NCBI RefSeq assembly: GCF_018449545.1 | Contig: NZ_JAAVUR010000015.1 | Coordinates: 62,001 to 126,000 of the forward strand | From: Granulicella sp. dw_53 | Lineage (GTDB): Bacteria > Acidobacteriota > Terriglobia > Terriglobales > Acidobacteriaceae | DNA: 64,000 nt | Reading direction: 5' to 3' | Part shown: piece by piece, positions 1-64,000 of the stretch | How the letters are laid out: each line of letters begins with the position of its first letter | Position numbering within the stretch: the stretch's first letter is position 1 | Translations under genes and position numbers: made by a program | The notes under the pieces: model-generated | What the model saw: only the letters and a program-made list of their open reading frames with translations | Database searches by the model: none | Told to the model about the DNA's origin: nothing

Positions 1-342
1 GAGGCGCTGGCCTTTGGCAAGACAGCGGAGCAGGTGAAGGCGGAGGGAACGGCGGAGGCGCTGGTGCCGCATCGGGTGTTCGAGGGCAATCGTCCGTCGA
101 ATACGATTCTTACCGAGAAGCTGACTCCTGAGGTGCTGGGCAAGCTGGTTGCCTTGTATGAGCACAACGTCTTTACGCAAGGAGCCATCTGGAATATCGA
201 CTCGTTTGACCAGTGGGGCGTCGAGCTGGGCAAGGTCCTGGCTACGCGGATTCTTGGGGAGCTGGAGAGTTCTAGTGATCCGGATGGATCGCACGATACC
301 TCTACGAATCACCTGATCAAGAAGTACCGGCAGAATAAGTAG
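1..342 (+). CDS. pgi: glucose-6-phosphate isomerase, C-terminal part
   Basis: This is the last 113 codons of glucose-6-phosphate isomerase, which interconverts glucose-6-phosphate and fructose-6-phosphate in the cytoplasm. The frame is open from base 1, so the start lies outside the window. The segment [19 protein letters not shown] is the family's C-terminal signature and contains the active-site region. The tail ends in a Lys-rich helix (LIKKYRQNK). A good hairpin terminator follows 14 bases after the stop, so it is probably the last gene of its transcript. Nothing suggests it is broken; it is simply cut by the window edge. Confidence 0.95.
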
Positions 343-355
343 CCTGCTGGCGGTG

Positions 356-390
356 AAGATGCCCGTCCCTTTGGGGCGGGCATCTTTGTT
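356..390 (+). terminator. rho-independent terminator after pgi
   Basis: A 13-bp stem (356-368 with 374-386, one G-T pair) with a 5-base loop runs straight into TTTGTTTG. It lies 14 bases past the pgi stop codon. Confidence 0.85.
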
Positions 391-400
391 TGTGTGGGTG

Positions 401-880
401 CACCCCCTCCCCCGGGTTTTTGACGCAAAATCTTCTTTTGATTTGGCTTGGGGGTGGATTTTTCGCCGTTGCTTTTAGAAAGATCGGGTGGTGCTCTCCG
501 CACTGGGCGGATATTTACTTCTGCTTCTAGTTTAGTGAGTTGAGCATAACTAAAGTGCCACTTGGATCTCTTTCATTTGATGTGGGTTAGGTGGTTTTGG
601 GGCTTGACATGTGATTTTGCTGGGGTTTTCGTGAAAGATAGCTCCATAAGGATGGAGTAGCGGGTTGAGTAGAACGAGTAACGGCTGTTGGGGCTGGGGA
701 AGGTTTGTGATCCCACCCTTCGCAAAGACAAAGACGCGAAGGATGGGGCACCCGGACGGTTTGGGTGGAGTGAGGAGAATGATCCTTGATGGTGTTGGCG
801 AGGGGAGGAAGGCGGTCGTGCTTCGCACGATACCCCACCCTATTGCGGTGAGACTGCAAAAGGGTGGGGCACCCGCTTTT
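401..880. repeat. long intergenic repeat R1, copy A
   Basis: This non-coding stretch between the convergent genes pgi and the peroxiredoxin resembles 20245-20815 along its length. Its first half (about 485-612) holds the shared block around TTCTAGTTTAGTG and the 11-base palindrome AAGTGCCACTT. Its second half (712-875) holds three hairpins: CCTTCGC/GCGAAGG, CGTGC/GCACG and CCCCACCCT (833-841) with AGGGTGGGG (861-869). The second half also recurs at 2020-2210. No convincing ORF is present. It could be a miniature mobile element or a structured RNA; the sequence alone does not decide. Confidence 0.75.
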
Positions 881-954
881 GTGGCTTCCTTTAGGAGTTG
901 AGTTAGTGCCCAGTTTTTATAGGCCTGGGGTTGTGGTTTCGCTGTGTTGGTGGG

Positions 955-1626
955 TTATAGGTTGTTCAGGGTGGTTAGGATGGTGGCGGGTTCGGGGCGG
1001 ACGCGGAAGTCGGCGTGGCCTTCGCTGAAGGCGATGGTGTTGTCTTGTCTGATGACGAAGACGGCGGGGACGGGGAGGTGCCAGCTGGCTTCGGTGGCGT
1101 TGTGGTAGCTGAGGCCGGCGTTGTTGTGGGGGATGTTGATCAAGATGGATTGGAAGTAGCGGCGGTGAGGGGCGGGGACGGAGTAGGCGATGCCGAAGGC
1201 TTCGGCGATGGTGGCGCCGGGGTCGGAGAGCAGGGGGAAGGGCAGAGCGTGTTGCTGGAGGGTGAAGTCGTTCTGGCGGGAGGTCTGGGGAGAGATGGCT
1301 ACGAAGAGGGCTCCGCGGGCGCGGACCTCGGATTGGAGCTCGCGCCAGGTTTCGAGCTCGGTGACGCAGTAGGGGCACCAGCGGCCACGGAAGAAGTTGA
1401 TGACGAGGGGGCCGAGGGCGAGGAGGTCGGCTGAGTTGACGGTGCGGCCGGTGCGGGCGTCCTGCAGGGAGAAGGCGGGGGCTTGGGCTCCGGGGGGAAG
1501 GATGCGGTCTTCGATGCCGGAGTTGAAGAGGTCGACGGTGGCCTGTTCGGAGACGGCGAGGCGCTCGGGCTGGACGAGCCTGCGGGTGTTGGTGGTGATG
1601 GCGTCTAGGAGGTCTTGAAGAGGCAT
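955..1626 (-). CDS. peroxiredoxin-like protein (AhpC/TSA family)
   Basis: A 223-residue thioredoxin-fold protein likely to reduce peroxides in the cytoplasm. A helical N-terminal stretch of about 45 residues precedes the AhpC/TSA core. The core contains GRWCPYC near residue 84, which supplies the peroxidatic cysteine and, unusually for peroxiredoxins, a second cysteine three residues later as in thioredoxins. FAISPQTS-like and VPAVFVI-like strands follow in the expected order. There is no signal peptide. The gene stands alone, convergent with pgi, and repeat-rich DNA lies on both sides. Family assignment is firm; the physiological substrate is not visible. Confidence 0.88.
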   Translation of the reverse strand: MPLQDLLDAITTNTRRLVQPERLAVSEQATVDLFNSGIEDRILPPGAQAPAFSLQDARTGRTVNSADLLALGPLVINFFRGRWCPYCVTELETWRELQSEVRARGALFVAISPQTSRQNDFTLQQHALPFPLLSDPGATIAEAFGIAYSVPAPHRRYFQSILINIPHNNAGLSYHNATEASWHLPVPAVFVIRQDNTIAFSEGHADFRVRPEPATILTTLNNL

Positions 1627-1817
1627 GGCTTCTGGTTTTTATTGTACGAGGGCTTGGCTGTTTGGATCGCGGTGGGGATGGAGGGTTTGTGGGTTTGCGG
1701 GCTGAAAGTTCTTTTTGGTTTTGGTTCTTTTTTGTGGGGCTGAAGTCCTATGCTGATCCAAACTGCAACTGCCAATACAGGGGTCCTTCACTTCGTTCAG
1801 GATGACGGCGTAAAACA

Positions 1818-1878
1818 AGCAACGGCAACTGCAAAGACAACGGCAACTGCAACGACAAGGACAACTGCAAATGCAACC
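1818..1878. repeat. imperfect CAACTGCAA-type tandem repeat
   Basis: About 60 bases made of degenerate units such as CAACGGCAACTGCAA and CAACGACAAGGACAACTGCAA. The 1780-1806 stretch just upstream resembles a shortened copy of the R2 element at 1879-1938. No gene is seen in the gap between the peroxiredoxin start and the next gene's end at 2261. Confidence 0.6.
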
Positions 1879-1938
1879 GCGGGTCCTTCGACTGCGTAAC
1901 TCGCGGTGAAGCTGCGAGTTACTTCGCTTGGGATGACA
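1879..1938. repeat. hairpin repeat R2, copy 1
   Basis: This 60-base element is nearly identical to 24671-24730. Its core is a perfect 9-bp inverted repeat, GTAACTCGC and GCGAGTTAC, with a 9-base loop, flanked by GGGTCCTTCGACTGC and ACTTCGCTTGGGATGACA. It lies in non-coding DNA. Confidence 0.8.
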
Positions 1939-1989
1939 ATTTGTGTGTGTGGGGGGTGTTTGTGACAGATTATGTTTGTGCTTGTTTGA

Positions 1990-2215
1990 CGCGTTTTGGC
2001 TGGGGAGAGGTTGTGGTTTCCACCCTTCGCTAGAGACAGAGGCGCGAAGGATGGGGCACCCGGGCTGTTGAGGTGGGATGAAGAAAAAACGGGTTGGTTT
2101 TGTCTGAGGTTTCCCGCTTGGGGGGTTGGGGCTTGGGAGGGAAGGCGGTCGTGCTTTGCACGATACCCCACCCTATTTGCGATGAGACTGCAAAAAGGGT
2201 GGGGCACCCGCTTTT
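1990..2215. repeat. intergenic repeat R1, short copy C
   Basis: This copy carries only the second half of R1. All three hairpins are retained, including CGTGC/GCACG around the TTT loop and CCCCACCCT/AGGGTGGGG. The first-half block around AAGTGCCACTT is missing. It sits 46 bases beyond the 3' end of the minus-strand hydrolase gene. Confidence 0.72.
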
Positions 2216-2260
2216 GTGCTGCTCTGTTTTGTTTTGGTGGGTGACTTGGGCGGTTGATGG

Positions 2261-3208
2261 TTACATTGTTGACATGTTCATTGCTGGATCGTGGCAGAGG
2301 ATGGCTTTGGTGGCCTTGGCTGTGACGGGTTTTGTGGTGTGTGCGCTGCGTGGAGAGGTGGAGGCGGTCTTCTGGTTGAGCTGTTTGAGGAGGGAGGTTA
2401 GGCGGGCGAAGGCTTCGTCGCGGGCTTTTTTGTTGGCAGGGGCCATGGCGGCGTTGGCTCCGGTGGCTGCTGTGGGGTCTTCGCCTGCCCGCATGAAGCC
2501 GTGTCCTGCGCCGTCGTAGGTGACGGGCTCATACTTCTTGCCGGCGGCCTTCATGGCGTCGATGGTGCCGGGGATGGTGGCTCCGATGCGGGCGTCGTTG
2601 CCGGCGTAGAAGCCGTAGACGGGGGCGGTGATGTTCTTGAGTTCGGCGTCGGGTGGTGGCGGTCCGTAGAAGACGAAGGCTGCGGTCAGGTCGTGGCGGT
2701 GGGTGGCGAAGAGGAAGGACTTGCCGCCGCCCCAGCAGTAGCCGGTGACGAAGAGTTTGCCGTTGGCGGCGGGGATGGTCTTGCCGTAGTTGGCTACGGC
2801 GTCGAGGTCGGCGGTGACGGTATCGGCGTTGAGGCTGGAGACGGCCTTGGTGGTGTCTTCCATCTTGGTGAAGGAGTCTGTGCCTCCGCCGTTGGGTCCG
2901 GCTCCGGAGAGGAGGTCGGGCGAGACGACGATGTAGCCGGCGGCGGCGATCTCATCGGCCATCTCGCGAGCCCAGTCGGATAGGCCGAAGATCTCGTGGA
3001 TGAGGATGACGACGGGGGCTTTGTCTTTGATTTCGGGGTAGACGACGTAGGTGTTGACGGTGCGGTCTCCATGCTTGATGGGGACCCACTCGCGATGGCG
3101 GGGGGATTTTTCGAGGTTGGCCTTAGCCCAGTCCTGAGCACGGAGCGAGGAGGCGGCGAAGGGCAAGAGTAGCAGGACGGTCAGGAGTTTGAAGGCTTGT
3201 CGGCACAT
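2261..3208 (-). CDS. secreted dienelactone hydrolase family protein
   Basis: A 315-residue alpha/beta hydrolase with an N-terminal signal peptide (hydrophobic LLTVLLLLPFAAS, cleavage near AQ at 24-25), so it is exported. Residues 50-275 match the dienelactone hydrolase family. The oxyanion region HEIFGLSDW and the nucleophile motif GYCWGG are present, with cysteine as nucleophile as in true DLH. The aspartate strand YAGNDARI and catalytic histidine in GHGFMR follow. The Lys/Thr-rich tail of about 45 residues is unusual and may be a disordered extension. Substrate cannot be deduced; such enzymes hydrolyse lactones or small esters. The gene is isolated, with repeat R1 copy C downstream. Confidence 0.85.
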   Translation of the reverse strand: MCRQAFKLLTVLLLLPFAASSLRAQDWAKANLEKSPRHREWVPIKHGDRTVNTYVVYPEIKDKAPVVILIHEIFGLSDWAREMADEIAAAGYIVVSPDLLSGAGPNGGGTDSFTKMEDTTKAVSSLNADTVTADLDAVANYGKTIPAANGKLFVTGYCWGGGKSFLFATHRHDLTAAFVFYGPPPPDAELKNITAPVYGFYAGNDARIGATIPGTIDAMKAAGKKYEPVTYDGAGHGFMRAGEDPTAATGANAAMAPANKKARDEAFARLTSLLKQLNQKTASTSPRSAHTTKPVTAKATKAILCHDPAMNMSTM

Positions 3209-3297
3209 GGGGGGAGTGTATTACCGCCCTTGCGCGATCGACAAGCAGTTTCGATCCTTATGGCCTGCAATTGCCCGCGCCGCCTTAGTTTCCGGGC

Positions 3298-3441
3298 CTA
3301 AATGACGTGAAGGAGAAGAAGAAGGAGGACGATGACGAGGATAAGGCTGATACCGCCGCCGCCGTAGTAGCCGAGGCCGGGACCCATGCGATAGCCTCCG
3401 AAGCCGAAGACCAAAATCAAGATGATCAGTAAAAGGAGCAT
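3298..3441 (-). CDS. DUF3309 small membrane protein
   Basis: A 47-residue protein made of two hydrophobic segments around a Gly/Tyr-rich turn (GLGYYGGGG), matching the small DUF3309 family. The frame is open further upstream, but the ATG at 3441 has GGAG nine bases before it and gives the normal family length, so the longer reading is rejected. Function is unknown for the family, which is common in soil bacteria. It is divergent from the acetyltransferase at 3586. Confidence 0.7.
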   Translation of the reverse strand: MLLLLIILILVFGFGGYRMGPGLGYYGGGGISLILVIVLLLLLLHVI

Positions 3442-3585
3442 TTTTTCTTTCTCCGTTGCGGTCGATTTATTGAGGTTCTGTTGGACCGTATGAAAGGTAG
3501 GATGCAGATTTTGCAGAAAGGCTGTGTTTAAGGTTTCGAGTTGCGAAAATATGTGCGGAGGATCCAAGCACTTACACTTTTGGGA

Positions 3586-4125
3586 ATGGACTTCAAGCTG
3601 CGAGTAGCAAAGACAGAGGACGTTGCGGAGATTGCCGCGTTGATCGATGCGTCGGTGCGGATGCTACAGGCAGGCGACTATAACGCGGCGCAGATTGAAG
3701 GGGCGCTGGCTACGGTATTTACGACGGACAGCCAGTTAATCGCGGATGGGACTTACTTCGTCGCTGTGGCGGAGGATGGGACGCTGGCGGGGTGCGGCGG
3801 GTGGAGCTTCAGGAAGACGCTGTATGGCGGCGATAAGCAGATGGAGAGGATCGAACCGGAGCGGCTGGACCCGGAGGTGGATGCGGCGAAGATTCGGGCG
3901 ATCTTTGTGCATCCACGGTTTGCGCGGATGGGGCTGGGGAGTTTGATTCTAGAGGCTGCGGAGCGGGCGGCGGTGGAGGCGGGGTTTCGACGGCTGGAGA
4001 TGGGGAGCACGCTGACGGGCGTGGCCCTTTATACGCTGAAGGGGTATCGCGAGGTGAGTCGAGCGAACGTGCCTGTGGGTGGTGGAGAGACGATCGAGAT
4101 CGTGCGGATGGTGAAGGAGGTTTAG
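3586..4125 (+). CDS. GNAT family N-acetyltransferase
   Basis: A 179-residue cytoplasmic acetyltransferase. The N-terminal LRVAKTEDVAEIAALI begins the GNAT fold, and the acetyl-CoA loop is seen in IFVHPRFARMGLGSLIL (R-x-x-G-x-G spirit). A C-terminal segment YTLKGYREV is typical of small-molecule acetyltransferases. The ATG at 3586 was preferred to the upstream TTG at 3541 because family similarity begins there, although the ribosome-binding site is weak. It ends one base before the stop codon of convergent fabF. The acceptor substrate is unknown. Confidence 0.8.
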   Translation: MDFKLRVAKTEDVAEIAALIDASVRMLQAGDYNAAQIEGALATVFTTDSQLIADGTYFVAVAEDGTLAGCGGWSFRKTLYGGDKQMERIEPERLDPEVDAAKIRAIFVHPRFARMGLGSLILEAAERAAVEAGFRRLEMGSTLTGVALYTLKGYREVSRANVPVGGGETIEIVRMVKEV

Positions 4126-4126
4126 G

Positions 4127-5377
4127 CTAGTCGATCTCGTGGCGGCGGAAGATGAGGGAGGCGTTGGTTCCTCCGAAGCCGAAGGAGTTGGTCATGGCGT
4201 ACTGCATAGGGGCGGCGACGGCCTGGTTCTGGACGACCTGGAAGGTGCAGGCGGAGTCCAGATGCTGGATGTTGGTGGTGGGTGGGGCGAGCTGGTCGCG
4301 GAGGGCGAGGACGGTGATGCCGGCTTCGAGGCTGCCTGCTCCGCCGAGGAGGTGGCCGGTCATGGACTTGGTGGAGCTGACGAGCAGGTTTGGGGTGTGG
4401 TCGCCGAAGGTGACGCCGATGGCGGTGGCTTCGGCTCGGTCGCCCAAGGGGGTTGAGGTGGCGTGGGCGTTGAGGTACTGGATGGTGTGAGGCTCGAGGG
4501 AGGCGTCCTGAAGGGCTAGCTGCATCACGCGCCGGACGCCGCGGCCGTCTTCGGGTGGGGCGTTGGTGTGGAAGGCGTCGGAGTTGGCGGCGTAGCCTAC
4601 GAGCTCGGCGAGGATGGTGGCGCCGCGACGGAGGGCGTGTGTGCGCTCTTCGAGGATGAGGATGCCTGCGCCTTCCCCGGCGACGAAGCCGTCGCGGTCG
4701 TCATCCCAGGGGCGGGAGGCGGTGGCGGGGTCGTCGTTGCGGGTGGAGAGGGCGCGCATGGCGGCGAATCCGGCGATGGAGAGCGGAGTTACGGCGGCTT
4801 CGCTGCCGCCACAGATCATGACGTCGGCGTCGCCGCGCTCGAGGATGCGGAAGGCTTCGCCGATGGCGTGCGCTCCGGTGGTGCAGGCGGTGCTGGGGGT
4901 GAGGTTGGGCCCGGAGGCTCCGTAGCGGATGGAGATCTGGCCGGCGGCGAGGTTGGCGATGGAGGCGTTGATGAAGAAGGGTGAGACGCGGCCGGGCCCG
5001 GCGGTCATGAGCTTGGTGTGCTCGCGCTCGATGACCTCGAAGGCTCCGATTCCGCTGCCGACGTAGACGCCAGTGCGCTCGGCTGTTTCGGGGAGGATCT
5101 GCAGACCGGACTGCTTCATGGCGAAGTCGGTGGCGGCGAGGGCGAACTGGATGAAGCGGCCCATCTTCTTGATGTCTTTGCGATCGATGAAGTCTTCGGG
5201 GACGAAGTCCTTGACCTCGCCGGCGATCTGGCACGCGTAGCCGGTGGCGTCAAAGAGGGTGATGGGAGCGATGCCGGACTGACCGCGCTGGAGGGCCTGC
5301 CAGGTTTGCTCTGTGCCTATGCCTACGGGGCTTACGAGACCGACTCCGGTGACTACGATGCGGCGCTTTGTGGTCAT
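4127..5377 (-). CDS. fabF: beta-ketoacyl-ACP synthase II
   Basis: A 416-residue condensing enzyme that elongates acyl-ACP with malonyl-ACP in fatty acid synthesis. The Cys-His-His triad is intact: C165 in STACTTGAH, the histidine in NAHATSTPLGD, and the one in STKSMTGHLLGGAGS. The C-terminus has the GFGGTNASL loop of KAS enzymes. The start gives the usual N-terminus RRIVVTGVGLVSPVG. Unlike many bacteria, no acpP or other fab gene is next to it. It could be a paralogue specialised for another pathway, but its sequence looks like standard FabF. Confidence 0.93.
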   Translation of the reverse strand: MTTKRRIVVTGVGLVSPVGIGTEQTWQALQRGQSGIAPITLFDATGYACQIAGEVKDFVPEDFIDRKDIKKMGRFIQFALAATDFAMKQSGLQILPETAERTGVYVGSGIGAFEVIEREHTKLMTAGPGRVSPFFINASIANLAAGQISIRYGASGPNLTPSTACTTGAHAIGEAFRILERGDADVMICGGSEAAVTPLSIAGFAAMRALSTRNDDPATASRPWDDDRDGFVAGEGAGILILEERTHALRRGATILAELVGYAANSDAFHTNAPPEDGRGVRRVMQLALQDASLEPHTIQYLNAHATSTPLGDRAEATAIGVTFGDHTPNLLVSSTKSMTGHLLGGAGSLEAGITVLALRDQLAPPTTNIQHLDSACTFQVVQNQAVAAPMQYAMTNSFGFGGTNASLIFRRHEID

Positions 5378-5463
5378 GTGTGTCGGTGTCGTCGGCCTTT
5401 CGCCGGATGAGACCGCTCGGTCTTATTTTACATGAGGATATGGATGGTTTGATGGATTCGGTT

Positions 5464-5740
5464 TCAATGGCCCAGGAGGGTGAGTTTTGAGGTTTTGCTG
5501 GATCTGGGCTCGGAGAGGTTTCCGCCGGCTCTCTTGACCTCGTAGAGGGCCTTGTCGCAGCTCATGAAGAGGTGCTCCCAGGTGTTGGAGGAGCTTTGGA
5601 GCTGTCCTAGTCCGAAGCTGGCGGTGATGCGGGTCTGGATGTGGCCGTAGAGGATCTCGGTCGCTTCGATGGAGGAGCGGAGGCGCTCGGCGACTTCGGT
5701 GGCGGTCTCCATGGGGGTGTGGGGGAGCGTACTAGGATCG
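5464..5740 (-). pseudogene. remnant of a GGDEF (diguanylate cyclase) gene
   Basis: The encoded peptide LPHTPMETATEVAERLR, then ITASFGLGQL and SCDKALYEVKRAGGN, is the C-terminal third of a GGDEF domain. The catalytic GGDEF segment, which should lie just before LPHTP, is absent: the frame continues upstream into unrelated residues (KRRPGEHAEQ and so on). No matching N-terminal half was found nearby in any frame. It is therefore read as a decayed gene. The 540 bases from 5741 to 6279 hold no gene that I can support. Confidence 0.65.
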
Positions 5741-6279
5741 CTTTCTTTTGCGACACATCTTCGAAGTGCGGTTTGCTCAGCGTGTTCCCCAGGCCTTCGC
5801 TTGCTCGATTTTTCTGCGGATTTCAATGCCGATTGAATTCATACGGCTTTGAGGACGCGCAGAGGGAAGTGCTCTCGGTGGAGACGATCTTATGCTATGT
5901 GGGGACATTTTGGATTTTACCCGAGAAGCGATTGTGTTCCATCCCCTTCTTTGGCCAAATTGTCTATATCCTTCGCCTGGAATGGGTTACGGCTCTGATT
6001 TGGAGAGACCGGAGCGGGCGGTGGCGAGGCTGGTCCATTTTGGTGCGTTTTTGGGAGGGTTCTGGTTGTCAACTTCTAGGTGGGATTGTTATGCTCGTGT
6101 TCCTACCTGAGAGTCGTCTGGAATACGGAAAGCCTTGGCGGGTGAGGGTTTGCAGGTTCGGTGTCCGGGAGGCCGAGCAACATTTCCGGTTAGGGTGGGT
6201 TCTAATGGATAGGCTCGAACAGGCGTTTGGGCCCTTCAGGATTACGGAATTGATGCCGGGTTCTGAGGAGGAGGATCGA

Positions 6280-6780
6280 ATGAAATATCTACGGTATCTC
6301 GCGCTACTGTCAATTCTGTTTATCCCAGTGGCTTACTCCCATGCGCAGGTTGCTGTGGGCATCGGGGTGGGTCCAGGGGTGGGGGCATATGACGGATACG
6401 GTTATGGGCCGCCCGCCTGCTCGTATGGGTATTACAACTACTACCCGTATGCGTGTGCTCCCTATGGTTACTATGGTCCGGCGTGGTTTAACGGCGGCAT
6501 CTTCATCGGTGCTGGTCCGTGGTTCCGCGGCGGCTTCTATGGACGCGGCTTCGGCGGCTACGGATTCCGTGGCGTTCGCGGCGGTGGCTTCGGCTATGGA
6601 CGAGGAGTTGGCGGCTTCCGAGGCGGCTACGGCGGCGTAGGACGAGGTGGCTTCGGTGGTGGTGGGTTCCGTGGCGGCGCTGGCGGATTCCGTGGCGGTG
6701 GCGGCGGATTCCATGGTGGTGGCGGTGGTGGTGGATTCCACGGCGGTGGCGGCGGCCATGGCGGTGGAGGACACCGGTAA
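6280..6780 (+). CDS. secreted glycine-rich protein
   Basis: A 166-residue protein with a clear signal peptide (residues 1-23, ending YSHAQ). A Tyr/Pro/Cys-containing region follows (YNYYPYACAPYGYYG). The last 90 residues are almost entirely Gly with Arg, Phe, Tyr and His in short GGFRGG and GGGFHGG repeats. The ATG at 6280 is chosen for its strong GAGGAGGA ribosome-binding site; the frame extends far upstream only because the region is GC-rich. No known domain is recognised. Such proteins are often surface-associated or disordered, but no function can be assigned. A strong terminator follows. Confidence 0.72.
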   Translation: MKYLRYLALLSILFIPVAYSHAQVAVGIGVGPGVGAYDGYGYGPPACSYGYYNYYPYACAPYGYYGPAWFNGGIFIGAGPWFRGGFYGRGFGGYGFRGVRGGGFGYGRGVGGFRGGYGGVGRGGFGGGGFRGGAGGFRGGGGGFHGGGGGGGFHGGGGGHGGGGHR

Positions 6781-6803
6781 GACCTACCCGCATTGAACGA
6801 TTG

Positions 6804-6840
6804 AAGCGCCCACCTCGGCATGAGGTGGGCGCTTTCGTTT
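6804..6840 (+). terminator. rho-independent terminator after the Gly-rich gene
   Basis: A perfect 13-bp stem (6804-6816 with 6822-6834), loop GGCAT, followed by TCGTTT. It may serve both strands, since the zur gene ends at 6900 on the other strand. Confidence 0.85.
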
Positions 6841-6899
6841 GGAGCGAGCTGTTTTTGACTCGAGGCTAGTTCGAACGAAGCCTGGAATCTTTACTGCCG

Positions 6900-7292
6900 T
6901 TAGCTGTTATTTTTGCAGTCCGCGCAGGTTCCGTAGACGAAGAACTCGTGGGCTGTGTAGGTGAAGCCACGGGGTAGTTTCGGCCGAGTCTGCATGACGC
7001 AGCCTGCGAGCTCATGCACTGTGTTGCAGGAGGTGCATTGGAAGTGGTGGTGATGGGCTTTGCCTGCGACTTCGTAACGGGAGGAGTGGCCGGGCACGTC
7101 CACTGTGGTAAGCCATTGCTCCTCCACCAGGCTGGCGATGTTGCGATAGATCGTTGCGATGCTGACGGCCTGGACCTGTTTCTGCGCGCCGATCAGAGCC
7201 TCTTCGGGTGAGAGGGGCCGGTCAGCTTCTAGAAAGGCCGCGCGGATCGCTTCTTTTTGACGTGTATTTCGAGTTTGGATGGCAGTCGACAT
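6900..7292 (-). CDS. zur: Fur-family metalloregulator, probably Zur
   Basis: A 130-residue transcriptional repressor of the Fur family. A winged-helix domain (RQKEAIRAAFLEADRPLSPEEAL to IATIYRNIASLVE) is followed by a metal-binding dimerisation domain. That domain has the HHHHFQC motif and two cysteine pairs, CTSC and CADC, for structural zinc. By sequence alone Fur, Zur and PerR are hard to separate. The Zur call rests on its neighbour: a divergent operon of a COG0523 GTPase and zinc-independent L28/L33, the classical zinc-starvation set. The 135-bp divergent promoter region probably carries its operator. Confidence 0.85.
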   Translation of the reverse strand: MSTAIQTRNTRQKEAIRAAFLEADRPLSPEEALIGAQKQVQAVSIATIYRNIASLVEEQWLTTVDVPGHSSRYEVAGKAHHHHFQCTSCNTVHELAGCVMQTRPKLPRGFTYTAHEFFVYGTCADCKNNS

Positions 7293-7372
7293 GTCGGATC
7301 TATCCTAACGTGTTGCGAAGCCAGTCTCAACTCCATTCTGGAGGACTTTCCTAAAAGGGACATTTTTGGAAG

Positions 7373-7394
7373 TGTTATTGAATTTGAATTATCA
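7373..7394. promoter_or_regulatory. possible Zur operator
   Basis: An AT-rich imperfect inverted repeat, TGTTATTGAATTTGAATTATCA, lies 33 bases before the GTPase start codon within GC-rich DNA. About six of eleven positions pair, and the halves resemble the ATAAT-type boxes of Fur-family repressors. Its position between the divergent zur and GTPase genes is right for a shared operator. Confidence 0.4.
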
Positions 7395-7427
7395 TTAGTG
7401 TTAGGTTTGTGGGTAGAGGTGATCCGT

Positions 7428-8642
7428 ATGCAAAAGAAACTTCCGACGACAGTGCTCTCCGGTTTTCTAGGGGCAGGCAAGACGACCTTGCTCAACTACG
7501 TTCTTAATAACCGCGAAGGTCTGCGTGTGGCTGTGATTGTTAACGATATGAGCGAGATCAATATCGATTCGAGATTGGTGGAGCAGAGCGGCGCACAGTT
7601 GAGCCGCACGGAGGAGAGGCTGGTCGAGATGACGAACGGCTGCATCTGCTGCACGCTGCGGGACGACCTGCTGCAGGAGGTGTCGCGGCTGGCGCGGGAG
7701 GACCGGTTCGACTATCTGCTGATCGAATCCACGGGCATCTCTGAGCCGATGCCCGTGGCGGCGACGTTTACGTTCATCGATGAGACGGGCAGGTCGTTGG
7801 CTGAGGTCGCGAAGCTGGACACGATGGTGACGGTGGTGGATGCGGTGACGTTCCTGGAGGACTTCCGGTCGCTGGAGGATCTGCGCGAACGCAGGGTGGC
7901 GTTGAGTGACGAGGATGAGAGGACGATCGGCGATCTGTTGATCGATCAGGTGGAGTTCGCGAATGTGATCGTGTTGAACAAGGCCGATCTGGTGAGCGCC
8001 GAGGATCTGGCTCGGCTGGCTGGAATTATCGGCCATCTGAATGGGGATGCGCGGATCGTATCTTGCGTGCGGGGGAAGGTTCCGCTGGATGTGATCTTGA
8101 ATACGGAGCTGTTCGATATGGAGAAGGCGGAGACGGCTCCGGGCTGGGTGAAGGAGCTGAATGGAGAGCATATTCCGGAGACGGAGGAGTACGGGATTGG
8201 GAGCTTTGTGTACCGGGCGCGGCGGCCGTTCCATCCGGGGCGATTCGAGACGCTGACGGATGAGGGCTTTCCGGAGGTGCTGCGGGCGAAGGGGTTTGCG
8301 TGGCTGGCTTCGAACCCTGATGAGACGATCCTGTTCTCGGTGGCGGGGCGCACGTTGATGGTGGAGCCTTCGGGACTGTGGCTCGCGGCCGACTCGGCGG
8401 AGGATCTGGACGATCCGGAGCTGGCGGACTATGTCGGCAAGGTGTGGGATCCGGAGGTGGGCGACCGGCGGCAGGAGATCGTCTTCATTGGGGTGGAGAT
8501 GGACCGCGCAGAGATAGAGGCGCGGCTGGATGCGGCTTTGCTGACGGAGGAGGAGATGGCCGGGGGCGCGGAGGCTTGGCGGCTGTTCGACAATCCATTT
8601 GCCGCTATGTTCATGGAGCGGGAGCAGGCGGTCGAGGCTTAA
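7428..8642 (+). CDS. COG0523 zinc metallochaperone GTPase (ZigA/YciC type)
   Basis: A 404-residue G3E-family GTPase thought to deliver zinc to client proteins when zinc is scarce. Walker A is GFLGAGKTT at residues 12-20. The invariant metal-binding motif GCICCTLR lies near residue 70, the base motif NKAD is near 183, and a CobW C-terminal domain covers the last third (RARRPFHPGRFETL onward). The frame is open to 7257, but ATG 7428 matches the family N-terminus LPTTVLSGFLGAGK. It heads an operon with rpmB and rpmG and is divergent from zur. A role in zinc rather than cobalt or nitrile hydratase handling follows from that context. Confidence 0.9.
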   Translation: MQKKLPTTVLSGFLGAGKTTLLNYVLNNREGLRVAVIVNDMSEINIDSRLVEQSGAQLSRTEERLVEMTNGCICCTLRDDLLQEVSRLAREDRFDYLLIESTGISEPMPVAATFTFIDETGRSLAEVAKLDTMVTVVDAVTFLEDFRSLEDLRERRVALSDEDERTIGDLLIDQVEFANVIVLNKADLVSAEDLARLAGIIGHLNGDARIVSCVRGKVPLDVILNTELFDMEKAETAPGWVKELNGEHIPETEEYGIGSFVYRARRPFHPGRFETLTDEGFPEVLRAKGFAWLASNPDETILFSVAGRTLMVEPSGLWLAADSAEDLDDPELADYVGKVWDPEVGDRRQEIVFIGVEMDRAEIEARLDAALLTEEEMAGGAEAWRLFDNPFAAMFMEREQAVEA

Positions 8643-8686
8643 CCAGGTTGCAAGCGGTGTTTCGGTAGAGAGAAAGAGAGGACTGA

Positions 8687-8920
8687 ATGGCGAAGGTATG
8701 TGCGGTTTCGGGCAAGCGTCCGATGAGCGGCAACAAGAGATCCCACGCGAATAACAAGAGCCGGAGGCGGTGGGAGCCGAACTTGCAGTGGAAGAGGATC
8801 TGGGTGCCGTCGGAGGGCCGGTGGGTGCGGATGCGAATCAGCATGCATGCCCTACGGACGATTGGGAAGATCGGCTACGACGCTGCGATGGCTAAGGGCA
8901 GCAAGCAGAGAGGGAGTTAG
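8687..8920 (+). CDS. rpmB: ribosomal protein L28, zinc-independent form
   Basis: A 77-residue L28 of the large ribosomal subunit. The core [25 protein letters not shown] and the WVRMRIS strand are typical. Only one cysteine is present, so the two CxxC pairs of the zinc-binding form are missing. Sited between a COG0523 GTPase and an L33 gene, with 2 bases to the latter, it is most likely the paralogue made when zinc is limiting, replacing a zinc-binding L28 encoded elsewhere. No second L28 is seen in this window, so it cannot be excluded that it is the only copy. Confidence 0.92.
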
Positions 8921-8922
8921 GA

Positions 8923-9075
8923 ATGCGAACGATTATCAAGTTGCAATCGACGGCGGGGACGGGGCATTTTTACACGACGACGAAGAATCCGAAGTTGAAG
9001 AGCGAGAAGCTGCAATTGCGGAAGTACGATCCGATTGTGCGGAAGCATGTGATATATCGCGAGGCGAAGGCGTAG
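8923..9075 (+). CDS. rpmG: ribosomal protein L33, zinc-independent form
   Basis: This 50-codon gene starts 2 bases after rpmB stops. Its product begins [19 protein letters not shown] and ends VIYREAKA, a full L33. It contains no cysteine at all, unlike the zinc-ribbon form with two CxxC pairs. A GGGAG sequence lies inside the end of rpmB at a good distance. It completes the zinc-sparing operon, and a hairpin 14 bases downstream ends the transcript. Confidence 0.92.
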
Positions 9076-9088
9076 TTGGTGGGGGTGG

Positions 9089-9117
9089 GCTGGGCCGGGT
9101 GGATCTGCCGGCCCAGC
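9089..9117 (+). terminator. hairpin after the zinc-sparing operon
   Basis: A perfect 10-bp GC-rich stem (9089-9098 with 9108-9117), 9-base loop, followed by TTGTGTT. The T-tract is weak, so it may instead protect the 3' end. Confidence 0.65.
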
Positions 9118-9279
9118 TTGTGTTAGGAACGTGCGTCCGCTCATTTTATTCTTTCGACCTTGCGTTATCTTTTGCAAGTGGATGCGAGACTCGCGTCGAC
9201 GAATCGGGACGTGGTTGAGTGTGATATGCTTTGCCGCATTCGGCCCCCAGTGGAAATCCTCTTTGAGAAGAGATCAGCC

Positions 9280-9813
9280 ATGAAGCGCAAAAGCATGCTC
9301 ACAGTTGCAAGAGCTACGGCAGTGCTCGCCCTCCTCTGCGGCGTGGCCGTTCACTCGCAGGAAAAGTACACGCTGAAATCGCCGGACGGAATTGCGTTCT
9401 CCGACTTCAAGGGATACGAGGACTGGGCGGTGGTCTCGTCCGCCCGCACCGACGAAGTGCTCAAGGTGATCGTCGCCAATCCAATCATGATCAAGGCGTA
9501 TAAGGACGGCGTTCCGGGTAATGGTCAGCCCTTCCCGGATGGCTCCCGGATCGTGAAGCTCCAGTGGAAGCCGAAGAAGAGCACAGATGCTCCCTTTGTC
9601 GTGGATGTGCCAGATATCTTTAGCCAGGCCTTCGTTATGGAAAAGGACAGCAAGAGATTTCCGAAGAGCGGCGGATGGGGTTATGCGCTGTTCAACTACG
9701 CAGCCGCATCGGACAAGTTCACGGCGGATCCCAGCCCTTCAGACTGCGGGCATAAGTGCCATGTGGCGGTGAAGGCGAAGGACTATATCTTCCATCCGTA
9801 TCAGAAGCGTTGA
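9280..9813 (+). CDS. cytochrome P460-like secreted protein
   Basis: A 177-residue exported protein resembling the cytochrome P460 family, whose members are periplasmic c-type haem proteins. A signal peptide occupies residues 1-27 (ending VHSQ). The body has the family's GYEDWAVVSSARTDEVLKVIVAN start and the FPDGSRIVKLQWKPK strand. The C-terminal haem region reads CGHKCHVAVKAKDYIF, where family members usually have CxxCH. Here the cysteines are three residues apart (CxxxCH). The ATG at 9280 was chosen because the signal peptide begins there. Whether haem is bound in the ordinary way is open; catalytic role unknown. Confidence 0.78.
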   Translation: MKRKSMLTVARATAVLALLCGVAVHSQEKYTLKSPDGIAFSDFKGYEDWAVVSSARTDEVLKVIVANPIMIKAYKDGVPGNGQPFPDGSRIVKLQWKPKKSTDAPFVVDVPDIFSQAFVMEKDSKRFPKSGGWGYALFNYAAASDKFTADPSPSDCGHKCHVAVKAKDYIFHPYQKR

Positions 9814-9862
9814 GCTGCACCCGCAGATAGCCAGATGCATGGTGATTTCCATGCGAGCTATC

Positions 9863-10180
9863 TCAACGAGTGGCCTTGAGTTGGGGTTCAAAGGTGATAC
9901 GCAGACGTGTGCGGGTCGCCTTAGCAAAGCGCTGCAGAGTGCGAGTGGAGGGCAATGCTTTGCCGCTTTCGAGCCGCGCGACGACCGCCTGGGTTGTTCC
10001 CATGGCCTGGGCGACTTGCTCCTGGGTCATATCGGCTGCGCTGCGGGCTTTGATCAGGGAAGAGGCCAAGGCGAACTCCTCTTCGAGCGCGGCGTAGGAG
10101 GCGACGTACTTAGGGTCTTTCTTCCATTGGGTGAAGGACTCTCCTACGGGAATGAACTTACGCTTTGCTGGGCTTTTCAT
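9863..10180 (-). CDS. HigA-type antitoxin (XRE helix-turn-helix)
   Basis: A 105-residue DNA-binding protein. Its C-terminal half has an XRE helix-turn-helix (DMTQEQVAQAMGTTQAVVARLESGKALPS). The N-terminal half (ALEEEFALASSLIKAR) is the usual antitoxin stretch of this group. Its ATG overlaps the last four bases of the toxin gene, so the two are translationally coupled. It would neutralise the toxin and repress the shared promoter. Toxin-before-antitoxin order is that of higBA loci. Confidence 0.82.
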   Translation of the reverse strand: MKSPAKRKFIPVGESFTQWKKDPKYVASYAALEEEFALASSLIKARSAADMTQEQVAQAMGTTQAVVARLESGKALPSTRTLQRFAKATRTRLRITFEPQLKATR

Positions 10181-10500
10181 AGAACCTCCTTGGCCCGTTT
10201 CAGGGCGATTTCAATCTCACGCCTTGGCGTCTTCTGCGTCTTCTTTACGAAGGCATGGACGACGACGATGCGTTTGCCAACTACGGTGACATACGCGGCA
10301 CGAGCGATTCCGCTTCGGCCTTTCATGCGCATCTCCCAGAGCGCTCCTTCAAGGTGCTTGACGTATGGCTCACGCACACGCTCCAGACCATGGGATTGGA
10401 TCAACTCCACGATGCGTTGAAAGCTGGCGCGAATATCAAGGGGCAAGGCATCGAGGGACAACTTCACGTCCTGGTTGAAAAACTCTACGGTCCATGACAT
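10177..10500 (-). CDS. RelE/HigB-type toxin (Gp49-like)
   Basis: A 107-residue basic protein of the Gp49/HigB-like group in the RelE superfamily, expected to cleave mRNA at the ribosome. Features are VKHLEGALWEMRM, a strand with SGIARAAYV, and VVVHAFVKKTQKTPRREIEIALKRA. The last of these is the characteristic FxKKtxKtP..EI..A motif. It is the first gene of a two-gene operon with the antitoxin. AT-rich sequence just before the start (TTGCAAAAAAGG on its strand) suits a promoter/RBS region. Confidence 0.85.
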   Translation of the reverse strand: MSWTVEFFNQDVKLSLDALPLDIRASFQRIVELIQSHGLERVREPYVKHLEGALWEMRMKGRSGIARAAYVTVVGKRIVVVHAFVKKTQKTPRREIEIALKRAKEVL

Positions 10501-10585
10501 GACCTATTATACCTTTTTTGCAATATTGGAAGTTGGGTAAATGGCTATGATCAGGCATTGAAGTAAGGCTTTCTATGTCAAACGA

Positions 10586-11971
<1,386 letters not shown>

Positions 11972-12101
11972 AACTGTCTTGAGTTTACCAGCGGCGTGGA
12001 GATGGGATTTCCGGGCGAGGCTAGAGGACTAATTCGAAAGTGTTACCCGCTATGTATGTTGGGTGACGCTGAGAGTTGGCTTGCGTACATAGTATCGAGC
12101 T

Positions 12102-12872
12102 ATGACTATCATGCCGCAAGGTTCGGGTTGTGGCGCCTGTTCGGGAGGGGTTGAAGAGCCATTTCCTTTCAGCATGGCGTTTCAGCCGATCGTGGATGTA
12201 AACGCGAGGCGGATCTTTGCGTACGAGGCGCTGGTGCGAGGTCTGGAGGGCGAGTCTGCGGCTTCGATTCTAGAGCGGGTGACGGCAGAGAACCGGTACC
12301 GGTTCGATCAGAGCTGCCGGGTGAAGGCGATCGAGTTGGCGGTGAAGCTGAATCTGCAGCAGACGGGTGCGATGCTGTCGATTAATTTCATGCCGGGTGC
12401 GGTGTACAGTCCTGCGGCTTGTATTCAGTTGACGCTGAAGACGGCGACCAGGCTGGGGTTTCCGCTGGACCGGATCATCTTCGAGATCACGGAGTCGGAG
12501 GAGATTGTGGACCGGCAGCATCTGCTGGGGATCGTCGACGAGTACCGGAAGCATGGCTTCCGGATGGCGATGGACGATTTTGGAGCGGGCTATGCGGGGC
12601 TGAATGTGCTGGCGGATATGCGGATCGAGATCGTGAAGCTGGATATGGGGTTGATTCGTAAGATTCAGGAGCGGCCGGCGGCGCTGGCGATCGTGCGGTC
12701 GATGGTGGATCTCTGCCGGACGATGAAGATCGACATCATCGCCGAGGGGATTGAGACGGTCGAGGAGTTCAGGGCTGTTCGGGGGTGCGGGGTGAATCTG
12801 ATGCAGGGGTTTCTGTTTGCCCACCCGAGCTTTGAGAGTCTGCCTGAGGTCTCATTTCCGGCTGGAGTCTGA
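12102..12872 (+). CDS. stand-alone EAL-domain protein, probable c-di-GMP phosphodiesterase
   Basis: A 256-residue protein consisting almost only of an EAL domain. The signature YEALVRG, the Asn of SINFMP, FEITESEEI, MDDFGAGYAGL, KLDMGL and EGIET are all present, so hydrolysis of c-di-GMP is likely. There is no sensor domain; the first 22 residues contain GCGACSG, a cysteine pair that might bind metal or respond to redox, which is speculation. A nearby ATG at 12111 is an alternative start. It lies upstream of xerD in the same direction with a 122-base gap. Confidence 0.85.
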   Translation: MTIMPQGSGCGACSGGVEEPFPFSMAFQPIVDVNARRIFAYEALVRGLEGESAASILERVTAENRYRFDQSCRVKAIELAVKLNLQQTGAMLSINFMPGAVYSPAACIQLTLKTATRLGFPLDRIIFEITESEEIVDRQHLLGIVDEYRKHGFRMAMDDFGAGYAGLNVLADMRIEIVKLDMGLIRKIQERPAALAIVRSMVDLCRTMKIDIIAEGIETVEEFRAVRGCGVNLMQGFLFAHPSFESLPEVSFPAGV

Positions 12873-12994
12873 ATCCGCTCCACTTGCAACGTACTTGGGC
12901 GGTCTGCAAGTAGCGAATGGGATGCTGGCAAGGCGGATACTGTGGATTCGGTGGAAGCGACGCAGACGGCTGCGAGCGCGGATAATCGTCTTCT

Positions 12995-13948
12995 ATGACG
13001 GAATCGGGCCAGGCTTCGGGGAATGTTCGCGTGGTGCGGGAGTTCTGTGCCTATCTGCAGGTGGAGAAGGGCATGCGGCCGGCGACCTGCGAGGCATACC
13101 AGCGCGACCTAGAGCAGTTGGCGGAGCATGTGGAGGGGCGCAACGGCCTGCTCGTGGGGACGACGCAGGCGGATGTCAGTGGATTTATGGAAGGACTGCG
13201 GACGAATGGGGTCGATTCGCGGTCGATTGCGCGGAAGTTGAGCGCGCTGCGGGGATTCTTCCGGTGGCTGCTGCTGGATAAGAGGATCACCCACGATCCG
13301 ACGGTCAATGTAGAGTCTCCGGCGAGCTGGAAGGTTCTGCCGAAGTCGCTGGCCGAGAGCGAGGTCGCCGAGATGCTGGAGCGGACGGGCACGGCGGCGC
13401 GGGCGGCGGATGCGGATGGCCTGGCGCTGCGGGACCACGCGATTTTAGAGCTGCTGTATGCGGGCGGTCTGCGGGTAGGCGAGATTTGCTCGTTGCGGGA
13501 GGAGGATCTGCATGTCGATCAAGCCAGAGTGCAGGTTCGAGGCAAGGGAGATAAGGAGCGCATTGTGCCGCTGGGAGTGAGAGCGATTGCGGCGCTGGAG
13601 CGTTATATCTCGATAGGCCGGCCAGGGCTGGTGAAGGCGAGGCCGTTTCCGCGCACGTTGTTTCTTTCTGTACGAGGCAAGCCGCTGACACGGCAGTGGG
13701 TTTGGGAGATGGTAAGGGCGGTCTCGGGGCCGGGGCAGAAGGCGAGTCCGCACAAGCTGCGGCATAGCTGCGCCACCCATATGGTCGAACATGGGGCGGA
13801 TCTGCGGAGCGTTCAGACGCTGCTGGGTCATGCGGATATTGCGACGACCCAGGTCTATACGCATGTGGCTCTGGGACATCTAAAGCAGGTTCATCGGATG
13901 CATCATCCCAGGGGAAAGATGAGGCAGGGAGCGAATCATGGCGCCTGA
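12995..13948 (+). CDS. xerD: tyrosine recombinase XerD
   Basis: A 317-residue site-specific recombinase for chromosome dimer resolution. The N-terminal SAM-like domain (REFCAYLQVEKGMRPATCEAYQRDL) precedes the catalytic domain. All catalytic residues are visible: Arg in AGGLRVGEI, Lys in GKGDKER, His-Arg in SPHKLRHSCATHM, His in LLGHADIATTQ, and Tyr in VYTHVAL. The ending LKQVHRMHHPRG is XerD-like. A second recombinase follows 104 bases downstream on the same strand. Confidence 0.82.
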   Translation: MTESGQASGNVRVVREFCAYLQVEKGMRPATCEAYQRDLEQLAEHVEGRNGLLVGTTQADVSGFMEGLRTNGVDSRSIARKLSALRGFFRWLLLDKRITHDPTVNVESPASWKVLPKSLAESEVAEMLERTGTAARAADADGLALRDHAILELLYAGGLRVGEICSLREEDLHVDQARVQVRGKGDKERIVPLGVRAIAALERYISIGRPGLVKARPFPRTLFLSVRGKPLTRQWVWEMVRAVSGPGQKASPHKLRHSCATHMVEHGADLRSVQTLLGHADIATTQVYTHVALGHLKQVHRMHHPRGKMRQGANHGA

Positions 13949-14052
13949 GCGCGGCGGGAATGACGGTAGTTCTTAGGAATCGAGACACATGCAGTTAGTG
14001 GTTTGAGTTAGCTGTTGGGCGAACTGAGTTGGTTACCGCTCGAGGGGTTGAG

Positions 14053-15030
14053 ATGTCCGAGGCTGTGAGTGAGATAGAGGCGTTGGCAGAGCGATTCCTG
14101 GCGATGCTGGCGAACGAGCGAGGGGCTTCTGAGCATACGGTGCGGGCGTATGCGCGGGAGGTAAGGAATTTCGCCGCTCATCTGAAAGAGGCTTTGGGAA
14201 CGGGTGGCTCCATCGCGGCGGTAGAGCACCTGCATATACGGGCTTATCTAGCGGTGTTGTATGAGCGCGGCCTGACGAAGGCGAGTGCGGCGCGGGCGCT
14301 GGCGGCGGTGCGAAGCTGGTTCAAGTGGTTGGCGAAGGAAGGGAAGGTGGTGCAGAATCCTGCGCTGCTGGTGAGCACCCCGAAGCGTCCGATGCATCTG
14401 CCGCGCGTGCCGAGCATGGAGGAGGTCAACCGCGTTCTGGATTCGCTGGAAGGGTCGGTCGAGGGTTCGGAGAAGAAGGGGAAAGAAGAGACGGCTGCCT
14501 GGCCGGAGCGGGACCGTGTGATCTTCGAGCTGCTCTATGGATGCGGGATACGGAATTCGGAGCTGGTAGGACTGGACATGGGGCACGTCCGTTGGAAGGA
14601 CGATGCCATCCTGGTGCGGGGAAAAGGGAAGAAGGAACGGTTGGTTCCGCTCGGGGACGAGGCTGCTGCGGCGCTACGGATCTTCCTGCCGCTACGCGAG
14701 GCGAAGCTCGCTGCGGCTGGGAAGGGCAAACTGATCCAGGATGGGCCGCTGGTCACAAATCTGCGGATGCGCGGAGATTGCAGGTTGACGACCAGGAGTG
14801 TGGGCCGGATCGTGAAGGCGATTGCGCTGAGCCGTGGTCTGGCGGCGGATGTGCATCCGCACACGCTGCGCCACGCCTTTGGGACGCATATGCTGGAAGA
14901 GGGCGCGGACCTGAGAGCCATCCAGGAGATGCTGGGGCATGAGCGGCTGTCGACGACGCAGCGCTATACGCAGTTGACGGTAGGCCAGGTGCAGCGGGTG
15001 TACGACGAGACCCATCCTCGGGCCAAATGA
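14053..15030 (+). CDS. xerC: tyrosine recombinase XerC
   Basis: A 325-residue tyrosine recombinase. It has the N-terminal core-binding domain ([26 protein letters not shown], residues 15-40). The complete catalytic set follows: [49 protein letters not shown]. The end [17 protein letters not shown] is XerC-like. The ATG at 14053 follows GAGGGG; a TTG at 14029 in frame is less likely. With xerD it forms a tandem pair, whereas the two genes lie apart in most genomes. Confidence 0.82.
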
Positions 15031-15052
15031 CGACCCTATATTCGACCGGCAA

Positions 15053-15598
15053 TCAGACCTTGTCGTAGACGGCCTTGAGATCGTACTGGCCCACATCGAG
15101 AGAGATGCTCATGGCCTTGGTAAGGGTCTTGCCATCGGCGGAGAGGCTATACGTTAACGCCATGGTTCCTGGCCCTCCCTGGTAGGTGACGTGTTGGGTG
15201 ATGACGATGGTGCTGCCCTTCCACTCGGCTTTGGCATTGAGAACGGCGAGGGGAGTCTCGTTGATCTCCGGTTTCGCGGCAGGAGCTTCGGGGCCGCCCA
15301 GCTTGAAGATATTCGTGGACTTCTGCTTGCCGTCCGTGGACTCGGAGGTGAAGAGGATGGTGAGATCGTCGCCGGTGAGCGTGATGACCTCGCTCTGAGC
15401 GCTGGGCAGCGGGGCGGGGCTGAACTCGCTCTTGGTGGGGTTGAGCTTCCAGGTTCCGTTGAAGTCAGCTTTGGATGACTCCGCCGCGGTGGCGGGGGCC
15501 GAAGTCGGCGACTGTGCTTGGGAGTAACTGGTGAGAGAGGCGAAGGACATCATCAGAGCTATGGCTGAGATGACGGAGGCGCGGAACTGCTTGTTCAT
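15053..15598 (-). CDS. secreted protein of unknown function
   Basis: A 181-residue exported protein. The ATG at 15598 has GGGAG upstream and opens a signal peptide (residues 1-29, ending SYSQAQ); the frame is open 19 codons further without support. The mature part begins after a Ser/Ala/Thr-rich linker with ADFNGTWKLNPTKSEFSPAP, a start common among acidobacterial secreted proteins. It then shows alternating strands such as WKGSTIVITQHVTYQGGPG and MALTYSLSADGKTL. This suggests a beta-barrel or sandwich; no catalytic motif is visible. It is convergent with xerC. Confidence 0.65.
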   Translation of the reverse strand: MNKQFRASVISAIALMMSFASLTSYSQAQSPTSAPATAAESSKADFNGTWKLNPTKSEFSPAPLPSAQSEVITLTGDDLTILFTSESTDGKQKSTNIFKLGGPEAPAAKPEINETPLAVLNAKAEWKGSTIVITQHVTYQGGPGTMALTYSLSADGKTLTKAMSISLDVGQYDLKAVYDKV

Positions 15599-15700
15599 GA
15601 CTGCTCCCAAGTGCCTGGCTTTGTGTGTTGACCCTAACATGGGAGAGGGCTTCAATCTAGTGTTGAATGATGAATCCCGCGTTGAAGGATGTGGTGTGCC

Positions 15701-16030
15701 TCAGTAGCGAGGGATGGTGGGGTCGATGGTACGCGACCAGGCGTCGATGCCGCCGGCCAGGGACTGGGCGTGGTCAAAGCCCTGCTGGCGCAGCCACATG
15801 GTGACGGAGAGGGAGCGGGCTCCGTGGTGACAGAGGACCACGATGGGCTGGTCGGGGTCGAGCTCGGTGTGGGCGCGGGAGGTGACTTCGCCCATGGGCA
15901 TGAGGAGCGCACCGGGGAGGCTGGCGGTCTGGAACTCCCACGGTTCGCGAACGTCCAAGAGGAGAGGGGCGGCGGAGGTTTGGGTGCGTTGCTGGAGGTA
16001 GGCTTGGGCTGTGATCTCTGGATCTAGCAT
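15701..16030 (-). CDS. rhodanese-like single-domain protein
   Basis: A 109-residue single rhodanese domain, likely a cytoplasmic sulfur carrier or transferase. LLLDVREPWEFQTASLPGA is the typical first motif. The active-site loop is CHHGARS, with the catalytic cysteine, and the end GGIDAWSRTIDPTIPRY is normal for the family. The frame is open further upstream, but MLDPEITAQAYLQQ is the usual start. It is divergent from the NtrC-type regulator gene with a 143-base gap. Confidence 0.85.
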   Translation of the reverse strand: MLDPEITAQAYLQQRTQTSAAPLLLDVREPWEFQTASLPGALLMPMGEVTSRAHTELDPDQPIVVLCHHGARSLSVTMWLRQQGFDHAQSLAGGIDAWSRTIDPTIPRY

Positions 16031-16173
16031 GGATAAAAGGATACCAAGGAGGGAACGGTACACTGTAGGCTGGCTTGCATCCAACGGATATCGCGAATAT
16101 CGGGCCACTCAGTGCGAAATCTGGAGAATTGGCTGGACCCGTTGGGATTTTCACAGGCCCTGAGCGGCGTTGT

Positions 16174-17649
16174 ATGGCTGGAGGAAGATTGGAAAAGGTA
16201 CTGATTGTCGAGGATGAGCTGCACGCACGGACCGGTTTGACCGAGCTGATCGAGAGCTGGGGCTACCGGACGGAGGGCGCTGCAGACGGAGTGGAAGGGC
16301 TGGAACGCATCGTGCAGTGGTCTCCCTCGATTGTGGTGACAGACCTGAAGATGCCGCGGATGGATGGAATGGAGCTGCTGGCGCGGATCGGCGAGCTGCC
16401 GCGACGGGTGGTCGTGGTGATGCTGACCGCGCAGGGGTCGATCGACTCGGCGGTGGAGGCGATGCGGAAGGGCGCGTATGACTATATCCCCAAGCCAGTA
16501 GATCCGATCCGGCTCAGGACGATTCTGCAGAATGCGAGCCGGCAGAGGGAATCGGACCTGGAGTTGGAGGTAACAAGGCGGCAGCTGCGGGATACGGGCA
16601 GGTTGGGGCCGCTGGTGGGATCTTCTCCGCAGATGAAGGAGATTTTCTCGCTGATCGAACGGGTGGCTCCTTCGAATGTAAGTGTGCTGGTGACGGGGGA
16701 GAGCGGTACTGGTAAGGAGCTGGTGGCGCGGGCTCTGCACGAGCTCAGTGGACGTCATACTAAGCCTTTCGTGGCGGTGAATTGTGCGGCGATTCCGGAG
16801 ACGCTGATCGAGAGCGAGATCTTCGGGCATGAGAAGGGCGCGTTTACGGGCGCGTTGGAGCGCCGAGCGGGATGTTTCGAGCTGGCGGAGGAAGGCACTC
16901 TGCTGCTGGATGAGATTGGCGAGATGCCGGCGGCGACGCAGGCCAAGCTGCTGCGAGTGCTCGAGGACCGCAAGTTGAGAAGACTGGGCAGCAAGGTCGA
17001 GACTCCTGTCGATGTGCGCGTGGTTGCGGCGACGAATAAGGATCCCGAGGAGGCAGTGGCCAATGGCGAGCTGCGCGGGGATCTGTATTACCGGCTGAAT
17101 GTGTTCAACATCCAGATGCCTCCGCTGCGGGATCATCCGCAGGACGTTCAGGCGATTGCGGAGAAGATGATCCAGGACATGAACGAGCGGCATCACTGCA
17201 TGGTCTCCGGGATGAAGGACAACCTGCTAAAGCGGCTGGAAGACTACGGCTGGCCGGGAAATGTGCGTGAGCTGCGCAATACGATTGAGCGGGCGACGAT
17301 CCTGGCGGGATCGGGTCTGATCGGGGTGGAGCATCTGCCGCCTCACTTTGGGGAGGTGGGATTTTCTCCGCTGACGACGCGGCCTCGGCAAGCAGGCAGA
17401 GAGTCTGGTGTGCGCGACGTGGAGGCGATCAAGGCGGAGGCTCAGAGGATGCTGGACGATCGCAAGACGGTTCACGTCGAGGTGGGAACGACGGTGAACG
17501 AGGCGGAACGGCAACTGATTCTGAGGACGCTGGACTCGACTCATAACAACAAGACGAAGGCGGCGGAGATCCTGGGCATCAGTGCAAAGACGCTGCAGAA
17601 CAAGCTGAAGGAGTACTCCAGCGCTGCGGCGGACGATGCGGCGGAGTAA
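16174..17649 (+). CDS. NtrC-family sigma-54 response regulator
   Basis: A 491-residue activator of RNA polymerase carrying sigma-54. The receiver domain (residues 6-120) has the acidic pair ED at 13-14, phosphoacceptor D57 in VVTDLKMPRMDG and the lysine of YIPKPVD. The AAA+ domain has Walker A GESGTGKE, the sigma-54-contacting loop GAFTGA, Walker B LLLDEIGE and the R-finger region YYRLNVF. A Fis-type helix-turn-helix ends the protein (KTKAAEILGISAKTLQNKL). ATG 16174 is preferred to the longer frame. The kinase gene starts 3 bases after its stop, so they form a pair. Its target genes are not known. Confidence 0.93.
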   Translation: MAGGRLEKVLIVEDELHARTGLTELIESWGYRTEGAADGVEGLERIVQWSPSIVVTDLKMPRMDGMELLARIGELPRRVVVVMLTAQGSIDSAVEAMRKGAYDYIPKPVDPIRLRTILQNASRQRESDLELEVTRRQLRDTGRLGPLVGSSPQMKEIFSLIERVAPSNVSVLVTGESGTGKELVARALHELSGRHTKPFVAVNCAAIPETLIESEIFGHEKGAFTGALERRAGCFELAEEGTLLLDEIGEMPAATQAKLLRVLEDRKLRRLGSKVETPVDVRVVAATNKDPEEAVANGELRGDLYYRLNVFNIQMPPLRDHPQDVQAIAEKMIQDMNERHHCMVSGMKDNLLKRLEDYGWPGNVRELRNTIERATILAGSGLIGVEHLPPHFGEVGFSPLTTRPRQAGRESGVRDVEAIKAEAQRMLDDRKTVHVEVGTTVNEAERQLILRTLDSTHNNKTKAAEILGISAKTLQNKLKEYSSAAADDAAE

Positions 17650-17652
17650 TGG

Positions 17653-19647
17653 ATGCGGCTGAAGACCAAGCTCGTGTTGTCGGTGTCGGCGCTGACGTTT
17701 GCGATCGTGGTGTTGCTCTCGTCGCTCTTTGTAGCTGAGCTCCTGCGACAGAGGATCGAACAGACGGTCGCGGCGAACGATGTGCTTGCGCACGAGGTTC
17801 TGCTGATGACGCGGCAGGCGGTGGAGACCGGAATCAAAGAGCATCCTCCACTGGACCGCAGCGAGGATGCGCTGCATGAAGCGGTGTTGGACGCGCTGCG
17901 CAGCAACGATGCGCTGATGGACGTGATGAATGCGGTGGTTCGCTACTCGACCGAGGTGCAGGACGTGAGCGTGACGGACGCGCATGGAATGACGCTGGTG
18001 AGTACGGATCCAGACACTTTGAATCAGCAGGCTTCGTACCGGGATGGACTGAAGTCTGTGCGGGACGGAGGAGTGGTCTACCAGACCAGGCAGGTGTTTG
18101 GAAGGCCGCGGGTTCTGGATCTGACGCAGTCGCTTGACCGGAATGGACGCTCCTTTCTGGTGGTTCATGTGGGGGTGCGATCGACCTTCCTGAAGAACTC
18201 TTATGCTCCCTGGCTGCGGGCGGCGTTTATATTCGCGGCGATTGCTGGGTTTGCGTCTATTTTGGCTGCCGGATTGCTTGCTAACCTTGCGTTGCTTCCA
18301 ATTGAGCAGATCAGCCGACGGCTGGAACGGCTGACTCTGGCCTCTGAGCTTGGACTGAATTCGGCGGAGCCAGACTTGCCCGTTCTCGGCGCGGGCAAGG
18401 AGAAGAGCGATGCCGTGGTGCGCGTGACGAAGACGATCGACCGGCTCGGCGAGCAGATGCGAACGAAGGAGGCTGGATACACGGCCTTGCAGGCCAATTT
18501 GAACCAGATGCTGGATACGCTCCGGGATGGAGTGCTGTTGTTCACGGCGGATCGGAGGGCGGTGATGGTGTCCGATGCAGTGGAGAACTTCGTGAGCCGG
18601 CAGGAAGGGGAGATGGTGGGACGGCGGCTGGAGGAGATCTTCGCGCCGGAGACGGCGTTGGGGACCGCGGTTCTAGAGGCGTTTGCGAGTGGCCGTGAGG
18701 TGATCGCCGAGGGAGTCACGCTGGAGGATGGCCGCGAGGTTCAGATCTCGTTGGATCGAATTAACGATGGGCGCGGCGGCGAGGGAAATATGGGGACGTT
18801 GTTGACTCTGCGGGATACGGAGTCGGCTCTCCAGTTGGGACAGGAGTTGGAGGTCTCGCGGCGGTTGGCGGCGATCGGGCGGCTCACTGCGGGCGTTGGG
18901 CATGAGGTGAAGAATCCGATCAACGCGATGGTGGTTCACCTGGAGTTGCTGAGAGGGAAGCTGTCTGCTGGGGAGAGCAAGGCTAGCAGCATGGATGGTG
19001 AGCTCTTCCGGGGAGCGCAACGGCATGTCGAGATTCTGGTAGGCGAGATGCAGCGGCTGGACCGGGTTGTGCAGACGCTGGCTGATTTTTCACGTCCGAT
19101 GGAGTTGCATCTGCATGAGCAGGATATGCGGCGGGTGGTTCACTCCGTGATCGAGCTGACCGGGGCGGAGATGGCGGAGAACAACGTTCAGGTGACGATG
19201 GATCTGTCGCGAGAGGCGGTTCTGGTCCGTGTGGACGGCGAGTTGATGCGCCAGGCGTTGCTCAACCTGCTGCTCAACGGGATGCAGGCGATGCCGCGAG
19301 GTGGAGCGATACGTGTCGCGGTGCGTCGGGACGGGCAGTTTGCGGTGGTCGAGGTCGCCGATGCAGGAGAGGGTATACCTGCGGAGGTGTTACCGCGTAT
19401 CTTCGAACTGTACTTCACAACTAAACCTAAAGGCAGCGGCATCGGCCTCGCTACTACGTATCGGATTCTCCAGATGCATGGCGGAGCCATGGATGTGCGG
19501 TCCAATGCGGACCCGGCGGCTGCGGATCGCGGCACAACGTTTACTTTGAAGGTTCCGCTCGCGGCAGGAACGACTGGCGAAGGACGCAAGATCACAGCAG
19601 GAATGGCTCGAAGCGAGTCTGGCTCGTTGAGTAAGGAGAACGTTTGA
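17653..19647 (+). CDS. membrane sensor histidine kinase (NtrB-like)
   Basis: A 664-residue kinase likely phosphorylating the regulator encoded 3 bases upstream. TM1 is at about residues 7-29 and TM2 at about 190-215, enclosing a 160-residue periplasmic sensor. A HAMP-like helix (LLPIEQISRRLERL) and a PAS domain (about 280-380) follow. The dimerisation helix has H417 in GVGHEVKNPINAM, and the ATPase domain has LLNLLLNGMQAMP, DAGEGIP and GSGIGLATTYRI. The ligand sensed is unknown. The next gene overlaps its stop codon. Confidence 0.92.
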   Translation: MRLKTKLVLSVSALTFAIVVLLSSLFVAELLRQRIEQTVAANDVLAHEVLLMTRQAVETGIKEHPPLDRSEDALHEAVLDALRSNDALMDVMNAVVRYSTEVQDVSVTDAHGMTLVSTDPDTLNQQASYRDGLKSVRDGGVVYQTRQVFGRPRVLDLTQSLDRNGRSFLVVHVGVRSTFLKNSYAPWLRAAFIFAAIAGFASILAAGLLANLALLPIEQISRRLERLTLASELGLNSAEPDLPVLGAGKEKSDAVVRVTKTIDRLGEQMRTKEAGYTALQANLNQMLDTLRDGVLLFTADRRAVMVSDAVENFVSRQEGEMVGRRLEEIFAPETALGTAVLEAFASGREVIAEGVTLEDGREVQISLDRINDGRGGEGNMGTLLTLRDTESALQLGQELEVSRRLAAIGRLTAGVGHEVKNPINAMVVHLELLRGKLSAGESKASSMDGELFRGAQRHVEILVGEMQRLDRVVQTLADFSRPMELHLHEQDMRRVVHSVIELTGAEMAENNVQVTMDLSREAVLVRVDGELMRQALLNLLLNGMQAMPRGGAIRVAVRRDGQFAVVEVADAGEGIPAEVLPRIFELYFTTKPKGSGIGLATTYRILQMHGGAMDVRSNADPAAADRGTTFTLKVPLAAGTTGEGRKITAGMARSESGSLSKENV

Positions 19648-20240
19648 ACCTGCAGGACGCGAGGATGAGGGGGCTAAGGCTGGCGTTGCTTTACGCCGTG
19701 GTCCCCCTAGGGTTGAGTGGATGTCTTCATAAGAAGGCAAAGCCCGTGGTTCTGCCACAAGCTCAGGCGCCGATTGCCTGGCTGCCTGCCTCTTCCGACG
19801 ATCTGCCGTTGGTGGAGACGCCGGAGATCGAGGTTCCGCCGGTGCCTATCGCCGCTGCCGCATCCAGGCCGCGAGTTCGGAGACGGGTTCCTCCGAAGGC
19901 TGGCGCGGCTACGGCTCCTGCGGCGAATACTCCTCCGGCGCAGGTCACGACTGCCGAAGGGGCGACGGAGGAGTCAGCGATCGGCGAGCTTACTGCCGGT
20001 GGCGATGCCAGTCCGCAACGGCGGCAGGAGGCGGCTGACCTGATCGCCTCGAACGATAGGCGGTTGAAGGCGCTGCCAGCCAAGACCGTGAGTGCGCAGC
20101 GGTCGCAGATCAGCAAGATACGGAACTTTCAGCGGCAGGCGCAGCAGGCTTTGGACTCCGGAGATGCGGAGGGTGCTAAGACTCTGGCTACCAAGGCTCG
20201 GTTGTTGCTCTATGATCTTGACCGGGGTGGAAGTAATTAG
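19644..20240 (+). CDS. lipoprotein of unknown function
   Basis: A 198-residue probable lipoprotein: LALLYAVVPLGLSGC gives a lipobox with the modified cysteine near residue 28. A TTG start at 19644 overlaps the kinase stop (TTGA) and has AAGGAG before it; an ATG at 19665 would also keep the signal. The mature part is Pro/Ala-rich and disordered. It ends in a helical region of about 60 residues (SPQRRQEAADLIASNDRRLKAL, then QAQQALDSGDAEGAKTLATKA) resembling TPR-like helices. Coupling to the kinase suggests a shared envelope-related function. Confidence 0.7.
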   Translation: MNLQDARMRGLRLALLYAVVPLGLSGCLHKKAKPVVLPQAQAPIAWLPASSDDLPLVETPEIEVPPVPIAAAASRPRVRRRVPPKAGAATAPAANTPPAQVTTAEGATEESAIGELTAGGDASPQRRQEAADLIASNDRRLKALPAKTVSAQRSQISKIRNFQRQAQQALDSGDAEGAKTLATKARLLLYDLDRGGSN

Positions 20241-20244
20241 GGGC

Positions 20245-20815
20245 TACCCCCTCCCCCCTTTGGGGCATAAGTGATTTATTTTGAGCGGGTTGCCGAATTG
20301 GGTCTGCTGTAAGTGGCTCTATCTACATGGGTTGTGCTCAAAATATTGATTTGGCTTGGGTTATGCCGCTGGTTGAGTTGGGAAAGAGCTAAGTGGTGCT
20401 ATCCGTGCTGGGCGGATTTTTACTTTCTACTTCTAGTTTAGTGGGTGGAGCATAACTAAAGTGCCACTTGGATGTCTTTGTTTTTGTTGGGGTTAGTGGG
20501 ATTTGGGGGTTGACAGGTTGTTTTGTTGGTGTTTTTGGGGGAGATGGTTGTAAGTGGTTGTTGGGTTTGGGCTAATTGGGTTCGGGTGGTGGGGAATCGG
20601 CGTTGGGGTTGGGGGATGGTTTACTTCCCACCCTTCGCTAGAGACAAAGGCGCGAAGGATGGGGCACCGGGCTTTGGGTGGGTGAAGAAACGTTCGGGCT
20701 TTTGTCTGAGGTTCCTCACCCGGGCGGTTGTGGGTTTGGAAAGAAGGCGGTCCTGCTTTGCACGATACCCCACCCTATTTGAGATGAGACTGCAAAAGGG
20801 TGGGGCACCCGGATT
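20245..20815. repeat. long intergenic repeat R1, copy B
   Basis: The second long copy of R1, filling the gap between the convergent lipoprotein gene and secA. It begins with the same C-rich block (TACCCCCTCCCCCC). It repeats the 485-612 block of copy A at about 20390-20518, including AAGTGCCACTT, and ends with the three-hairpin module at 20627-20811. Differences from copy A include a 60-90 base insertion in the first third. No gene is seen here. Confidence 0.75.
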
Positions 20816-20867
20816 TGGGTGCTTCCCTGGAGATTTCCGTAGGCTTCCTGAGGGGGTGTGGGGTGGG

Positions 20868-23945
<3,078 letters not shown>

Positions 23946-24091
23946 ACTGGTGTCCTTCGGGCGCACTCGCCCCAAGCTCTAGTGTAAATGGTCAGGGTGC
24001 ATTGGGGTTAGGGGAACGTGACAAGGTCTGGTGCGGGACGGGAGGCATGGGGTATCGTTGGGGCTTGCTGACATAGTAACGAGTGGGGTGA

Positions 24092-24628
24092 GTGGCTTTG
24101 AAGAGGCTATTTGAGAAGGCGGCTGGAGTTGTTTTGCCGGCTCTGGTCTTGATGGGGCCGGTTGGGTATTCGCAAACCGGAGACGGTACGGCTTCGGGGA
24201 AGGTTTTGTCCGGGAGACCGGGGGAGAGGATGACTATGAAGCATGTGACGGGAGCGTTTGAGGTGAAGCTGGCTCCGCAGGCGGCGGAGGAGAGTGGTGG
24301 AGGCGCGGGGGTTGCGAGGATGCTGATCGATAAGACCTTCCATGGGGAGCTGGACGCGACGAGCAAGGGGCAGATGCTGGCGGCGGGTTCGGCGGCGGGG
24401 TCGGGCGGCTATGTGGCGATGGAGATCGTGACGGGTGCTCTGGGTGGGAAGAAGGGCACGTTCGCGTTGCAGCACTCCGGGACGATGAATCGTGGGGTGC
24501 CTACGTTGGTGTTGACGGTGGTTCCTGATTCGGGAACGGGGGAGCTGGTGGGGTTGGTGGGGAAGATGGATATTGTGATGGAGGGTGGCAAGCATTCTTA
24601 TGTGTTCGATTACAGCTTGCCGGAGTAG
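24092..24628 (+). CDS. secreted DUF3224 family protein
   Basis: A 178-residue exported protein. A signal peptide covers residues 1-27 (VVLPALVLMGPVGYSQ). The mature protein matches DUF3224: GAFEVKL, the DKTFHGELDATSKGQML block, GYVAMEIVTGALGGKKGTF, LQHSGTM, and the glycine-rich VVPDSGTGELVGLVGKM. The family has an allene-oxide-cyclase-like barrel fold and no established enzymatic role; most members are cytoplasmic, so a signal peptide is a departure. The start is GTG with a weak purine-rich RBS. Confidence 0.82.
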   Translation: MALKRLFEKAAGVVLPALVLMGPVGYSQTGDGTASGKVLSGRPGERMTMKHVTGAFEVKLAPQAAEESGGGAGVARMLIDKTFHGELDATSKGQMLAAGSAAGSGGYVAMEIVTGALGGKKGTFALQHSGTMNRGVPTLVLTVVPDSGTGELVGLVGKMDIVMEGGKHSYVFDYSLPE

Positions 24629-24670
24629 GGCGACTTGCAATGGATGATAGGCTGCCACGAAAAGCGAACT

Positions 24671-24730
24671 GCGGGTCCTTCGACTGCGTAACTCGCGATG
24701 AAGCTGCGAGTTACTTCGCTCAGGATGACA
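24671..24730. repeat. hairpin repeat R2, copy 2
   Basis: Nearly identical to 1879-1938, with the same perfect stem GTAACTCGC/GCGAGTTAC. It lies between the convergent DUF3224 and acetylesterase genes and is followed by a T-run and a G-run (TTTTTTTGGGGGGGG), so here it could also work as a terminator. Confidence 0.8.
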
Positions 24731-24800
24731 TTTTTTTGGGGGGGGCTGAAATTCTGAGTTCAAAGCCGAGGTTGCCGGGGTTAAGTTCCAACGTTGAGTG

Positions 24801-25631
24801 CTAGGGTTTTAGGTATGTGACGAGTGGGGAGTGGGCGTTGCGCAGGGCGGTGACTACGGAGTGGGCGTTTAGGTCGGCTCCGGCGGCGCTGGTGTGGGTG
24901 TGGTCGATGGGGAAGTAGGTGACGGTCTTTTCGCGGCCGAGGGTTTCCCAGCCGTCGGCGGCAACGGTGGCCATGTCGATTACGGGGACGTGTTCGGCGG
25001 CTCCGATTTGGTACTCGAAGTCGCGGAAGCCCATGTCGCGTTCGATGTGGGGTTTGCCGTCGGGGCCGGAGGTCCAGATGTTGCGGACGGTGACGGTGAG
25101 GAGGATCGGGGTGGCTTGTTTGGCGCGGGTTTCGGCGATGTATTTGCGAAGGTACCAGCCGTAGGTGTGGACGGTCTCGGTCTGGCCGGCGAGGGGGCCG
25201 GTGGTTTGGGGGACGTCTTTGGTGTCTTCGCCGATGCCTTTGAGGGTGCCGCGGGGCTTGGCTCCGCCGAGGTCTCCGCCGTCGTTGTGGCCCATCTGGA
25301 TGAGGACGAAGTCGCCGGGTTTCATCTCGGCGAGGACGGCGGTCCAGCGGCCCTCGTTGATGTAGGTGCGGGAGGAGCGTCCGGCTACGGCGCGGTTGGC
25401 GACGTTAATGCGGGAGGTGTCGAAGAGGGGGGCTAGGTGGTCGCCCCAGCCGAGGTCGGTCTTGTTGCGGGCGGTGGAGTCGCCGACGATGAAGAGGGTG
25501 GGGAGTTTGGGGTTGAGGGGGGCGTCGGTGGGGAGGGCGGTCTGGGGTGGTGCGTCGGGGGTGGTGCTGGGGGTCTGGGAGTGGAGGGTGGTGGCGAGTA
25601 GGAGGAGCGGAAGCAGGGCGTGACGGCGCAT
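24801..25631 (-). CDS. rhamnogalacturonan acetylesterase-like SGNH hydrolase (CE12 type)
   Basis: A 276-residue secreted esterase with a signal peptide at residues 1-18. The SGNH blocks are complete: FIVGDSTARN with the catalytic serine, a glycine in AVAGRSSRTYINEGRW, GHND with the asparagine, and DHTHTSAAGA with the Asp-His pair. This arrangement is that of rhamnogalacturonan acetylesterases, which deacetylate pectin side regions. It lies 69 bases downstream of a porin gene on the same strand, suggesting joint action on plant-derived carbohydrate. Other CE12 substrates (acetylated xylan, cephalosporin) are possible. Confidence 0.87.
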   Translation of the reverse strand: MRRHALLPLLLLATTLHSQTPSTTPDAPPQTALPTDAPLNPKLPTLFIVGDSTARNKTDLGWGDHLAPLFDTSRINVANRAVAGRSSRTYINEGRWTAVLAEMKPGDFVLIQMGHNDGGDLGGAKPRGTLKGIGEDTKDVPQTTGPLAGQTETVHTYGWYLRKYIAETRAKQATPILLTVTVRNIWTSGPDGKPHIERDMGFRDFEYQIGAAEHVPVIDMATVAADGWETLGREKTVTYFPIDHTHTSAAGADLNAHSVVTALRNAHSPLVTYLKP

Positions 25632-25678
25632 GGGGGAGAGCGTATCACTGCTGAAAGTGTTTCGTCACCGGAATTAGG

Positions 25679-25706
25679 AGTGTGGGCTAGAAAGTGTGGG
25701 CTAGAA
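25679..25706. repeat. 14-bp tandem duplication at the porin stop codon
   Basis: AGTGTGGGCTAGAA occurs twice in direct succession. The inner copy contains the stop codon of the minus-strand porin gene; the other lies just after it. Confidence 0.85.
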
Positions 25707-27104
25707 GTCGACGTGCATGCGGACGGATTCGACGAGGACGGGGCCGCGGTCTTTGTTGTAGCCGGGGTGGGTGACGTACTGGGCGTCGAGGGCGTAGAAG
25801 ACGCCGCGCCAGGTGTGCATGTTGTAGTAGCTCTCGATGATGTCTTCGCGGGCGTAGTTGAGCTTGCCGTCGCCGAGGAGGAAGCCGAGACCTCCGAGGG
25901 CGAGGTAGCGCTGGTGGTCGTGTTTGATGGCGTTGGTGACGTAGGTGAGGCCGATCTTGTCGTTGGGACGGGAGAAGGCGCGGCCTGAGTAGTCGCCGCC
26001 GACGGCGATGGTCTGGTCGACCTCGGTGTAGGCGTAGGACTGGTGGGCCCCCTCGTTCCAGCCGAAGCGTCCGAAGAGGCGGAGGTTGGAGGTGAGCTCC
26101 TGCTCGGCGTTGAGGCCGAAGCCGTATTTGACGGTGCTGAAGCGGGCGTGGGCGTCGACGTTGGGGGTGGGGTCCTGGCCGGAGAGGAAGGCGTTGATGG
26201 CGTCGCGATAGAGGCCCATGTGGGCGTGGTTGACGAAGGTGAGGGCGCGGAGGGTGGTCTTGCGTTTGGGATTGAGGAGGGGGTGGCGGGATTCGAACTC
26301 GAAGTTCTGGCCGGAGGCGCGGCGTAGGTTCCAATCGAGGTCGATGCCGTTGGCCACGGTGGGCATGAGGGCGAGGGCGTAGCGGGCGGACCAGGACTTG
26401 TCGATGTACTCGGAGACGATGCCGTAGGTGTAGCCACGGGTGTCGGCGGCGTAGTCCCAGGCACCGTTGTTGTCGACGGTCCAGTTCATGAACTGGAGGT
26501 GGCTGTCGGTGCCGATGGTATTGAGGTCTACGTAGTCGGGGAGGCTCATCTTGCCGATGTGGAACTCGAGGCGGCGCTCGGGGACCTTGGTGGAGAGGGA
26601 AAAGGGAGTGCGGGGGTTGTCGACGAGCTTGCTGGTGAAGCCGATGGTCTGGTGGAGCTGGACGCGGGCGATGTAGGGCTTGGAGCCGAGGCTGGGGTTG
26701 CGGACGACGTCGAGGTTGGTGAAGCCGGCGAGGCCGAGAGCCTGGGAGATGCCGCGTCCTCCGGCGGATTCGACGTCGAGGATGAGGTCGGTGGCGGCGC
26801 GGGGGGCTCGGAAGACCTGCAGGCCGAGGTAGAGGGTGCCGATGAGGGAGGTCTTATACTCGCCGCGGCCTACGAGGCTGTTGACGTCTTCGTAGGGGGA
26901 GTGGAATGGGCCATGGGCCTGGAAGATGATGTTGGCCTGGCCGGCGATGAAGTAGCGGGCGGTGTCGGAGTGGGGGAAGAGGGTGAGGGGCTCGGTGGCT
27001 TCCGGGGCGTCCGGCAATGGGGCATCTGCCTGCGCCACTGCGGAGAGTGGCGCAAGCAGGATGAAGAGACCCAAGAGCAGTCTATGAGAGAGTGAGATGG
27101 TCAT
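25701..27104 (-). CDS. OprB-type carbohydrate-selective porin
   Basis: A 467-residue outer-membrane porin. A signal peptide (residues 1-25, ending SAVAQA) precedes the mature barrel. Features include YFIAGQANIIFQAHGPFHSPYEDVNS-like N-terminal sequence, many alternating strands, and an aromatic C-terminal residue (RMHVDF), the usual outer-membrane assembly signal. The pattern fits the OprB family, which passes mono- and oligosaccharides. It appears to be cotranscribed with the downstream esterase gene. Confidence 0.83.
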   Translation of the reverse strand: MTISLSHRLLLGLFILLAPLSAVAQADAPLPDAPEATEPLTLFPHSDTARYFIAGQANIIFQAHGPFHSPYEDVNSLVGRGEYKTSLIGTLYLGLQVFRAPRAATDLILDVESAGGRGISQALGLAGFTNLDVVRNPSLGSKPYIARVQLHQTIGFTSKLVDNPRTPFSLSTKVPERRLEFHIGKMSLPDYVDLNTIGTDSHLQFMNWTVDNNGAWDYAADTRGYTYGIVSEYIDKSWSARYALALMPTVANGIDLDWNLRRASGQNFEFESRHPLLNPKRKTTLRALTFVNHAHMGLYRDAINAFLSGQDPTPNVDAHARFSTVKYGFGLNAEQELTSNLRLFGRFGWNEGAHQSYAYTEVDQTIAVGGDYSGRAFSRPNDKIGLTYVTNAIKHDHQRYLALGGLGFLLGDGKLNYAREDIIESYYNMHTWRGVFYALDAQYVTHPGYNKDRGPVLVESVRMHVDF

Positions 27105-27150
27105 TGCGCCATCTCTGAGTCTACAGAAAACAAAATGAAGGCCGGATGAA

Positions 27151-27369
27151 CTAGCTTCTGCTGCCGACGACGACGAGGCCTACACCGGCGACCAGAGCGA
27201 CCGTGCTAAGGATGGGCGAGATGGGCATGGTCTTGGTCTCTTTGTGTCCGATTTGTACGGGTCCGATGTCGACGTCCTTCTTTTCGTGCGTGAAGCTGAC
27301 CCCGCCTACTGCGAAGCCAACGATGCCAAGGAGAATCAAGACAATTCCAATGATGGTTGCAGGTTTCAT
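27151..27369 (-). CDS. small two-span membrane protein
   Basis: A 72-residue protein with a hydrophobic segment at each end (ATIIGIVLILLGIVGFAV and ILSTVALVAGVGLVVVG). A polar stretch FTHEKKDVDIGPVQIGHKE lies between them. The ATG at 27369 has GGAAAGG upstream; a GTG two codons earlier is also possible. It resembles small DUF3185-like bacterial membrane proteins, without known function. It is divergent from the thiG leader region. Confidence 0.62.
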   Translation of the reverse strand: MKPATIIGIVLILLGIVGFAVGGVSFTHEKKDVDIGPVQIGHKETKTMPISPILSTVALVAGVGLVVVGSRS

Positions 27370-27539
27370 GAACACCTTTCCTTCGATGTTTCCTTCAAGG
27401 ATTTTGATAATCTCAAATCGTTTTGTTGGATGCGGATTTGCCGAGAGGAGGATGTGCGGGCGTCAGGTTTCAGGGACTTGATTCGTATGAGTCTGCGTAG
27501 TAGTGTGGATTTACACGGGAAAGGAGGATGATCCAGCCT

Positions 27540-27596
27540 ATGAAAATTGACAGTAACAGTTGCATCAACAATGTACGTGAGGTGACTGAGGCTTAG
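27540..27596 (+). CDS. possible leader peptide ORF upstream of thiG
   Basis: An 18-codon ORF, MKIDSNSCINNVREVTEA, preceded by AAAGGAGG with 12 bases between; an in-frame ATG at 27528 is too close to that site. Its TAG stop at 27594-27596 is the first three bases of a hairpin arm (TAGAGC), so a ribosome at its end would cover the RNA structure described next. No family is recognised. It may be a regulatory mini-ORF or chance. Confidence 0.4.
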   Translation: MKIDSNSCINNVREVTEA

Positions 27597-27735
27597 AGCG
27601 TCCTTGCTCTAGACCTGGCGTTATCAAGACGTTTTCCGCCGAGGCCCAATGTCCGAGTAGGGACGCCTCAGGTCAATCCCCACAGTTCACCGCCAGACGG
27701 CCCGATGCTCCTAGAGCGCGGGCCGTCTGCGTTTT
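27584..27735 (+). ncRNA. structured leader RNA upstream of thiG
   Basis: A closing stem GACTGAGGC (27584-27592) with GCCTCAGGTC (27665-27674, one bulge) encloses three small hairpins: TAGAGC/GCTCTA (27594-27599 with 27606-27611), GGCG/CGCC, and GTCC/GGAC. A terminator hairpin follows. GCTCTAG at 27606-27612 is also exactly complementary to CTAGAGC at 27711-27717 in the terminator loop, giving a possible alternative or pseudoknot pairing. The layout suits a riboswitch, an attenuator, or a free small RNA. The TPP-riboswitch consensus (CUGAGA and the ACCUGAUCUGG block) is not present. Confidence 0.5.
27694..27735 (+). terminator. terminator hairpin between the leader RNA and thiG
   Basis: A perfect 11-bp stem CAGACGGCCCG/CGGGCCGTCTG (27694-27704 with 27719-27729), 14-base loop, then CGTTTTGG. 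It ends about 50 bases before the thiG start codon. Confidence 0.8.
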
Positions 27736-27783
27736 GGCGGAGGATAGGGCAGGGGTGGAAATCCACGTATTCGCGGCTTTAGA

Positions 27784-28563
27784 ATGGGGATTATGCAACC
27801 ACTCGTCATCGCAGGCAGGGCATTTCAGTCACGGCTGATCGTTGGAACCGGAAAGTACAAGAACGGCGCGGAGATGCAGGCCGCCATCGAGGCGTCGGGC
27901 GCGGAGATGGTCACGGTCGCGGTGCGGCGGGTGAACCTGGACCGTTCGAGCGAGTCTTTGCTGGACTATATCGATCCACAACGATACTTCCTGCTGCCGA
28001 ATACGGCGGGCTGTTATACGGCGGATGAGGCGATCCGCGCGGCGCGGCTGGGGCGCGAGGTGGGTCTCTCGGATTGGGTGAAGATCGAGGTGATTGGGGA
28101 CCAACAGACGCTTTATCCGGATGTGCAGGCGACGCTGGAGGCTACGCGGGTGTTGGTAAAGGAGGGCTTTACGGTGCTGCCGTATACCTCGGACGATATC
28201 GTGTTTGCGAAGCGGCTGATCGATGCGGGCGCGGCGGCGGTGATGCCGCTGGGAGCTCCGATTGGGACGGGGTTGGGAATCTCAAATATCAACAATCTGC
28301 GGATTCTGCGGGAGCTGATCACCGAGGTTCCGCTGGTTGTGGATGCGGGTTTGGGAACGGCCTCGGATGCGGCGCTGGCGATGGAGTTGGGCTTCGATGC
28401 GGTTCTGCTTAATACGGCGATTGCTGGGGCGCAGGATCCGATTCTGATGGCAGAGGCGATGCAGCACGCTGTGCTGGCGGGACGGCAGGCGTTTCTGGCG
28501 GGCCGGATGCCGAGGAAGCTGTATGCAACAGCGAGCTCTCCGCTGGAGGGGATCTCGCGCTGA
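27784..28563 (+). CDS. thiG: thiazole synthase
   Basis: A 259-residue TIM-barrel enzyme making the thiazole phosphate ring of thiamine from 1-deoxyxylulose-5-phosphate, dehydroglycine/iminoacetate and ThiS thiocarboxylate. The Schiff-base lysine is K100 in [32 protein letters not shown] and [12 protein letters not shown] complete the active site. ATG 27784 is used; ATG 27793 (MQPLVIAGR) fits family similarity equally well. No thiS, thiF or thiC is next to it, which is unusual. The preceding hairpin terminator implies control by readthrough. Confidence 0.95.
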
Positions 28564-28624
28564 GCGGGAAAGTGAATCCAGCTCGATAGCCGATTTGCAG
28601 GGGTGGATGCAGTAAACTTCGGCC

Positions 28625-29134
28625 ATGCGGGTCTTTGGTATCGATTGCGGCACGGAGTTCACCGGGTATGGCGTGGTCGAGGTGGACTTTGACGCTCGTC
28701 TGCCCAGGCTCATCCATCTTGCGGCGGGGACGATCCGGCTGAACAAGAAGGAGAAGACTCCGCAGCGGCTCGCTCAGGTGTATGCGGAGCTGGTCGGGTT
28801 GATGACACTGCATGAGCCGGAGGCGGTGGCGATCGAAGAGGTGTTCTTCTCGGCGAATGCGAAGTCAGCGTTGAAGCTGGGACAGGTGCGCGGCGTGGCG
28901 ATGCTGGCCGCGGCGACGTGCAATATGCCGGTGGCGGAGTATGCTCCGCTCTCGATTAAAAGCTCTGTTGTGGGGTATGGTCTTGCGGCGAAGGAGCAGG
29001 TGCAGTTTATGGTGATGCGGCTGCTGGAGCTAGATAAGGCGCCGGACTCTGCGGATGCCTCAGATGCATTGGCGATTGCGATCTGCCATATCCATACTTC
29101 GCAGACGTTGCTGGCGCAAGGAGCAAGACGTTGA
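28625..29134 (+). CDS. ruvC: Holliday junction resolvase RuvC
   Basis: A 169-residue endonuclease that cuts Holliday junctions with RuvAB during recombinational repair. The acidic catalytic residues are in IDCGTEFTGYG, AIEEVFFSANAKSALKLGQVRG, and the paired aspartates of DASDALAIAICH. Length is normal. ruvA and ruvB are not adjacent. Its stop overlaps the TTG start of the next gene by four bases, so the two are coupled. Confidence 0.95.
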   Translation: MRVFGIDCGTEFTGYGVVEVDFDARLPRLIHLAAGTIRLNKKEKTPQRLAQVYAELVGLMTLHEPEAVAIEEVFFSANAKSALKLGQVRGVAMLAAATCNMPVAEYAPLSIKSSVVGYGLAAKEQVQFMVMRLLELDKAPDSADASDALAIAICHIHTSQTLLAQGARR

Positions 29135-29865
29135 AGAGGCAGGCCGGGCTGGGAACGATCTTGGTCGCTGCTTTGACGTTTTGTAGTGGCGCGAGTGCGA
29201 GTGGGATGTTGCAGAGCGCTGCGGCGAGTGGTGCTTCGACTCCTGCTCCCTCCAGCTCTCCGACGGTGACGTTTGATTTCGACCGGAACGGTCTGCAGGT
29301 GCCTCGTTTTACGATTGTGTTGCATGAGGATGGCAGCGGCACGTATCAGGCGGAAGAGGCGGAGCGGCGGTCGGCGGATTCGGTGCTGCAGCAGGTGAGC
29401 GTGAAGAAGATCGACCGCACGATCAGCTTGACGGCGGAGACGACGGCGAAGATCTTTCAGGCGGCACGGGCGCTGAATCACTTCAATCTCTTCTGCGGGA
29501 CCAAGGCAAAGAACATCGCCGATACGGGCAAGAAGACGCTCACTTATAGCGGGGCGGATGGCGCGGGGAGTTGCACCTATAACTACTCGGACGAGAAGGG
29601 TGTGAGCACGTTGACCGATACCTTCTACGCGATCGCGTACACGATGGACGTGGGGCGCAGGCTGGACTTCGAGCGGCGATTCGACCGGTTGGGGCTGGAT
29701 GCGGAGATGCTCGCTCTGGAGCATGCGGTGGAGGCGAAGAACGCGCTGGAGCTGGGGAATATATCGGTGACGCTACGCAAAATCGCGGACGATTCTGAGC
29801 TGATGCAGCGGGTGCGGATGAAGGCGGCGAAGATGCTGGAGCAGAACGCTCCGGCTGCGCAGTAG
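29131..29865 (+). CDS. secreted protein of unknown function, coupled to ruvC
   Basis: A 244-residue protein starting at TTG (TTGAAGAGG) overlapping the ruvC stop. A signal peptide covers about residues 1-23 (LVAALTFCSGASAS). The mature part includes VPRFTIVLHEDGSGTYQAEE, a stretch KIFQAARALNHFNLFCGTK, and two cysteines that could form a disulfide (FCGTK and GSCTYNY). A helical C-terminus (MRVRMKAAKMLEQ-like) follows. No family is recognised; periplasmic or outer-membrane location is inferred from the signal. Confidence 0.68.
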   Translation: MKRQAGLGTILVAALTFCSGASASGMLQSAAASGASTPAPSSSPTVTFDFDRNGLQVPRFTIVLHEDGSGTYQAEEAERRSADSVLQQVSVKKIDRTISLTAETTAKIFQAARALNHFNLFCGTKAKNIADTGKKTLTYSGADGAGSCTYNYSDEKGVSTLTDTFYAIAYTMDVGRRLDFERRFDRLGLDAEMLALEHAVEAKNALELGNISVTLRKIADDSELMQRVRMKAAKMLEQNAPAAQ

Positions 29866-29889
29866 CTCGCGGGTGCTGGTCGTTTCGGT

Positions 29890-30702
29890 TTAATTTTCTT
29901 TCTGAATACTGTTGAGGGCGCGGTATAGCTCGGCCATGGGTTCCAAGGCGAGGCCTTCGGCTCGGGCCTGCTCGGGGATGGAGTGCGGCCACGCTTGAGC
30001 GAGAGCCTCCGGGGTGTGGCCTGCGGAGCGGAGGTTGTTGCGCAGGGTCTTGCGTTTCTGGCTGAAGCACTGGCGGAGGAAGGCGTCGAAGCCTGCGGCG
30101 TCCACACCAAGCTCTGTAAAGCGGGGTGCGAACTCCAGGCGCAGGACGGTGGAGAAGACGTCGGGCGGAGGAGAGAAGGCGGTTGGCGGCAGGGTGAAGA
30201 GGGAGGCGACCTGGGCGTTCATCTGGGCGGTGGCCGATAGCAGGCCGTAGTCGCGGACTCCCGGGGCTGCGGCGACGCGTTCGGCGACCTCGCGCTGCAT
30301 CATGAGGACTGCCCGGGCGACGCGGCCGGCGGAGCCTGCGGTGAAGAGTTTGAGCAGGATATCGGATGTGATGTAGTAGGGCAGGTTGCCGATGACATCG
30401 GCGGTTTCGCCGGCTGGGATCAAGGCTTCGAGGTCGGCCTCGAGGACATCGGCCTCGATTATTTCGACATTTTTGCGGTCGCGGAAGCGGAAGGTAAGCT
30501 CGGCTGCGAGAGAATGGTCGAGTTCGATGGCGATGAGGTGTTGGGCGCGCCCGGCGAGGATGTCGGTAATCGCGCCGTGTCCGGGCCCGATCTCGATGAC
30601 GGTGCGCTGCGTGATGTCGCCGAGGGCATCGGCGATGGCGTGACGAGCAGAGTCGTCGACGAGGAAGTTCTGTCCGAGCTTCGGCTTAGGGGGCATGTGC
30701 AT
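29890..30702 (-). CDS. rsmA: 16S rRNA dimethyltransferase RsmA (KsgA)
   Basis: A 270-residue methyltransferase that dimethylates two adjacent adenines near the 3' end of 16S rRNA. PKLGQNFLVDDSARH is the family N-terminus. The SAM-binding motif is EIGPGHGAITDIL, and the catalytic motif NLPYYITSDIL is intact. The frame is open to 30903, but the start at 30702 (or 30696) fits. It is divergent from glgA with about 94 bases between. Confidence 0.94.
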   Translation of the reverse strand: MHMPPKPKLGQNFLVDDSARHAIADALGDITQRTVIEIGPGHGAITDILAGRAQHLIAIELDHSLAAELTFRFRDRKNVEIIEADVLEADLEALIPAGETADVIGNLPYYITSDILLKLFTAGSAGRVARAVLMMQREVAERVAAAPGVRDYGLLSATAQMNAQVASLFTLPPTAFSPPPDVFSTVLRLEFAPRFTELGVDAAGFDAFLRQCFSQKRKTLRNNLRSAGHTPEALAQAWPHSIPEQARAEGLALEPMAELYRALNSIQKEN

Positions 30703-30796
30703 CCAATCGTGGAACGGCTTGTATAGACTAACGGTTTGGCCGGGAAGATGGCGTGGATGTATGCCAAAGAGCTCCCGGCAGGATAGAGGATGAAGG

Positions 30797-32245
30797 ATGC
30801 ATATTGTATTTGCGGCCTCGGAGTGCACACCATGGGCGAAGACCGGCGGTTTGGCAGATGTAGTGGGAGTTCTTCCGAGGGCGCTGGTCAAGCTCGGGCA
30901 CAAGGTCAGCGTGTTTCTTCCGTACTACCGGCAGGTAGCCAAGGCGGTGTCGGATGCACCGATCGTACTGGCCAGCGTTACGATTCCGTTTCCTTCCTAT
31001 AACCGCTTTGTCCGGATTCTGGATGGCGGGGTGCAAGAGGGTGTGCAGCATTATTTTGTGGACTCGCCGGAGATGTTCGACCGGGAGAGCTTCTATGGGA
31101 CGCCGTCGGGGGATTATTGGGACAATGCGGAGCGGTTCGGGCTGTTCAGCCGGGCGGTAATCGAAGCGACGAAGGTGCTGGGTGTGCCGGATGTCTTCCA
31201 TGTGCATGACTGGCAGGCGGCGATGATCGCGGTGCTGCTGCGCTCGACGTACTACTTCGATCCGGTGATGCGCAGAGTTCCGGTGGTGTTGACGATCCAT
31301 AATGCGGGCTATCAGGGGTGGTTTCCGCCGCGGACTACGGAGTTGCTGCTGTTGCCTTGGGATATGTTCACCTTCCAGAAGTTGGAGCAGAACGATACGC
31401 TGAACTTCCTGAAGGGCGGTATCGTGTACGCCGATGCGATTACGACCGTCAGCAAGAAGTACTCCGAAGAGATCCAGACGGCGGAGTTTGGCAACGGCTT
31501 GCAGGATGTGCTGAGGGGACGCAGCGGGGATTTGTTTGGAATTTTGAACGGTGTCGACTATGACGAGTGGAACCCGGCGACGGACTCGCACATCGCGGCG
31601 CACTACACCATGGACAAGCTGGACGGCAAGAAGGAGTGCCGGCGCGATCTGTTGCATGCCTTCGGATTGCAGGGTATCTCCGATGAGACGGCGGTGATCG
31701 GGGTGGTATCGCGGTTTGCGACGCAGAAGGGCTTCGACTTCATCGTGGAGATTATGGACCGGCTGGTGCAGCATGACATGGTGCTGGTGATCATCGGCAA
31801 TGGCGAGGAGTACTACGAGCGCCTTCTGACGGAGATGGCGGGGCGTTATCCGGATAAGGTACGGGTGCAGGTGAAGTACGACAATGTGCTGGCGCATAAG
31901 ATCGAGGCTGGGGCGGATATGTTCCTGATGCCGTCGCGCTATGAGCCCTGCGGGTTGAACCAGATCTACAGCTTGAAGTATGGGACGATTCCGGTGGTGC
32001 GGGCGACGGGAGGCCTCGAAGATACGATCGACGAGCAGCCGTTCGGAGGAGGCAACGGATTCAAGTTCTGGGGCTATAGTCCTTGGGCTTTGATGGATGC
32101 ATTGGAGCGGGCGCTGGGGACCTTCAAGAATAAAGATGAGTGGACTCGGATGATGCGGCGCGGCATGGCGCAGGACTTCTCCTGGGAGAAGCCGGCGCAC
32201 GAGTATGTTCGGGTTTATGAACGGGTGATCGAGAACCGCAGTTGA
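30797..32245 (+). CDS. glgA: glycogen synthase
   Basis: A 482-residue GT5 enzyme transferring glucose from ADP-glucose to glycogen. The ADP-glucose motif KTGGLADVVG is at residues 15-24. FHVHDWQAA, HNAGYQG and the C-terminal half with RYEPCGLNQIYSLKYGTIPVVRATGGL are characteristic. Length is normal. No other glycogen gene is adjacent. A perfect 11-bp hairpin lies 26 bases after the stop. Confidence 0.95.
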   Translation: MHIVFAASECTPWAKTGGLADVVGVLPRALVKLGHKVSVFLPYYRQVAKAVSDAPIVLASVTIPFPSYNRFVRILDGGVQEGVQHYFVDSPEMFDRESFYGTPSGDYWDNAERFGLFSRAVIEATKVLGVPDVFHVHDWQAAMIAVLLRSTYYFDPVMRRVPVVLTIHNAGYQGWFPPRTTELLLLPWDMFTFQKLEQNDTLNFLKGGIVYADAITTVSKKYSEEIQTAEFGNGLQDVLRGRSGDLFGILNGVDYDEWNPATDSHIAAHYTMDKLDGKKECRRDLLHAFGLQGISDETAVIGVVSRFATQKGFDFIVEIMDRLVQHDMVLVIIGNGEEYYERLLTEMAGRYPDKVRVQVKYDNVLAHKIEAGADMFLMPSRYEPCGLNQIYSLKYGTIPVVRATGGLEDTIDEQPFGGGNGFKFWGYSPWALMDALERALGTFKNKDEWTRMMRRGMAQDFSWEKPAHEYVRVYERVIENRS

Positions 32246-32270
32246 TGGGATTGTCGTGGAAAATTGGGGC

Positions 32271-32302
32271 TCGGTCTCTGGTGAGAATTCGCCAGAGACC
32301 GA
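32271..32302 (+). terminator. hairpin after glgA
   Basis: A perfect 11-bp stem TCGGTCTCTGG/CCAGAGACCGA around a 10-base loop. No T-tract follows directly, so it may be a rho-dependent or mRNA-protecting structure. The rest of the 32246-32628 gap shows only the promoter below. Confidence 0.55.
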
Positions 32303-32356
32303 ACTCCTAGGCCATGTTTTCGGAAGTAATCAGGGGTGTTCCCTAAAACTGAATGC

Positions 32357-32386
32357 TTGACAAGGCTTGCGTGCTCTTCTGATACT
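32357..32386 (+). promoter_or_regulatory. possible sigma-70 promoter
   Basis: TTGACA at 32357-32362 is followed after 18 bases by GATACT (32381-32386). It would drive the membrane regulator gene from about 240 bases upstream. Confidence 0.4.
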
Positions 32387-32628
32387 GTCGCTATGTGCGC
32401 ATTCAACTCGAGGATCGCGTGACCGCGTTCCGTCGGCCTCCCAATGAGTTCATCCAAGGGATTCGGCATTTGGTCCAGGGTGACGGCCCACTATTCCCAT
32501 CGTTTTTGAATCTATTCCAGAGATATCAACCTAAAATGTGTGTAGTTCGATTTGCGATAGGCGCTCATCACCCTCTAGTCCGTACAGCATAGAAGCGAAA
32601 TGCTAGATTTTTGTTCATTGGATTCACT

Positions 32629-33939
32629 ATGCTTAAATATGAAGCGACGGATGGTCCCAGCGTGGAGTTCAGCGCCGAGGCGATCCGCCAGCAGTTGGAC
32701 CTGTTAGTCCAAGATCAAGGTTTTCGATCCAGTAAGAGATCGGTCCAATTTCTTACCTACGTTGTAGAGCAGACCCTGAAGGGTTCGGCTGACCAGATCA
32801 AAGAACGCACCATCGGGGTGGAGGTCTTTGGGCGGGAGCCTTCCTACGATACGAACGTCGACCATGTGGTGCGTACGGCGGCTGTCGAACTTCGCAAGAG
32901 ACTTGCCACATACTATGACGAGGAGCGGCATCGGTCCGAACTGCGGATGAGCCTGGTGCCGGGCTCTTATATTCCAAGGTTTACACTGCCTCCGCAAGCG
33001 CCTCCGGTGGTATCGAAGGTGGCTGGGAGTTCGGAAGCGGCTCATTTCTCTTTTCAGATTTCGCCTCATGACGTGGAACCCGAGGTTGCGGTTGCCCAGG
33101 ATTTGCCTCCGGCGCCGGTAAACCTGCTGAGCCGTATGGGGCTCAGGGTGGGTTTTGGCGTGGTGGCGTTGCTGATTCTGGTCCTGACGGCGGGGTACGG
33201 GTATGCCCGGCTGCATTCGAGGAACGATTCGGATCTGTTCTGGATGCCGGTGCTGGAGTCTCCCGGATCGGTGCTGCTTGCGGTCGGTAATGTGCCGAAT
33301 GGGCCTCCGACGCCCTCCGCGCCGGAGGGGGATCAGGGGACGTCGATCCCCATCGTCCATAAGACCAGTGCGCTGACTGTGCCGTTCTCGGATGCGGTGA
33401 CGTTTGCCCATGTGTTCGCGATTTTGCAGTCGCATGGGAAGAAGGTCATCATCCGGAAGGAGGGATTGACCTCTTTTTCGGATCTTCGGGAGGGGCCTGT
33501 GGTGCTGATTGGCGCCTTCAACAATGAGTGGAGCCTGCGCCTTACGCGGCAACTGCAATATACGTTGGCTCTGGACGATCAGAGACACGTTATCTATATA
33601 AGGGATGCCAAGAATCCGACGGCTCGAAATTGGAGCTGGGCGACGGACCAGGCCACCGGTCAACAGGGCAGGGCGGACGGGCCTGCGGTTCAGGACTATG
33701 CCCTCATCTCCAGGATATGGAACTCCGAGACGGGGCATGTGGTGATCATCATCGGCGGACTTTATACGTATGGCACGGAGGCGGCTGGGGAGCTCCTCAG
33801 CGATGCCCAGTTGATGCGGGAGGTGGCGAAGGTGGCGCCACTGGCAGACCCTCATCGAAATCTCCAGATTGTGCTGGGCACCACGGTGACCGACAACACT
33901 CCTGGACCACCCCGCGTTCTGGCGGTCTCCGCAGAATAA
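32629..33939 (+). CDS. membrane-anchored regulator-like protein
   Basis: A 436-residue protein with one transmembrane helix at about residues 173-192. The cytoplasmic N-terminal part (residues 20-120: SSKRSVQFLTYVVEQTL, IKERTIGVEVFGREPSYDTN, HVVRTAAVELRKRLATYY, PGSYIPRF) is a type I associate with acidobacterial one-component regulators that have winged-helix-like N-termini. The part outside the membrane (200-436) has alternating strands and helices, VVLIGAFNNEWSLRL and HVVIIIGGLYTYGTEAAG, and no enzyme motif. It lies immediately upstream of the TonB receptor, so a CadC-like sensor for the xylan locus is possible. DNA binding is inferred, not seen. Confidence 0.6.
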   Translation: MLKYEATDGPSVEFSAEAIRQQLDLLVQDQGFRSSKRSVQFLTYVVEQTLKGSADQIKERTIGVEVFGREPSYDTNVDHVVRTAAVELRKRLATYYDEERHRSELRMSLVPGSYIPRFTLPPQAPPVVSKVAGSSEAAHFSFQISPHDVEPEVAVAQDLPPAPVNLLSRMGLRVGFGVVALLILVLTAGYGYARLHSRNDSDLFWMPVLESPGSVLLAVGNVPNGPPTPSAPEGDQGTSIPIVHKTSALTVPFSDAVTFAHVFAILQSHGKKVIIRKEGLTSFSDLREGPVVLIGAFNNEWSLRLTRQLQYTLALDDQRHVIYIRDAKNPTARNWSWATDQATGQQGRADGPAVQDYALISRIWNSETGHVVIIIGGLYTYGTEAAGELLSDAQLMREVAKVAPLADPHRNLQIVLGTTVTDNTPGPPRVLAVSAE

Positions 33940-33992
33940 AATGACGCCCGTCCTGGGTGTCCAAATCTGAGTCGAAAAGCGAAAACTCCCCG

Positions 33993-34032
33993 TATTTCTC
34001 AATTCCTGACGGTCAGGAACCGTACCTGTCTA
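33993..34032 (+). promoter_or_regulatory. shared palindromic element upstream of the TonB receptor
   Basis: TTCCTGAC-G-GTCAGGAA (34003-34019) is a perfect 8-1-8 palindrome. The flanks are also conserved: ATTTCTCA before it and CCGTACCTGTCT after it. The same element, in the same orientation relative to the gene, precedes the esterase gene (48671-48709). The distance to the receptor start codon is about 222 bases. The rest of the 33940-34241 gap holds no gene. Confidence 0.7.
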
Positions 34033-34241
34033 TTTTGTTGTCTCTTCGGCTCTGTAGAAACTCCACGCTTAGCTAAAACCCTTTTTCCGGTTGTGAAATT
34101 CGGGGCAAGGCGAGCCGGGAACGATCAAAAAGATCAGACCGTCCATCCAGTCGCGCCAGAGTCTGCCTGCGGGTCGTCCTGTCGCCGGACGGTTTCTGCT
34201 CAAAGTAAAGCTCCCGTAGGCACGATATTCAGGAGACCTCG

Positions 34242-37200
34242 ATGAAACACCGCAGCAAGTTGATTCACCTGTCCGCACTTTTGTGCGCCGTAGTCTTTCT
34301 TCTCCCGCTGTATGGATTTGCCCAGGGTCTGGCTCGGATCTCTGGAACTGTAACGGACCCCACCGGCGCCACTGTTCCGAATGCCACCGTGGTTGCCAGC
34401 CAGGTTGCTACCGGGGCCAAGACCTCGGTCACGGCGAACGGTGACGGCGCCTACGTCTTCCCTTCGCTGGTTCCGGGCGAGTACAGCATCGACGTCACCT
34501 CCACAGGCTTCTCCAGGTTTTTGCAGACGAACGTTACCCTGCAGGCTGATCAGGCGCTTACCGTCAACGTGATTCTGAAGATCGGCAGCAGTACGGAGAC
34601 GGTGAACGTCGACTCGGCTCCGCCCCAGGTGGATACCACCACGGGTACGCTCGCCCAGGTGATCGACGAGAAGCGGGTCAACGATCTTCCACTCAATGGC
34701 CGGAACGCCGCTGCCCTTACGACCCTGGTCCCGGGTGTGGTTAACGCCTCCAATCTGAATATCGATCAGGGTCAGACGAAGACCTTCCCTGGCGCGGTAA
34801 CGGTCACCATCAACGGGACCCGAGCCAATCAGGTGAACTACATGCTCGACGGCGGCAATAACGTCGATGAATATACGAATGTCAACGCTCCGTTTCCGTT
34901 CCCGGACGCACTGCAGGAGTTCAGCGTCCAGACGAGTAACTACAGCGCCGAGTACGGGCAGAACGCCGGCGCGGTGGTCAATATTGTCACCCGCAGCGGC
35001 GGAAACAAGTTTCACGGAGACGCGTTCGAGTACGTCCGCAACCGCGTCTTCAATGCCGCCAACTACTTCAGCTATGTGAACGGAGTCAAGACTGTCGATC
35101 CGCTGAAACGGAACCAGTTCGGCGGCACACTCAATGGCCCGGTGATCATTCCCCATCTGTACCACGGAGGGGACAAGACCTTCTTCTCCTTTGGCGTCCA
35201 GTCGACGCGCATTCGTACCAACGGCGTCAGCGGCACGGCGACCCTTCCCACACCGGCACAGCTTGCGGGAACCTTTACCGGTCTGGCCTCGCCCACCGCG
35301 ATCAGGAATCCCAAGACTCTGGCTCCCTACCCCTGCACTCCGACCGGCACCACCTTTACCTGCCAGGTCAATCCTGCCGATTTCAACCAGTCTTCGCTCG
35401 CGCTGCTCAAGTTCCTTCCCAAGATCACAGGAACCGACGGGACGGCCCAGTTCTTCCGGCCCGTCAATCAGAACTTTATCGAGTACCTTGGGCGTGTTGA
35501 CCAGGTCCTTAGCTCTAAGGATCGTCTCTCCCTGCGGTATTACTACGACAGCTTCGACAACGCTGGTGTCCTCGATACCACCAATCTACTCAGCTACTCT
35601 GACCAGGCTGGCATCCGATACCACAACGCTCTGATCTCTGAGACCCACACGTTCACGGACAAGCTGTTCAATACCATCATCGTGAGCTATCAGATCGAGA
35701 ATGCGAGTCGCGGTCCGGTCGCGGGGGCGCCCGATGTCAATGACCTGGGTGTCAATATCTGGCAACCAGCCTTCAAGCAGATCAACCAGATCCAACTCGT
35801 AAACTTCTTCACCATCGGGGATAACCCTGCGGCGACCTTCCGCCGTAATAACTACACGCTCGCCGACGATCTTCGCTGGGTCGTGGGGAACCACACGTTC
35901 GGCTTCGGCTTCCACGGAGAACTCGCCAAGGTGGACGTCGATAACCAGTTCCAGCAGCCGGGAGCCTTCAAGTTCGATAGCAACGCAACTATCGCCGATC
36001 CAATGGCCGACTACCTTCTGGGTGCACTTACGACCTTCCAGCAGGCCTCCGGGCAGTTCTTCAACAATCGCTACAAGGTGACCGGCTACTATGCGCAGGA
36101 TAGTTGGAAGGCCAGTCGACGCCTGACGTTGAACTTTGGCGTCCGATATGAGCCTTTCTTACCTCAGGAAGAGAAGCTTGGCCGCGAGGGAATGTTCAGC
36201 CCGGCTGCACGCGCTGCAGGACAGATCTCCACGACTCACCCGACCGCCCTTGCCGGACTACTCTTCCCGGGCGATATGGGCTTTGTTCACAATATGGTCG
36301 ATCCGGTCTATACCCACTTCATGCCGCGCCTGGGCTTTGCGTACGATGTCTTCGGCGATGGCAAGACCAGCCTTCGCGGTGGCATCGGGCAGTTCTATGA
36401 CACACGTCTGCCGGGAGTATTCAATAACATCTTCGCTAACTCGGTGCCTTATGTTGCATCGGTCAACGTTACGTATGCAGCGGCTAGTTTGGGCAACTTC
36501 TCTAACCCTTATGCGAACATCCCGGGCGGTAACGTATTTCCCGCACCGCAACCTCCGCCCGCCAACTACTTCACCACTGCAAACTACCAGAACTCCAGCT
36601 TCACCACATTCAATCCGAATACCTTTCGGATTCCTGTCACTTACTCATGGAATCTGGCGGTGGAGCAGCAACTGTCGAACACGATTTCAAGCCGCATCGC
36701 CTATGTTGCTTCGAAGAGCTCGCACCAGATCAATCCGACTGACATCAACCCTATCTACAATCAGGGCCCGAACGTCGGTCAGCGGGTCTTCGCTTCGACC
36801 AATAACGTCCAGAACTACACGCAGCAGATCGCGACTGTAGATACGGGTGGCAACGCTACATATCACTCGCTGCAGGCTTCGCTGCAGAAGCGGGTGACTA
36901 ACGGACTTACCGGGTTCCTGAACTACACCTGGTCCAAGGCGATTGATGATAACGCCTTCGGATCCTCTGTCACGGCTGTGGTTCCTGGTTCCTCGTATGT
37001 TCTTCCGGTCTACGAGCGCGACTACAAACGGCTCGATCGCGGCCCTTCGGACTACGATCACCGCAATGTGATCGCGATCTCGTACGTCTGGTTGCTCCCC
37101 AAGATGACGAATGGAAACTCTATCGTTCGTTACGTCGCGAACAATTGGCAGACGAACGGTATCTTCCAACTGCGTAGTGGCGATCCACTGACCGTTACCG

Positions 37201-37610
37201 GCGCGAATGTAAGCGGAACCGGGGTCAATCGTGATCGTGCCATCTGGAATGGGCAGAACCCATACGGTGGCAATGCATGTGCGTCAGTCTCCGCATCTTG
37301 CAAATCGTTCCTGAACCCGGCGAGCTTCTCGCAGAATCCTGCAGCCACGGTGAACGTGCCGCTCTCGTATGGAAATATCGTCAAAGGCAGCTTTGTTGGG
37401 CCGCGATTTACGTCCTGGGATGTAAGCCTTATGCGCTTGTTCCCAGTGCATGAAGGTACGCAGTTCCAGTTTCGTGCAGAGTACTTCAACGTGCTGAACC
37501 ATACGAATTTCATGGATCCACAGCTATCGCAGCCCAACACGGCCTTTGGCCGCATTACCCAGGCCAATGATCCTCGCATCGCGCAACTCTCCCTCAAGCT
37601 CCTCTTCTAG
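34242..37610 (+). CDS. Oar-like TonB-dependent receptor with carboxypeptidase regulatory domain
   Basis: A 1122-residue outer-membrane receptor for uptake of polymer fragments, powered through TonB. A signal peptide (1-28, ending YGFAQ) is followed by an Ig-like carboxypeptidase regulatory domain (GTVTDPTGATVPNATVV, about 33-115). The plug domain has VNDLPLNGRNAAALTTLVPGV and GGGNKFHGDAFEYVRN. A barrel of about 800 residues ends in the aromatic LSLKLLF. This is the acidobacterial counterpart of SusC. The start has CAGGAG upstream. The following xylan-degrading genes on the same strand suggest that it imports xylo-oligosaccharides, an inference from context. Confidence 0.92.
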   Translation: MKHRSKLIHLSALLCAVVFLLPLYGFAQGLARISGTVTDPTGATVPNATVVASQVATGAKTSVTANGDGAYVFPSLVPGEYSIDVTSTGFSRFLQTNVTLQADQALTVNVILKIGSSTETVNVDSAPPQVDTTTGTLAQVIDEKRVNDLPLNGRNAAALTTLVPGVVNASNLNIDQGQTKTFPGAVTVTINGTRANQVNYMLDGGNNVDEYTNVNAPFPFPDALQEFSVQTSNYSAEYGQNAGAVVNIVTRSGGNKFHGDAFEYVRNRVFNAANYFSYVNGVKTVDPLKRNQFGGTLNGPVIIPHLYHGGDKTFFSFGVQSTRIRTNGVSGTATLPTPAQLAGTFTGLASPTAIRNPKTLAPYPCTPTGTTFTCQVNPADFNQSSLALLKFLPKITGTDGTAQFFRPVNQNFIEYLGRVDQVLSSKDRLSLRYYYDSFDNAGVLDTTNLLSYSDQAGIRYHNALISETHTFTDKLFNTIIVSYQIENASRGPVAGAPDVNDLGVNIWQPAFKQINQIQLVNFFTIGDNPAATFRRNNYTLADDLRWVVGNHTFGFGFHGELAKVDVDNQFQQPGAFKFDSNATIADPMADYLLGALTTFQQASGQFFNNRYKVTGYYAQDSWKASRRLTLNFGVRYEPFLPQEEKLGREGMFSPAARAAGQISTTHPTALAGLLFPGDMGFVHNMVDPVYTHFMPRLGFAYDVFGDGKTSLRGGIGQFYDTRLPGVFNNIFANSVPYVASVNVTYAAASLGNFSNPYANIPGGNVFPAPQPPPANYFTTANYQNSSFTTFNPNTFRIPVTYSWNLAVEQQLSNTISSRIAYVASKSSHQINPTDINPIYNQGPNVGQRVFASTNNVQNYTQQIATVDTGGNATYHSLQASLQKRVTNGLTGFLNYTWSKAIDDNAFGSSVTAVVPGSSYVLPVYERDYKRLDRGPSDYDHRNVIAISYVWLLPKMTNGNSIVRYVANNWQTNGIFQLRSGDPLTVTGANVSGTGVNRDRAIWNGQNPYGGNACASVSASCKSFLNPASFSQNPAATVNVPLSYGNIVKGSFVGPRFTSWDVSLMRLFPVHEGTQFQFRAEYFNVLNHTNFMDPQLSQPNTAFGRITQANDPRIAQLSLKLLF

Positions 37611-37638
37611 GAGGTTGCTTGGACAAGGCGCTCTCAAA

Positions 37639-37685
37639 AGGGTCACAGCATGCTTCTCGGCACTGTGCTGTGGCCCTCTCCTTTC
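37639..37685 (+). terminator. hairpin after the TonB receptor gene
   Basis: AGGGTCACAGCA (37639-37650) pairs with TGCTGTGGCCCT (37666-37677) with one G-T pair, then CTCCTTTC. It may attenuate rather than stop transcription into the GH3 gene. Confidence 0.6.
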
Positions 37686-37839
37686 AATCCTATAAAGCAC
37701 GCTGACGAAGCGGATGCCGACGTCGAATTGGTATCGGTTATATCTTCAACTGCTGATGAGTTCAAGCGAGTTGCCCGTTGAGCCCAATGGCATGGGATAC
37801 GCTACTTCAGCGCGTTGGGCAGAGCACAAAAGGAAATCC

Positions 37840-40521
37840 ATGATTTTGGTACCAGCATTGATTCGAAAGCAACTCGTTCCGGCTGCAACTCTGCTTGTCT
37901 CTTTTCTATTTATGCTGCCCGTGCATGGTCAGACGGCTGCGAGTGGCGATGCCTATCTGGATCCATCGCTTCCGGTGGAACGACGTGTTGAGGATTTGGT
38001 TCATCGCATGACGCTGGCCGAGAAGATTGCTCAGATGCAGAGTGAAGCGCCGGCGATTCCGCGGCTTCATGTTGTGCAATACGATTGGTGGAATGAAGGC
38101 TTGCATGGTGTGGCTCGATCGGGCTATGCAACGGTGTTTCCGCAGGCGATCGGCCTAGCTGCTACCTGGGATAAGAAGCTGATCAATCGTGTTGCCGATA
38201 CGATCTCGACCGAGACACGCGCAAAGTATAACGAAGCGCAGCGGCAGGGGAATCACTCTATCTACTATGGCCTCACGCTCTGGTCTCCCAACATCAATAT
38301 CGTTCGCGACCCGCGTTGGGGCCGGGGACAGGAGACCTATGGCGAAGACCCATTCCTGACCGGAGAGATTGGGGCTGCGTTCGTCCGCGGTCTGCAGGGA
38401 ACTGACCCTAGGTTTCTGAAGACGGTGGCTACGGCGAAGCACTTTGCAGTTCACAGCGGACCGGAGTCCGAACGGCATACCTTCGATGCGGTGATCTCGG
38501 CGTACGATCTTGCCGATACCTATCTGCCTGCCTTCCGCGAGCTGATCGTCGATGCGCACGCTGCCAGCCTGATGTGTGCGTATAACTCTGTGAATGGTTC
38601 GCCGGCCTGTGCCAGCACACCGCTGTTGCAGGAGACTCTGAAACGCGACTGGCGCTTTAGCGGATATATCGTCTCGGACTGCGCGGCTATTACCGATGTT
38701 GCTGTGGGGCATAAGTTCGCCGTCGATATGGCACACGCCGCAGCAGCTTCTGTGAAGGCTGGTACGGATCTGAGTTGTGGTAAAGAATACGCCGCGCTCA
38801 CGGAGGCGGTGCAGCAAGGATTGGTTAGCGAGGCTGCGCTCGATGCTGCGGTGAAGCGGCTTTTCACTGCACGGTTCCGGCTGGGTATGTTCGATCCGGT
38901 GGAGCGGATGTCTTACAACAGCATTCCTTTTAGCGAGAACAATTCGCCTGCGCATGCTGCGCTTGCGCTACAGAGCGCACGCGCTTCCATGGTTCTGCTG
39001 AAGAATGAACGGGGTGCATTGCCTCTTCGCAAGTCGTTGCGCTCGATCGCCGTCATTGGGCCGAACGCTGCGGCGTTGCCTGCGCTTGAGGGGAATTACA
39101 ACGCGATTGCGGCTCATCCGGCGATGCCGCTCATGGCTCTGGAGGAACGTTTTCCAGGCCGCGTGAAGTATGCCCAAGGGGCACCATACGTTGAGGGGCT
39201 GCCGGTTCCTGTCCCTGAGACGGTCTTTTCTTCCGGAGCGGGGGAGCACGGGCTGAAGGCGGAGTTCTTCAATGGCAGCGGCCTTAGCGGCGAACCGGTT
39301 GCACGCCGAGTCGACCGGCACATCGACTTCGACTGGAACGGTGCGGCGCCGGTGGAGGGAGTTTCGCCTACAAACTTCTCGGTGCGCTGGACCGGCACGT
39401 TGACTCCGCCCGCGCCTGGCACGATTGGCTTTGGATTTTCCATGGCGCACTGCAGCACCTGCGAGGATTCCGAGACGGTAAAGGTTTGGCTGGACGGAAA
39501 GCTGGCCTACGACTTCAACCATCCTGCTACTCACGGACGACGGGCTCCGACTCGTCCGTTTGACCTGACATTTACTGACGTACTACCGCATGCCATCCGG
39601 ATCGAATATACGCACGATGCACCGCACTTTGGAGCTGGCTTGACCTTCAATTGGAAGCCTCCGGTTGCAGTACTGCGTCAGCAGGCCGTCGCCGCGGCAG
39701 AGAAGTCGGATACGGTGATCGCCTTCCTGGGCTTGAGTCCTGAACTTGAAGGCGAAGAGATGCCGGTGCATGTGGACGGCTTCGATGGTGGAGATCGCAA
39801 CACGATCGAACTGCCCGCAGCGCAGCAAGAGCTTGTTACGGCGCTTGCGGCTACGGGTAAACCACTGATCATCGTTCTGATGAATGGAAGTTCGCTTGCG
39901 CTTAAGGGCGCGGCCGAGAAGGCGTCTGCGATTCTAGAGGCTTGGTACCCAGGGCAGGATGGGGGAACGGCCATTGTTGAGACGTTGCTCGGCGAAAATA
40001 ATCCGTCCGGCCGGCTGCCGATTACCTTCTATGCGGGAACCGATCAACTGCCGCGGTTCGATGACTACTCTATGAAAAATCGTACTTACCGCTACTTTGC
40101 AGGAGCCCCGCTTTATCCCTTTGGATACGGTATGAGTTATACGAATTTTACTTACTCTTCGGGCAAGCTTTCTACGACACAGTTGCAGGCTGGTGCGCCT
40201 CTCTCCGTGAGCGTAGCGGTAAAGAACAGTGGAGATGTTGATGGCGATGAGACGGTTGAAGTGTACCTGGTGCCCAAGGGGAAGGCGAATGCGCCTCTCC
40301 ACGCGCTGGCCAGCTTCGAGAAGGTACATCTCCGCAAGGGTGAGACAAGGGCCGTACAGTGCACGATCGATCCTCGCCAACTTAGTCTGGTTGCGCAAGA
40401 CGGTACGCGGAGCGTTCAAGCGGGGGAGTACGAGATCTACGTCGGGGGAAGCCAGCCAAGGCACGATGCTGGTATCTTTCTTCCTTTCAAGATCAACGGC
40501 TCCAGCAGGGTGGCGCCGTAG
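37840..40521 (+). CDS. GH3 beta-xylosidase/beta-glucosidase with PA14 domain
   Basis: An 893-residue exported glycosidase releasing single sugars from oligosaccharide ends. A Sec signal peptide covers residues 1-31. The N-terminal barrel has QYDWWNEGLHGVARSG, NINIVRDPRWGRGQETYGEDP and KHFAVHSGPE. The nucleophile is D280 in YIVSDCAAI. A PA14 module (about 465-600: GLKAEFFNG, DFDWNGAAPV) interrupts the C-terminal sandwich. GLSPELEGEE and the fibronectin-like domain (VAVKNSGDVDGDETVEVYL) end it. The early motifs resemble bacterial beta-xylosidases. ATG 37840 (AAGGAAA upstream) was chosen; the frame is open to 37714. Confidence 0.9.
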   Translation: MILVPALIRKQLVPAATLLVSFLFMLPVHGQTAASGDAYLDPSLPVERRVEDLVHRMTLAEKIAQMQSEAPAIPRLHVVQYDWWNEGLHGVARSGYATVFPQAIGLAATWDKKLINRVADTISTETRAKYNEAQRQGNHSIYYGLTLWSPNINIVRDPRWGRGQETYGEDPFLTGEIGAAFVRGLQGTDPRFLKTVATAKHFAVHSGPESERHTFDAVISAYDLADTYLPAFRELIVDAHAASLMCAYNSVNGSPACASTPLLQETLKRDWRFSGYIVSDCAAITDVAVGHKFAVDMAHAAAASVKAGTDLSCGKEYAALTEAVQQGLVSEAALDAAVKRLFTARFRLGMFDPVERMSYNSIPFSENNSPAHAALALQSARASMVLLKNERGALPLRKSLRSIAVIGPNAAALPALEGNYNAIAAHPAMPLMALEERFPGRVKYAQGAPYVEGLPVPVPETVFSSGAGEHGLKAEFFNGSGLSGEPVARRVDRHIDFDWNGAAPVEGVSPTNFSVRWTGTLTPPAPGTIGFGFSMAHCSTCEDSETVKVWLDGKLAYDFNHPATHGRRAPTRPFDLTFTDVLPHAIRIEYTHDAPHFGAGLTFNWKPPVAVLRQQAVAAAEKSDTVIAFLGLSPELEGEEMPVHVDGFDGGDRNTIELPAAQQELVTALAATGKPLIIVLMNGSSLALKGAAEKASAILEAWYPGQDGGTAIVETLLGENNPSGRLPITFYAGTDQLPRFDDYSMKNRTYRYFAGAPLYPFGYGMSYTNFTYSSGKLSTTQLQAGAPLSVSVAVKNSGDVDGDETVEVYLVPKGKANAPLHALASFEKVHLRKGETRAVQCTIDPRQLSLVAQDGTRSVQAGEYEIYVGGSQPRHDAGIFLPFKINGSSRVAP

Positions 40522-40602
40522 GTGGCGGATAAGATATGCGAATGACTTACAGTATCTGGACGACGGAGTCTCAAACTGCGCAGTGTTGTGAGGAGGTGTG
40601 AC

Positions 40603-42189
40603 GTGCCTTCCAGAATAAGCAGACGGGTCTTCATGGAGCGAGGAGTGGCATCGCTTGCGGCTCTGAGTGGGCTGCCTGCTCTTGGGCAGGTTGTGGAGGT
40701 CTCCGGCGCGGCACCCGAGTTTCGCACATCGAATGCGAGATGGCAGGGCGCATACGATAAGGCGCTGAGCGTGCTCGCGCATAACGTGCGGGTGATGCCG
40801 AGGTATGACAAGCCAATTCTTATCGAAGGCGCCGACTATGCAGGAATCTGGCAGGAGTGCGGACCGCATGAGTCGCTGGTGTATCGGCACTTTCGAAAGG
40901 ACGTGGCGCGCAATAGCCACATGACATTCTTTGCTCTGCAGCGTCCGGACGGACAGATTCCTGCCAATAATAAGCTGACGGAGACGGGCTTCGGTCAGAT
41001 CCAGATGGTGGTTCCGATCGCCGCGACGGCCTGGGAGCTTGCACGCGCAACGGGCGATGACGAGTTGCTTCGCACGGCCTATGCGTCGTGCTCGCGCTGG
41101 GACGACTGGCTCGGAAAGTATCGCAATACTCGCGGGACGGGGTTGGTCGAGGGCTTCTGCACCTACGACACGGGCCACGATAACAGTCCGAGGTGGGAGG
41201 GGATTCCTCCACAATGTCCGGGTAAGGATGCAAAGAGATATCCTCCACTGCCTAGTCTTCCGCGCCTTTGCCCGGATTTATCTGCCACTGTGTACGGTGC
41301 GCGCGTTGCCTTATCGGCCATGGCGCAGGCGTTGGGGAAGTCTGCGGAGGCTCAACGCTGGATGGACAGTGCGGAACGAATTCGCGGTCTCATCCTCTCT
41401 AAGCTCTACGTGTCCGAGGATGCTACCTTCTACGATCTCGATGCCGAGAACAACTTCGTCAAGGTTCGATCCGACATACTTAGCCGAATGTGCGGAGAGC
41501 ATGTGGTGGATCAGAGGCTCTTCGATGAGCTGTGGACACGCCAGATTCATAACCCTAAGGCGTTCTGGGCTCCCTTCCCACTGCCGTCGGTGGCGTTGGA
41601 CGATCCTCGCTTTGTGCGGCCGATCCCGCGGAACTCGTGGGGAGGAGCATCGCAGGCTTTGACTGCGTTGCGTGCGATCCGCTGGTTCGATCACTATGGA
41701 CGTTCCGCGGAGTTCAGCTTCATGATGGATCGTTGGTGCGACGCGCTGCAACGCGACATGACGTTCCGTCAGCAACTCGATCCGCTCAGTGGCGATTTCA
41801 CCAAGGAAGATATGCCAAGCTACTCGCCGGCGTCGCTGGTGATGATGGAGTACACCTGGAGACTTGCCGGAGTTTGCGAAGAGGTGGAGGAGTTGCAGTG
41901 GAATATTCGTCCTGGGCATCCCGCCGCCGAGGCAGCACACTTTCGCATTGCGACCGATGCTGGCCGCGTTGCGGAGGTGCAGTACGAGAGCCGGGGTGCT
42001 GTGCTTAAACTTAATAGCCAAATCGTTGGCAGTGTGCAATCGGGCACGGCGCGCCTGGTTACGGACAAGGCAGGGAAGCCGGTTGCTCTGTTAGGTATTC
42101 ATGAGCAACCGCAGAAGGTTTCGTTGAAGCTCCCCGGTCATGCGGTGCAGTCGTTCTCTTTGCTGCCGAATCAACGGATACGTCTCTAA
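40603..42189 (+). CDS. Tat-exported (alpha/alpha)6-barrel glycosidase, specificity unknown
   Basis: A 528-residue protein with a twin-arginine signal (SRRVFMERGVASLAAL). The GTG at 40603 follows AGGAGGTG at ideal distance. The body is helix-rich with the look of trehalase/GH63/MGH1-like (alpha/alpha)6 barrels: DYAGIWQECGPHESLVYRHF near the start, GQIPANNKLTETGFG, VEGFCTYDTGHDNSPRWEG, and NSWGGASQALTALRAIRWF. A small C-terminal strand domain follows (VQYESRGAVLKLNSQIVG). Acidic residues in TYDTGHDNSPRWEG are candidate catalytic ones. Its place between GH3 and GH10 genes suggests action on xylan side chains. I cannot place it in a named GH family. Confidence 0.65.
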   Translation: MPSRISRRVFMERGVASLAALSGLPALGQVVEVSGAAPEFRTSNARWQGAYDKALSVLAHNVRVMPRYDKPILIEGADYAGIWQECGPHESLVYRHFRKDVARNSHMTFFALQRPDGQIPANNKLTETGFGQIQMVVPIAATAWELARATGDDELLRTAYASCSRWDDWLGKYRNTRGTGLVEGFCTYDTGHDNSPRWEGIPPQCPGKDAKRYPPLPSLPRLCPDLSATVYGARVALSAMAQALGKSAEAQRWMDSAERIRGLILSKLYVSEDATFYDLDAENNFVKVRSDILSRMCGEHVVDQRLFDELWTRQIHNPKAFWAPFPLPSVALDDPRFVRPIPRNSWGGASQALTALRAIRWFDHYGRSAEFSFMMDRWCDALQRDMTFRQQLDPLSGDFTKEDMPSYSPASLVMMEYTWRLAGVCEEVEELQWNIRPGHPAAEAAHFRIATDAGRVAEVQYESRGAVLKLNSQIVGSVQSGTARLVTDKAGKPVALLGIHEQPQKVSLKLPGHAVQSFSLLPNQRIRL

Positions 42190-42245
42190 CCTCGCATGGC
42201 GAGTAACGCTGCCGGCCAAGACCGGGTTGCGTAGGAGTGCATAAG

Positions 42246-43415
42246 ATGGTCAGTAGAAGAAGTTTTGTGGCAGCTGGGTTGAAGGGTACGGCAGCGCTGG
42301 GAGCGCTTTCGATGGCGTCTCCTTTGCTGACGGGTTGCGTTCATCACATGGCTCCGCATGCGGGTCTACTGGGCTCTCTAGATGATGTAAAGGGCCGCCG
42401 CTCGCTTCGCGCTCATGCACGGAAGAAGGGTCTGCTGTCGGGCTCCGCGGTGCACGTCGACAAGATCTCGACGGACCCAGAGTACGCTCGCGTTTTAAGC
42501 GAACAATGCGACATCCTGGTGCCGCATATCGAACTGAAGTGGGTTGGCCTGCGGCCAGCACGAGATCAATTTAACTTCGCGCCAGGAGATGCGCTGCTTG
42601 CGTTCGCGGACCGCAACCATATCCACGTTCGAGGCCATACACTTTGCTGGCACGAGTCTGTTCCCGACTGGATCAAGCTACCGGAGAACGCCAAAGACAC
42701 GCGTCAACTGTTCGTGGAACACATCCGGACGGTGTGCAAACACTTCGCTGGACGCATGCATTCCTGGGATGTGGTGAACGAGGCGATCCTTCCCAAGGAT
42801 GGGCGAGCCGATGGATTGCGCAAGTCGTTCTGGTTCGAGCAGATGGGGCCTGAATATATTGACCTCGCCTTTCATACTGCGCGGGCAGCCGATCCCCATG
42901 CCTTGCTCACTTACAACGACTACGGTGTCGAGTATGACAACGAAGACGATGGCGCACGCAGAAAACAGATCCTTGCCTTACTTCGCGGCATGAAGCAACG
43001 CGGGGTTCCGCTGGATGCTTTCGGTATCCAGAGCCATATCAAAGCCGCACAGCCCTACACGATAGGAAAGGGGCTCTCCGAGTTTATGGAGAGCGTTCAG
43101 CAGATGGGGCTGCAGATCTACTTGACCGAGCTTGACGTCAATGAAGACGATATCAAGACCGATGATGTGGCTCAGCGAGACGCGGAGATCGCGAAGACCT
43201 ACCGTCAATTCCTCGATGTCGCGTTAGCGAACCCTGCAGTGAAGCTCGTACTTACATGGGACTTCAGCGATCGCTTTACGTGGTTGAACAACGGTCCAAC
43301 CCACCAGCGCAAACAGCCCAACAGACCGCAACGCTCGCTTCCGTTTGACCGCGACTATCGGCCTAAAGAGGCTTTCTTCGCCATACGCGATGCCTATGAT
43401 GCCAGGCGCGTCTGA
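42246..43415 (+). CDS. GH10 endo-1,4-beta-xylanase
   Basis: A 389-residue exported xylanase cutting the xylan backbone. It has a twin-arginine motif (SRRSFVAAG) followed by a lipobox (PLLTGC), so it is probably a lipoprotein. GH10 landmarks are KWVGLRPARDQFNF, GHTLCWHESVPDW, the acid/base E179 in WDVVNEAI, and the nucleophile E295 in YLTELDVNE. LVLTWDFSDRFTWL closes the barrel. The ATG at 42246 has AGGAG nine bases before it. It supports the xylan assignment of the locus. No carbohydrate-binding module is present. Confidence 0.94.
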   Translation: MVSRRSFVAAGLKGTAALGALSMASPLLTGCVHHMAPHAGLLGSLDDVKGRRSLRAHARKKGLLSGSAVHVDKISTDPEYARVLSEQCDILVPHIELKWVGLRPARDQFNFAPGDALLAFADRNHIHVRGHTLCWHESVPDWIKLPENAKDTRQLFVEHIRTVCKHFAGRMHSWDVVNEAILPKDGRADGLRKSFWFEQMGPEYIDLAFHTARAADPHALLTYNDYGVEYDNEDDGARRKQILALLRGMKQRGVPLDAFGIQSHIKAAQPYTIGKGLSEFMESVQQMGLQIYLTELDVNEDDIKTDDVAQRDAEIAKTYRQFLDVALANPAVKLVLTWDFSDRFTWLNNGPTHQRKQPNRPQRSLPFDRDYRPKEAFFAIRDAYDARRV

Positions 43416-43447
43416 TCCAGTTTAATTTTGCACGAACAGGAGTATCG

Positions 43448-45037
43448 ATGATTCGCAGAGATTTTCTTCGCAACGGAACTACGGGCGCCATTGCTGCTCT
43501 GCTGCCTTCGGCTGTGGAGGCTTCTGCGGAGGCGCCGCGACAGGGTGCACCGGCCACACGCTTTGACGTACGAGTATTTGGCGCTGTGGGAGATGGCAAG
43601 GCGATCGATACTCCGGCTATCAATCGCGCCATCGAAGCCGCTGCTGCTTCGGGTGGCGGTACGGTGCATTTTCCTGCGGGGGTATATGCGTGCTACACCA
43701 TTCGTCTGAAGAGCCACGTCTCGTTGTTCCTCGATGCGGGAGCGACGATCCTTGCGGCATCGGTTCCTGATGCAGGCACGACGAGTGGCGGGTACGATGC
43801 TGCAGGCCCTCCGCCGGCATGGGCGGCGTACCAGGACTTCGGTCATGCACATTGGCCTAACAGCCTTATCTGGGGCGATGGCCTCGAGAATATCTCCATC
43901 AGTGGAACTGGACTGATCTGGGGCAAAGGCCTGAGCCGCGGCGAGGCAAACGAGTTACCCCGAGCTGAGAGTCCTGGAGTCGGGAACAAAGCGATCGCTC
44001 TCAAGAACTGCCGGAACGTGAACCTTCGCGACTTCAGCATATTGATGGGCGGGCACTTTGCGATCCTGTTGACCGGAGTAGATAACGTTGTGATCGATGG
44101 CCTGACCATCGACACCAACCGCGACGGCGTCGATATCGATTGCTGCCGCAACGTGCGTGTCGCGAACTGCGCCGTCAATTCGCCCTGGGACGACGCGATC
44201 TGTCCCAAGAGCTCCTTCGCCCTCGGCTATGCGCGGGTCACGGAGTACGTGACGATCACGAACTGCTATGTGACCGGAGCTTACGAGTACGGCACTATGC
44301 TGGATGGCACCTGGAAGGTGCATGCCTACTCCGAGGTGCGCAAGGCGGTGGGACGGATCAAGTGCGGTACGGAGTCCAACGGCGGCTTCAAGAACATCAC
44401 GATTTCAAACTGCATCCTCGACCGGTGCCGCGGCTTTGCGTTGGAGACAGTCGACGGTGCGCGCATCGAAGACATTACCGTGACGAACATTAGCATGCGT
44501 GGCGTGGTTCATTCGCCGATCTTTCTTCGTCTCGGTGCACGAATGCGCGGACCGCAGGGTGTAGGGCTCGGAGTCATGCGGCGCATTCTGCTATCGAACA
44601 TCACCAGCTCGGGCGCTGTCTCGGAGTACCCTTCTATCATTGCGGGACTGGCGGATGCGCCGATCGAGGATATCAAGATCAGCGACGTTTATCTGCATCA
44701 ACTCGGAGGCGGCTCAGCGGAGTGGGCTGCGAGGACTCCACCTGAGGCGGCGAAGGCCTACCCTGAGGCAGACATGTTTGGGACTCTTCCCGCCAGTGGG
44801 TTCTTCATTCGGCATGCACGCAACCTGGAGTTTACGAACGTGCAGATTGCTACCGAGAAGCCTGATGTGCGTCCCGCGTTCTGGGCCGAGGACGTCGATG
44901 GGCTGGATGTCTTCCGATTACGCAGCGCGAGATCCGTCGATGCTTTTCGGCTGCGGAACACACGTTCCTTCCGGACCTTCGGCGCGAGAGATGGCCGTGA
45001 CCGGACTCTCGATGTCGCAAACGACGAGAAGTTTTGA
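43448..45037 (+). CDS. GH28 polygalacturonase-like protein
   Basis: A 529-residue right-handed beta-helix protein with a twin-arginine leader (MIRRDFLRNG). The N-terminal VFGAVGDGKAIDTPAINRAIEAA is typical of GH28 and pectate-lyase-like folds. Catalytic-region motifs are TNRDGVDIDCCRNV, SPWDDAIC with the Asp pair, and GTESNGGFKNITISNC. The His-Gly motif is replaced in part, so the exact activity (endo-, exo-polygalacturonase or rhamnogalacturonase) is uncertain. It is the last gene of the run, 32 bases after the xylanase. Confidence 0.85.
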   Translation: MIRRDFLRNGTTGAIAALLPSAVEASAEAPRQGAPATRFDVRVFGAVGDGKAIDTPAINRAIEAAAASGGGTVHFPAGVYACYTIRLKSHVSLFLDAGATILAASVPDAGTTSGGYDAAGPPPAWAAYQDFGHAHWPNSLIWGDGLENISISGTGLIWGKGLSRGEANELPRAESPGVGNKAIALKNCRNVNLRDFSILMGGHFAILLTGVDNVVIDGLTIDTNRDGVDIDCCRNVRVANCAVNSPWDDAICPKSSFALGYARVTEYVTITNCYVTGAYEYGTMLDGTWKVHAYSEVRKAVGRIKCGTESNGGFKNITISNCILDRCRGFALETVDGARIEDITVTNISMRGVVHSPIFLRLGARMRGPQGVGLGVMRRILLSNITSSGAVSEYPSIIAGLADAPIEDIKISDVYLHQLGGGSAEWAARTPPEAAKAYPEADMFGTLPASGFFIRHARNLEFTNVQIATEKPDVRPAFWAEDVDGLDVFRLRSARSVDAFRLRNTRSFRTFGARDGRDRTLDVANDEKF

Positions 45038-45102
45038 TCTCGGTTCTGGTGCTGGCAAGCTCCATACTATTCTTTGCATCGAACCTTATTCTCAAAAAGA
45101 GA

Positions 45103-45145
45103 GATGGGCCAAGCTGGCTGCTAAACCAGCTTGGCCCATCTTTGT
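45103..45145. terminator. bidirectional terminator between convergent genes
   Basis: A perfect 15-bp stem (45103-45117 with 45126-45140) with an 8-base loop. It is flanked by CAAAAAGA on the left (a T-tract on the minus strand) and TTTGTG on the right. It separates the GH28 and esterase genes. Confidence 0.9.
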
Positions 45146-45160
45146 GCAGTTCGCCTTGTT

Positions 45161-48100
45161 CTATTGCACGGTGACTGTGAGAGGTACGTTGCTGGTGACG
45201 TTGTTGGCGGTGACGTTCACATTCATCGTGTACGTTCCAGCGGCAGCTTGCTTGCTGCCGCCATCTCCGCAGCCCAAGATTCCGAGCATTGCAGCCGCTG
45301 AGCACACCAGTATCGCGGCGAGAAGGCGCATGTTACGCAACCCGGAACTGCGGCGGCGGAACAGTGCGACCAGCCCGATGCAAGGAAGCGCGAAGGCCCA
45401 CATGGTGCGATGGGAGTTCGTGGAGTCTGGTGACTGTGGAAGTTGAAGCCCAGCCATGCCGGTTGTCCCGATGGTGATGGTTGCTGTTTGCGATGCCGTC
45501 GAAGCCGCGGTGAAGGTAAGGGTTGAGGTGGAGAAGCTGCAGGACATGTGAGAGGGTGGTGTTCCGCAACCAACGGTCACGGTCCCTGTGAACCCGCCTA
45601 TCGGTTTTACGGTAAGCGTGCTGGTTCCACTTGACCCGCGTGCGATTGTGATGGTGGTGGGGGAGAAGGCGGCTTGGTAGGCAGGCGCCGTAACAATCTG
45701 TGTGATGGCTGCGGAGCTCGACGAATTGAATCCGAGAGCTCCCGGGAACGTCGCCGTAATCGTGTGGGTACCTGCCGTGAGTGCCGTTGTGGTGTAAGTG
45801 GCCTTGGACGCGGTGGTGCTGGTGGCGGTCAGAGCTCCAGTTCCGATGACGCTTCCGCCATCGAGGAACGTTACTGTGCCGGCGGGTGCGTTGAGACTTG
45901 TGCTCGCCGTCACTGTCGCTGTGAAGGTGACCGAGCCGTTGAGATTGGAGCTGAGGTTCGAGGAGTCCAGCGTAGTTGTTGTGAGGAGATCGTTCCTGTT
46001 GATGACGACCTGATAGGTCTTCGCGACGCCGTCTTGTGAGGTCACGATGATGTTCAGGGTGTTGTAGCCAATGGTGAGCGGAAGGCCCGCCGAAGCCTGA
46101 CCGCTGATGATGGCTAGGCCGTTGACGGTGATCTTCGCCTTCGGGTCTTCGGCTGTGGCGGTCACTGTGGTTATTGAAACGCCGCTTGGGACATTGAAGT
46201 TGTAGCTGGTCACATCCTGACTGAAGGCCGGGCTGAGAGCTCCTGCGCTTACGCTCAGACCGGTCAATAGGTTTGCATGAGGGAGCGCGGTAAGCCATGG
46301 CATCATCGTTGAGAAGCCGCCGTAGTAAGTGGTATAGGTGCCGGCGTTCAGGTAGGGATCCGTGGTGAGCTGGGTATTCGTGGCCGAGTCCAACGCGGTC
46401 CCGAAGAGCACACTGTTAGAGAATGTCACGATGTTCTGTGCCTGTGAGGGCTTCAGCGAGTGTCCGCCTCCGCCCATGAAGAGGTCCAGCGCAAGGTTCT
46501 GTGGAGCGCCCAGGAACTTGTATACAGGCATCGCGCCTTCGTATCCGATCGCATCTCCTTCTGCGTTATCGGCGTAGTCGTCGTTGGTGTTGTCGATGAG
46601 GACGGCGCGGGGTGCGATGGCCGCGATCTCCTCGTGGTGGTCGAACGGCATCCTGCCTCCATAGCCCCACGTATCGGTCTTGTACATACGCGGCTCTACT
46701 GCGGCGGGGACGATATCGTTCAGGAAGCGCCGGATCATCTCGTTGGAGTTGTGGGTCTGGTGACGGACGTGATCGCCCATGGCCTCCGCTCCGGGCGACG
46801 TGCCCCAGGGGTAGACGTTTCCAAATGGCGCCTGCCGAAAGGGGGTGTTGCCGAAGGAGTCGTAACGGTAGGGCGCCGCGCCGCCGCTTCCAGAGCCGCC
46901 GGGAGCAGTGACCAGAAAGCGGCTGTCGAGAAGTCCAGCCACCAGCGATGCCTTGCCGTAACGCGAGAAGCCGGTGACGACGAGCTTGTTCAAGTTGAGT
47001 AGATTCGCATAGGAGGGATCGTTTGCCGCGAGGTACTGCAGGGCGTCGACCCCACGGCTGGCACCCCATGCCCAGGCGAGTAGGACGCCCCGGTCGTCTC
47101 CAGCGGTGTCGAGGGCGTAAGGGTAAAGTTTGAAGAAAGCTCCGGTGTGGTTGCCGTCGTCACTGGCGACACCCGGGAGGCCGAAGGAAGGGAAGTCCGA
47201 GGTTGGAATACTGAGCACAGCGTATCCGCCGCTGAGGAACGCCGAGTTGGGTGGAGCGAATAAGGGAGAAGAAGCGAAGTCTTCCTCCACGATGACGGGA
47301 TAAGGTGGCTGTCCGGTGGTCGGAAGATAGAGGACTGGGGTGAAAGACGCGGACCTGTTGTTGTCCTGGATGGTTAGGGCAATGGACTTGTAGGCGAGCG
47401 CCCCGCTTGTCTGGCTTGTGGAGACGGCGGTGAGCGATTTGGGTGCCGGCGGCATGTAGCCGAACTCGTAGTACTGGGCGAGATCGATGATCTCGGCGCT
47501 TCGCTTATTCCAATCTGCAAGGTTTTTGACCTTGGTTCCGTCGAAGAAGGTGAATGGATCAGGCAGGTTGTTGACCGTTGGCAGGTCGTAGGGATCGGGG
47601 TATTTCCCAGTTCTGCGGAGACCGCGGAGAGCGGCGTCGAGCGCTAGATTGGCGGTATCGATCTGGGCCTGAGTAGTAGCGGTCGTCTGGACATTGGTTG
47701 CGTCCGTGAGCGCTTTGTTAAGCGCCGTCTCATCCTTCCATACGCCGCGAACGAGGGCGTTCGCCTTGGCGACGTTGATGTTCAGCATATATGTGTTCAA
47801 CTGCATGGCACTGGCGCCGTCATAGCCGGCGAGAACGACATCGCCCCACATGGTGTTGCTGTCCGTTCCTTTGTTGGCTCCGCTGCTCCAAAAGAGTTGA
47901 TACTGGTTCGTATTGGTCGTCTTAGAGGCGGCAAAGATGGCGAAGTCCATCCCGATCTTCGTGTCGTTTACCAGAGGACGATCGCCGATGTACCAGGCGA
48001 TCTCGATGGTGTAGCCGGTCGGGGTGAGCGCAGCCGCATAGGACTTGAGATGTTGGGACCAGGCGGTGGGATAGATGGTCAACCCGGCGTTGGTGGCATT

Positions 48101-48526
48101 TCCGGATTGTTGCCCAGCCGCTGTGACGGTTATGGTAGTGTCGTCTTCTTCAAACTTCGGAAACTTGTCATCATATTGATCGACAAAGATCTGGACGCCG
48201 GACCGGTTTGTAACGGCCGCGGCCGAGGTGGTGACGTTGGTGTCATTAACCTGGAACAGCAGATACAGAAGCGGACCGTTCCAGACCGCCTGGACAGTCC
48301 CGGACGTCTGACAGTCTGTGAGTTGGGTGGTTAGGGTGGGATTCATGCAGATGGCGATGTTGGAGGGAGTGGCACTGTTCCAGGCCGTCTCGGCTACGCC
48401 GTCGACAGTGATTGGGGTAGAGGTAAACTGCGCATAGAGTTTTGCGTTCTGCGCCGATGCCTCGACCGCTCCCACCATGCCTATGGTGATGGTTAGTATG
48501 ATTGCGATGAATCGCAGTTTGTTCAC
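45161..48526 (-). CDS. multidomain CE15 glucuronoyl esterase with CBM9-like and Ig-like domains
   Basis: An 1121-residue exported enzyme expected to split esters between lignin and glucuronic acid on xylan. A signal peptide is followed by a CBM9-like domain (ITVDGVAETAWNSA, about 40-240) and a helical linker. The CE15 catalytic domain (about 320-730) has S521 in GFSRYGKAS and H689 in GGGGHSLKP. A cadherin-like sandwich (LSVSAGALSPAFSQDVTSYNF) and Ig-like repeats follow. After two hydrophobic segments (about 1041-1060 and 1066-1085) and GCGDGG comes a short strand tail. The GTG at 48526 has AGGAG; the frame extends to a TTG at 48556. Convergent to the xylan genes. Confidence 0.86.
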   Translation of the reverse strand: MNKLRFIAIILTITIGMVGAVEASAQNAKLYAQFTSTPITVDGVAETAWNSATPSNIAICMNPTLTTQLTDCQTSGTVQAVWNGPLLYLLFQVNDTNVTTSAAAVTNRSGVQIFVDQYDDKFPKFEEDDTTITVTAAGQQSGNATNAGLTIYPTAWSQHLKSYAAALTPTGYTIEIAWYIGDRPLVNDTKIGMDFAIFAASKTTNTNQYQLFWSSGANKGTDSNTMWGDVVLAGYDGASAMQLNTYMLNINVAKANALVRGVWKDETALNKALTDATNVQTTATTQAQIDTANLALDAALRGLRRTGKYPDPYDLPTVNNLPDPFTFFDGTKVKNLADWNKRSAEIIDLAQYYEFGYMPPAPKSLTAVSTSQTSGALAYKSIALTIQDNNRSASFTPVLYLPTTGQPPYPVIVEEDFASSPLFAPPNSAFLSGGYAVLSIPTSDFPSFGLPGVASDDGNHTGAFFKLYPYALDTAGDDRGVLLAWAWGASRGVDALQYLAANDPSYANLLNLNKLVVTGFSRYGKASLVAGLLDSRFLVTAPGGSGSGGAAPYRYDSFGNTPFRQAPFGNVYPWGTSPGAEAMGDHVRHQTHNSNEMIRRFLNDIVPAAVEPRMYKTDTWGYGGRMPFDHHEEIAAIAPRAVLIDNTNDDYADNAEGDAIGYEGAMPVYKFLGAPQNLALDLFMGGGGHSLKPSQAQNIVTFSNSVLFGTALDSATNTQLTTDPYLNAGTYTTYYGGFSTMMPWLTALPHANLLTGLSVSAGALSPAFSQDVTSYNFNVPSGVSITTVTATAEDPKAKITVNGLAIISGQASAGLPLTIGYNTLNIIVTSQDGVAKTYQVVINRNDLLTTTTLDSSNLSSNLNGSVTFTATVTASTSLNAPAGTVTFLDGGSVIGTGALTATSTTASKATYTTTALTAGTHTITATFPGALGFNSSSSAAITQIVTAPAYQAAFSPTTITIARGSSGTSTLTVKPIGGFTGTVTVGCGTPPSHMSCSFSTSTLTFTAASTASQTATITIGTTGMAGLQLPQSPDSTNSHRTMWAFALPCIGLVALFRRRSSGLRNMRLLAAILVCSAAAMLGILGCGDGGSKQAAAGTYTMNVNVTANNVTSNVPLTVTVQ

Positions 48527-48670
48527 TCTGAGCTCTCCTAAAAGGGAAATCGACAACCAGGGCTATGGGAAGTTAAAAGCGAAGATGAAGATACAGACTG
48601 TCGTTCGCAACGGGGAAGAAGGTCTTATCGAATCGGGCGCATTTTTATAGTTCGAGATCGGCGACGTGAG

Positions 48671-48709
48671 AGACAGATACGGTTCCTGACTGTCAGGAAC
48701 TGCGAAATC
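48671..48709 (-). promoter_or_regulatory. shared palindromic element upstream of the esterase gene
   Basis: On the minus strand this reads ATTTCGCAG, TTCCTGAC-A-GTCAGGAA (palindrome 48683-48699), then CCGTATCTGTCT. It matches the element at 33993-34032 at most positions, including the asymmetric flanks. It lies about 157 bases before the GTG start. TATAAAAAT about 30 bases downstream could be a -10 region. The rest of the 48527-48954 gap shows nothing else. Confidence 0.7.
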
Positions 48710-48954
48710 CGGACTTCTGGAGGGTATGGGAACGCTGATCGTCGCGAGTACATGGCCGGAGTTGACTACAGCCGCCGCAGAAGGCACCGTTTCGTCGAGG
48801 GGAGCTGTGAGGATTAGGTCCTGGGCGAGAGGCTAAGGGAGGTTGGGTAGATGAGATTTTGTTCTGGAAGTCTCTCGACCTTCAGCAGCAATTTCGAGTG
48901 CCATTGATGCGCCCTAACGAGCGTCCGTCTTCGGGAATTGATTTGTGATGGCAG

Positions 48955-50319
48955 TCAGGCTGTCCGTCGCCGCTGCAGGAGGTAATGCAGCGGGATGCCT
49001 AACAGGATGATCGTTGTGCCGATGAGGGAGTTGCGGGGCTGGTCGGCGAAGGAGAAGACCAGGAGTATCAGCGCTGCCAGGATGAAGAGCGCCGGAACGA
49101 CGGGGTATCCCCAGACGCTGTAGGGGCGGGTCGCCCTTTCTGCGGCGGTCTCGCGGCGGCGGAAGACGAAGACGGAGGCGGTGACCGCGCCGTAGAAGAG
49201 CCACTCGGAGAAGATGGCCAGCGAGAAGAGGCCTTGAAAGGTATTGATGAGCAGTAGGAGGACCGAGGAGAGAGTGGCTTGAAGGATCAGGGCTCGGGAG
49301 GGTGTCTTGAAGCGGGGGTGGACGTAGGCGAGGCCGCGAAAGAAGAGGCCGTCGCGAGCTGCGGCGAAGGGAATGCGGGCTCCGGTGAGGGAGGAGCCGA
49401 TGAAGGTCGAGCCGTAGGAGATAGCCAGGCCGATCGAGAACAGCCACGCTGCGGCGGGACCTGCGCTGAGGAGGATGGCGTTGACGGCGGGGCGGTCTGC
49501 GTGGGCGATGGCGGTCGCGGGCAGGACGTATTGGATTGCGGCGTTGGTCATCATGTAGAGCACGCCGACGATGCTGACTCCGCCGATGAGGGCGAAGGGC
49601 AGGCTGCGCTGCGGGTTCTGGATCTCGCCGGCGGTGTGAGTAACGTCGGACCAGCCGTCGTAGGCCCAGAGGGCAGCGATGAGGGCGACCATGAATCCGG
49701 AGAAGCCGCCGCGCGTTCCCGCGTAGTGTGTGGAGAAGTTGGCGGTGGTGCCGTGGCCGCCGAAGAAGCACAGTCCAACGACGGTAAGGACCATCGCTAC
49801 TTTCAGACCCATCAGGACGCGTTGGGTGTTGCCGGCTTTGCGTGTGCCGAGGATGTTGAGGCCAGTGATGAGCCAGACGAAGGCGATGGCGACGAGTTGA
49901 CCGTAGACGACGTGGGGCACGACGGTGCCGGAGAGAAACGAGAAGGCGGAGAAGTTTCCCAACACGCGGACGACGCCCGATGCGATGGACGCGATGGAGG
50001 AGGGTTTGGCGATGGTGACCTGCGTCCACATGAAGACGAAGGCAGTCAGGTCTCCGTAAGCTTCGCGCAGGAAGGCATACTCGCCGCCATACTTCGGGCG
50101 GGAGGAGGCGATCTCGGCGTAGGTCATGGCACCGAAGAGGGAGAGCAGACCGCCGACGATCCAGACGGCGTAGACCGTGACGGAGGAGCCTACGGCGGCC
50201 ATCATCTCGCGAGGCACCAGAAAGATGCCGCTGCCGATGATGATGCCGACCACGATGGAGGTCGCGTGAGAGGCGTTCAGGACGCGGGGAAGTTCGTGCG
50301 CTTCGTCGAGCTGGGCCAT
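48955..50319 (-). CDS. APC-family amino acid permease
   Basis: A 454-residue inner-membrane transporter with about twelve hydrophobic spans. The first span carries VVGIIIGSGIF, the APC signature that binds the substrate amino group. PKYGGEYAFLREAYG follows span 2, and ALWAYDGWSDVTHTAGEIQNP is in the middle, a pattern of LAT-like exchangers. RATRPYSVWGYPVVP lies before the last spans. Substrate is likely a neutral amino acid, inferred from family. It stands alone next to a GT39-like gene on the same strand. Confidence 0.9.
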   Translation of the reverse strand: MAQLDEAHELPRVLNASHATSIVVGIIIGSGIFLVPREMMAAVGSSVTVYAVWIVGGLLSLFGAMTYAEIASSRPKYGGEYAFLREAYGDLTAFVFMWTQVTIAKPSSIASIASGVVRVLGNFSAFSFLSGTVVPHVVYGQLVAIAFVWLITGLNILGTRKAGNTQRVLMGLKVAMVLTVVGLCFFGGHGTTANFSTHYAGTRGGFSGFMVALIAALWAYDGWSDVTHTAGEIQNPQRSLPFALIGGVSIVGVLYMMTNAAIQYVLPATAIAHADRPAVNAILLSAGPAAAWLFSIGLAISYGSTFIGSSLTGARIPFAAARDGLFFRGLAYVHPRFKTPSRALILQATLSSVLLLLINTFQGLFSLAIFSEWLFYGAVTASVFVFRRRETAAERATRPYSVWGYPVVPALFILAALILLVFSFADQPRNSLIGTTIILLGIPLHYLLQRRRTA

Positions 50320-50367
50320 GGTGGTCTGAGGCAGGTTAGCACATGGCCTGTTTTTCCCATCGGACGG

Positions 50368-51975
50368 CTAGATATACATCTTGAACGAGAGCCAATCGTC
50401 GAGGACGTTTTTTATGCGGCCACGGACGAGGTAGATGTTGCGGTGTTCAAAGGGCATAGAGTAAGTCGTCCCCATCTGTCCGACGACCTCGACGGAGCGG
50501 TAGAACTTGCGCATCTCTTCTGGCTTTGCACCGTTGATGACGATCATGAGCTCTCCTGTCGCATCGCCCGGTCCCCAGAGGTAGTAGCTGTTGTGGCCGC
50601 TGATCGTTGTGGGAAGGTTCTGGCCGAGGAAGTCGACGGCGCTGGCTTCGCCGTAGTTCGAGCAGTAGATGCTGACGATCTTTTGATCGGCGGGAGAGAG
50701 CGCTTGATAGACGCGGGTGACCTGATCCACCTCCTCCTGCCAGCCAAAGCGGTCGGCGTAGAACTGCGGCAAGGGGCCGCTGGACGCGTTCTCTGTGTTG
50801 CCCTCCGTATCGTAGAGGTGGGTTGCTTTGGTATAAGCCAGCCACGTATCGGGACGCAACACAGGGATTGCCATCGGCAGAATAAGCGCTCCTGTTAACA
50901 AGAGCGCAGACTCCAGGATGGGGAAGGCAAAGACCCGGTCGTCCGCGACGGCACGGCGTGAGGCGAATCTCCTCTCCCAGGCGATACCCCCTGCGGCGAA
51001 GAGGATGGGGTAGACCGGAGCAACGTAGTAGTCCTTGGCATGCAGGGCCATCATTCCTACGAGGAAGAAAAGAAACATTAGGCCAAGCCAGCGCCAGCTC
51101 TTTGCCAGCGGATTTCGCAGCAGCCAGATAAGTCCGGCGCCCCAGATGAGGAGGGTGACGGGATGGAGGTTGAGGATCTGCTTGCCAAGAAAGGGGATCG
51201 GCGCGAGCTTGATGTTCTTGTTCTCGACCTGCCCATTGTGGAGAAACTCAAGCGTCGGCCAGTGGTTGTGGATCTGCCAGAGGAGATTGGGCAGCGCGAT
51301 AAGGATCAGAAGTGCGACTCCAGCAGCGGCCCACCGGCTGGCTAGCAGACGGCGCTGCGGAGTCAGGAGCAGGGCGACTAAAAGCGCGACAAGGAAGAAG
51401 GTCATGGATGGCTTGTTCAGCAAGCCAAGTCCGCCGGAGAGCCCGAAGAGCAGCCAGTAGCGGTTGTCTCCAGCACGAACGATCAGAATCAGGGCGAGCA
51501 GGCAGGTCATCCAGAAGAAGGACTCCATAGAGTTCATGGAGAGGAAGCTATCTGTGCCTAGATACTGTGGAGCAACCAGAACCCCGATCATCGCCAGCGC
51601 CTGTGCGGGACGGCGTCCGCCCAGCGCCCATGCGAGCATTCCCGTAAGAAACACCCTTCCCGCGCCACCCACTGCGGAGAGCATGCGGATTCCAGCCAGC
51701 GACTTTCCGAAGAGAGCCAGGGCCAGATTGGCTTGAATGGCGACTCCAGGGCCGTGGTCGACGTACCCCCAGGCGAAGTGCCGTCCGCAGAGGATGTAGT
51801 ACATCTCGTCACGGAAGTAGCCGTAGCCGAGGTGCGCCTGCCAGAGGTTCGTTACGATATGGAATACCAGCTTGAAGGCGCTGAAGAGAAAGGCAAGTCG
51901 TAGCGCGGCTGAGAGCGTCGGATCTGCCGGTCGAACTACGGTCGTGCGGGTTCCGGGCATTTGCTGAGTCTCCAT
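50368..51975 (-). CDS. GT39-like membrane glycosyltransferase (ArnT/PMT type)
   Basis: A 535-residue integral membrane protein with about ten hydrophobic spans and a soluble C-terminal part. The first periplasmic loop has GYGYFRDEMYYILCGRHFAWGYVDHGP, the acidic D-E and H-rich loop of polyprenyl-phosphate-dependent glycosyltransferases. A DYYVAPVYPILFAAGG motif is in the later part. Such enzymes transfer sugars from lipid carriers to lipids or proteins in the periplasm. Donor and acceptor are unknown. It starts 168 bases before the divergent metallopeptidase gene. Confidence 0.85.
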   Translation of the reverse strand: METQQMPGTRTTVVRPADPTLSAALRLAFLFSAFKLVFHIVTNLWQAHLGYGYFRDEMYYILCGRHFAWGYVDHGPGVAIQANLALALFGKSLAGIRMLSAVGGAGRVFLTGMLAWALGGRRPAQALAMIGVLVAPQYLGTDSFLSMNSMESFFWMTCLLALILIVRAGDNRYWLLFGLSGGLGLLNKPSMTFFLVALLVALLLTPQRRLLASRWAAAGVALLILIALPNLLWQIHNHWPTLEFLHNGQVENKNIKLAPIPFLGKQILNLHPVTLLIWGAGLIWLLRNPLAKSWRWLGLMFLFFLVGMMALHAKDYYVAPVYPILFAAGGIAWERRFASRRAVADDRVFAFPILESALLLTGALILPMAIPVLRPDTWLAYTKATHLYDTEGNTENASSGPLPQFYADRFGWQEEVDQVTRVYQALSPADQKIVSIYCSNYGEASAVDFLGQNLPTTISGHNSYYLWGPGDATGELMIVINGAKPEEMRKFYRSVEVVGQMGTTYSMPFEHRNIYLVRGRIKNVLDDWLSFKMYI

Positions 51976-52143
51976 GGGGTTAGCATGGCATACGGTGACA
52001 GGCAGCCTACAGTTCCACGGTTATAGATAGAATTTATTTATTCCCATTAAGTTTGCATCTCAGAGTATGTCTCGGCGCAGCGACGGCTACACGGGCGACA
52101 GAGCGGTGGGTTTTCAAACGTATCTCAGGATCGGAGCAAAAGT

Positions 52144-53043
52144 ATGGACTGGAACTCGGGTGGAATGAGTGACGATGTAGAGGATCGGCGCAGCGATTCG
52201 GGCGGCGGTGGATTCAATTTTGGCGGAGGCGGTCTCGGAATCGTCGGTTTCGTCGTCTTGATCCTGATTAGCCTGGTGACGGGACGGAACTACATCGGCA
52301 GCTACCTCTCCGGGGGCGGAGCCGCGCCGCAGACACGTTCAGCACCGGCGCAGAGTGGTGGCCGATTGTCGGAGTCTGCCGAGGAGGATCGCTCCGCGCA
52401 TCTCGTGTCCTTCGTGCTGGACGATGTTCAGAAGACGTGGCCAGCGATTCTCGCGGAACAAAACGTGCGTTACCGGAAGGCAAAGCTGGTGCTCTTCCGG
52501 GGAAGAACCTACTCGGGTTGCGGGACCGCGCAGGCGGCGACGGGACCCTTCTATTGTCCGGCGGACGAGAAGGTCTACATCGACCTAAGTTTCTGGGACG
52601 AACTGGCCAAGCTCGGAGGCGGAAGGAGCGAGTTCGCGCAGGCCTACGTGGTGGCGCATGAGTTAGGACATCATGTGCAGAAGATCCTCGGCATCGAGTC
52701 GCAGGTGCGGCGGCTGAGCAGCCAGGATCCCGCACAGCGCAATCATCTCTCCGTAGATCTGGAGTTGCAGGCAGACTGCTTTGCCGGAGTATGGGCGCAC
52801 AGCACGGAGGAGCGGAAGATCGTGCACGAGTCCGACATCGACGCGGGCCTGAAGGCCGCGGCCGCGGTAGGAGACGACCATATCCAACGGATGTCGCGTG
52901 GCACTGTGAGCCCGGAGAGCTTTACTCACGGCACAAGCGCGCAGCGACAGATGTGGTTCCGCCGAGGGCTTGAGGGTGGGACTGTGGCAAATTGCAATAC
53001 CTTCAAGGCAGGCGGCAGTGCTTCGAGCGACGACGCTCAGTAG
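52144..53043 (+). CDS. neutral zinc metallopeptidase (YpfJ type)
   Basis: A 299-residue membrane-anchored peptidase-like protein. A Gly-rich cytoplasmic start (SGGGGFNFGGGG) is followed by one span (LGIVGFVVLILISLVTG, about 30-46). The catalytic-like domain has GSGCGTAQAATGPFYCPADEKVYIDL-type sequence and the zinc site HELGHHVQ near residue 176. LELQADCFAGVWAH supplies a third ligand. The start ATG fits the family N-terminus MDW. It ends 3 bases before the stop of convergent uvrC. Substrate unknown. Confidence 0.9.
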   Translation: MDWNSGGMSDDVEDRRSDSGGGGFNFGGGGLGIVGFVVLILISLVTGRNYIGSYLSGGGAAPQTRSAPAQSGGRLSESAEEDRSAHLVSFVLDDVQKTWPAILAEQNVRYRKAKLVLFRGRTYSGCGTAQAATGPFYCPADEKVYIDLSFWDELAKLGGGRSEFAQAYVVAHELGHHVQKILGIESQVRRLSSQDPAQRNHLSVDLELQADCFAGVWAHSTEERKIVHESDIDAGLKAAAAVGDDHIQRMSRGTVSPESFTHGTSAQRQMWFRRGLEGGTVANCNTFKAGGSASSDDAQ

Positions 53044-53046
53044 GAG

Positions 53047-55035
53047 CTATTGCAATACGGTCAACGTCTCGTTCGCCTTCGCAACGTCTCCGTCGAAGTA
53101 CCTGCGAATCTTCTCCGCAGTAGCCGCATTGACCACTGCCGTCAGCGCGTCCGGCGGAGCCTGACGGATACCGCGCAGGCTGCCGAAGTGCTCCAGCAGG
53201 CGTTGCCGCGTGCGCGGACCGACGCCGGGGATGGCGAGTAGCTCGCTGTCGCGGTCCCGCATCTCGCGGCGCTTGCGATGGTAGGTGACGGCGAAGCGGT
53301 GGCTCTCGTCTCGAATCTTTTGCATCAGGTGCAGTACAGGAGAGCGGCGATCGAGCACGACGGGGTCGTCCTCCTGCCCATGGACGTAGATGATCTCCTC
53401 GCGCTTGGCGATGCTGGCGAGCGGCTGCAAGGTGACGCCGATCTCTTCGAGCGCCGCGTAGGCCGCGTGCAACTGCCCGAGTCCGCCATCGATCAGGATG
53501 AGGGAGGGGAAGGGCTTCTTATCTTCCTGCAAACGCTTATAGCGGCGCTGGATCACCTCGCGCATGCTGGCGAAGTCGTCGACTCCCGTGACGGTTCTTA
53601 CCTGGAACTTGCGGTAGTCGGCCTTCTTCATGGCGCCGTCCTCCCAGACGACCATGGAGGCGACTGTCTCCGCGCCCTGGATGTGCGAGATGTCGAAGCA
53701 CTCGATGCGACGGGGCAGCTCCTCCAGCGTGAGGGCCTCTTGCAGTGACTCCTGAATGGCCTTGATGCTTGGTTGGAGAACGCGGAAGCGCTGGTCGTAC
53801 GATTGCTTGGCGTTCTGGCAGACGAGGTCGACGAGCGACCGCTTCTCTCCCCGTTGCGGTGCGGCGATCTCGATCCGGTGGCCGGCGCGTTCGGTCAGCA
53901 GCTCGGCGAGAAGGGCGCGGTCGGGGAAGTCCACCGGCACCAGGATCGATCGTGGTACGTAACTCTGATCGAGGTAGAGCTGTTTGACCAGCGCGGAGAA
54001 GAAGGCAGCCGGAGAGAATGCGCCGTTGAGCTCCGTGAGGCCAGAGTGCTGCGTGACGGGGACGTCTTCCGCGACCTCGGGGGCAGGCTGCGAGGGGTCC
54101 GGTTCAAGACGCGGTACGGACTCGACCGCGGTCCCGCCCTCGGTGCCCTCATTCAAACGAGTCGAGAGTGACTCGGGCAGCTCCTCCCAGAAGAAGTCGC
54201 GGCGGTCGACGATCTTGCCTCCACGCATGTGGAAGAGGTTCACGGCCAGCATGTCATTCTCGTAGTGGAAGCCGAAGACATCGGCGTCTTCGTTGTCGGT
54301 GGTCGCGATGCGCTGCTTGTCCTGCATCTGGTGGACGGTGACGACCTGGTCGCGTAGTTTTGCGGCGAGCTCGAACTGCTCGTTTTGAGCCGCTGCCGCC
54401 ATGCGCTTGGTCAGCAGTGATTCGAGCTCTCCGGTGCGGCCTTCGAGGAAGAGCTGCACATCGCGAATGGTCTCTTTGTAGACCTCGGGAGTCGTCAGCC
54501 CCTCGACGCAAGGCCCGAGGCAGCGCTTGATGTAGTACTGCAGGCAGGCGCGCGGATGGTAGCGTGAGAGGTCGACCTTACAGCTTGGGATGAGGAAGCT
54601 GCGATGGATAAGGTCGACGAGACGATAAGCCAGGTTGCCGGGGAAGTACGGGCCGAAGTACTGACCTCCGTCCTTGCGGAGCTTTCGCGTGACGAAGACC
54701 TTGGGGTAGCGGTCGCCCATGGTGAGCTTGATGTAGGGATAGGTCTTGTCGTCGCGCAGCAGGATGTTGAAGCGGGGCTTGCGCTGCTTGATGAGGTTGT
54801 TTTCAAGCGCCAACGCCTCGCGCTCGTTGTCGACGGTGATGTACTCGAGGTCGACCGCCTCGCGCATGAGGGAGCCGGTCTTGGCGTTAGCCTGCGAGGC
54901 TTCGAGGAAGTAGGAGCGCACCCTAGCCCGCAGATTCTTCGCCTTACCGACGTAGATGACCTCTCCCTCCGCGTTCTTATAGAGGTAGCAACCCGGTTGG
55001 GTGGGGAGCGTGCGTATTTTCTCGAGCAGATCCAT
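53047..55035 (-). CDS. uvrC: excinuclease ABC subunit C
   Basis: A 662-residue nuclease making the two incisions of nucleotide excision repair with UvrAB. The GIY-YIG domain (QPGCYLYKNAEGEVIYVGKAKNLRARV) is at residues 12-40. The UvrB-binding region (ELAAKLRDQV) is near 220. The RNase-H-like nuclease domain includes ECFDISHIQGAETVASMVV and the GLGQLHAA motif. The C-terminal helix-hairpin-helix reads IPGVGPRTRQRLLEHFGSL. An acidic insertion of about 40 residues (near 290-330) makes it slightly longer than E. coli UvrC. Confidence 0.96.
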   Translation of the reverse strand: MDLLEKIRTLPTQPGCYLYKNAEGEVIYVGKAKNLRARVRSYFLEASQANAKTGSLMREAVDLEYITVDNEREALALENNLIKQRKPRFNILLRDDKTYPYIKLTMGDRYPKVFVTRKLRKDGGQYFGPYFPGNLAYRLVDLIHRSFLIPSCKVDLSRYHPRACLQYYIKRCLGPCVEGLTTPEVYKETIRDVQLFLEGRTGELESLLTKRMAAAAQNEQFELAAKLRDQVVTVHQMQDKQRIATTDNEDADVFGFHYENDMLAVNLFHMRGGKIVDRRDFFWEELPESLSTRLNEGTEGGTAVESVPRLEPDPSQPAPEVAEDVPVTQHSGLTELNGAFSPAAFFSALVKQLYLDQSYVPRSILVPVDFPDRALLAELLTERAGHRIEIAAPQRGEKRSLVDLVCQNAKQSYDQRFRVLQPSIKAIQESLQEALTLEELPRRIECFDISHIQGAETVASMVVWEDGAMKKADYRKFQVRTVTGVDDFASMREVIQRRYKRLQEDKKPFPSLILIDGGLGQLHAAYAALEEIGVTLQPLASIAKREEIIYVHGQEDDPVVLDRRSPVLHLMQKIRDESHRFAVTYHRKRREMRDRDSELLAIPGVGPRTRQRLLEHFGSLRGIRQAPPDALTAVVNAATAEKIRRYFDGDVAKANETLTVLQ

Positions 55036-55174
55036 GTAGCTGGCAGCGCCAAGGGGGAAGGCGTATTCCTAGTTTAGTTCGTTAGGCTTATGTGCAGAAT
55101 GAGTGAGTTACGGATTAGGAGTCTTCCAACGAGATCCGGTAGATTTGACTCTATAGTCCCCCAAAAGTTCCGAG

Positions 55175-55196
55175 CCGTTTTAGTCCCGAAACGGCG
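55175..55196. other. small hairpin in the uvrC-ompA divergent gap
   Basis: GCCGTTT (55175-55181) and AAACGGC (55190-55196) form a 7-bp stem with an 8-base loop. It lies in the 312-base divergent region. Nothing else is recognised there apart from a ribosome-binding AAGGAG before the OmpA gene. Confidence 0.4.
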
Positions 55197-55347
55197 CAAA
55201 TCTTTGCAAATTCCCGTAGATCCAACAATGCAAAGCACTTAAGTCGACCTTTTGTTTGGCATGGAAATTGCATCACCAGAAGCGTTGCAAGAGACAGCTT
55301 TTTATTGGAAGTCCATTGAAAGAACGGTTTTATAAGGAGATGACGCG

Positions 55348-56133
55348 ATGAATCCCAGTATGATCCAAGCTCCAAATCAAAGTAGGGAGTCGGTTGTCCA
55401 TCGAGCGATTACGGCGGCAGGTACTGTCCTCGCAGGCAGTCTTGTGCTGGCACTTACGGTAGGTTGCTCGACGAAGAATTATGTGAAGTCCCAAACGACC
55501 CCGATCATCCAGCAGACCAATGAACTGGATACCAAGACAGCGGCGGATCACAGGAACATCGTAGATACGGATCAGCGTGCTCAGAGCGGCATCGCTGGAG
55601 CACAAAGTGCAGCGAGCACTGCGGATCAGCATGCCCTCGCGGCAGGACAGGCTGCTAATACCGCCAATCAATCGGCCCAGGAGGCATATAACCGGGTCGA
55701 TAGCCTAAGCGGTGTCGTCGCCAACTTGGATAACTACAAGCCCCTGGCGGAGGTGAATGTAACCTTCGGCTTCGACAAATCGGTTCTAACTGCCGCTGAC
55801 CGCAAGCAGCTCGACGACCTCGCCACGACGGTGCAGTCCGCACGCGGTTACATCCTGCAAGTAACTGGTGGCACGGACTCTACGGGCGACGCGAACTATA
55901 ACTATCAGTTGAGCCAGCGCCGTGCCGATGCCGTCGTGAACTATCTCGCGACTAAGTACAACATCCCGCCGCATAAGTTTTATCTGGTAGGTATCGGAAA
56001 GGATCAGCAGGTAGCAAGTGATCGCACCGCCGCAGGCCGTGCCCAGAATCGCCGTGTGGAGATCAAGCTGCTCTCGAATCAAACCTCGGGCAATGGTACG
56101 ACGGCTCGTAGTGGTCAACCGAGCGGTATGTAG
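55348..56133 (+). CDS. OmpA-family outer-membrane lipoprotein
   Basis: A 261-residue lipoprotein linking outer membrane and peptidoglycan. The lipobox is LALTVGC with the cysteine near residue 40, so the N-terminal signal is long. A helical, Ala/Gln-rich coiled stretch (residues 50-125, AQSGIAGAQSAASTADQ) precedes the OmpA domain. That domain has VTFGFDKSVLTAADRKQLDDLA, GGTDSTGDANYNYQLSQRRADAV and NRRVEIKL. TAAGRAQNRR supplies the peptidoglycan-binding Arg. AAGGAG precedes the ATG by ten bases. Confidence 0.9.
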   Translation: MNPSMIQAPNQSRESVVHRAITAAGTVLAGSLVLALTVGCSTKNYVKSQTTPIIQQTNELDTKTAADHRNIVDTDQRAQSGIAGAQSAASTADQHALAAGQAANTANQSAQEAYNRVDSLSGVVANLDNYKPLAEVNVTFGFDKSVLTAADRKQLDDLATTVQSARGYILQVTGGTDSTGDANYNYQLSQRRADAVVNYLATKYNIPPHKFYLVGIGKDQQVASDRTAAGRAQNRRVEIKLLSNQTSGNGTTARSGQPSGM

Positions 56134-56162
56134 TTTTACTTAGCCTCCAACCAGTTACAACA

Positions 56163-56206
56163 AAGCCTGCCAGTCTGATCTTTCAGATGGCAGGCTTTTT
56201 ATTTGT
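56163..56206. terminator. terminator shared by convergent genes
   Basis: AAGCCTGCCA and TGGCAGGCTT form the outer stem with an inner CTGA/TCAG pair and one bulged G; TTTTTATTT follows. It ends within a base of the stop of the convergent DUF3311 gene. Confidence 0.85.
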
Positions 56207-56420
56207 AACTCGAGCTAAGCCTCATCTTGAGATAGACCAATCCCATGATGGCCGATGCAAGAATCACCCACAAAAACTGATACCAGTAGAAGAACGGAAA
56301 CCCAAAGAGCGCAGGTGTCGACCGCGCATAGATCTGCGGGAAGAGCAGGGCAACATACGGCAACACCAGCGGAGCCAACCACCACTTAGTTCCCCGTGCT
56401 TTCTTCACCGGTTGCTCCAT
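56199..56420 (-). CDS. DUF3311 small membrane protein
   Basis: A 73-residue protein with two spans. LAPLVLPYVALLFPQIYARSTP and FGFPFFYWYQFLWVILAS match the DUF3311 family. The ATG at 56420 has AGGAG upstream, and the longer frame is rejected. DUF3311 genes normally sit beside a sodium:solute symporter and may be its small subunit. Here no symporter is adjacent, so it is an orphan. It is convergent with the OmpA lipoprotein gene. Confidence 0.83.
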   Translation of the reverse strand: MEQPVKKARGTKWWLAPLVLPYVALLFPQIYARSTPALFGFPFFYWYQFLWVILASAIMGLVYLKMRLSSSYK

Positions 56421-56527
56421 GCTTGCTTCTCCTGAACTGTTTCTTTGAAGAGAATACTGGAAATTCGACTTAGTGAGGGAATATCTGCACGGCCCGATTT
56501 CGGACGGTTGTCGGGTAAAGTTAACGA

Positions 56528-57448
56528 ATGGCACCTCGCTCTCCAGAGCACCTCGTCTCGTCCGATCCAGCTACGGAGCCTCCCGGAGCCCCCAGCGAAT
56601 CGGCGCGTCAGGCCGCTGCGCCCCTTGCGGAAGCCGTTACGATCATGGCTCGCCTGCGCGGGCCCGATGGCTGCCCGTGGGACAGGGAGCAGAGCTTCGA
56701 CTCGATCAAGAAGCACACGCTGGAGGAGACCTACGAGGTCTTCGACGCGATCGAGCGCCGGGCCTGGCCGGATCTTCGTGACGAACTTGGCGATTTGCTG
56801 CTTCAGGTGCTCTTCTACGCGCAGATGGCCGACGAGGCGGGTTACTTTACACTAGCTGACGTCGCGGCTGGGTTGAACGCCAAGCTCATCCGTCGTCACC
56901 CGCACATCTTTGCCGGAGAGGAAGTGAGCGATTCTGCCACCGTTCTACGCAATTGGGAGCAGATCAAACGCGCAGAGAAAGTCTCCGCTGCCGACACGCA
57001 AACCTCCATGCTGGACGATGTCCCCCGATCCATGCCTGCCTTGTTGGAGGCGTCGAAGCTCGGTTCACGGGCAGCAAAGGTAGGCTTCGACTGGCCGGAC
57101 GCAGCAGGGCTCTTCGAGAAGTTGCAGGAGGAGATCGGAGAATTAAAGGCCGAACTTCCGGCCTCCGCCGAATCGAAGAGCACAGTATCGAACGCAGCGA
57201 TCGAGGAGGAGTTAGGGGATGTACTGTTCACGGCGGTCAATCTTGCACGGCATCTGAAGGTCGACCCGGAGTCCGCGCTTCGTGCTGCGAACGCGAAGTT
57301 CCGCAAACGCTTCGCCACCATGGAGTTCGCTGGAGGCGGTCGAGAGGGCCTCGAAGCGCTCTCCCCACCGGATCTGGAAGCGTTGTGGAACGAAGCCAAG
57401 TTGAAGGAACGCGAGAGCATGAACAAGCTTGAGGAGCAAAGGCCATGA
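56528..57448 (+). CDS. mazG: nucleoside triphosphate pyrophosphohydrolase MazG
   Basis: A 306-residue house-cleaning enzyme hydrolysing (d)NTPs to monophosphates. There are two MazG repeats: the first has RLRGPDGCPWDREQSFDSIKKHTLEETYEV and ELGDLLLQVLFYAQMA; the second has EEIGELKAE and EEELGDVLFTAVNLARHL. These give the E-x-x-E and E-x-x-D metal sites in both halves. An N-terminal extension of about 35 Pro/Ala-rich residues is not usual, and a later start is possible. Its stop overlaps the next start (ATGA). Confidence 0.93.
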   Translation: MAPRSPEHLVSSDPATEPPGAPSESARQAAAPLAEAVTIMARLRGPDGCPWDREQSFDSIKKHTLEETYEVFDAIERRAWPDLRDELGDLLLQVLFYAQMADEAGYFTLADVAAGLNAKLIRRHPHIFAGEEVSDSATVLRNWEQIKRAEKVSAADTQTSMLDDVPRSMPALLEASKLGSRAAKVGFDWPDAAGLFEKLQEEIGELKAELPASAESKSTVSNAAIEEELGDVLFTAVNLARHLKVDPESALRAANAKFRKRFATMEFAGGGREGLEALSPPDLEALWNEAKLKERESMNKLEEQRP

Positions 57449-58284
57449 GTATGCAGCAAACGCCAGTGGTGCAGGAACACGCGGAGCAGAGGGACGAAAC
57501 ACCTTCGATTCGCATCGCTTCTCTGCACGATCTGGCACAGTTTCAGATCTGTGTGGATCTCCAGGTCGCAGTCTGGGGATACAGCGAAGGAGACGTAATT
57601 CCGCGGCGGGTATTTTTGCTGGCTGACCGTATCGGTGGACAGGTCTTAGGTGCCTTCGACGGCGAAAAGATCGTCGGATTTGCCATGGGTCTGCCGGGAT
57701 ATCGCAACGGTCAGCCCTACCTCCACTCGCATATGCTGGCAGTGTTACCGGAGTACCGTAACCTGGGCCTCGGGCGCCGTTTGAAGCTCGCCCAACGCGA
57801 CGATGCCCTGGCCCGTGGCTTCGAGTTGATGGAGTGGACCTTCGATCCCTTGGAGATCAAGAACGCTCACCTGAACATCGCCCGTCTGGGCGCGATCTCC
57901 CGCCGTTACAAACCCGACTTCTATGGCCCATCCTCTTCGCCGCTGCAGGGCGGTCTGCCGACCGACCGGCTCTACGCCGAATGGTGGCTGCGTTCTCCCC
58001 GCGTGACGCGAATCCTGAACGAAACCGGGCCCGAGCAGCAAACCCAGGCGATTTCGGAGGAGGTCATCGTCCCGCACGAGTTATACCAGTGGAAACAAGC
58101 GGAGGCGACTCGAAATCTGGCCAGCGCCCGCCAGCTTGCGAACCGCGAAGCGCTGCAGTCTGCCTTCAGCCGCGGGCTTGCCATTGTAGGCTACCGCCGT
58201 GAAAGCAATGGAGATGGGCATTTTCTCTTGGGTACTATCGATTCGGCGGAGATCGCTCCAAACGTAGCGGACATCCTCCCTTAG
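57445..58284 (+). CDS. COG3375-type acetyltransferase
   Basis: A 279-residue GNAT-fold protein of the COG3375 kind. QFQICVDLQVAVWGYSEGDVIPRRVF, GFAMGLPGYRNGQPYLHSHMLAVLPEYRNLGLGRRLK with the acetyl-CoA loop, and EWTFDPLEIKNAHLNIARLGA are family marks. Such genes often accompany OSBS/N-acylamino-acid racemase genes, as here, and may make or handle N-acyl amino acids. It is coupled to mazG and lies 128 bases before the racemase-like gene. Substrate is not known. Confidence 0.84.
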   Translation: MSMQQTPVVQEHAEQRDETPSIRIASLHDLAQFQICVDLQVAVWGYSEGDVIPRRVFLLADRIGGQVLGAFDGEKIVGFAMGLPGYRNGQPYLHSHMLAVLPEYRNLGLGRRLKLAQRDDALARGFELMEWTFDPLEIKNAHLNIARLGAISRRYKPDFYGPSSSPLQGGLPTDRLYAEWWLRSPRVTRILNETGPEQQTQAISEEVIVPHELYQWKQAEATRNLASARQLANREALQSAFSRGLAIVGYRRESNGDGHFLLGTIDSAEIAPNVADILP

Positions 58285-58411
58285 CAGGTAAAATGTCTCT
58301 AATCGTTTATTTCCAGTTGAATACTTCTTGTGGGTTCGCGGTACGATGTTCTGGCGCTCTGCCTTAATCCCCATCGCCACGCCTGCACATTACCCGGACA
58401 GGAAACCGCAC

Positions 58412-59542
58412 ATGCTCAAGATCGATGCCATCCACCTGCGCGAAATCAACATGCCCCTGGCGTACCCATTTGAGACCAGCTTCGGGCTCACCACGGGGAG
58501 ACGCATCCTGCTGATTGAGCTGGAGTCCGATGGTCTGACGGCTTGGGGCGAGTGTGTCGCCGGGGAACACCCCTACTTTAGCGACGAGATGATCGACACC
58601 GCCTGGATCATCACCGAGACCGAGCTTGCCCCGCGCCTGCTGGAGGCTGAGCTCTCCGGCGGAGGGAGTTGTCCGGATCTCTTCAAGCCCGTCCGTGGCC
58701 ACCGCATGGCCAAGGCGGCGATCGAAAATGCAGTCTGGGACCTCGAGGCGCAGCTAGAGGGCGTTGCTCTCTCTGAGTTGCTGGGAGGAACGCGCAAGGT
58801 GATTCCCTGTGGCGTCTCGATCGGAATCCAGCCCTCGCTGGAGCAGTTGTTGGACAAGATCGCCACCGAACTGGACGCCGGCTACCAGCGCATCAAATTG
58901 AAGTGCAAACACGGCTGGGATACGCGCATCTTCGAGGCAGTCCGCGCACGCTGGCCGGAGATCCTGCTGAGCTGCGACGCCAACTCCGCGTACCGGATGA
59001 GAGACTTCGACCACATCGCCAGTTGGGATCAGTTCAACCTGTTGATGATCGAGCAGCCGCTCTGGTACGACGACTTCTACTTTCACGCCATGCTACAGAA
59101 GCAGATCGAGACCGCGATCTGCCTGGACGAATCGATCCGCAACCGCCGCGACGCGCTGGCTGCCATTGATATGGAGTCCTGCCGCATCATCAACATCAAG
59201 GTAGGCCGCGTAGGAGGCTTCAGCGAGGCCATAGCAGTCCATAACGCGGCGGCAGAGCGCGGCATCCCTGTATGGTGCGGTGGCATGTTGGAGACCGGCA
59301 TCGGGCGCGCTCACAATATCGCTCTCTCCTCGCTGCCGAACTTCTCGCTTCCAGGCGATGTCTCCGCCTCCAGCCGTTACTGGGCACAGGACATCGTCGA
59401 TCCCCCAATTACGGTGAGCGCCAAGGGTGAGATCCTCGTCCCAACCACCTCTGGCTCCGGCTACCCCATCCTGAAGGATCGCATCGAGTCTCTGACCGTG
59501 CGGCGCACCTCGCTGCACGCCAAGGCCCGCGTCACGGTCTAA
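58412..59542 (+). CDS. o-succinylbenzoate synthase / N-succinylamino-acid racemase-like enolase-superfamily enzyme
   Basis: A 376-residue member of the muconate-lactonising subgroup. The KxK motif (YQRIKLKCK) supplies one catalytic lysine. The metal ligands are in SCDANSAY, MIEQPL and CLDESI. The second lysine lies in RIINIKVGRVGG. These fit OSBS and N-succinylamino-acid racemases alike. No other menaquinone gene is nearby, and the COG3375 acetyltransferase neighbour points to the racemase branch. ATG 58412 follows AGGAAA; the frame is open 28 codons further. Confidence 0.88.
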   Translation: MLKIDAIHLREINMPLAYPFETSFGLTTGRRILLIELESDGLTAWGECVAGEHPYFSDEMIDTAWIITETELAPRLLEAELSGGGSCPDLFKPVRGHRMAKAAIENAVWDLEAQLEGVALSELLGGTRKVIPCGVSIGIQPSLEQLLDKIATELDAGYQRIKLKCKHGWDTRIFEAVRARWPEILLSCDANSAYRMRDFDHIASWDQFNLLMIEQPLWYDDFYFHAMLQKQIETAICLDESIRNRRDALAAIDMESCRIINIKVGRVGGFSEAIAVHNAAAERGIPVWCGGMLETGIGRAHNIALSSLPNFSLPGDVSASSRYWAQDIVDPPITVSAKGEILVPTTSGSGYPILKDRIESLTVRRTSLHAKARVTV

Positions 59543-59561
59543 ATCGTGAAGCCGAGACAGC

Positions 59562-60587
59562 CTAGCGCGTCGGCAAAGGCGTGTTGAGTAACATTCGAAC
59601 CGCATCTTGATAACTGAGCGGTGGCAGCCTCTGGAAGGCAGACGCATCCACATTAGCGCGAACGTTCAGCGTCTTCACCATCAAAGCGCGTACCGTTACC
59701 TGCTCGATAAAGTGCGTGAAGATCCACCGCCCCCCACCTGCATCCGTCTGTTCGAGCACCAGCTTGCCCCCCGGATAGATATGGGCCAGCATCCCCCAGC
59801 CAAAGTTCACGCCTTGGAAGATGGTTCCCTCCATCCGAACCAGTTGCCGGGTCTTCGCGTCGATCCACATCCTGCCCCTGAGCCCGGTCAGCGCAGCGGA
59901 GGTCGTCGTCGGAGGCTTCCAATGTGGATTGGGTTCATAGTCCATCACAATCTCCACCGCTCCATGATTTGCCCCGGACTGCGGTTGATCCGGAGTATAG
60001 GTATAGATCATGGCATCGGGCAGCAGCCGGATCATGGAGTCCGCAAGCTTTCGGCCCGACTCTTCGTTCTTGACGTGTTTGAAATAGTCCGACGGCGAAA
60101 TGATCATGGAGTTCAGCCGGTCGCGCTCAGCCTTGTCCTCATCCTCTGTAAGGGCTCGGCCGCTTTTCAAGACCAGCCTGGCAACACTTCCATCTTTGCT
60201 TTCGATGACGTCGCGTTCCAGCTCCCCTTTGTCGTCGCGAACATGCATTCGATAACGTAAATAGGAGTCGCGATGATGCAGGTCGATCAGCTCATTCGCG
60301 GCCGCATCGACGACCCAGCTACGAGGCTCTACCGCCAGATCGGCGGAGTTACTTGGAGCCTGCGCGGCACGCGCGACGAGTTCTCTGTTGGAAGGAATGA
60401 CCGTAAGCGCGGAGAGAATGGATACCCCGACGCACCAACTCCGCAGCCGCCAAGAAGACAGAGTACGTGCGCTAATAGAACTGCTGAGTTGGCTCTCCCG
60501 GCGTCCCGCAGGAATCCGCCTCGAGCCGCCGTCTTTTTCCCCGCCGCAATGAAACAGAACCGGAACCTCCTGTCTCGCATTTTGCAT
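59562..60587 (-). CDS. exported protein of unknown function
   Basis: A 341-residue protein. The frame runs to 61103, through the bactofilin gene, and I limit it to the ATG at 60587; the real start may be later. A hydrophobic segment at about 55-72 (WCVGVSILSALTVI) looks like a signal anchor. The body has HHRDSYLRYRMHVRDDKGELERDVIESKDG, MIYTYTP and GRMWIDAKTRQLVRMEGTIFQGVNFGWGMLA. Its strand pattern is reminiscent of LolA-like outer-membrane lipid-handling folds; this is tentative. No catalytic motif is seen. Confidence 0.6.
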   Translation of the reverse strand: MQNARQEVPVLFHCGGEKDGGSRRIPAGRRESQLSSSISARTLSSWRLRSWCVGVSILSALTVIPSNRELVARAAQAPSNSADLAVEPRSWVVDAAANELIDLHHRDSYLRYRMHVRDDKGELERDVIESKDGSVARLVLKSGRALTEDEDKAERDRLNSMIISPSDYFKHVKNEESGRKLADSMIRLLPDAMIYTYTPDQPQSGANHGAVEIVMDYEPNPHWKPPTTTSAALTGLRGRMWIDAKTRQLVRMEGTIFQGVNFGWGMLAHIYPGGKLVLEQTDAGGGRWIFTHFIEQVTVRALMVKTLNVRANVDASAFQRLPPLSYQDAVRMLLNTPLPTR

Positions 60588-60756
60588 TTCGATTGCCCAA
60601 TTGAGACAGCGTACTGCTAGGGTAAGACGTACGCCGACGCGCCAAAGTTTGCCGCCTCGCCACAATGCCTCTGCGTTTGCCTTGCGGCGGAGGCTTGCGT
60701 ATAGTTCGGGCAAGACGCACCAAATCAGATTCACATCACCGGGAGAACAGAAGCCC

Positions 60757-61155
60757 ATGAAGCCAAACGAGGGTTCCACCGCCATCGGGAAGTCGGTCGT
60801 CGTTCGAGGAGAACTCTCCGGCAACGAAGACCTGTATTTAGATGGCGACCTTGAAGGAACCATTACGCTGACCGAGAGCCGTCTTACGCTCGGACCCAAT
60901 GCAAGGGTCAAGGCAGACCTGAACGTTCGTGATCTGGTCGTCTTCGGTCGACTGACAGGCAATGTTCGGGCCACGGGGAGCATCGATCTGCGCCAGTCCG
61001 CCGTCGTCAGTGGCGATCTGGTCGCCAGCAGGCTCTCCATCGAAGAGAGCGCCCTGATCCAGGGCCGCGTCGAGCTGACTACCGCCTCTGAGAAGCACTC
61101 CACGAGGGAAGCCGCAGAGCCCAGCGCGACATTCGCGCTCGAGCCACAGGCTTAG
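60757..61155 (+). CDS. bactofilin
   Basis: A 132-residue cytoskeletal protein of the bactofilin family, which polymerises at the membrane and organises cell-wall or polarity functions. The core of short beta-helix repeats is plain: IGKSVVVRGELSGNEDLYLDGDLEG, then LTLGPNARVKADL, NVRATGSIDLRQSAVVSGDL and SRLSIEESALIQGRVEL. Disordered tails flank it. The ATG at 60757 opens the usual tail. A second gene follows 20 bases downstream. Confidence 0.94.
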   Translation: MKPNEGSTAIGKSVVVRGELSGNEDLYLDGDLEGTITLTESRLTLGPNARVKADLNVRDLVVFGRLTGNVRATGSIDLRQSAVVSGDLVASRLSIEESALIQGRVELTTASEKHSTREAAEPSATFALEPQA

Positions 61156-61175
61156 GCAGGAGGGAAGCGAGGACG

Positions 61176-61817
61176 ATGCGCAACCTCTTCGGCGGTAACG
61201 ATAATTCAGGTAACTCCAAGGGCCAGGGCAACGAGCGAATTCCCCGTCACTCCAGCGGATGGAAGGAGCTGTTGAAGCATCTGCGCGGCGAAGAGTCGCT
61301 GCGCATCCTCGACATCGGCCCTACCTCCTCGACGAATATCAACTTCATCACCAGCATCGGCCACAGTATCTACATGGCGAATCTGGTGGAGGAGGCTGCT
61401 AAGCCGGAATGGATCACCGCAGGAGAACCAGGTGAGCCCGCCGGATTCGACGTCGACGGCTTTCTAGCCTCGAACCTCAACTTCTCGGGACGCATCTTCG
61501 ATGTAGTCATTCTTTGGGATACAGCAGACTATCTGCCGGAGATACTGCTACCCGCGGTACTCAACCGAATTCATAGCGTCATGCAGGAGGGCGGCTTGAT
61601 GCTTGCCTTCTTCCATACCAAGGCTGAAGGTCCCGAGACGGCCTTCTCACGCTATCACCTGACGGAGACAGATGCGGTCGAGATGCAGCGGGCCGGGAGC
61701 TATCCTATCCTTCGTACTTATAACAATCGTCAGATTGAAAATATGTTGAACGAATTTAGTAGCTACAAATTTTTTCTGGCGAAAGACAGTCTTCGCGAGG
61801 TCATTGTTACTCGTTAA
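61176..61817 (+). CDS. methyltransferase-like protein coupled to bactofilin
   Basis: A 213-residue cytoplasmic protein with the layout of a class I SAM-dependent methyltransferase. It has a disordered start (GNDNSGNSKGQGNE), LRILDIGPTSSTNINFI in place of the glycine-rich motif I, an acidic GFDVDGF, FDVVILWDTADYLP, and FHTKAEGPETAFSRYHL. Motif I has only one glycine, so cofactor binding is doubtful and the protein may have lost enzymatic activity. Its position right after a bactofilin gene suggests a shared function at the cell envelope. Confidence 0.75.
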   Translation: MRNLFGGNDNSGNSKGQGNERIPRHSSGWKELLKHLRGEESLRILDIGPTSSTNINFITSIGHSIYMANLVEEAAKPEWITAGEPGEPAGFDVDGFLASNLNFSGRIFDVVILWDTADYLPEILLPAVLNRIHSVMQEGGLMLAFFHTKAEGPETAFSRYHLTETDAVEMQRAGSYPILRTYNNRQIENMLNEFSSYKFFLAKDSLREVIVTR

Positions 61818-61850
61818 ATTCCTGCGAATTTTAGAAGGAAGGAAGCAATC

Positions 61851-61896
61851 AAAAGAGGGCGGTGCCAATGACTTATGGCGCGCGCCCTCTTTTTAC
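61851..61896 (+). terminator. rho-independent terminator after the bactofilin operon
   Basis: AAAAGAGGGCG (61851-61861) pairs with CGCCCTCTTTT (61883-61893), with a GCCA/TGGC inner pair, then TT. The A-rich left flank makes it usable on both strands. Confidence 0.85.
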
Positions 61897-61933
61897 ACTT
61901 CTAAACCCGTTTCGAAACAGGAACCCTGTACGA

Positions 61934-62200
61934 TTAGCCCTTTGCGAGCTGCTTTCTACGATCTGCCCAACGCTTTTTCATCGCGTCGGCGATACGTTTG
62001 CGTCCTTCGGGGCTAAGCTTGCGCTTTGCCGACTTCTTCGCAGGAGACGCCGCTACGGTCGCAACTGACTTCACGTTCTTACTGCCCTTAGGTCTACCGC
62101 GTCCGGACTGTCCAACCTGAGTTCCGGCCAGCACCGCACGGGCCTGTTGTAACTTCGCTATCTCAGCGTCGATCTCTGCAATGATCCCACTTAGGGCCAC
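61934..62200 (-). CDS. basic AT-hook-like nucleoid protein
   Basis: An 88-residue very basic protein. The N-terminal 25 residues form an amphipathic, probably coiled-coil helix (IIAEIDAEIAKLQQARAVL). An AT-hook-like GRGRPKGSKN is at about 33-42, then an Ala/Lys-rich linker. The end LSPEGRKRIADAMKKRWADRRK is a basic helix seen in other bacterial DNA-binding proteins. The start is GTG with a perfect AGGAGGT six bases upstream. A nucleoid-associated role is inferred from composition and AT-hook. Confidence 0.72.
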   Translation of the reverse strand: MALSGIIAEIDAEIAKLQQARAVLAGTQVGQSGRGRPKGSKNVKSVATVAASPAKKSAKRKLSPEGRKRIADAMKKRWADRRKQLAKG

Positions 62201-62340
62201 GTACTACCTCCTGTAGGCGGACATCCGTCATTGATCGAAATGATCAATTGTACGAAGTACCACTCTTGAACCATACAGAAGTATCTGGTGATTTGTAAAT
62301 GAGAAGTGGAATAAAACTAAAAAAGGTAGGAATATTTCCT

Positions 62341-64000
62341 CTACTTTTTAACTGCTCCATTCGGAGTTGTTACATCGTTATCCGGCAAACTTACTGCAGG
62401 TTGTGCCGTACGAATGGAATATCCTGGACCAGCCTCATCTAATAGTTCGTAACGTGCCGTGCTACCTAGTCCGCGACGTCTAGTCGAATCTTCGACAGAT
62501 TGTTTCAGTCCTTGCAAAGTAGCTTGTTTGTCCTGTGCAAACTCTTTCGCCATGTGAGTAAGTGCATAGGTCAAAATGTCGCTATGGTGAAGATTTTGCA
62601 TATCTGGCGCGCGTCGTAGATTCAACCATAGACGGTGTACTAACTCCACCTCATCGGGCTGAATAGCCGGCGCGTGCGGTCCAATGTGGAAGCTTAAAGA
62701 ATCCCCGTCGGGCTTTACCACATAGAAAGTGAACTGGCGCTTAGGCTCTGGTAACGCCTCCCAAGCCTGACCTACGTGGTAAGCCTGTTCCTGAGCGGTG
62801 AGCTTTGTAGATAGGCCAGAGACGACAGCTGCCGCATCCAGCGAGTTAGCCGTCTGTACTAATGCCGCGAAGATATCTCCCGCTGGCACCACCAGCAGAG
62901 AGATATGTTTTCCAAAACTCTCCGCGACCGAGACAGCCTTGGTAAATAGCATCTGCTCGTGTTCACTGAAGAGTTGTTCTGACGCGTCGACATAGTCTGG
63001 ACCTCCGGCCCCCATCATGCGCGCAGCCAGTACAACCAGGTCTTGCTCCTCAGTGTCGGTACGTGTAAGTGCCCACTTCAACGCGAAGGGAGTAGCGGAA
63101 TCCCGCATCGTAACAATAACGGCGCCGGGGCGAATCTCCAGGGACTCTCTGCCAACAGTATCTTGGTGCTCTAACTGAAAGTGTTCGCGCATCTGTTCTT
63201 TGGTCATGTCGTGTCTACGCTTGTTATCGCGCTCCGACAACGAAAAGATCACAAAGAGACTAGCGGCAAAAAGAATTCCACTTACTGTGGCTACCTTTTT
63301 AGTTAACAAGTTCACGAGCGCCGTTGTGAGCAGGACGAGAAAGACCGAAAGTAACCCCAGGGGTATCTCGGTCTTTCCAATCCGTAGGTTCAGCGGAACC
63401 TTCCAGCCGCGTTCCCCATGGTACTTCCAGCGCAGTACAAGCATGGCGAGGGAGTTGAAGGTAAAGCTCCAGATCACACCGAAGGCGTAAGCCTCGCCGA
63501 GCATAATTACATTTCCGCGAGTAACTATGATCGTGAGCAGTTGTAACGCCGCAACCAGATTTACTATTCGATAACTGGTTCCGAAACGGCGCTGCGGCTT
63601 ACGAAACCAGTCTGCGAGTACCCCATCTTCGGCGACGCGCATAAGTACGCCGGTCGAACCTACGATGGCAGTATTGACCGCTCCACCTAGAATTAGAAAT
63701 CCCACGATCACGACGAAGACACGGAAGGCGATGCGCAGGGCCAGCGGACCCGCCATATACATCGCCATTCCGGCAATGAGATTGTCGCGGTAGACCGGCA
63801 CGCGGACCGAATCCGGAATCAGCATCACCGCCAGCATGGAGCCGAGGCCGGTAAAGAAGAAAGTGTAGATCGCGATAACGATCGCCGCGCGCTTCAGATT
63901 CTTCAGCTTCGGATGCTCGATCTCGCGATTTACCTGCGCCAGCGACTCCTCGCCGCTCATCGCCAGGACAGAGTGGCCAAACGCCATAAGTACACCGAAC
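62341..64000 (-). CDS. APC-superfamily transporter with large cytoplasmic domain, N-terminus missing
   Basis: At least 552 residues; the 5' end lies beyond the window. The visible membrane part (about residues 1-260) has FGHSVLAMSGEESLAQVNREIEHP, typical of APC amino-acid/cation transporters. Several spans end with LLTKKVATVSGILFAASLFVIFSL. The C-terminal 280 residues are soluble and carry two alpha/beta, USP-like halves (GAVIVTMRDSATPFALKWALTRTD and ISLLVVPAGDIFAALVQTA). The substrate is unknown; regulation by nucleotide binding in the tail is a possibility from the fold only. Confidence 0.85.
   Translation of the reverse strand, partial: FGVLMAFGHSVLAMSGEESLAQVNREIEHPKLKNLKRAAIVIAIYTFFFTGLGSMLAVMLIPDSVRVPVYRDNLIAGMAMYMAGPLALRIAFRVFVVIVGFLILGGAVNTAIVGSTGVLMRVAEDGVLADWFRKPQRRFGTSYRIVNLVAALQLLTIIVTRGNVIMLGEAYAFGVIWSFTFNSLAMLVLRWKYHGERGWKVPLNLRIGKTEIPLGLLSVFLVLLTTALVNLLTKKVATVSGILFAASLFVIFSLSERDNKRRHDMTKEQMREHFQLEHQDTVGRESLEIRPGAVIVTMRDSATPFALKWALTRTDTEEQDLVVLAARMMGAGGPDYVDASEQLFSEHEQMLFTKAVSVAESFGKHISLLVVPAGDIFAALVQTANSLDAAAVVSGLSTKLTAQEQAYHVGQAWEALPEPKRQFTFYVVKPDGDSLSFHIGPHAPAIQPDEVELVHRLWLNLRRAPDMQNLHHSDILTYALTHMAKEFAQDKQATLQGLKQSVEDSTRRRGLGSTARYELLDEAGPGYSIRTAQPAVSLPDNDVTTPNGAVKK

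Follow-up and report, generated by a model that had tools for sequence, protein, structure and literature searches.

An element that stands before both the TonB-receptor gene and the CE15-type esterase gene of a xylan locus is probably the operator of a membrane-anchored, ToxR/CadC-like one-component activator encoded at 32629–33939 and dedicated to that locus; we put the probability of this reading, which combines predicted binding, ligand, and expression effects, at about 0.7. The element travels with the gene of the neighboring membrane regulator, which makes it most likely the landing site of that protein. Within the window (the whole 64-kb stretch of DNA that was analyzed), domain searches place the following genes in the locus:

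34242..37610, + strand: TonB-dependent receptor (CarboxypepD_reg, Plug, OMP_b-brl_4)
37714..40521, + strand: GH3, xylosidase-like, with a PA14 insert
40588..42189, + strand: MGH1-like glycoside hydrolase
42237..43415, + strand: GH10 xylanase
43448..45037, + strand: GH28-type rhamnogalacturonidase (654.5 bits versus an NCBIfam cut-off of 500)
45161..48526, − strand: CE15-type glucuronoyl esterase with CBM9 and Ig-like domains (GTG start at 48526)

The first-pass annotation had reported a pair of 17-bp palindromes, TTCCTGACNGTCAGGAA, at 34003–34019 and 48683–48699, and both are present with 0 mismatches. The genome-wide search that it proposed returned only these 2 exact copies in the 6.15-Mb genome, both within the xylan locus and not scattered over the genome, which supports its suggestion that the element links the TonB and CE15 units. 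In shuffled windows, 0.22 occurrences are expected at ≤3 mismatches. Four more places in the genome show 2 mismatches to the palindrome, and 0/4 continue as CCGTAYCTGTCT, the 3′ flank that has the same orientation relative to the gene at both copies and is kept in other species. The 5′ flank claimed alongside it, ATTTC.CA, is common only to this genome's two copies; at that position the other 19 compared sites are merely A-rich. A description as two overlapping dyads spanning 28–29 bp suits the element better than one as a single palindrome plus flanks: in gene orientation it reads TCCTGACNGTCAGGRACSGTMYCTGTCT, longer than the palindrome, with dyad centers 10 bp apart.

34003..34031, + strand: candidate operator copy 1; dyad D1 at 34003–34019 (center 34011), overlapping dyad D2 at 34012–34030 (center 34021)
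48671..48699, − strand: candidate operator copy 2; D1 at 48683–48699, overlapping D2 at 48672–48690

Copy 1 lies 63 bp past the stop codon of the regulator gene and, as annotated, 222 bp from the TonB ATG (34242). The distance given for the CE15 gene, 157 bp, becomes 156 bp to the GTG at 48526, which is preceded by AGGAG (the mechanical list of open reading frames has a TTG start at 48556 instead). Across 21 sites, comprising the 19 strict sites described below and those after the regulators of genomes G089 and G177, motif columns carry 1.61 bits versus 0.20 in the outer flanks. Locus L018 was left out of these counts because it has the same sequence as G177, while G001 and G068, which are closely related and have almost the same leader, were both retained.

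Element and regulator are distributed together across the order. Among 397 sampled genomes of this order, the strict motif (≤3 mismatches) occurs at 19 sites in 17 genomes, with 0 in the reversed control. Positions in related genomes, also proposed for checking, follow those seen here: 16/19 strict sites lie between a regulator orthologue and a TonB receptor, 2/19 before CE15 genes, and 1/19 before an MGH1-like hydrolase. Regulator orthologues (E ≤ 1e-90; 53–64% identical to the window protein) are found in 18/397 genomes, own genome included; 16 genomes have both regulator and strict motif (hypergeometric 1.9e-25), and 378/397 have neither. The earlier nomination of 32629–33939 as candidate regulator is therefore supported, since 16/17 motif genomes have an orthologue and the site directly follows the regulator gene and precedes a TonB receptor in 18/18 regulator genomes (in 2 of these only under a relaxed core pattern). 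The co-occurrence figure partly reflects linkage, because the site adjoins the regulator, and copies away from the regulator, before CE15 genes here and in another genus (G309), are better evidence. The second site of G309 precedes the gene of a CE15-type protein with 41% identity across 900 residues; that gene is on a different contig from the regulator in this draft assembly, and TA occurs at +24 at the CE15 sites of both genomes; G309 is the only regulator-bearing genome besides our own with a second site.

Under the relaxed core pattern (≤3 mismatches, 19 genomes) we found 28 places, versus 3 in the reversed control; 21/28 are the 19 strict sites plus the two that follow the regulator genes of G089 and G177. 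The remaining seven (L080, L081, L083, L084, L085, L087, L088) were treated as chance matches because 6/7 fall inside open frames of ≥120 codons and 0/7 have TA at +24. In G177, a degenerate site stands before a different TonB receptor, with a stretch of 35% identity; the closer TonB homologue (64%) is on the opposite side, which showed no site (checked in L018, of the same sequence).

The surroundings of the element resemble a promoter, with the following putative parts:

33982..33985, + strand: A-tract of an A-rich, possibly UP-element-like upstream block (consensus 'aaAa.a')
34055..34060, + strand: putative −10-like element TAGAAA of the TonB promoter (TA +24, AA +27 consensus)
48642..48649, − strand: putative −10-like element TATAAAAA of the CE15 promoter (TA–operator distance the same as at the TonB gene)

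Over the 21 sites, the 'aaAa.a' consensus stands ~20 bp upstream of the motif, and A+T in the 40 bp upstream of it is 0.60–0.68 vs 0.42 farther out. Downstream, spacing is fixed, with TA at +24 in 18/21 sites and AA at +27 in 18/21, leaving 23 bp between the site end and the −10-like TA. Transcription is predicted to begin close to 34066 and 48636. Scans of the two regions around our own two sites found neither a sigma-70 type −35/−10 pair at the sites nor a terminator overlapping them; terminator-like predictions lie farther down at 34137–34152 (−) and 34179–34192 (+). A −10-like TA at fixed distance and A-rich upstream DNA, without a sigma-70 pair, suggest an activator-type layout. The first-pass annotation had named location inside a transcript, with no effect on expression, as an observation that would speak against an operator; because the site precedes the −10-like element at a fixed spacing, it is probably outside the transcript.

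The candidate regulator has a predicted three-part architecture:

32629..33939, + strand: candidate regulator gene, 436 aa from ATG 32629 (TTG 32611 also possible)
32674..32985, + strand: winged-helix DNA-binding domain, OmpR/PhoB type by fold (residues 16–119; domain model pLDDT 94)
33124..33213, + strand: single membrane helix (residues 166–195; model helix and hydropathy)
33217..33936, + strand: C-terminal domain (residues 197–436), predicted periplasmic sensor with a BcsB-like fold

The protein belongs to no Pfam or NCBIfam family and has no Pfam match up to E 10, a search in which most matches above about 0.1 are removed by the HMMER filters. For neither protein model did Foldseek alone find a PDB match at E ≤ 0.001. 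In structure alignments, which covered 75 of the 76 chains from Foldseek, 20 of the best 24 neighbors of the winged helix are OmpR/PhoB-type or ToxR domains, including PrrA with the top Z of 7.9 (rmsd 3.6, 89 aligned), SaeR (Z 7.4), PhoB–DNA (1gxp, Z 6.9), and ToxR–DNA (8b4d, Z 5.2, rmsd 4.0, 83 aligned). The Z values of 5–8 for this winged helix are middling. The C-terminal domain resembles BcsB, the cellulose synthase periplasmic subunit (Z 12.6, rmsd 3.0, 165 aligned, 8% identity), which is also its top Foldseek match (E 2.6e-3); despite this fold match, the Pfam search up to E 10 did not place the regulator in the BcsB sequence family. A sequence search of solved structures returned only a type II secretion protein (E 0.3), which was set aside. 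The best Kyte–Doolittle 19-mer of the window protein scores 2.22 at residue 170 (next peak 1.57 at residue 248), and in 15/15 aligned proteins the best 19-mer lies in the same region (1.36 in L016, the weakest, to 2.48); charge bias around the helix is mixed. Pfam found no receiver domain with a phospho-acceptor, the winged helix being preceded by only 15 residues, and likewise no domains of a histidine kinase and response regulator in one chain and no sigma-70 region 2/4.

We propose that the cytoplasmic winged helix would bind three half-sites, CCTGAC / GTCAGG / YCTGTC, probably as two dimers or as a dimer plus a further protomer, the dyad centers being one helical turn apart. Bound just upstream of a −10-like element without a −35 box, the regulator could recruit RNA polymerase. 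The trigger may be an oligosaccharide sensed by the BcsB-like domain in the periplasm, plausibly one that enters via the TonB receptor, and the response would be expression of TonB-GH3-MGH1-GH10-GH28, possibly as an operon, and, via the second copy, of CE15.

The same regulator might instead be a repressor that keeps the promoters silent until substrate is available. Repressor operators, too, are usually perfect inverted repeats beside a promoter, and the site is close to the −10-like element. We consider this unlikely, because the 23-bp spacing and the absent −35/−10 pair at our own two sites fit an activator substituting for the −35 box, and CadC, a related type, is described as an activator (PMC5430869). 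Somewhat less probable again is an operator for some regulator encoded elsewhere, with the neighboring membrane protein having different DNA targets or none: G067 does have a perfect site without a regulator at E ≤ 1e-90 (its locus is a remnant, in which the orthologue of the MGH1-like gene has its own operator copy), but such independence sits poorly with a site behind every one of the 18 regulator genes and with the shared absence of both from 378/397 genomes.

It is very improbable that the element is no operator but a terminator of the regulator gene, a structured leader RNA, or a repeat element, even though it is palindromic and follows the regulator stop codon. A riboswitch or leader RNA and a terminator at the site were both considered and rejected. 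No terminator is predicted at the site, and the copies before CE15 and MGH1 are not preceded by the regulator gene; the 64-kb window has no Rfam match, and the 180-nt TonB leader is not unusually structured compared with shuffled sequence (z 0.64; 149/200 shuffles at least as good); and the genome has only 2 exact copies.

Read as a dedicated activator, the protein shares with ToxR/CadC-type transmembrane regulators (TTRs) an N-terminal winged helix of OmpR/PhoB type by fold, one membrane helix, and, in the predicted topology, a C-terminal outer domain. It differs in that its winged helix is not recognized by Pfam, in its linkage to TonB receptors, and in its BcsB-like outer domain, which is unlike those known for CadC or ToxR. 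The pho box consists of two direct CTGTCAT repeats 11 bp apart, beside a promoter without a −35 box. Here, too, a winged helix of PhoB-like fold is paired with a CTGTC half-site by a promoter without a −35 box, but the half-sites are inverted, with dyad centers 10 bp apart, and, unlike in PhoB, Pfam finds no receiver domain. Like the hybrid two-component and ECF sigma/anti-sigma systems of Bacteroides polysaccharide loci (PULs), our candidate is a dedicated regulator accompanying a TonB/SusC receptor and CAZymes; unlike them, it is one polypeptide with a DNA-binding head in which no kinase, receiver, or sigma domain was found. A PUL review (PMC10766802) describes regulators that sense glycans across the inner membrane and contains 0 occurrences of 'acidobacteri'; in a survey, TTRs are reported to be somewhat commoner in Acidobacteriae, and its main text has 0 occurrences of "TonB" (PMC10269533). 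Parts of the open-access literature that were accessible, among them PMC3174227 and work on Granulicella omics (PMC7074687) and forest-soil hemicellulose degraders (PMC4850484), yielded no description of how an acidobacterial TonB-receptor locus is regulated or of this regulator type. Among the matches listed for both half-site strings in such text none looked related, and no literature on BcsB-like sensor regulators was found there.

TonB receptors are numerous in acidobacteria, a group widespread in soils (this genome encodes at least 65), and a regulator–operator pair conserved over several genera offers a directly testable example of receptor-locus control; neighboring regulators would give a handle for substrate assignment of other TonB receptors. 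More tentatively, at somewhat under even odds, Acidobacteriaceae may control many of their TonB receptors with membrane-bound activators of a so far undescribed family, which has about 16 genes here. Each activator would have its own type of winged helix, a palindromic operator that it shares with no other and, among the closest members, an outer domain of BcsB-like fold that reads sugars, so that every receptor has a single switch and a single operator. If so, the xylan locus would be the first of that family with an operator readable from genomes. A TonB receptor is present at 14/15 paralogue loci in this genome, within 350 bp at 11/15, and none was seen at locus L120. Generalizing to one private operator per paralogue was not borne out, because the palindrome GACGTTTATAACGTY, which paralogue loci L110 and L111 have in common, was not seen at ≤4 mismatches in five orthologue loci (L130–L134). 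One of six paralogues scanned gives a Trans_reg_C match at E 0.053, below the cut-off.

The palindromic element most likely serves as operator for a dedicated, membrane-bound activator that is akin to ToxR/CadC in architecture and whose binding and regulation are both predicted. The first-pass annotation placed the palindrome TTCCTGAC-N-GTCAGGAA at 34003–34019 and 48683–48699; both copies are mismatch-free and are the only exact ones in the Granulicella sp. dw_53 genome (6,151,722 bases, 56 contigs searched), where a further four sites differ at two positions and the flank follows at none of them. Read toward the downstream gene, both copies continue 3′ as CCGTAYCTGTCT. This 3′ flank keeps the same orientation to the gene in both copies, as had been proposed, while the 5′ flank included in that proposal is common to these two copies only. 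The features concerned are:

32629–33939 (+), candidate regulator gene, 436 aa product
34003–34031 (+), copy 1, 222 bp before the TonB start codon
34242–37610 (+), TonB receptor
43448–45037 (+), GH28 member
45161–48526 (−), CE15 gene
48671–48699 (−), copy 2, 156 bp before a well placed GTG of the CE15 gene

The earlier interpretation, in which the element links the two transcription units, holds up under cross-genome comparison. Scanning with the regulator protein returned 14 loci from Bryocella, Terracidiphilus, Paracidobacterium and several MAGs. Each of the ten closer loci (L010–L019, regulator 54–59% identical) carries a like-shaped element ~50–84 bp past the regulator match, with 2–7 mismatches to the 29-base motif of the dw_53 genome (palindrome plus 3′ flank); in the four distant loci (L020–L023, 27–35% identical) a search allowing up to 8 mismatches revealed none. 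An even sample of the order (397 genomes) yields 19 sites in 17 genomes for the consensus TCCTGACNGTCAGGRACSGTMYCTGTCT with up to 3 mismatches and none for its reversed-pattern control. When the 17-mer alone is searched, exact matches come from 4 of these genomes, dw_53 among them. All 19 sites have the same orientation relative to the downstream gene.

Positions of the 19 consensus sites
16/19: between a regulator orthologue and a TonB receptor
2/19: before CE15-type genes (dw_53 and G309)
1/19: before an MGH1-like hydrolase (G067)

Regulator proteins have drifted to 53–64% identity, against a non-coding motif block kept at 1.61 bits per column (0.20 in the outer flanks), a value to be read with the caveat that the motif columns are also what the search selected for. 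Regulator orthologues (E ≤ 1e-90) occur in 18 of the 397 genomes, and 16 of these hold the strict motif; the remaining two, G089 and G177, have a relaxed-core site ~50 and 73 bp past the regulator match, before a TonB receptor. The overlap of 16 genomes has a hypergeometric probability of 1.9e-25, which mostly reflects joint inheritance because site and regulator gene are neighbors. Copies away from the regulator argue more strongly for action at a distance than adjoining ones: the dw_53 CE15 copy lies ~14.7 kb from the regulator, and the G309 copy, before a CE15 gene whose product is 41% identical over 900 residues, is on another contig than the regulator in a draft assembly.

The exception is G067, where the site is perfect but no regulator reaches E ≤ 1e-90. 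Its locus remnant (L124, about 7550–9543) comprises an MGH1-like gene, 85% identical, with scraps of a GH3 tail and GH28; the 18 kb examined contain no regulator, GH10 or orthologous receptor, and a TonB receptor ~4 kb off is 29% identical. Site and leader resemble those of the dw_53 TonB gene. We read this arrangement as the probable result of a deletion by which promoter and hydrolase gene became fused; the site may also be open to another protein.

Promoter anatomy is consistent with an activator. Among 21 sites (the 19 consensus sites plus those of G089 and G177), 18 have TA exactly 24 bases past the motif and 18 have AA at 27, both positions outside every search pattern; elsewhere between offsets 1 and 108, no dinucleotide is shared by more than 13 sites. 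DNA upstream of the motif is A-rich (A+T 0.60–0.68 vs. 0.42), and no sigma-70 type −35/−10 pair was found in the two window regions scanned. Position-wise pairing resolves two dyads with centers one helical turn apart: 84% of cells are complementary around motif position 8 and 70% around position 18, against 59% for the next best center. If the TA is taken as part of a −10 box, the site would span roughly −64 to −36, the expected place of an activator that stands in for a −35 box.

The regulator itself matched no family in Pfam (up to E 10) or NCBIfam (at 0.001). Its AlphaFold model (mean pLDDT 72, pTM 0.51) comprises a winged-helix-like head followed by a single long helix (166–195) and a predicted outer domain, and the most hydrophobic 19-mer falls at the helix position in 15/15 aligned proteins, weakly in L016 (1.36). 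The outer domain aligns over 165 residues with BcsB, the periplasmic cellulose synthase subunit (Z 12.6, rmsd 3.0; best other protein, Z 8.6). The head, folded alone at pLDDT 94, aligns with OmpR/PhoB-type domains at up to Z 7.9. No Foldseek E-value was significant (at best 2.6e-3 with the whole model and 0.79 with the head alone), so the assignment of the head fold draws on a recurring family in the match list and the helix-then-hairpin order rather than one strong score. The likeness to ToxR/CadC is one of architecture; the head goes unrecognized by Pfam, and the putative sensor is BcsB-like. Among the papers listed by searches of an open-access collection, none gives a description on point of such a regulator and operator.

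A profile search of the dw_53 genome matched 20 stretches, by position ~16 genes. All 15 paralogue loci (L109–L123, about 9–11.5 kb each) were surveyed: 14 include a TonB receptor (L120 has none), and in 11 no more than 350 bp separate the receptor's open frame from that of the regulator (P about 3e-9 or less by random placement). Going by the frames listed, 9 pairs diverge. The layout of these loci suggests that each paralogue may have a private operator. Another palindrome, GACGTTTATAACGTY, is common to L110:4523 and L111:3997, between regulator and TonB receptor, and is a possible operator of that subgroup. Among six paralogues scanned, the same head is followed by TPR repeats in one and PD40 in one. 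In a phylum sample, 6/40 genomes including dw_53 match at E ≤ 1e-25; three are Acidobacteriaceae and the other three have one to three matches each.

GH10, GH3 and CE15 point to glucuronoxylan as substrate. The GH28 member exceeds the NCBIfam cut-off for a rhamnogalacturonidase; the substrate may therefore also be a pectin or lignin-carbohydrate fragment, and the locus may not be purely for xylan. The receptor is accompanied by GH10 and GH3 in G001, G068 and G209 and by one or the other in L010, L014, L016 and L018; neither was found in the fetched stretches of L011, L012, L013, L015, L017 and L019, with MGH1 homologues nearby in L017 and L019. The CE15-type protein ends in the NCBIfam "lipo-invert" putative C-terminal anchoring domain. 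The dw_53 genome encodes at least 65 OMP_b-brl_4 TonB receptors (65 of 127 candidates scored), and one TonB receptor (C23:113419–115911) contains an in-frame TAG. In G068 the TonB receptor orthologue seems to be broken by a frame change around residue 250 (L128:4588–4590), either real or an assembly error.
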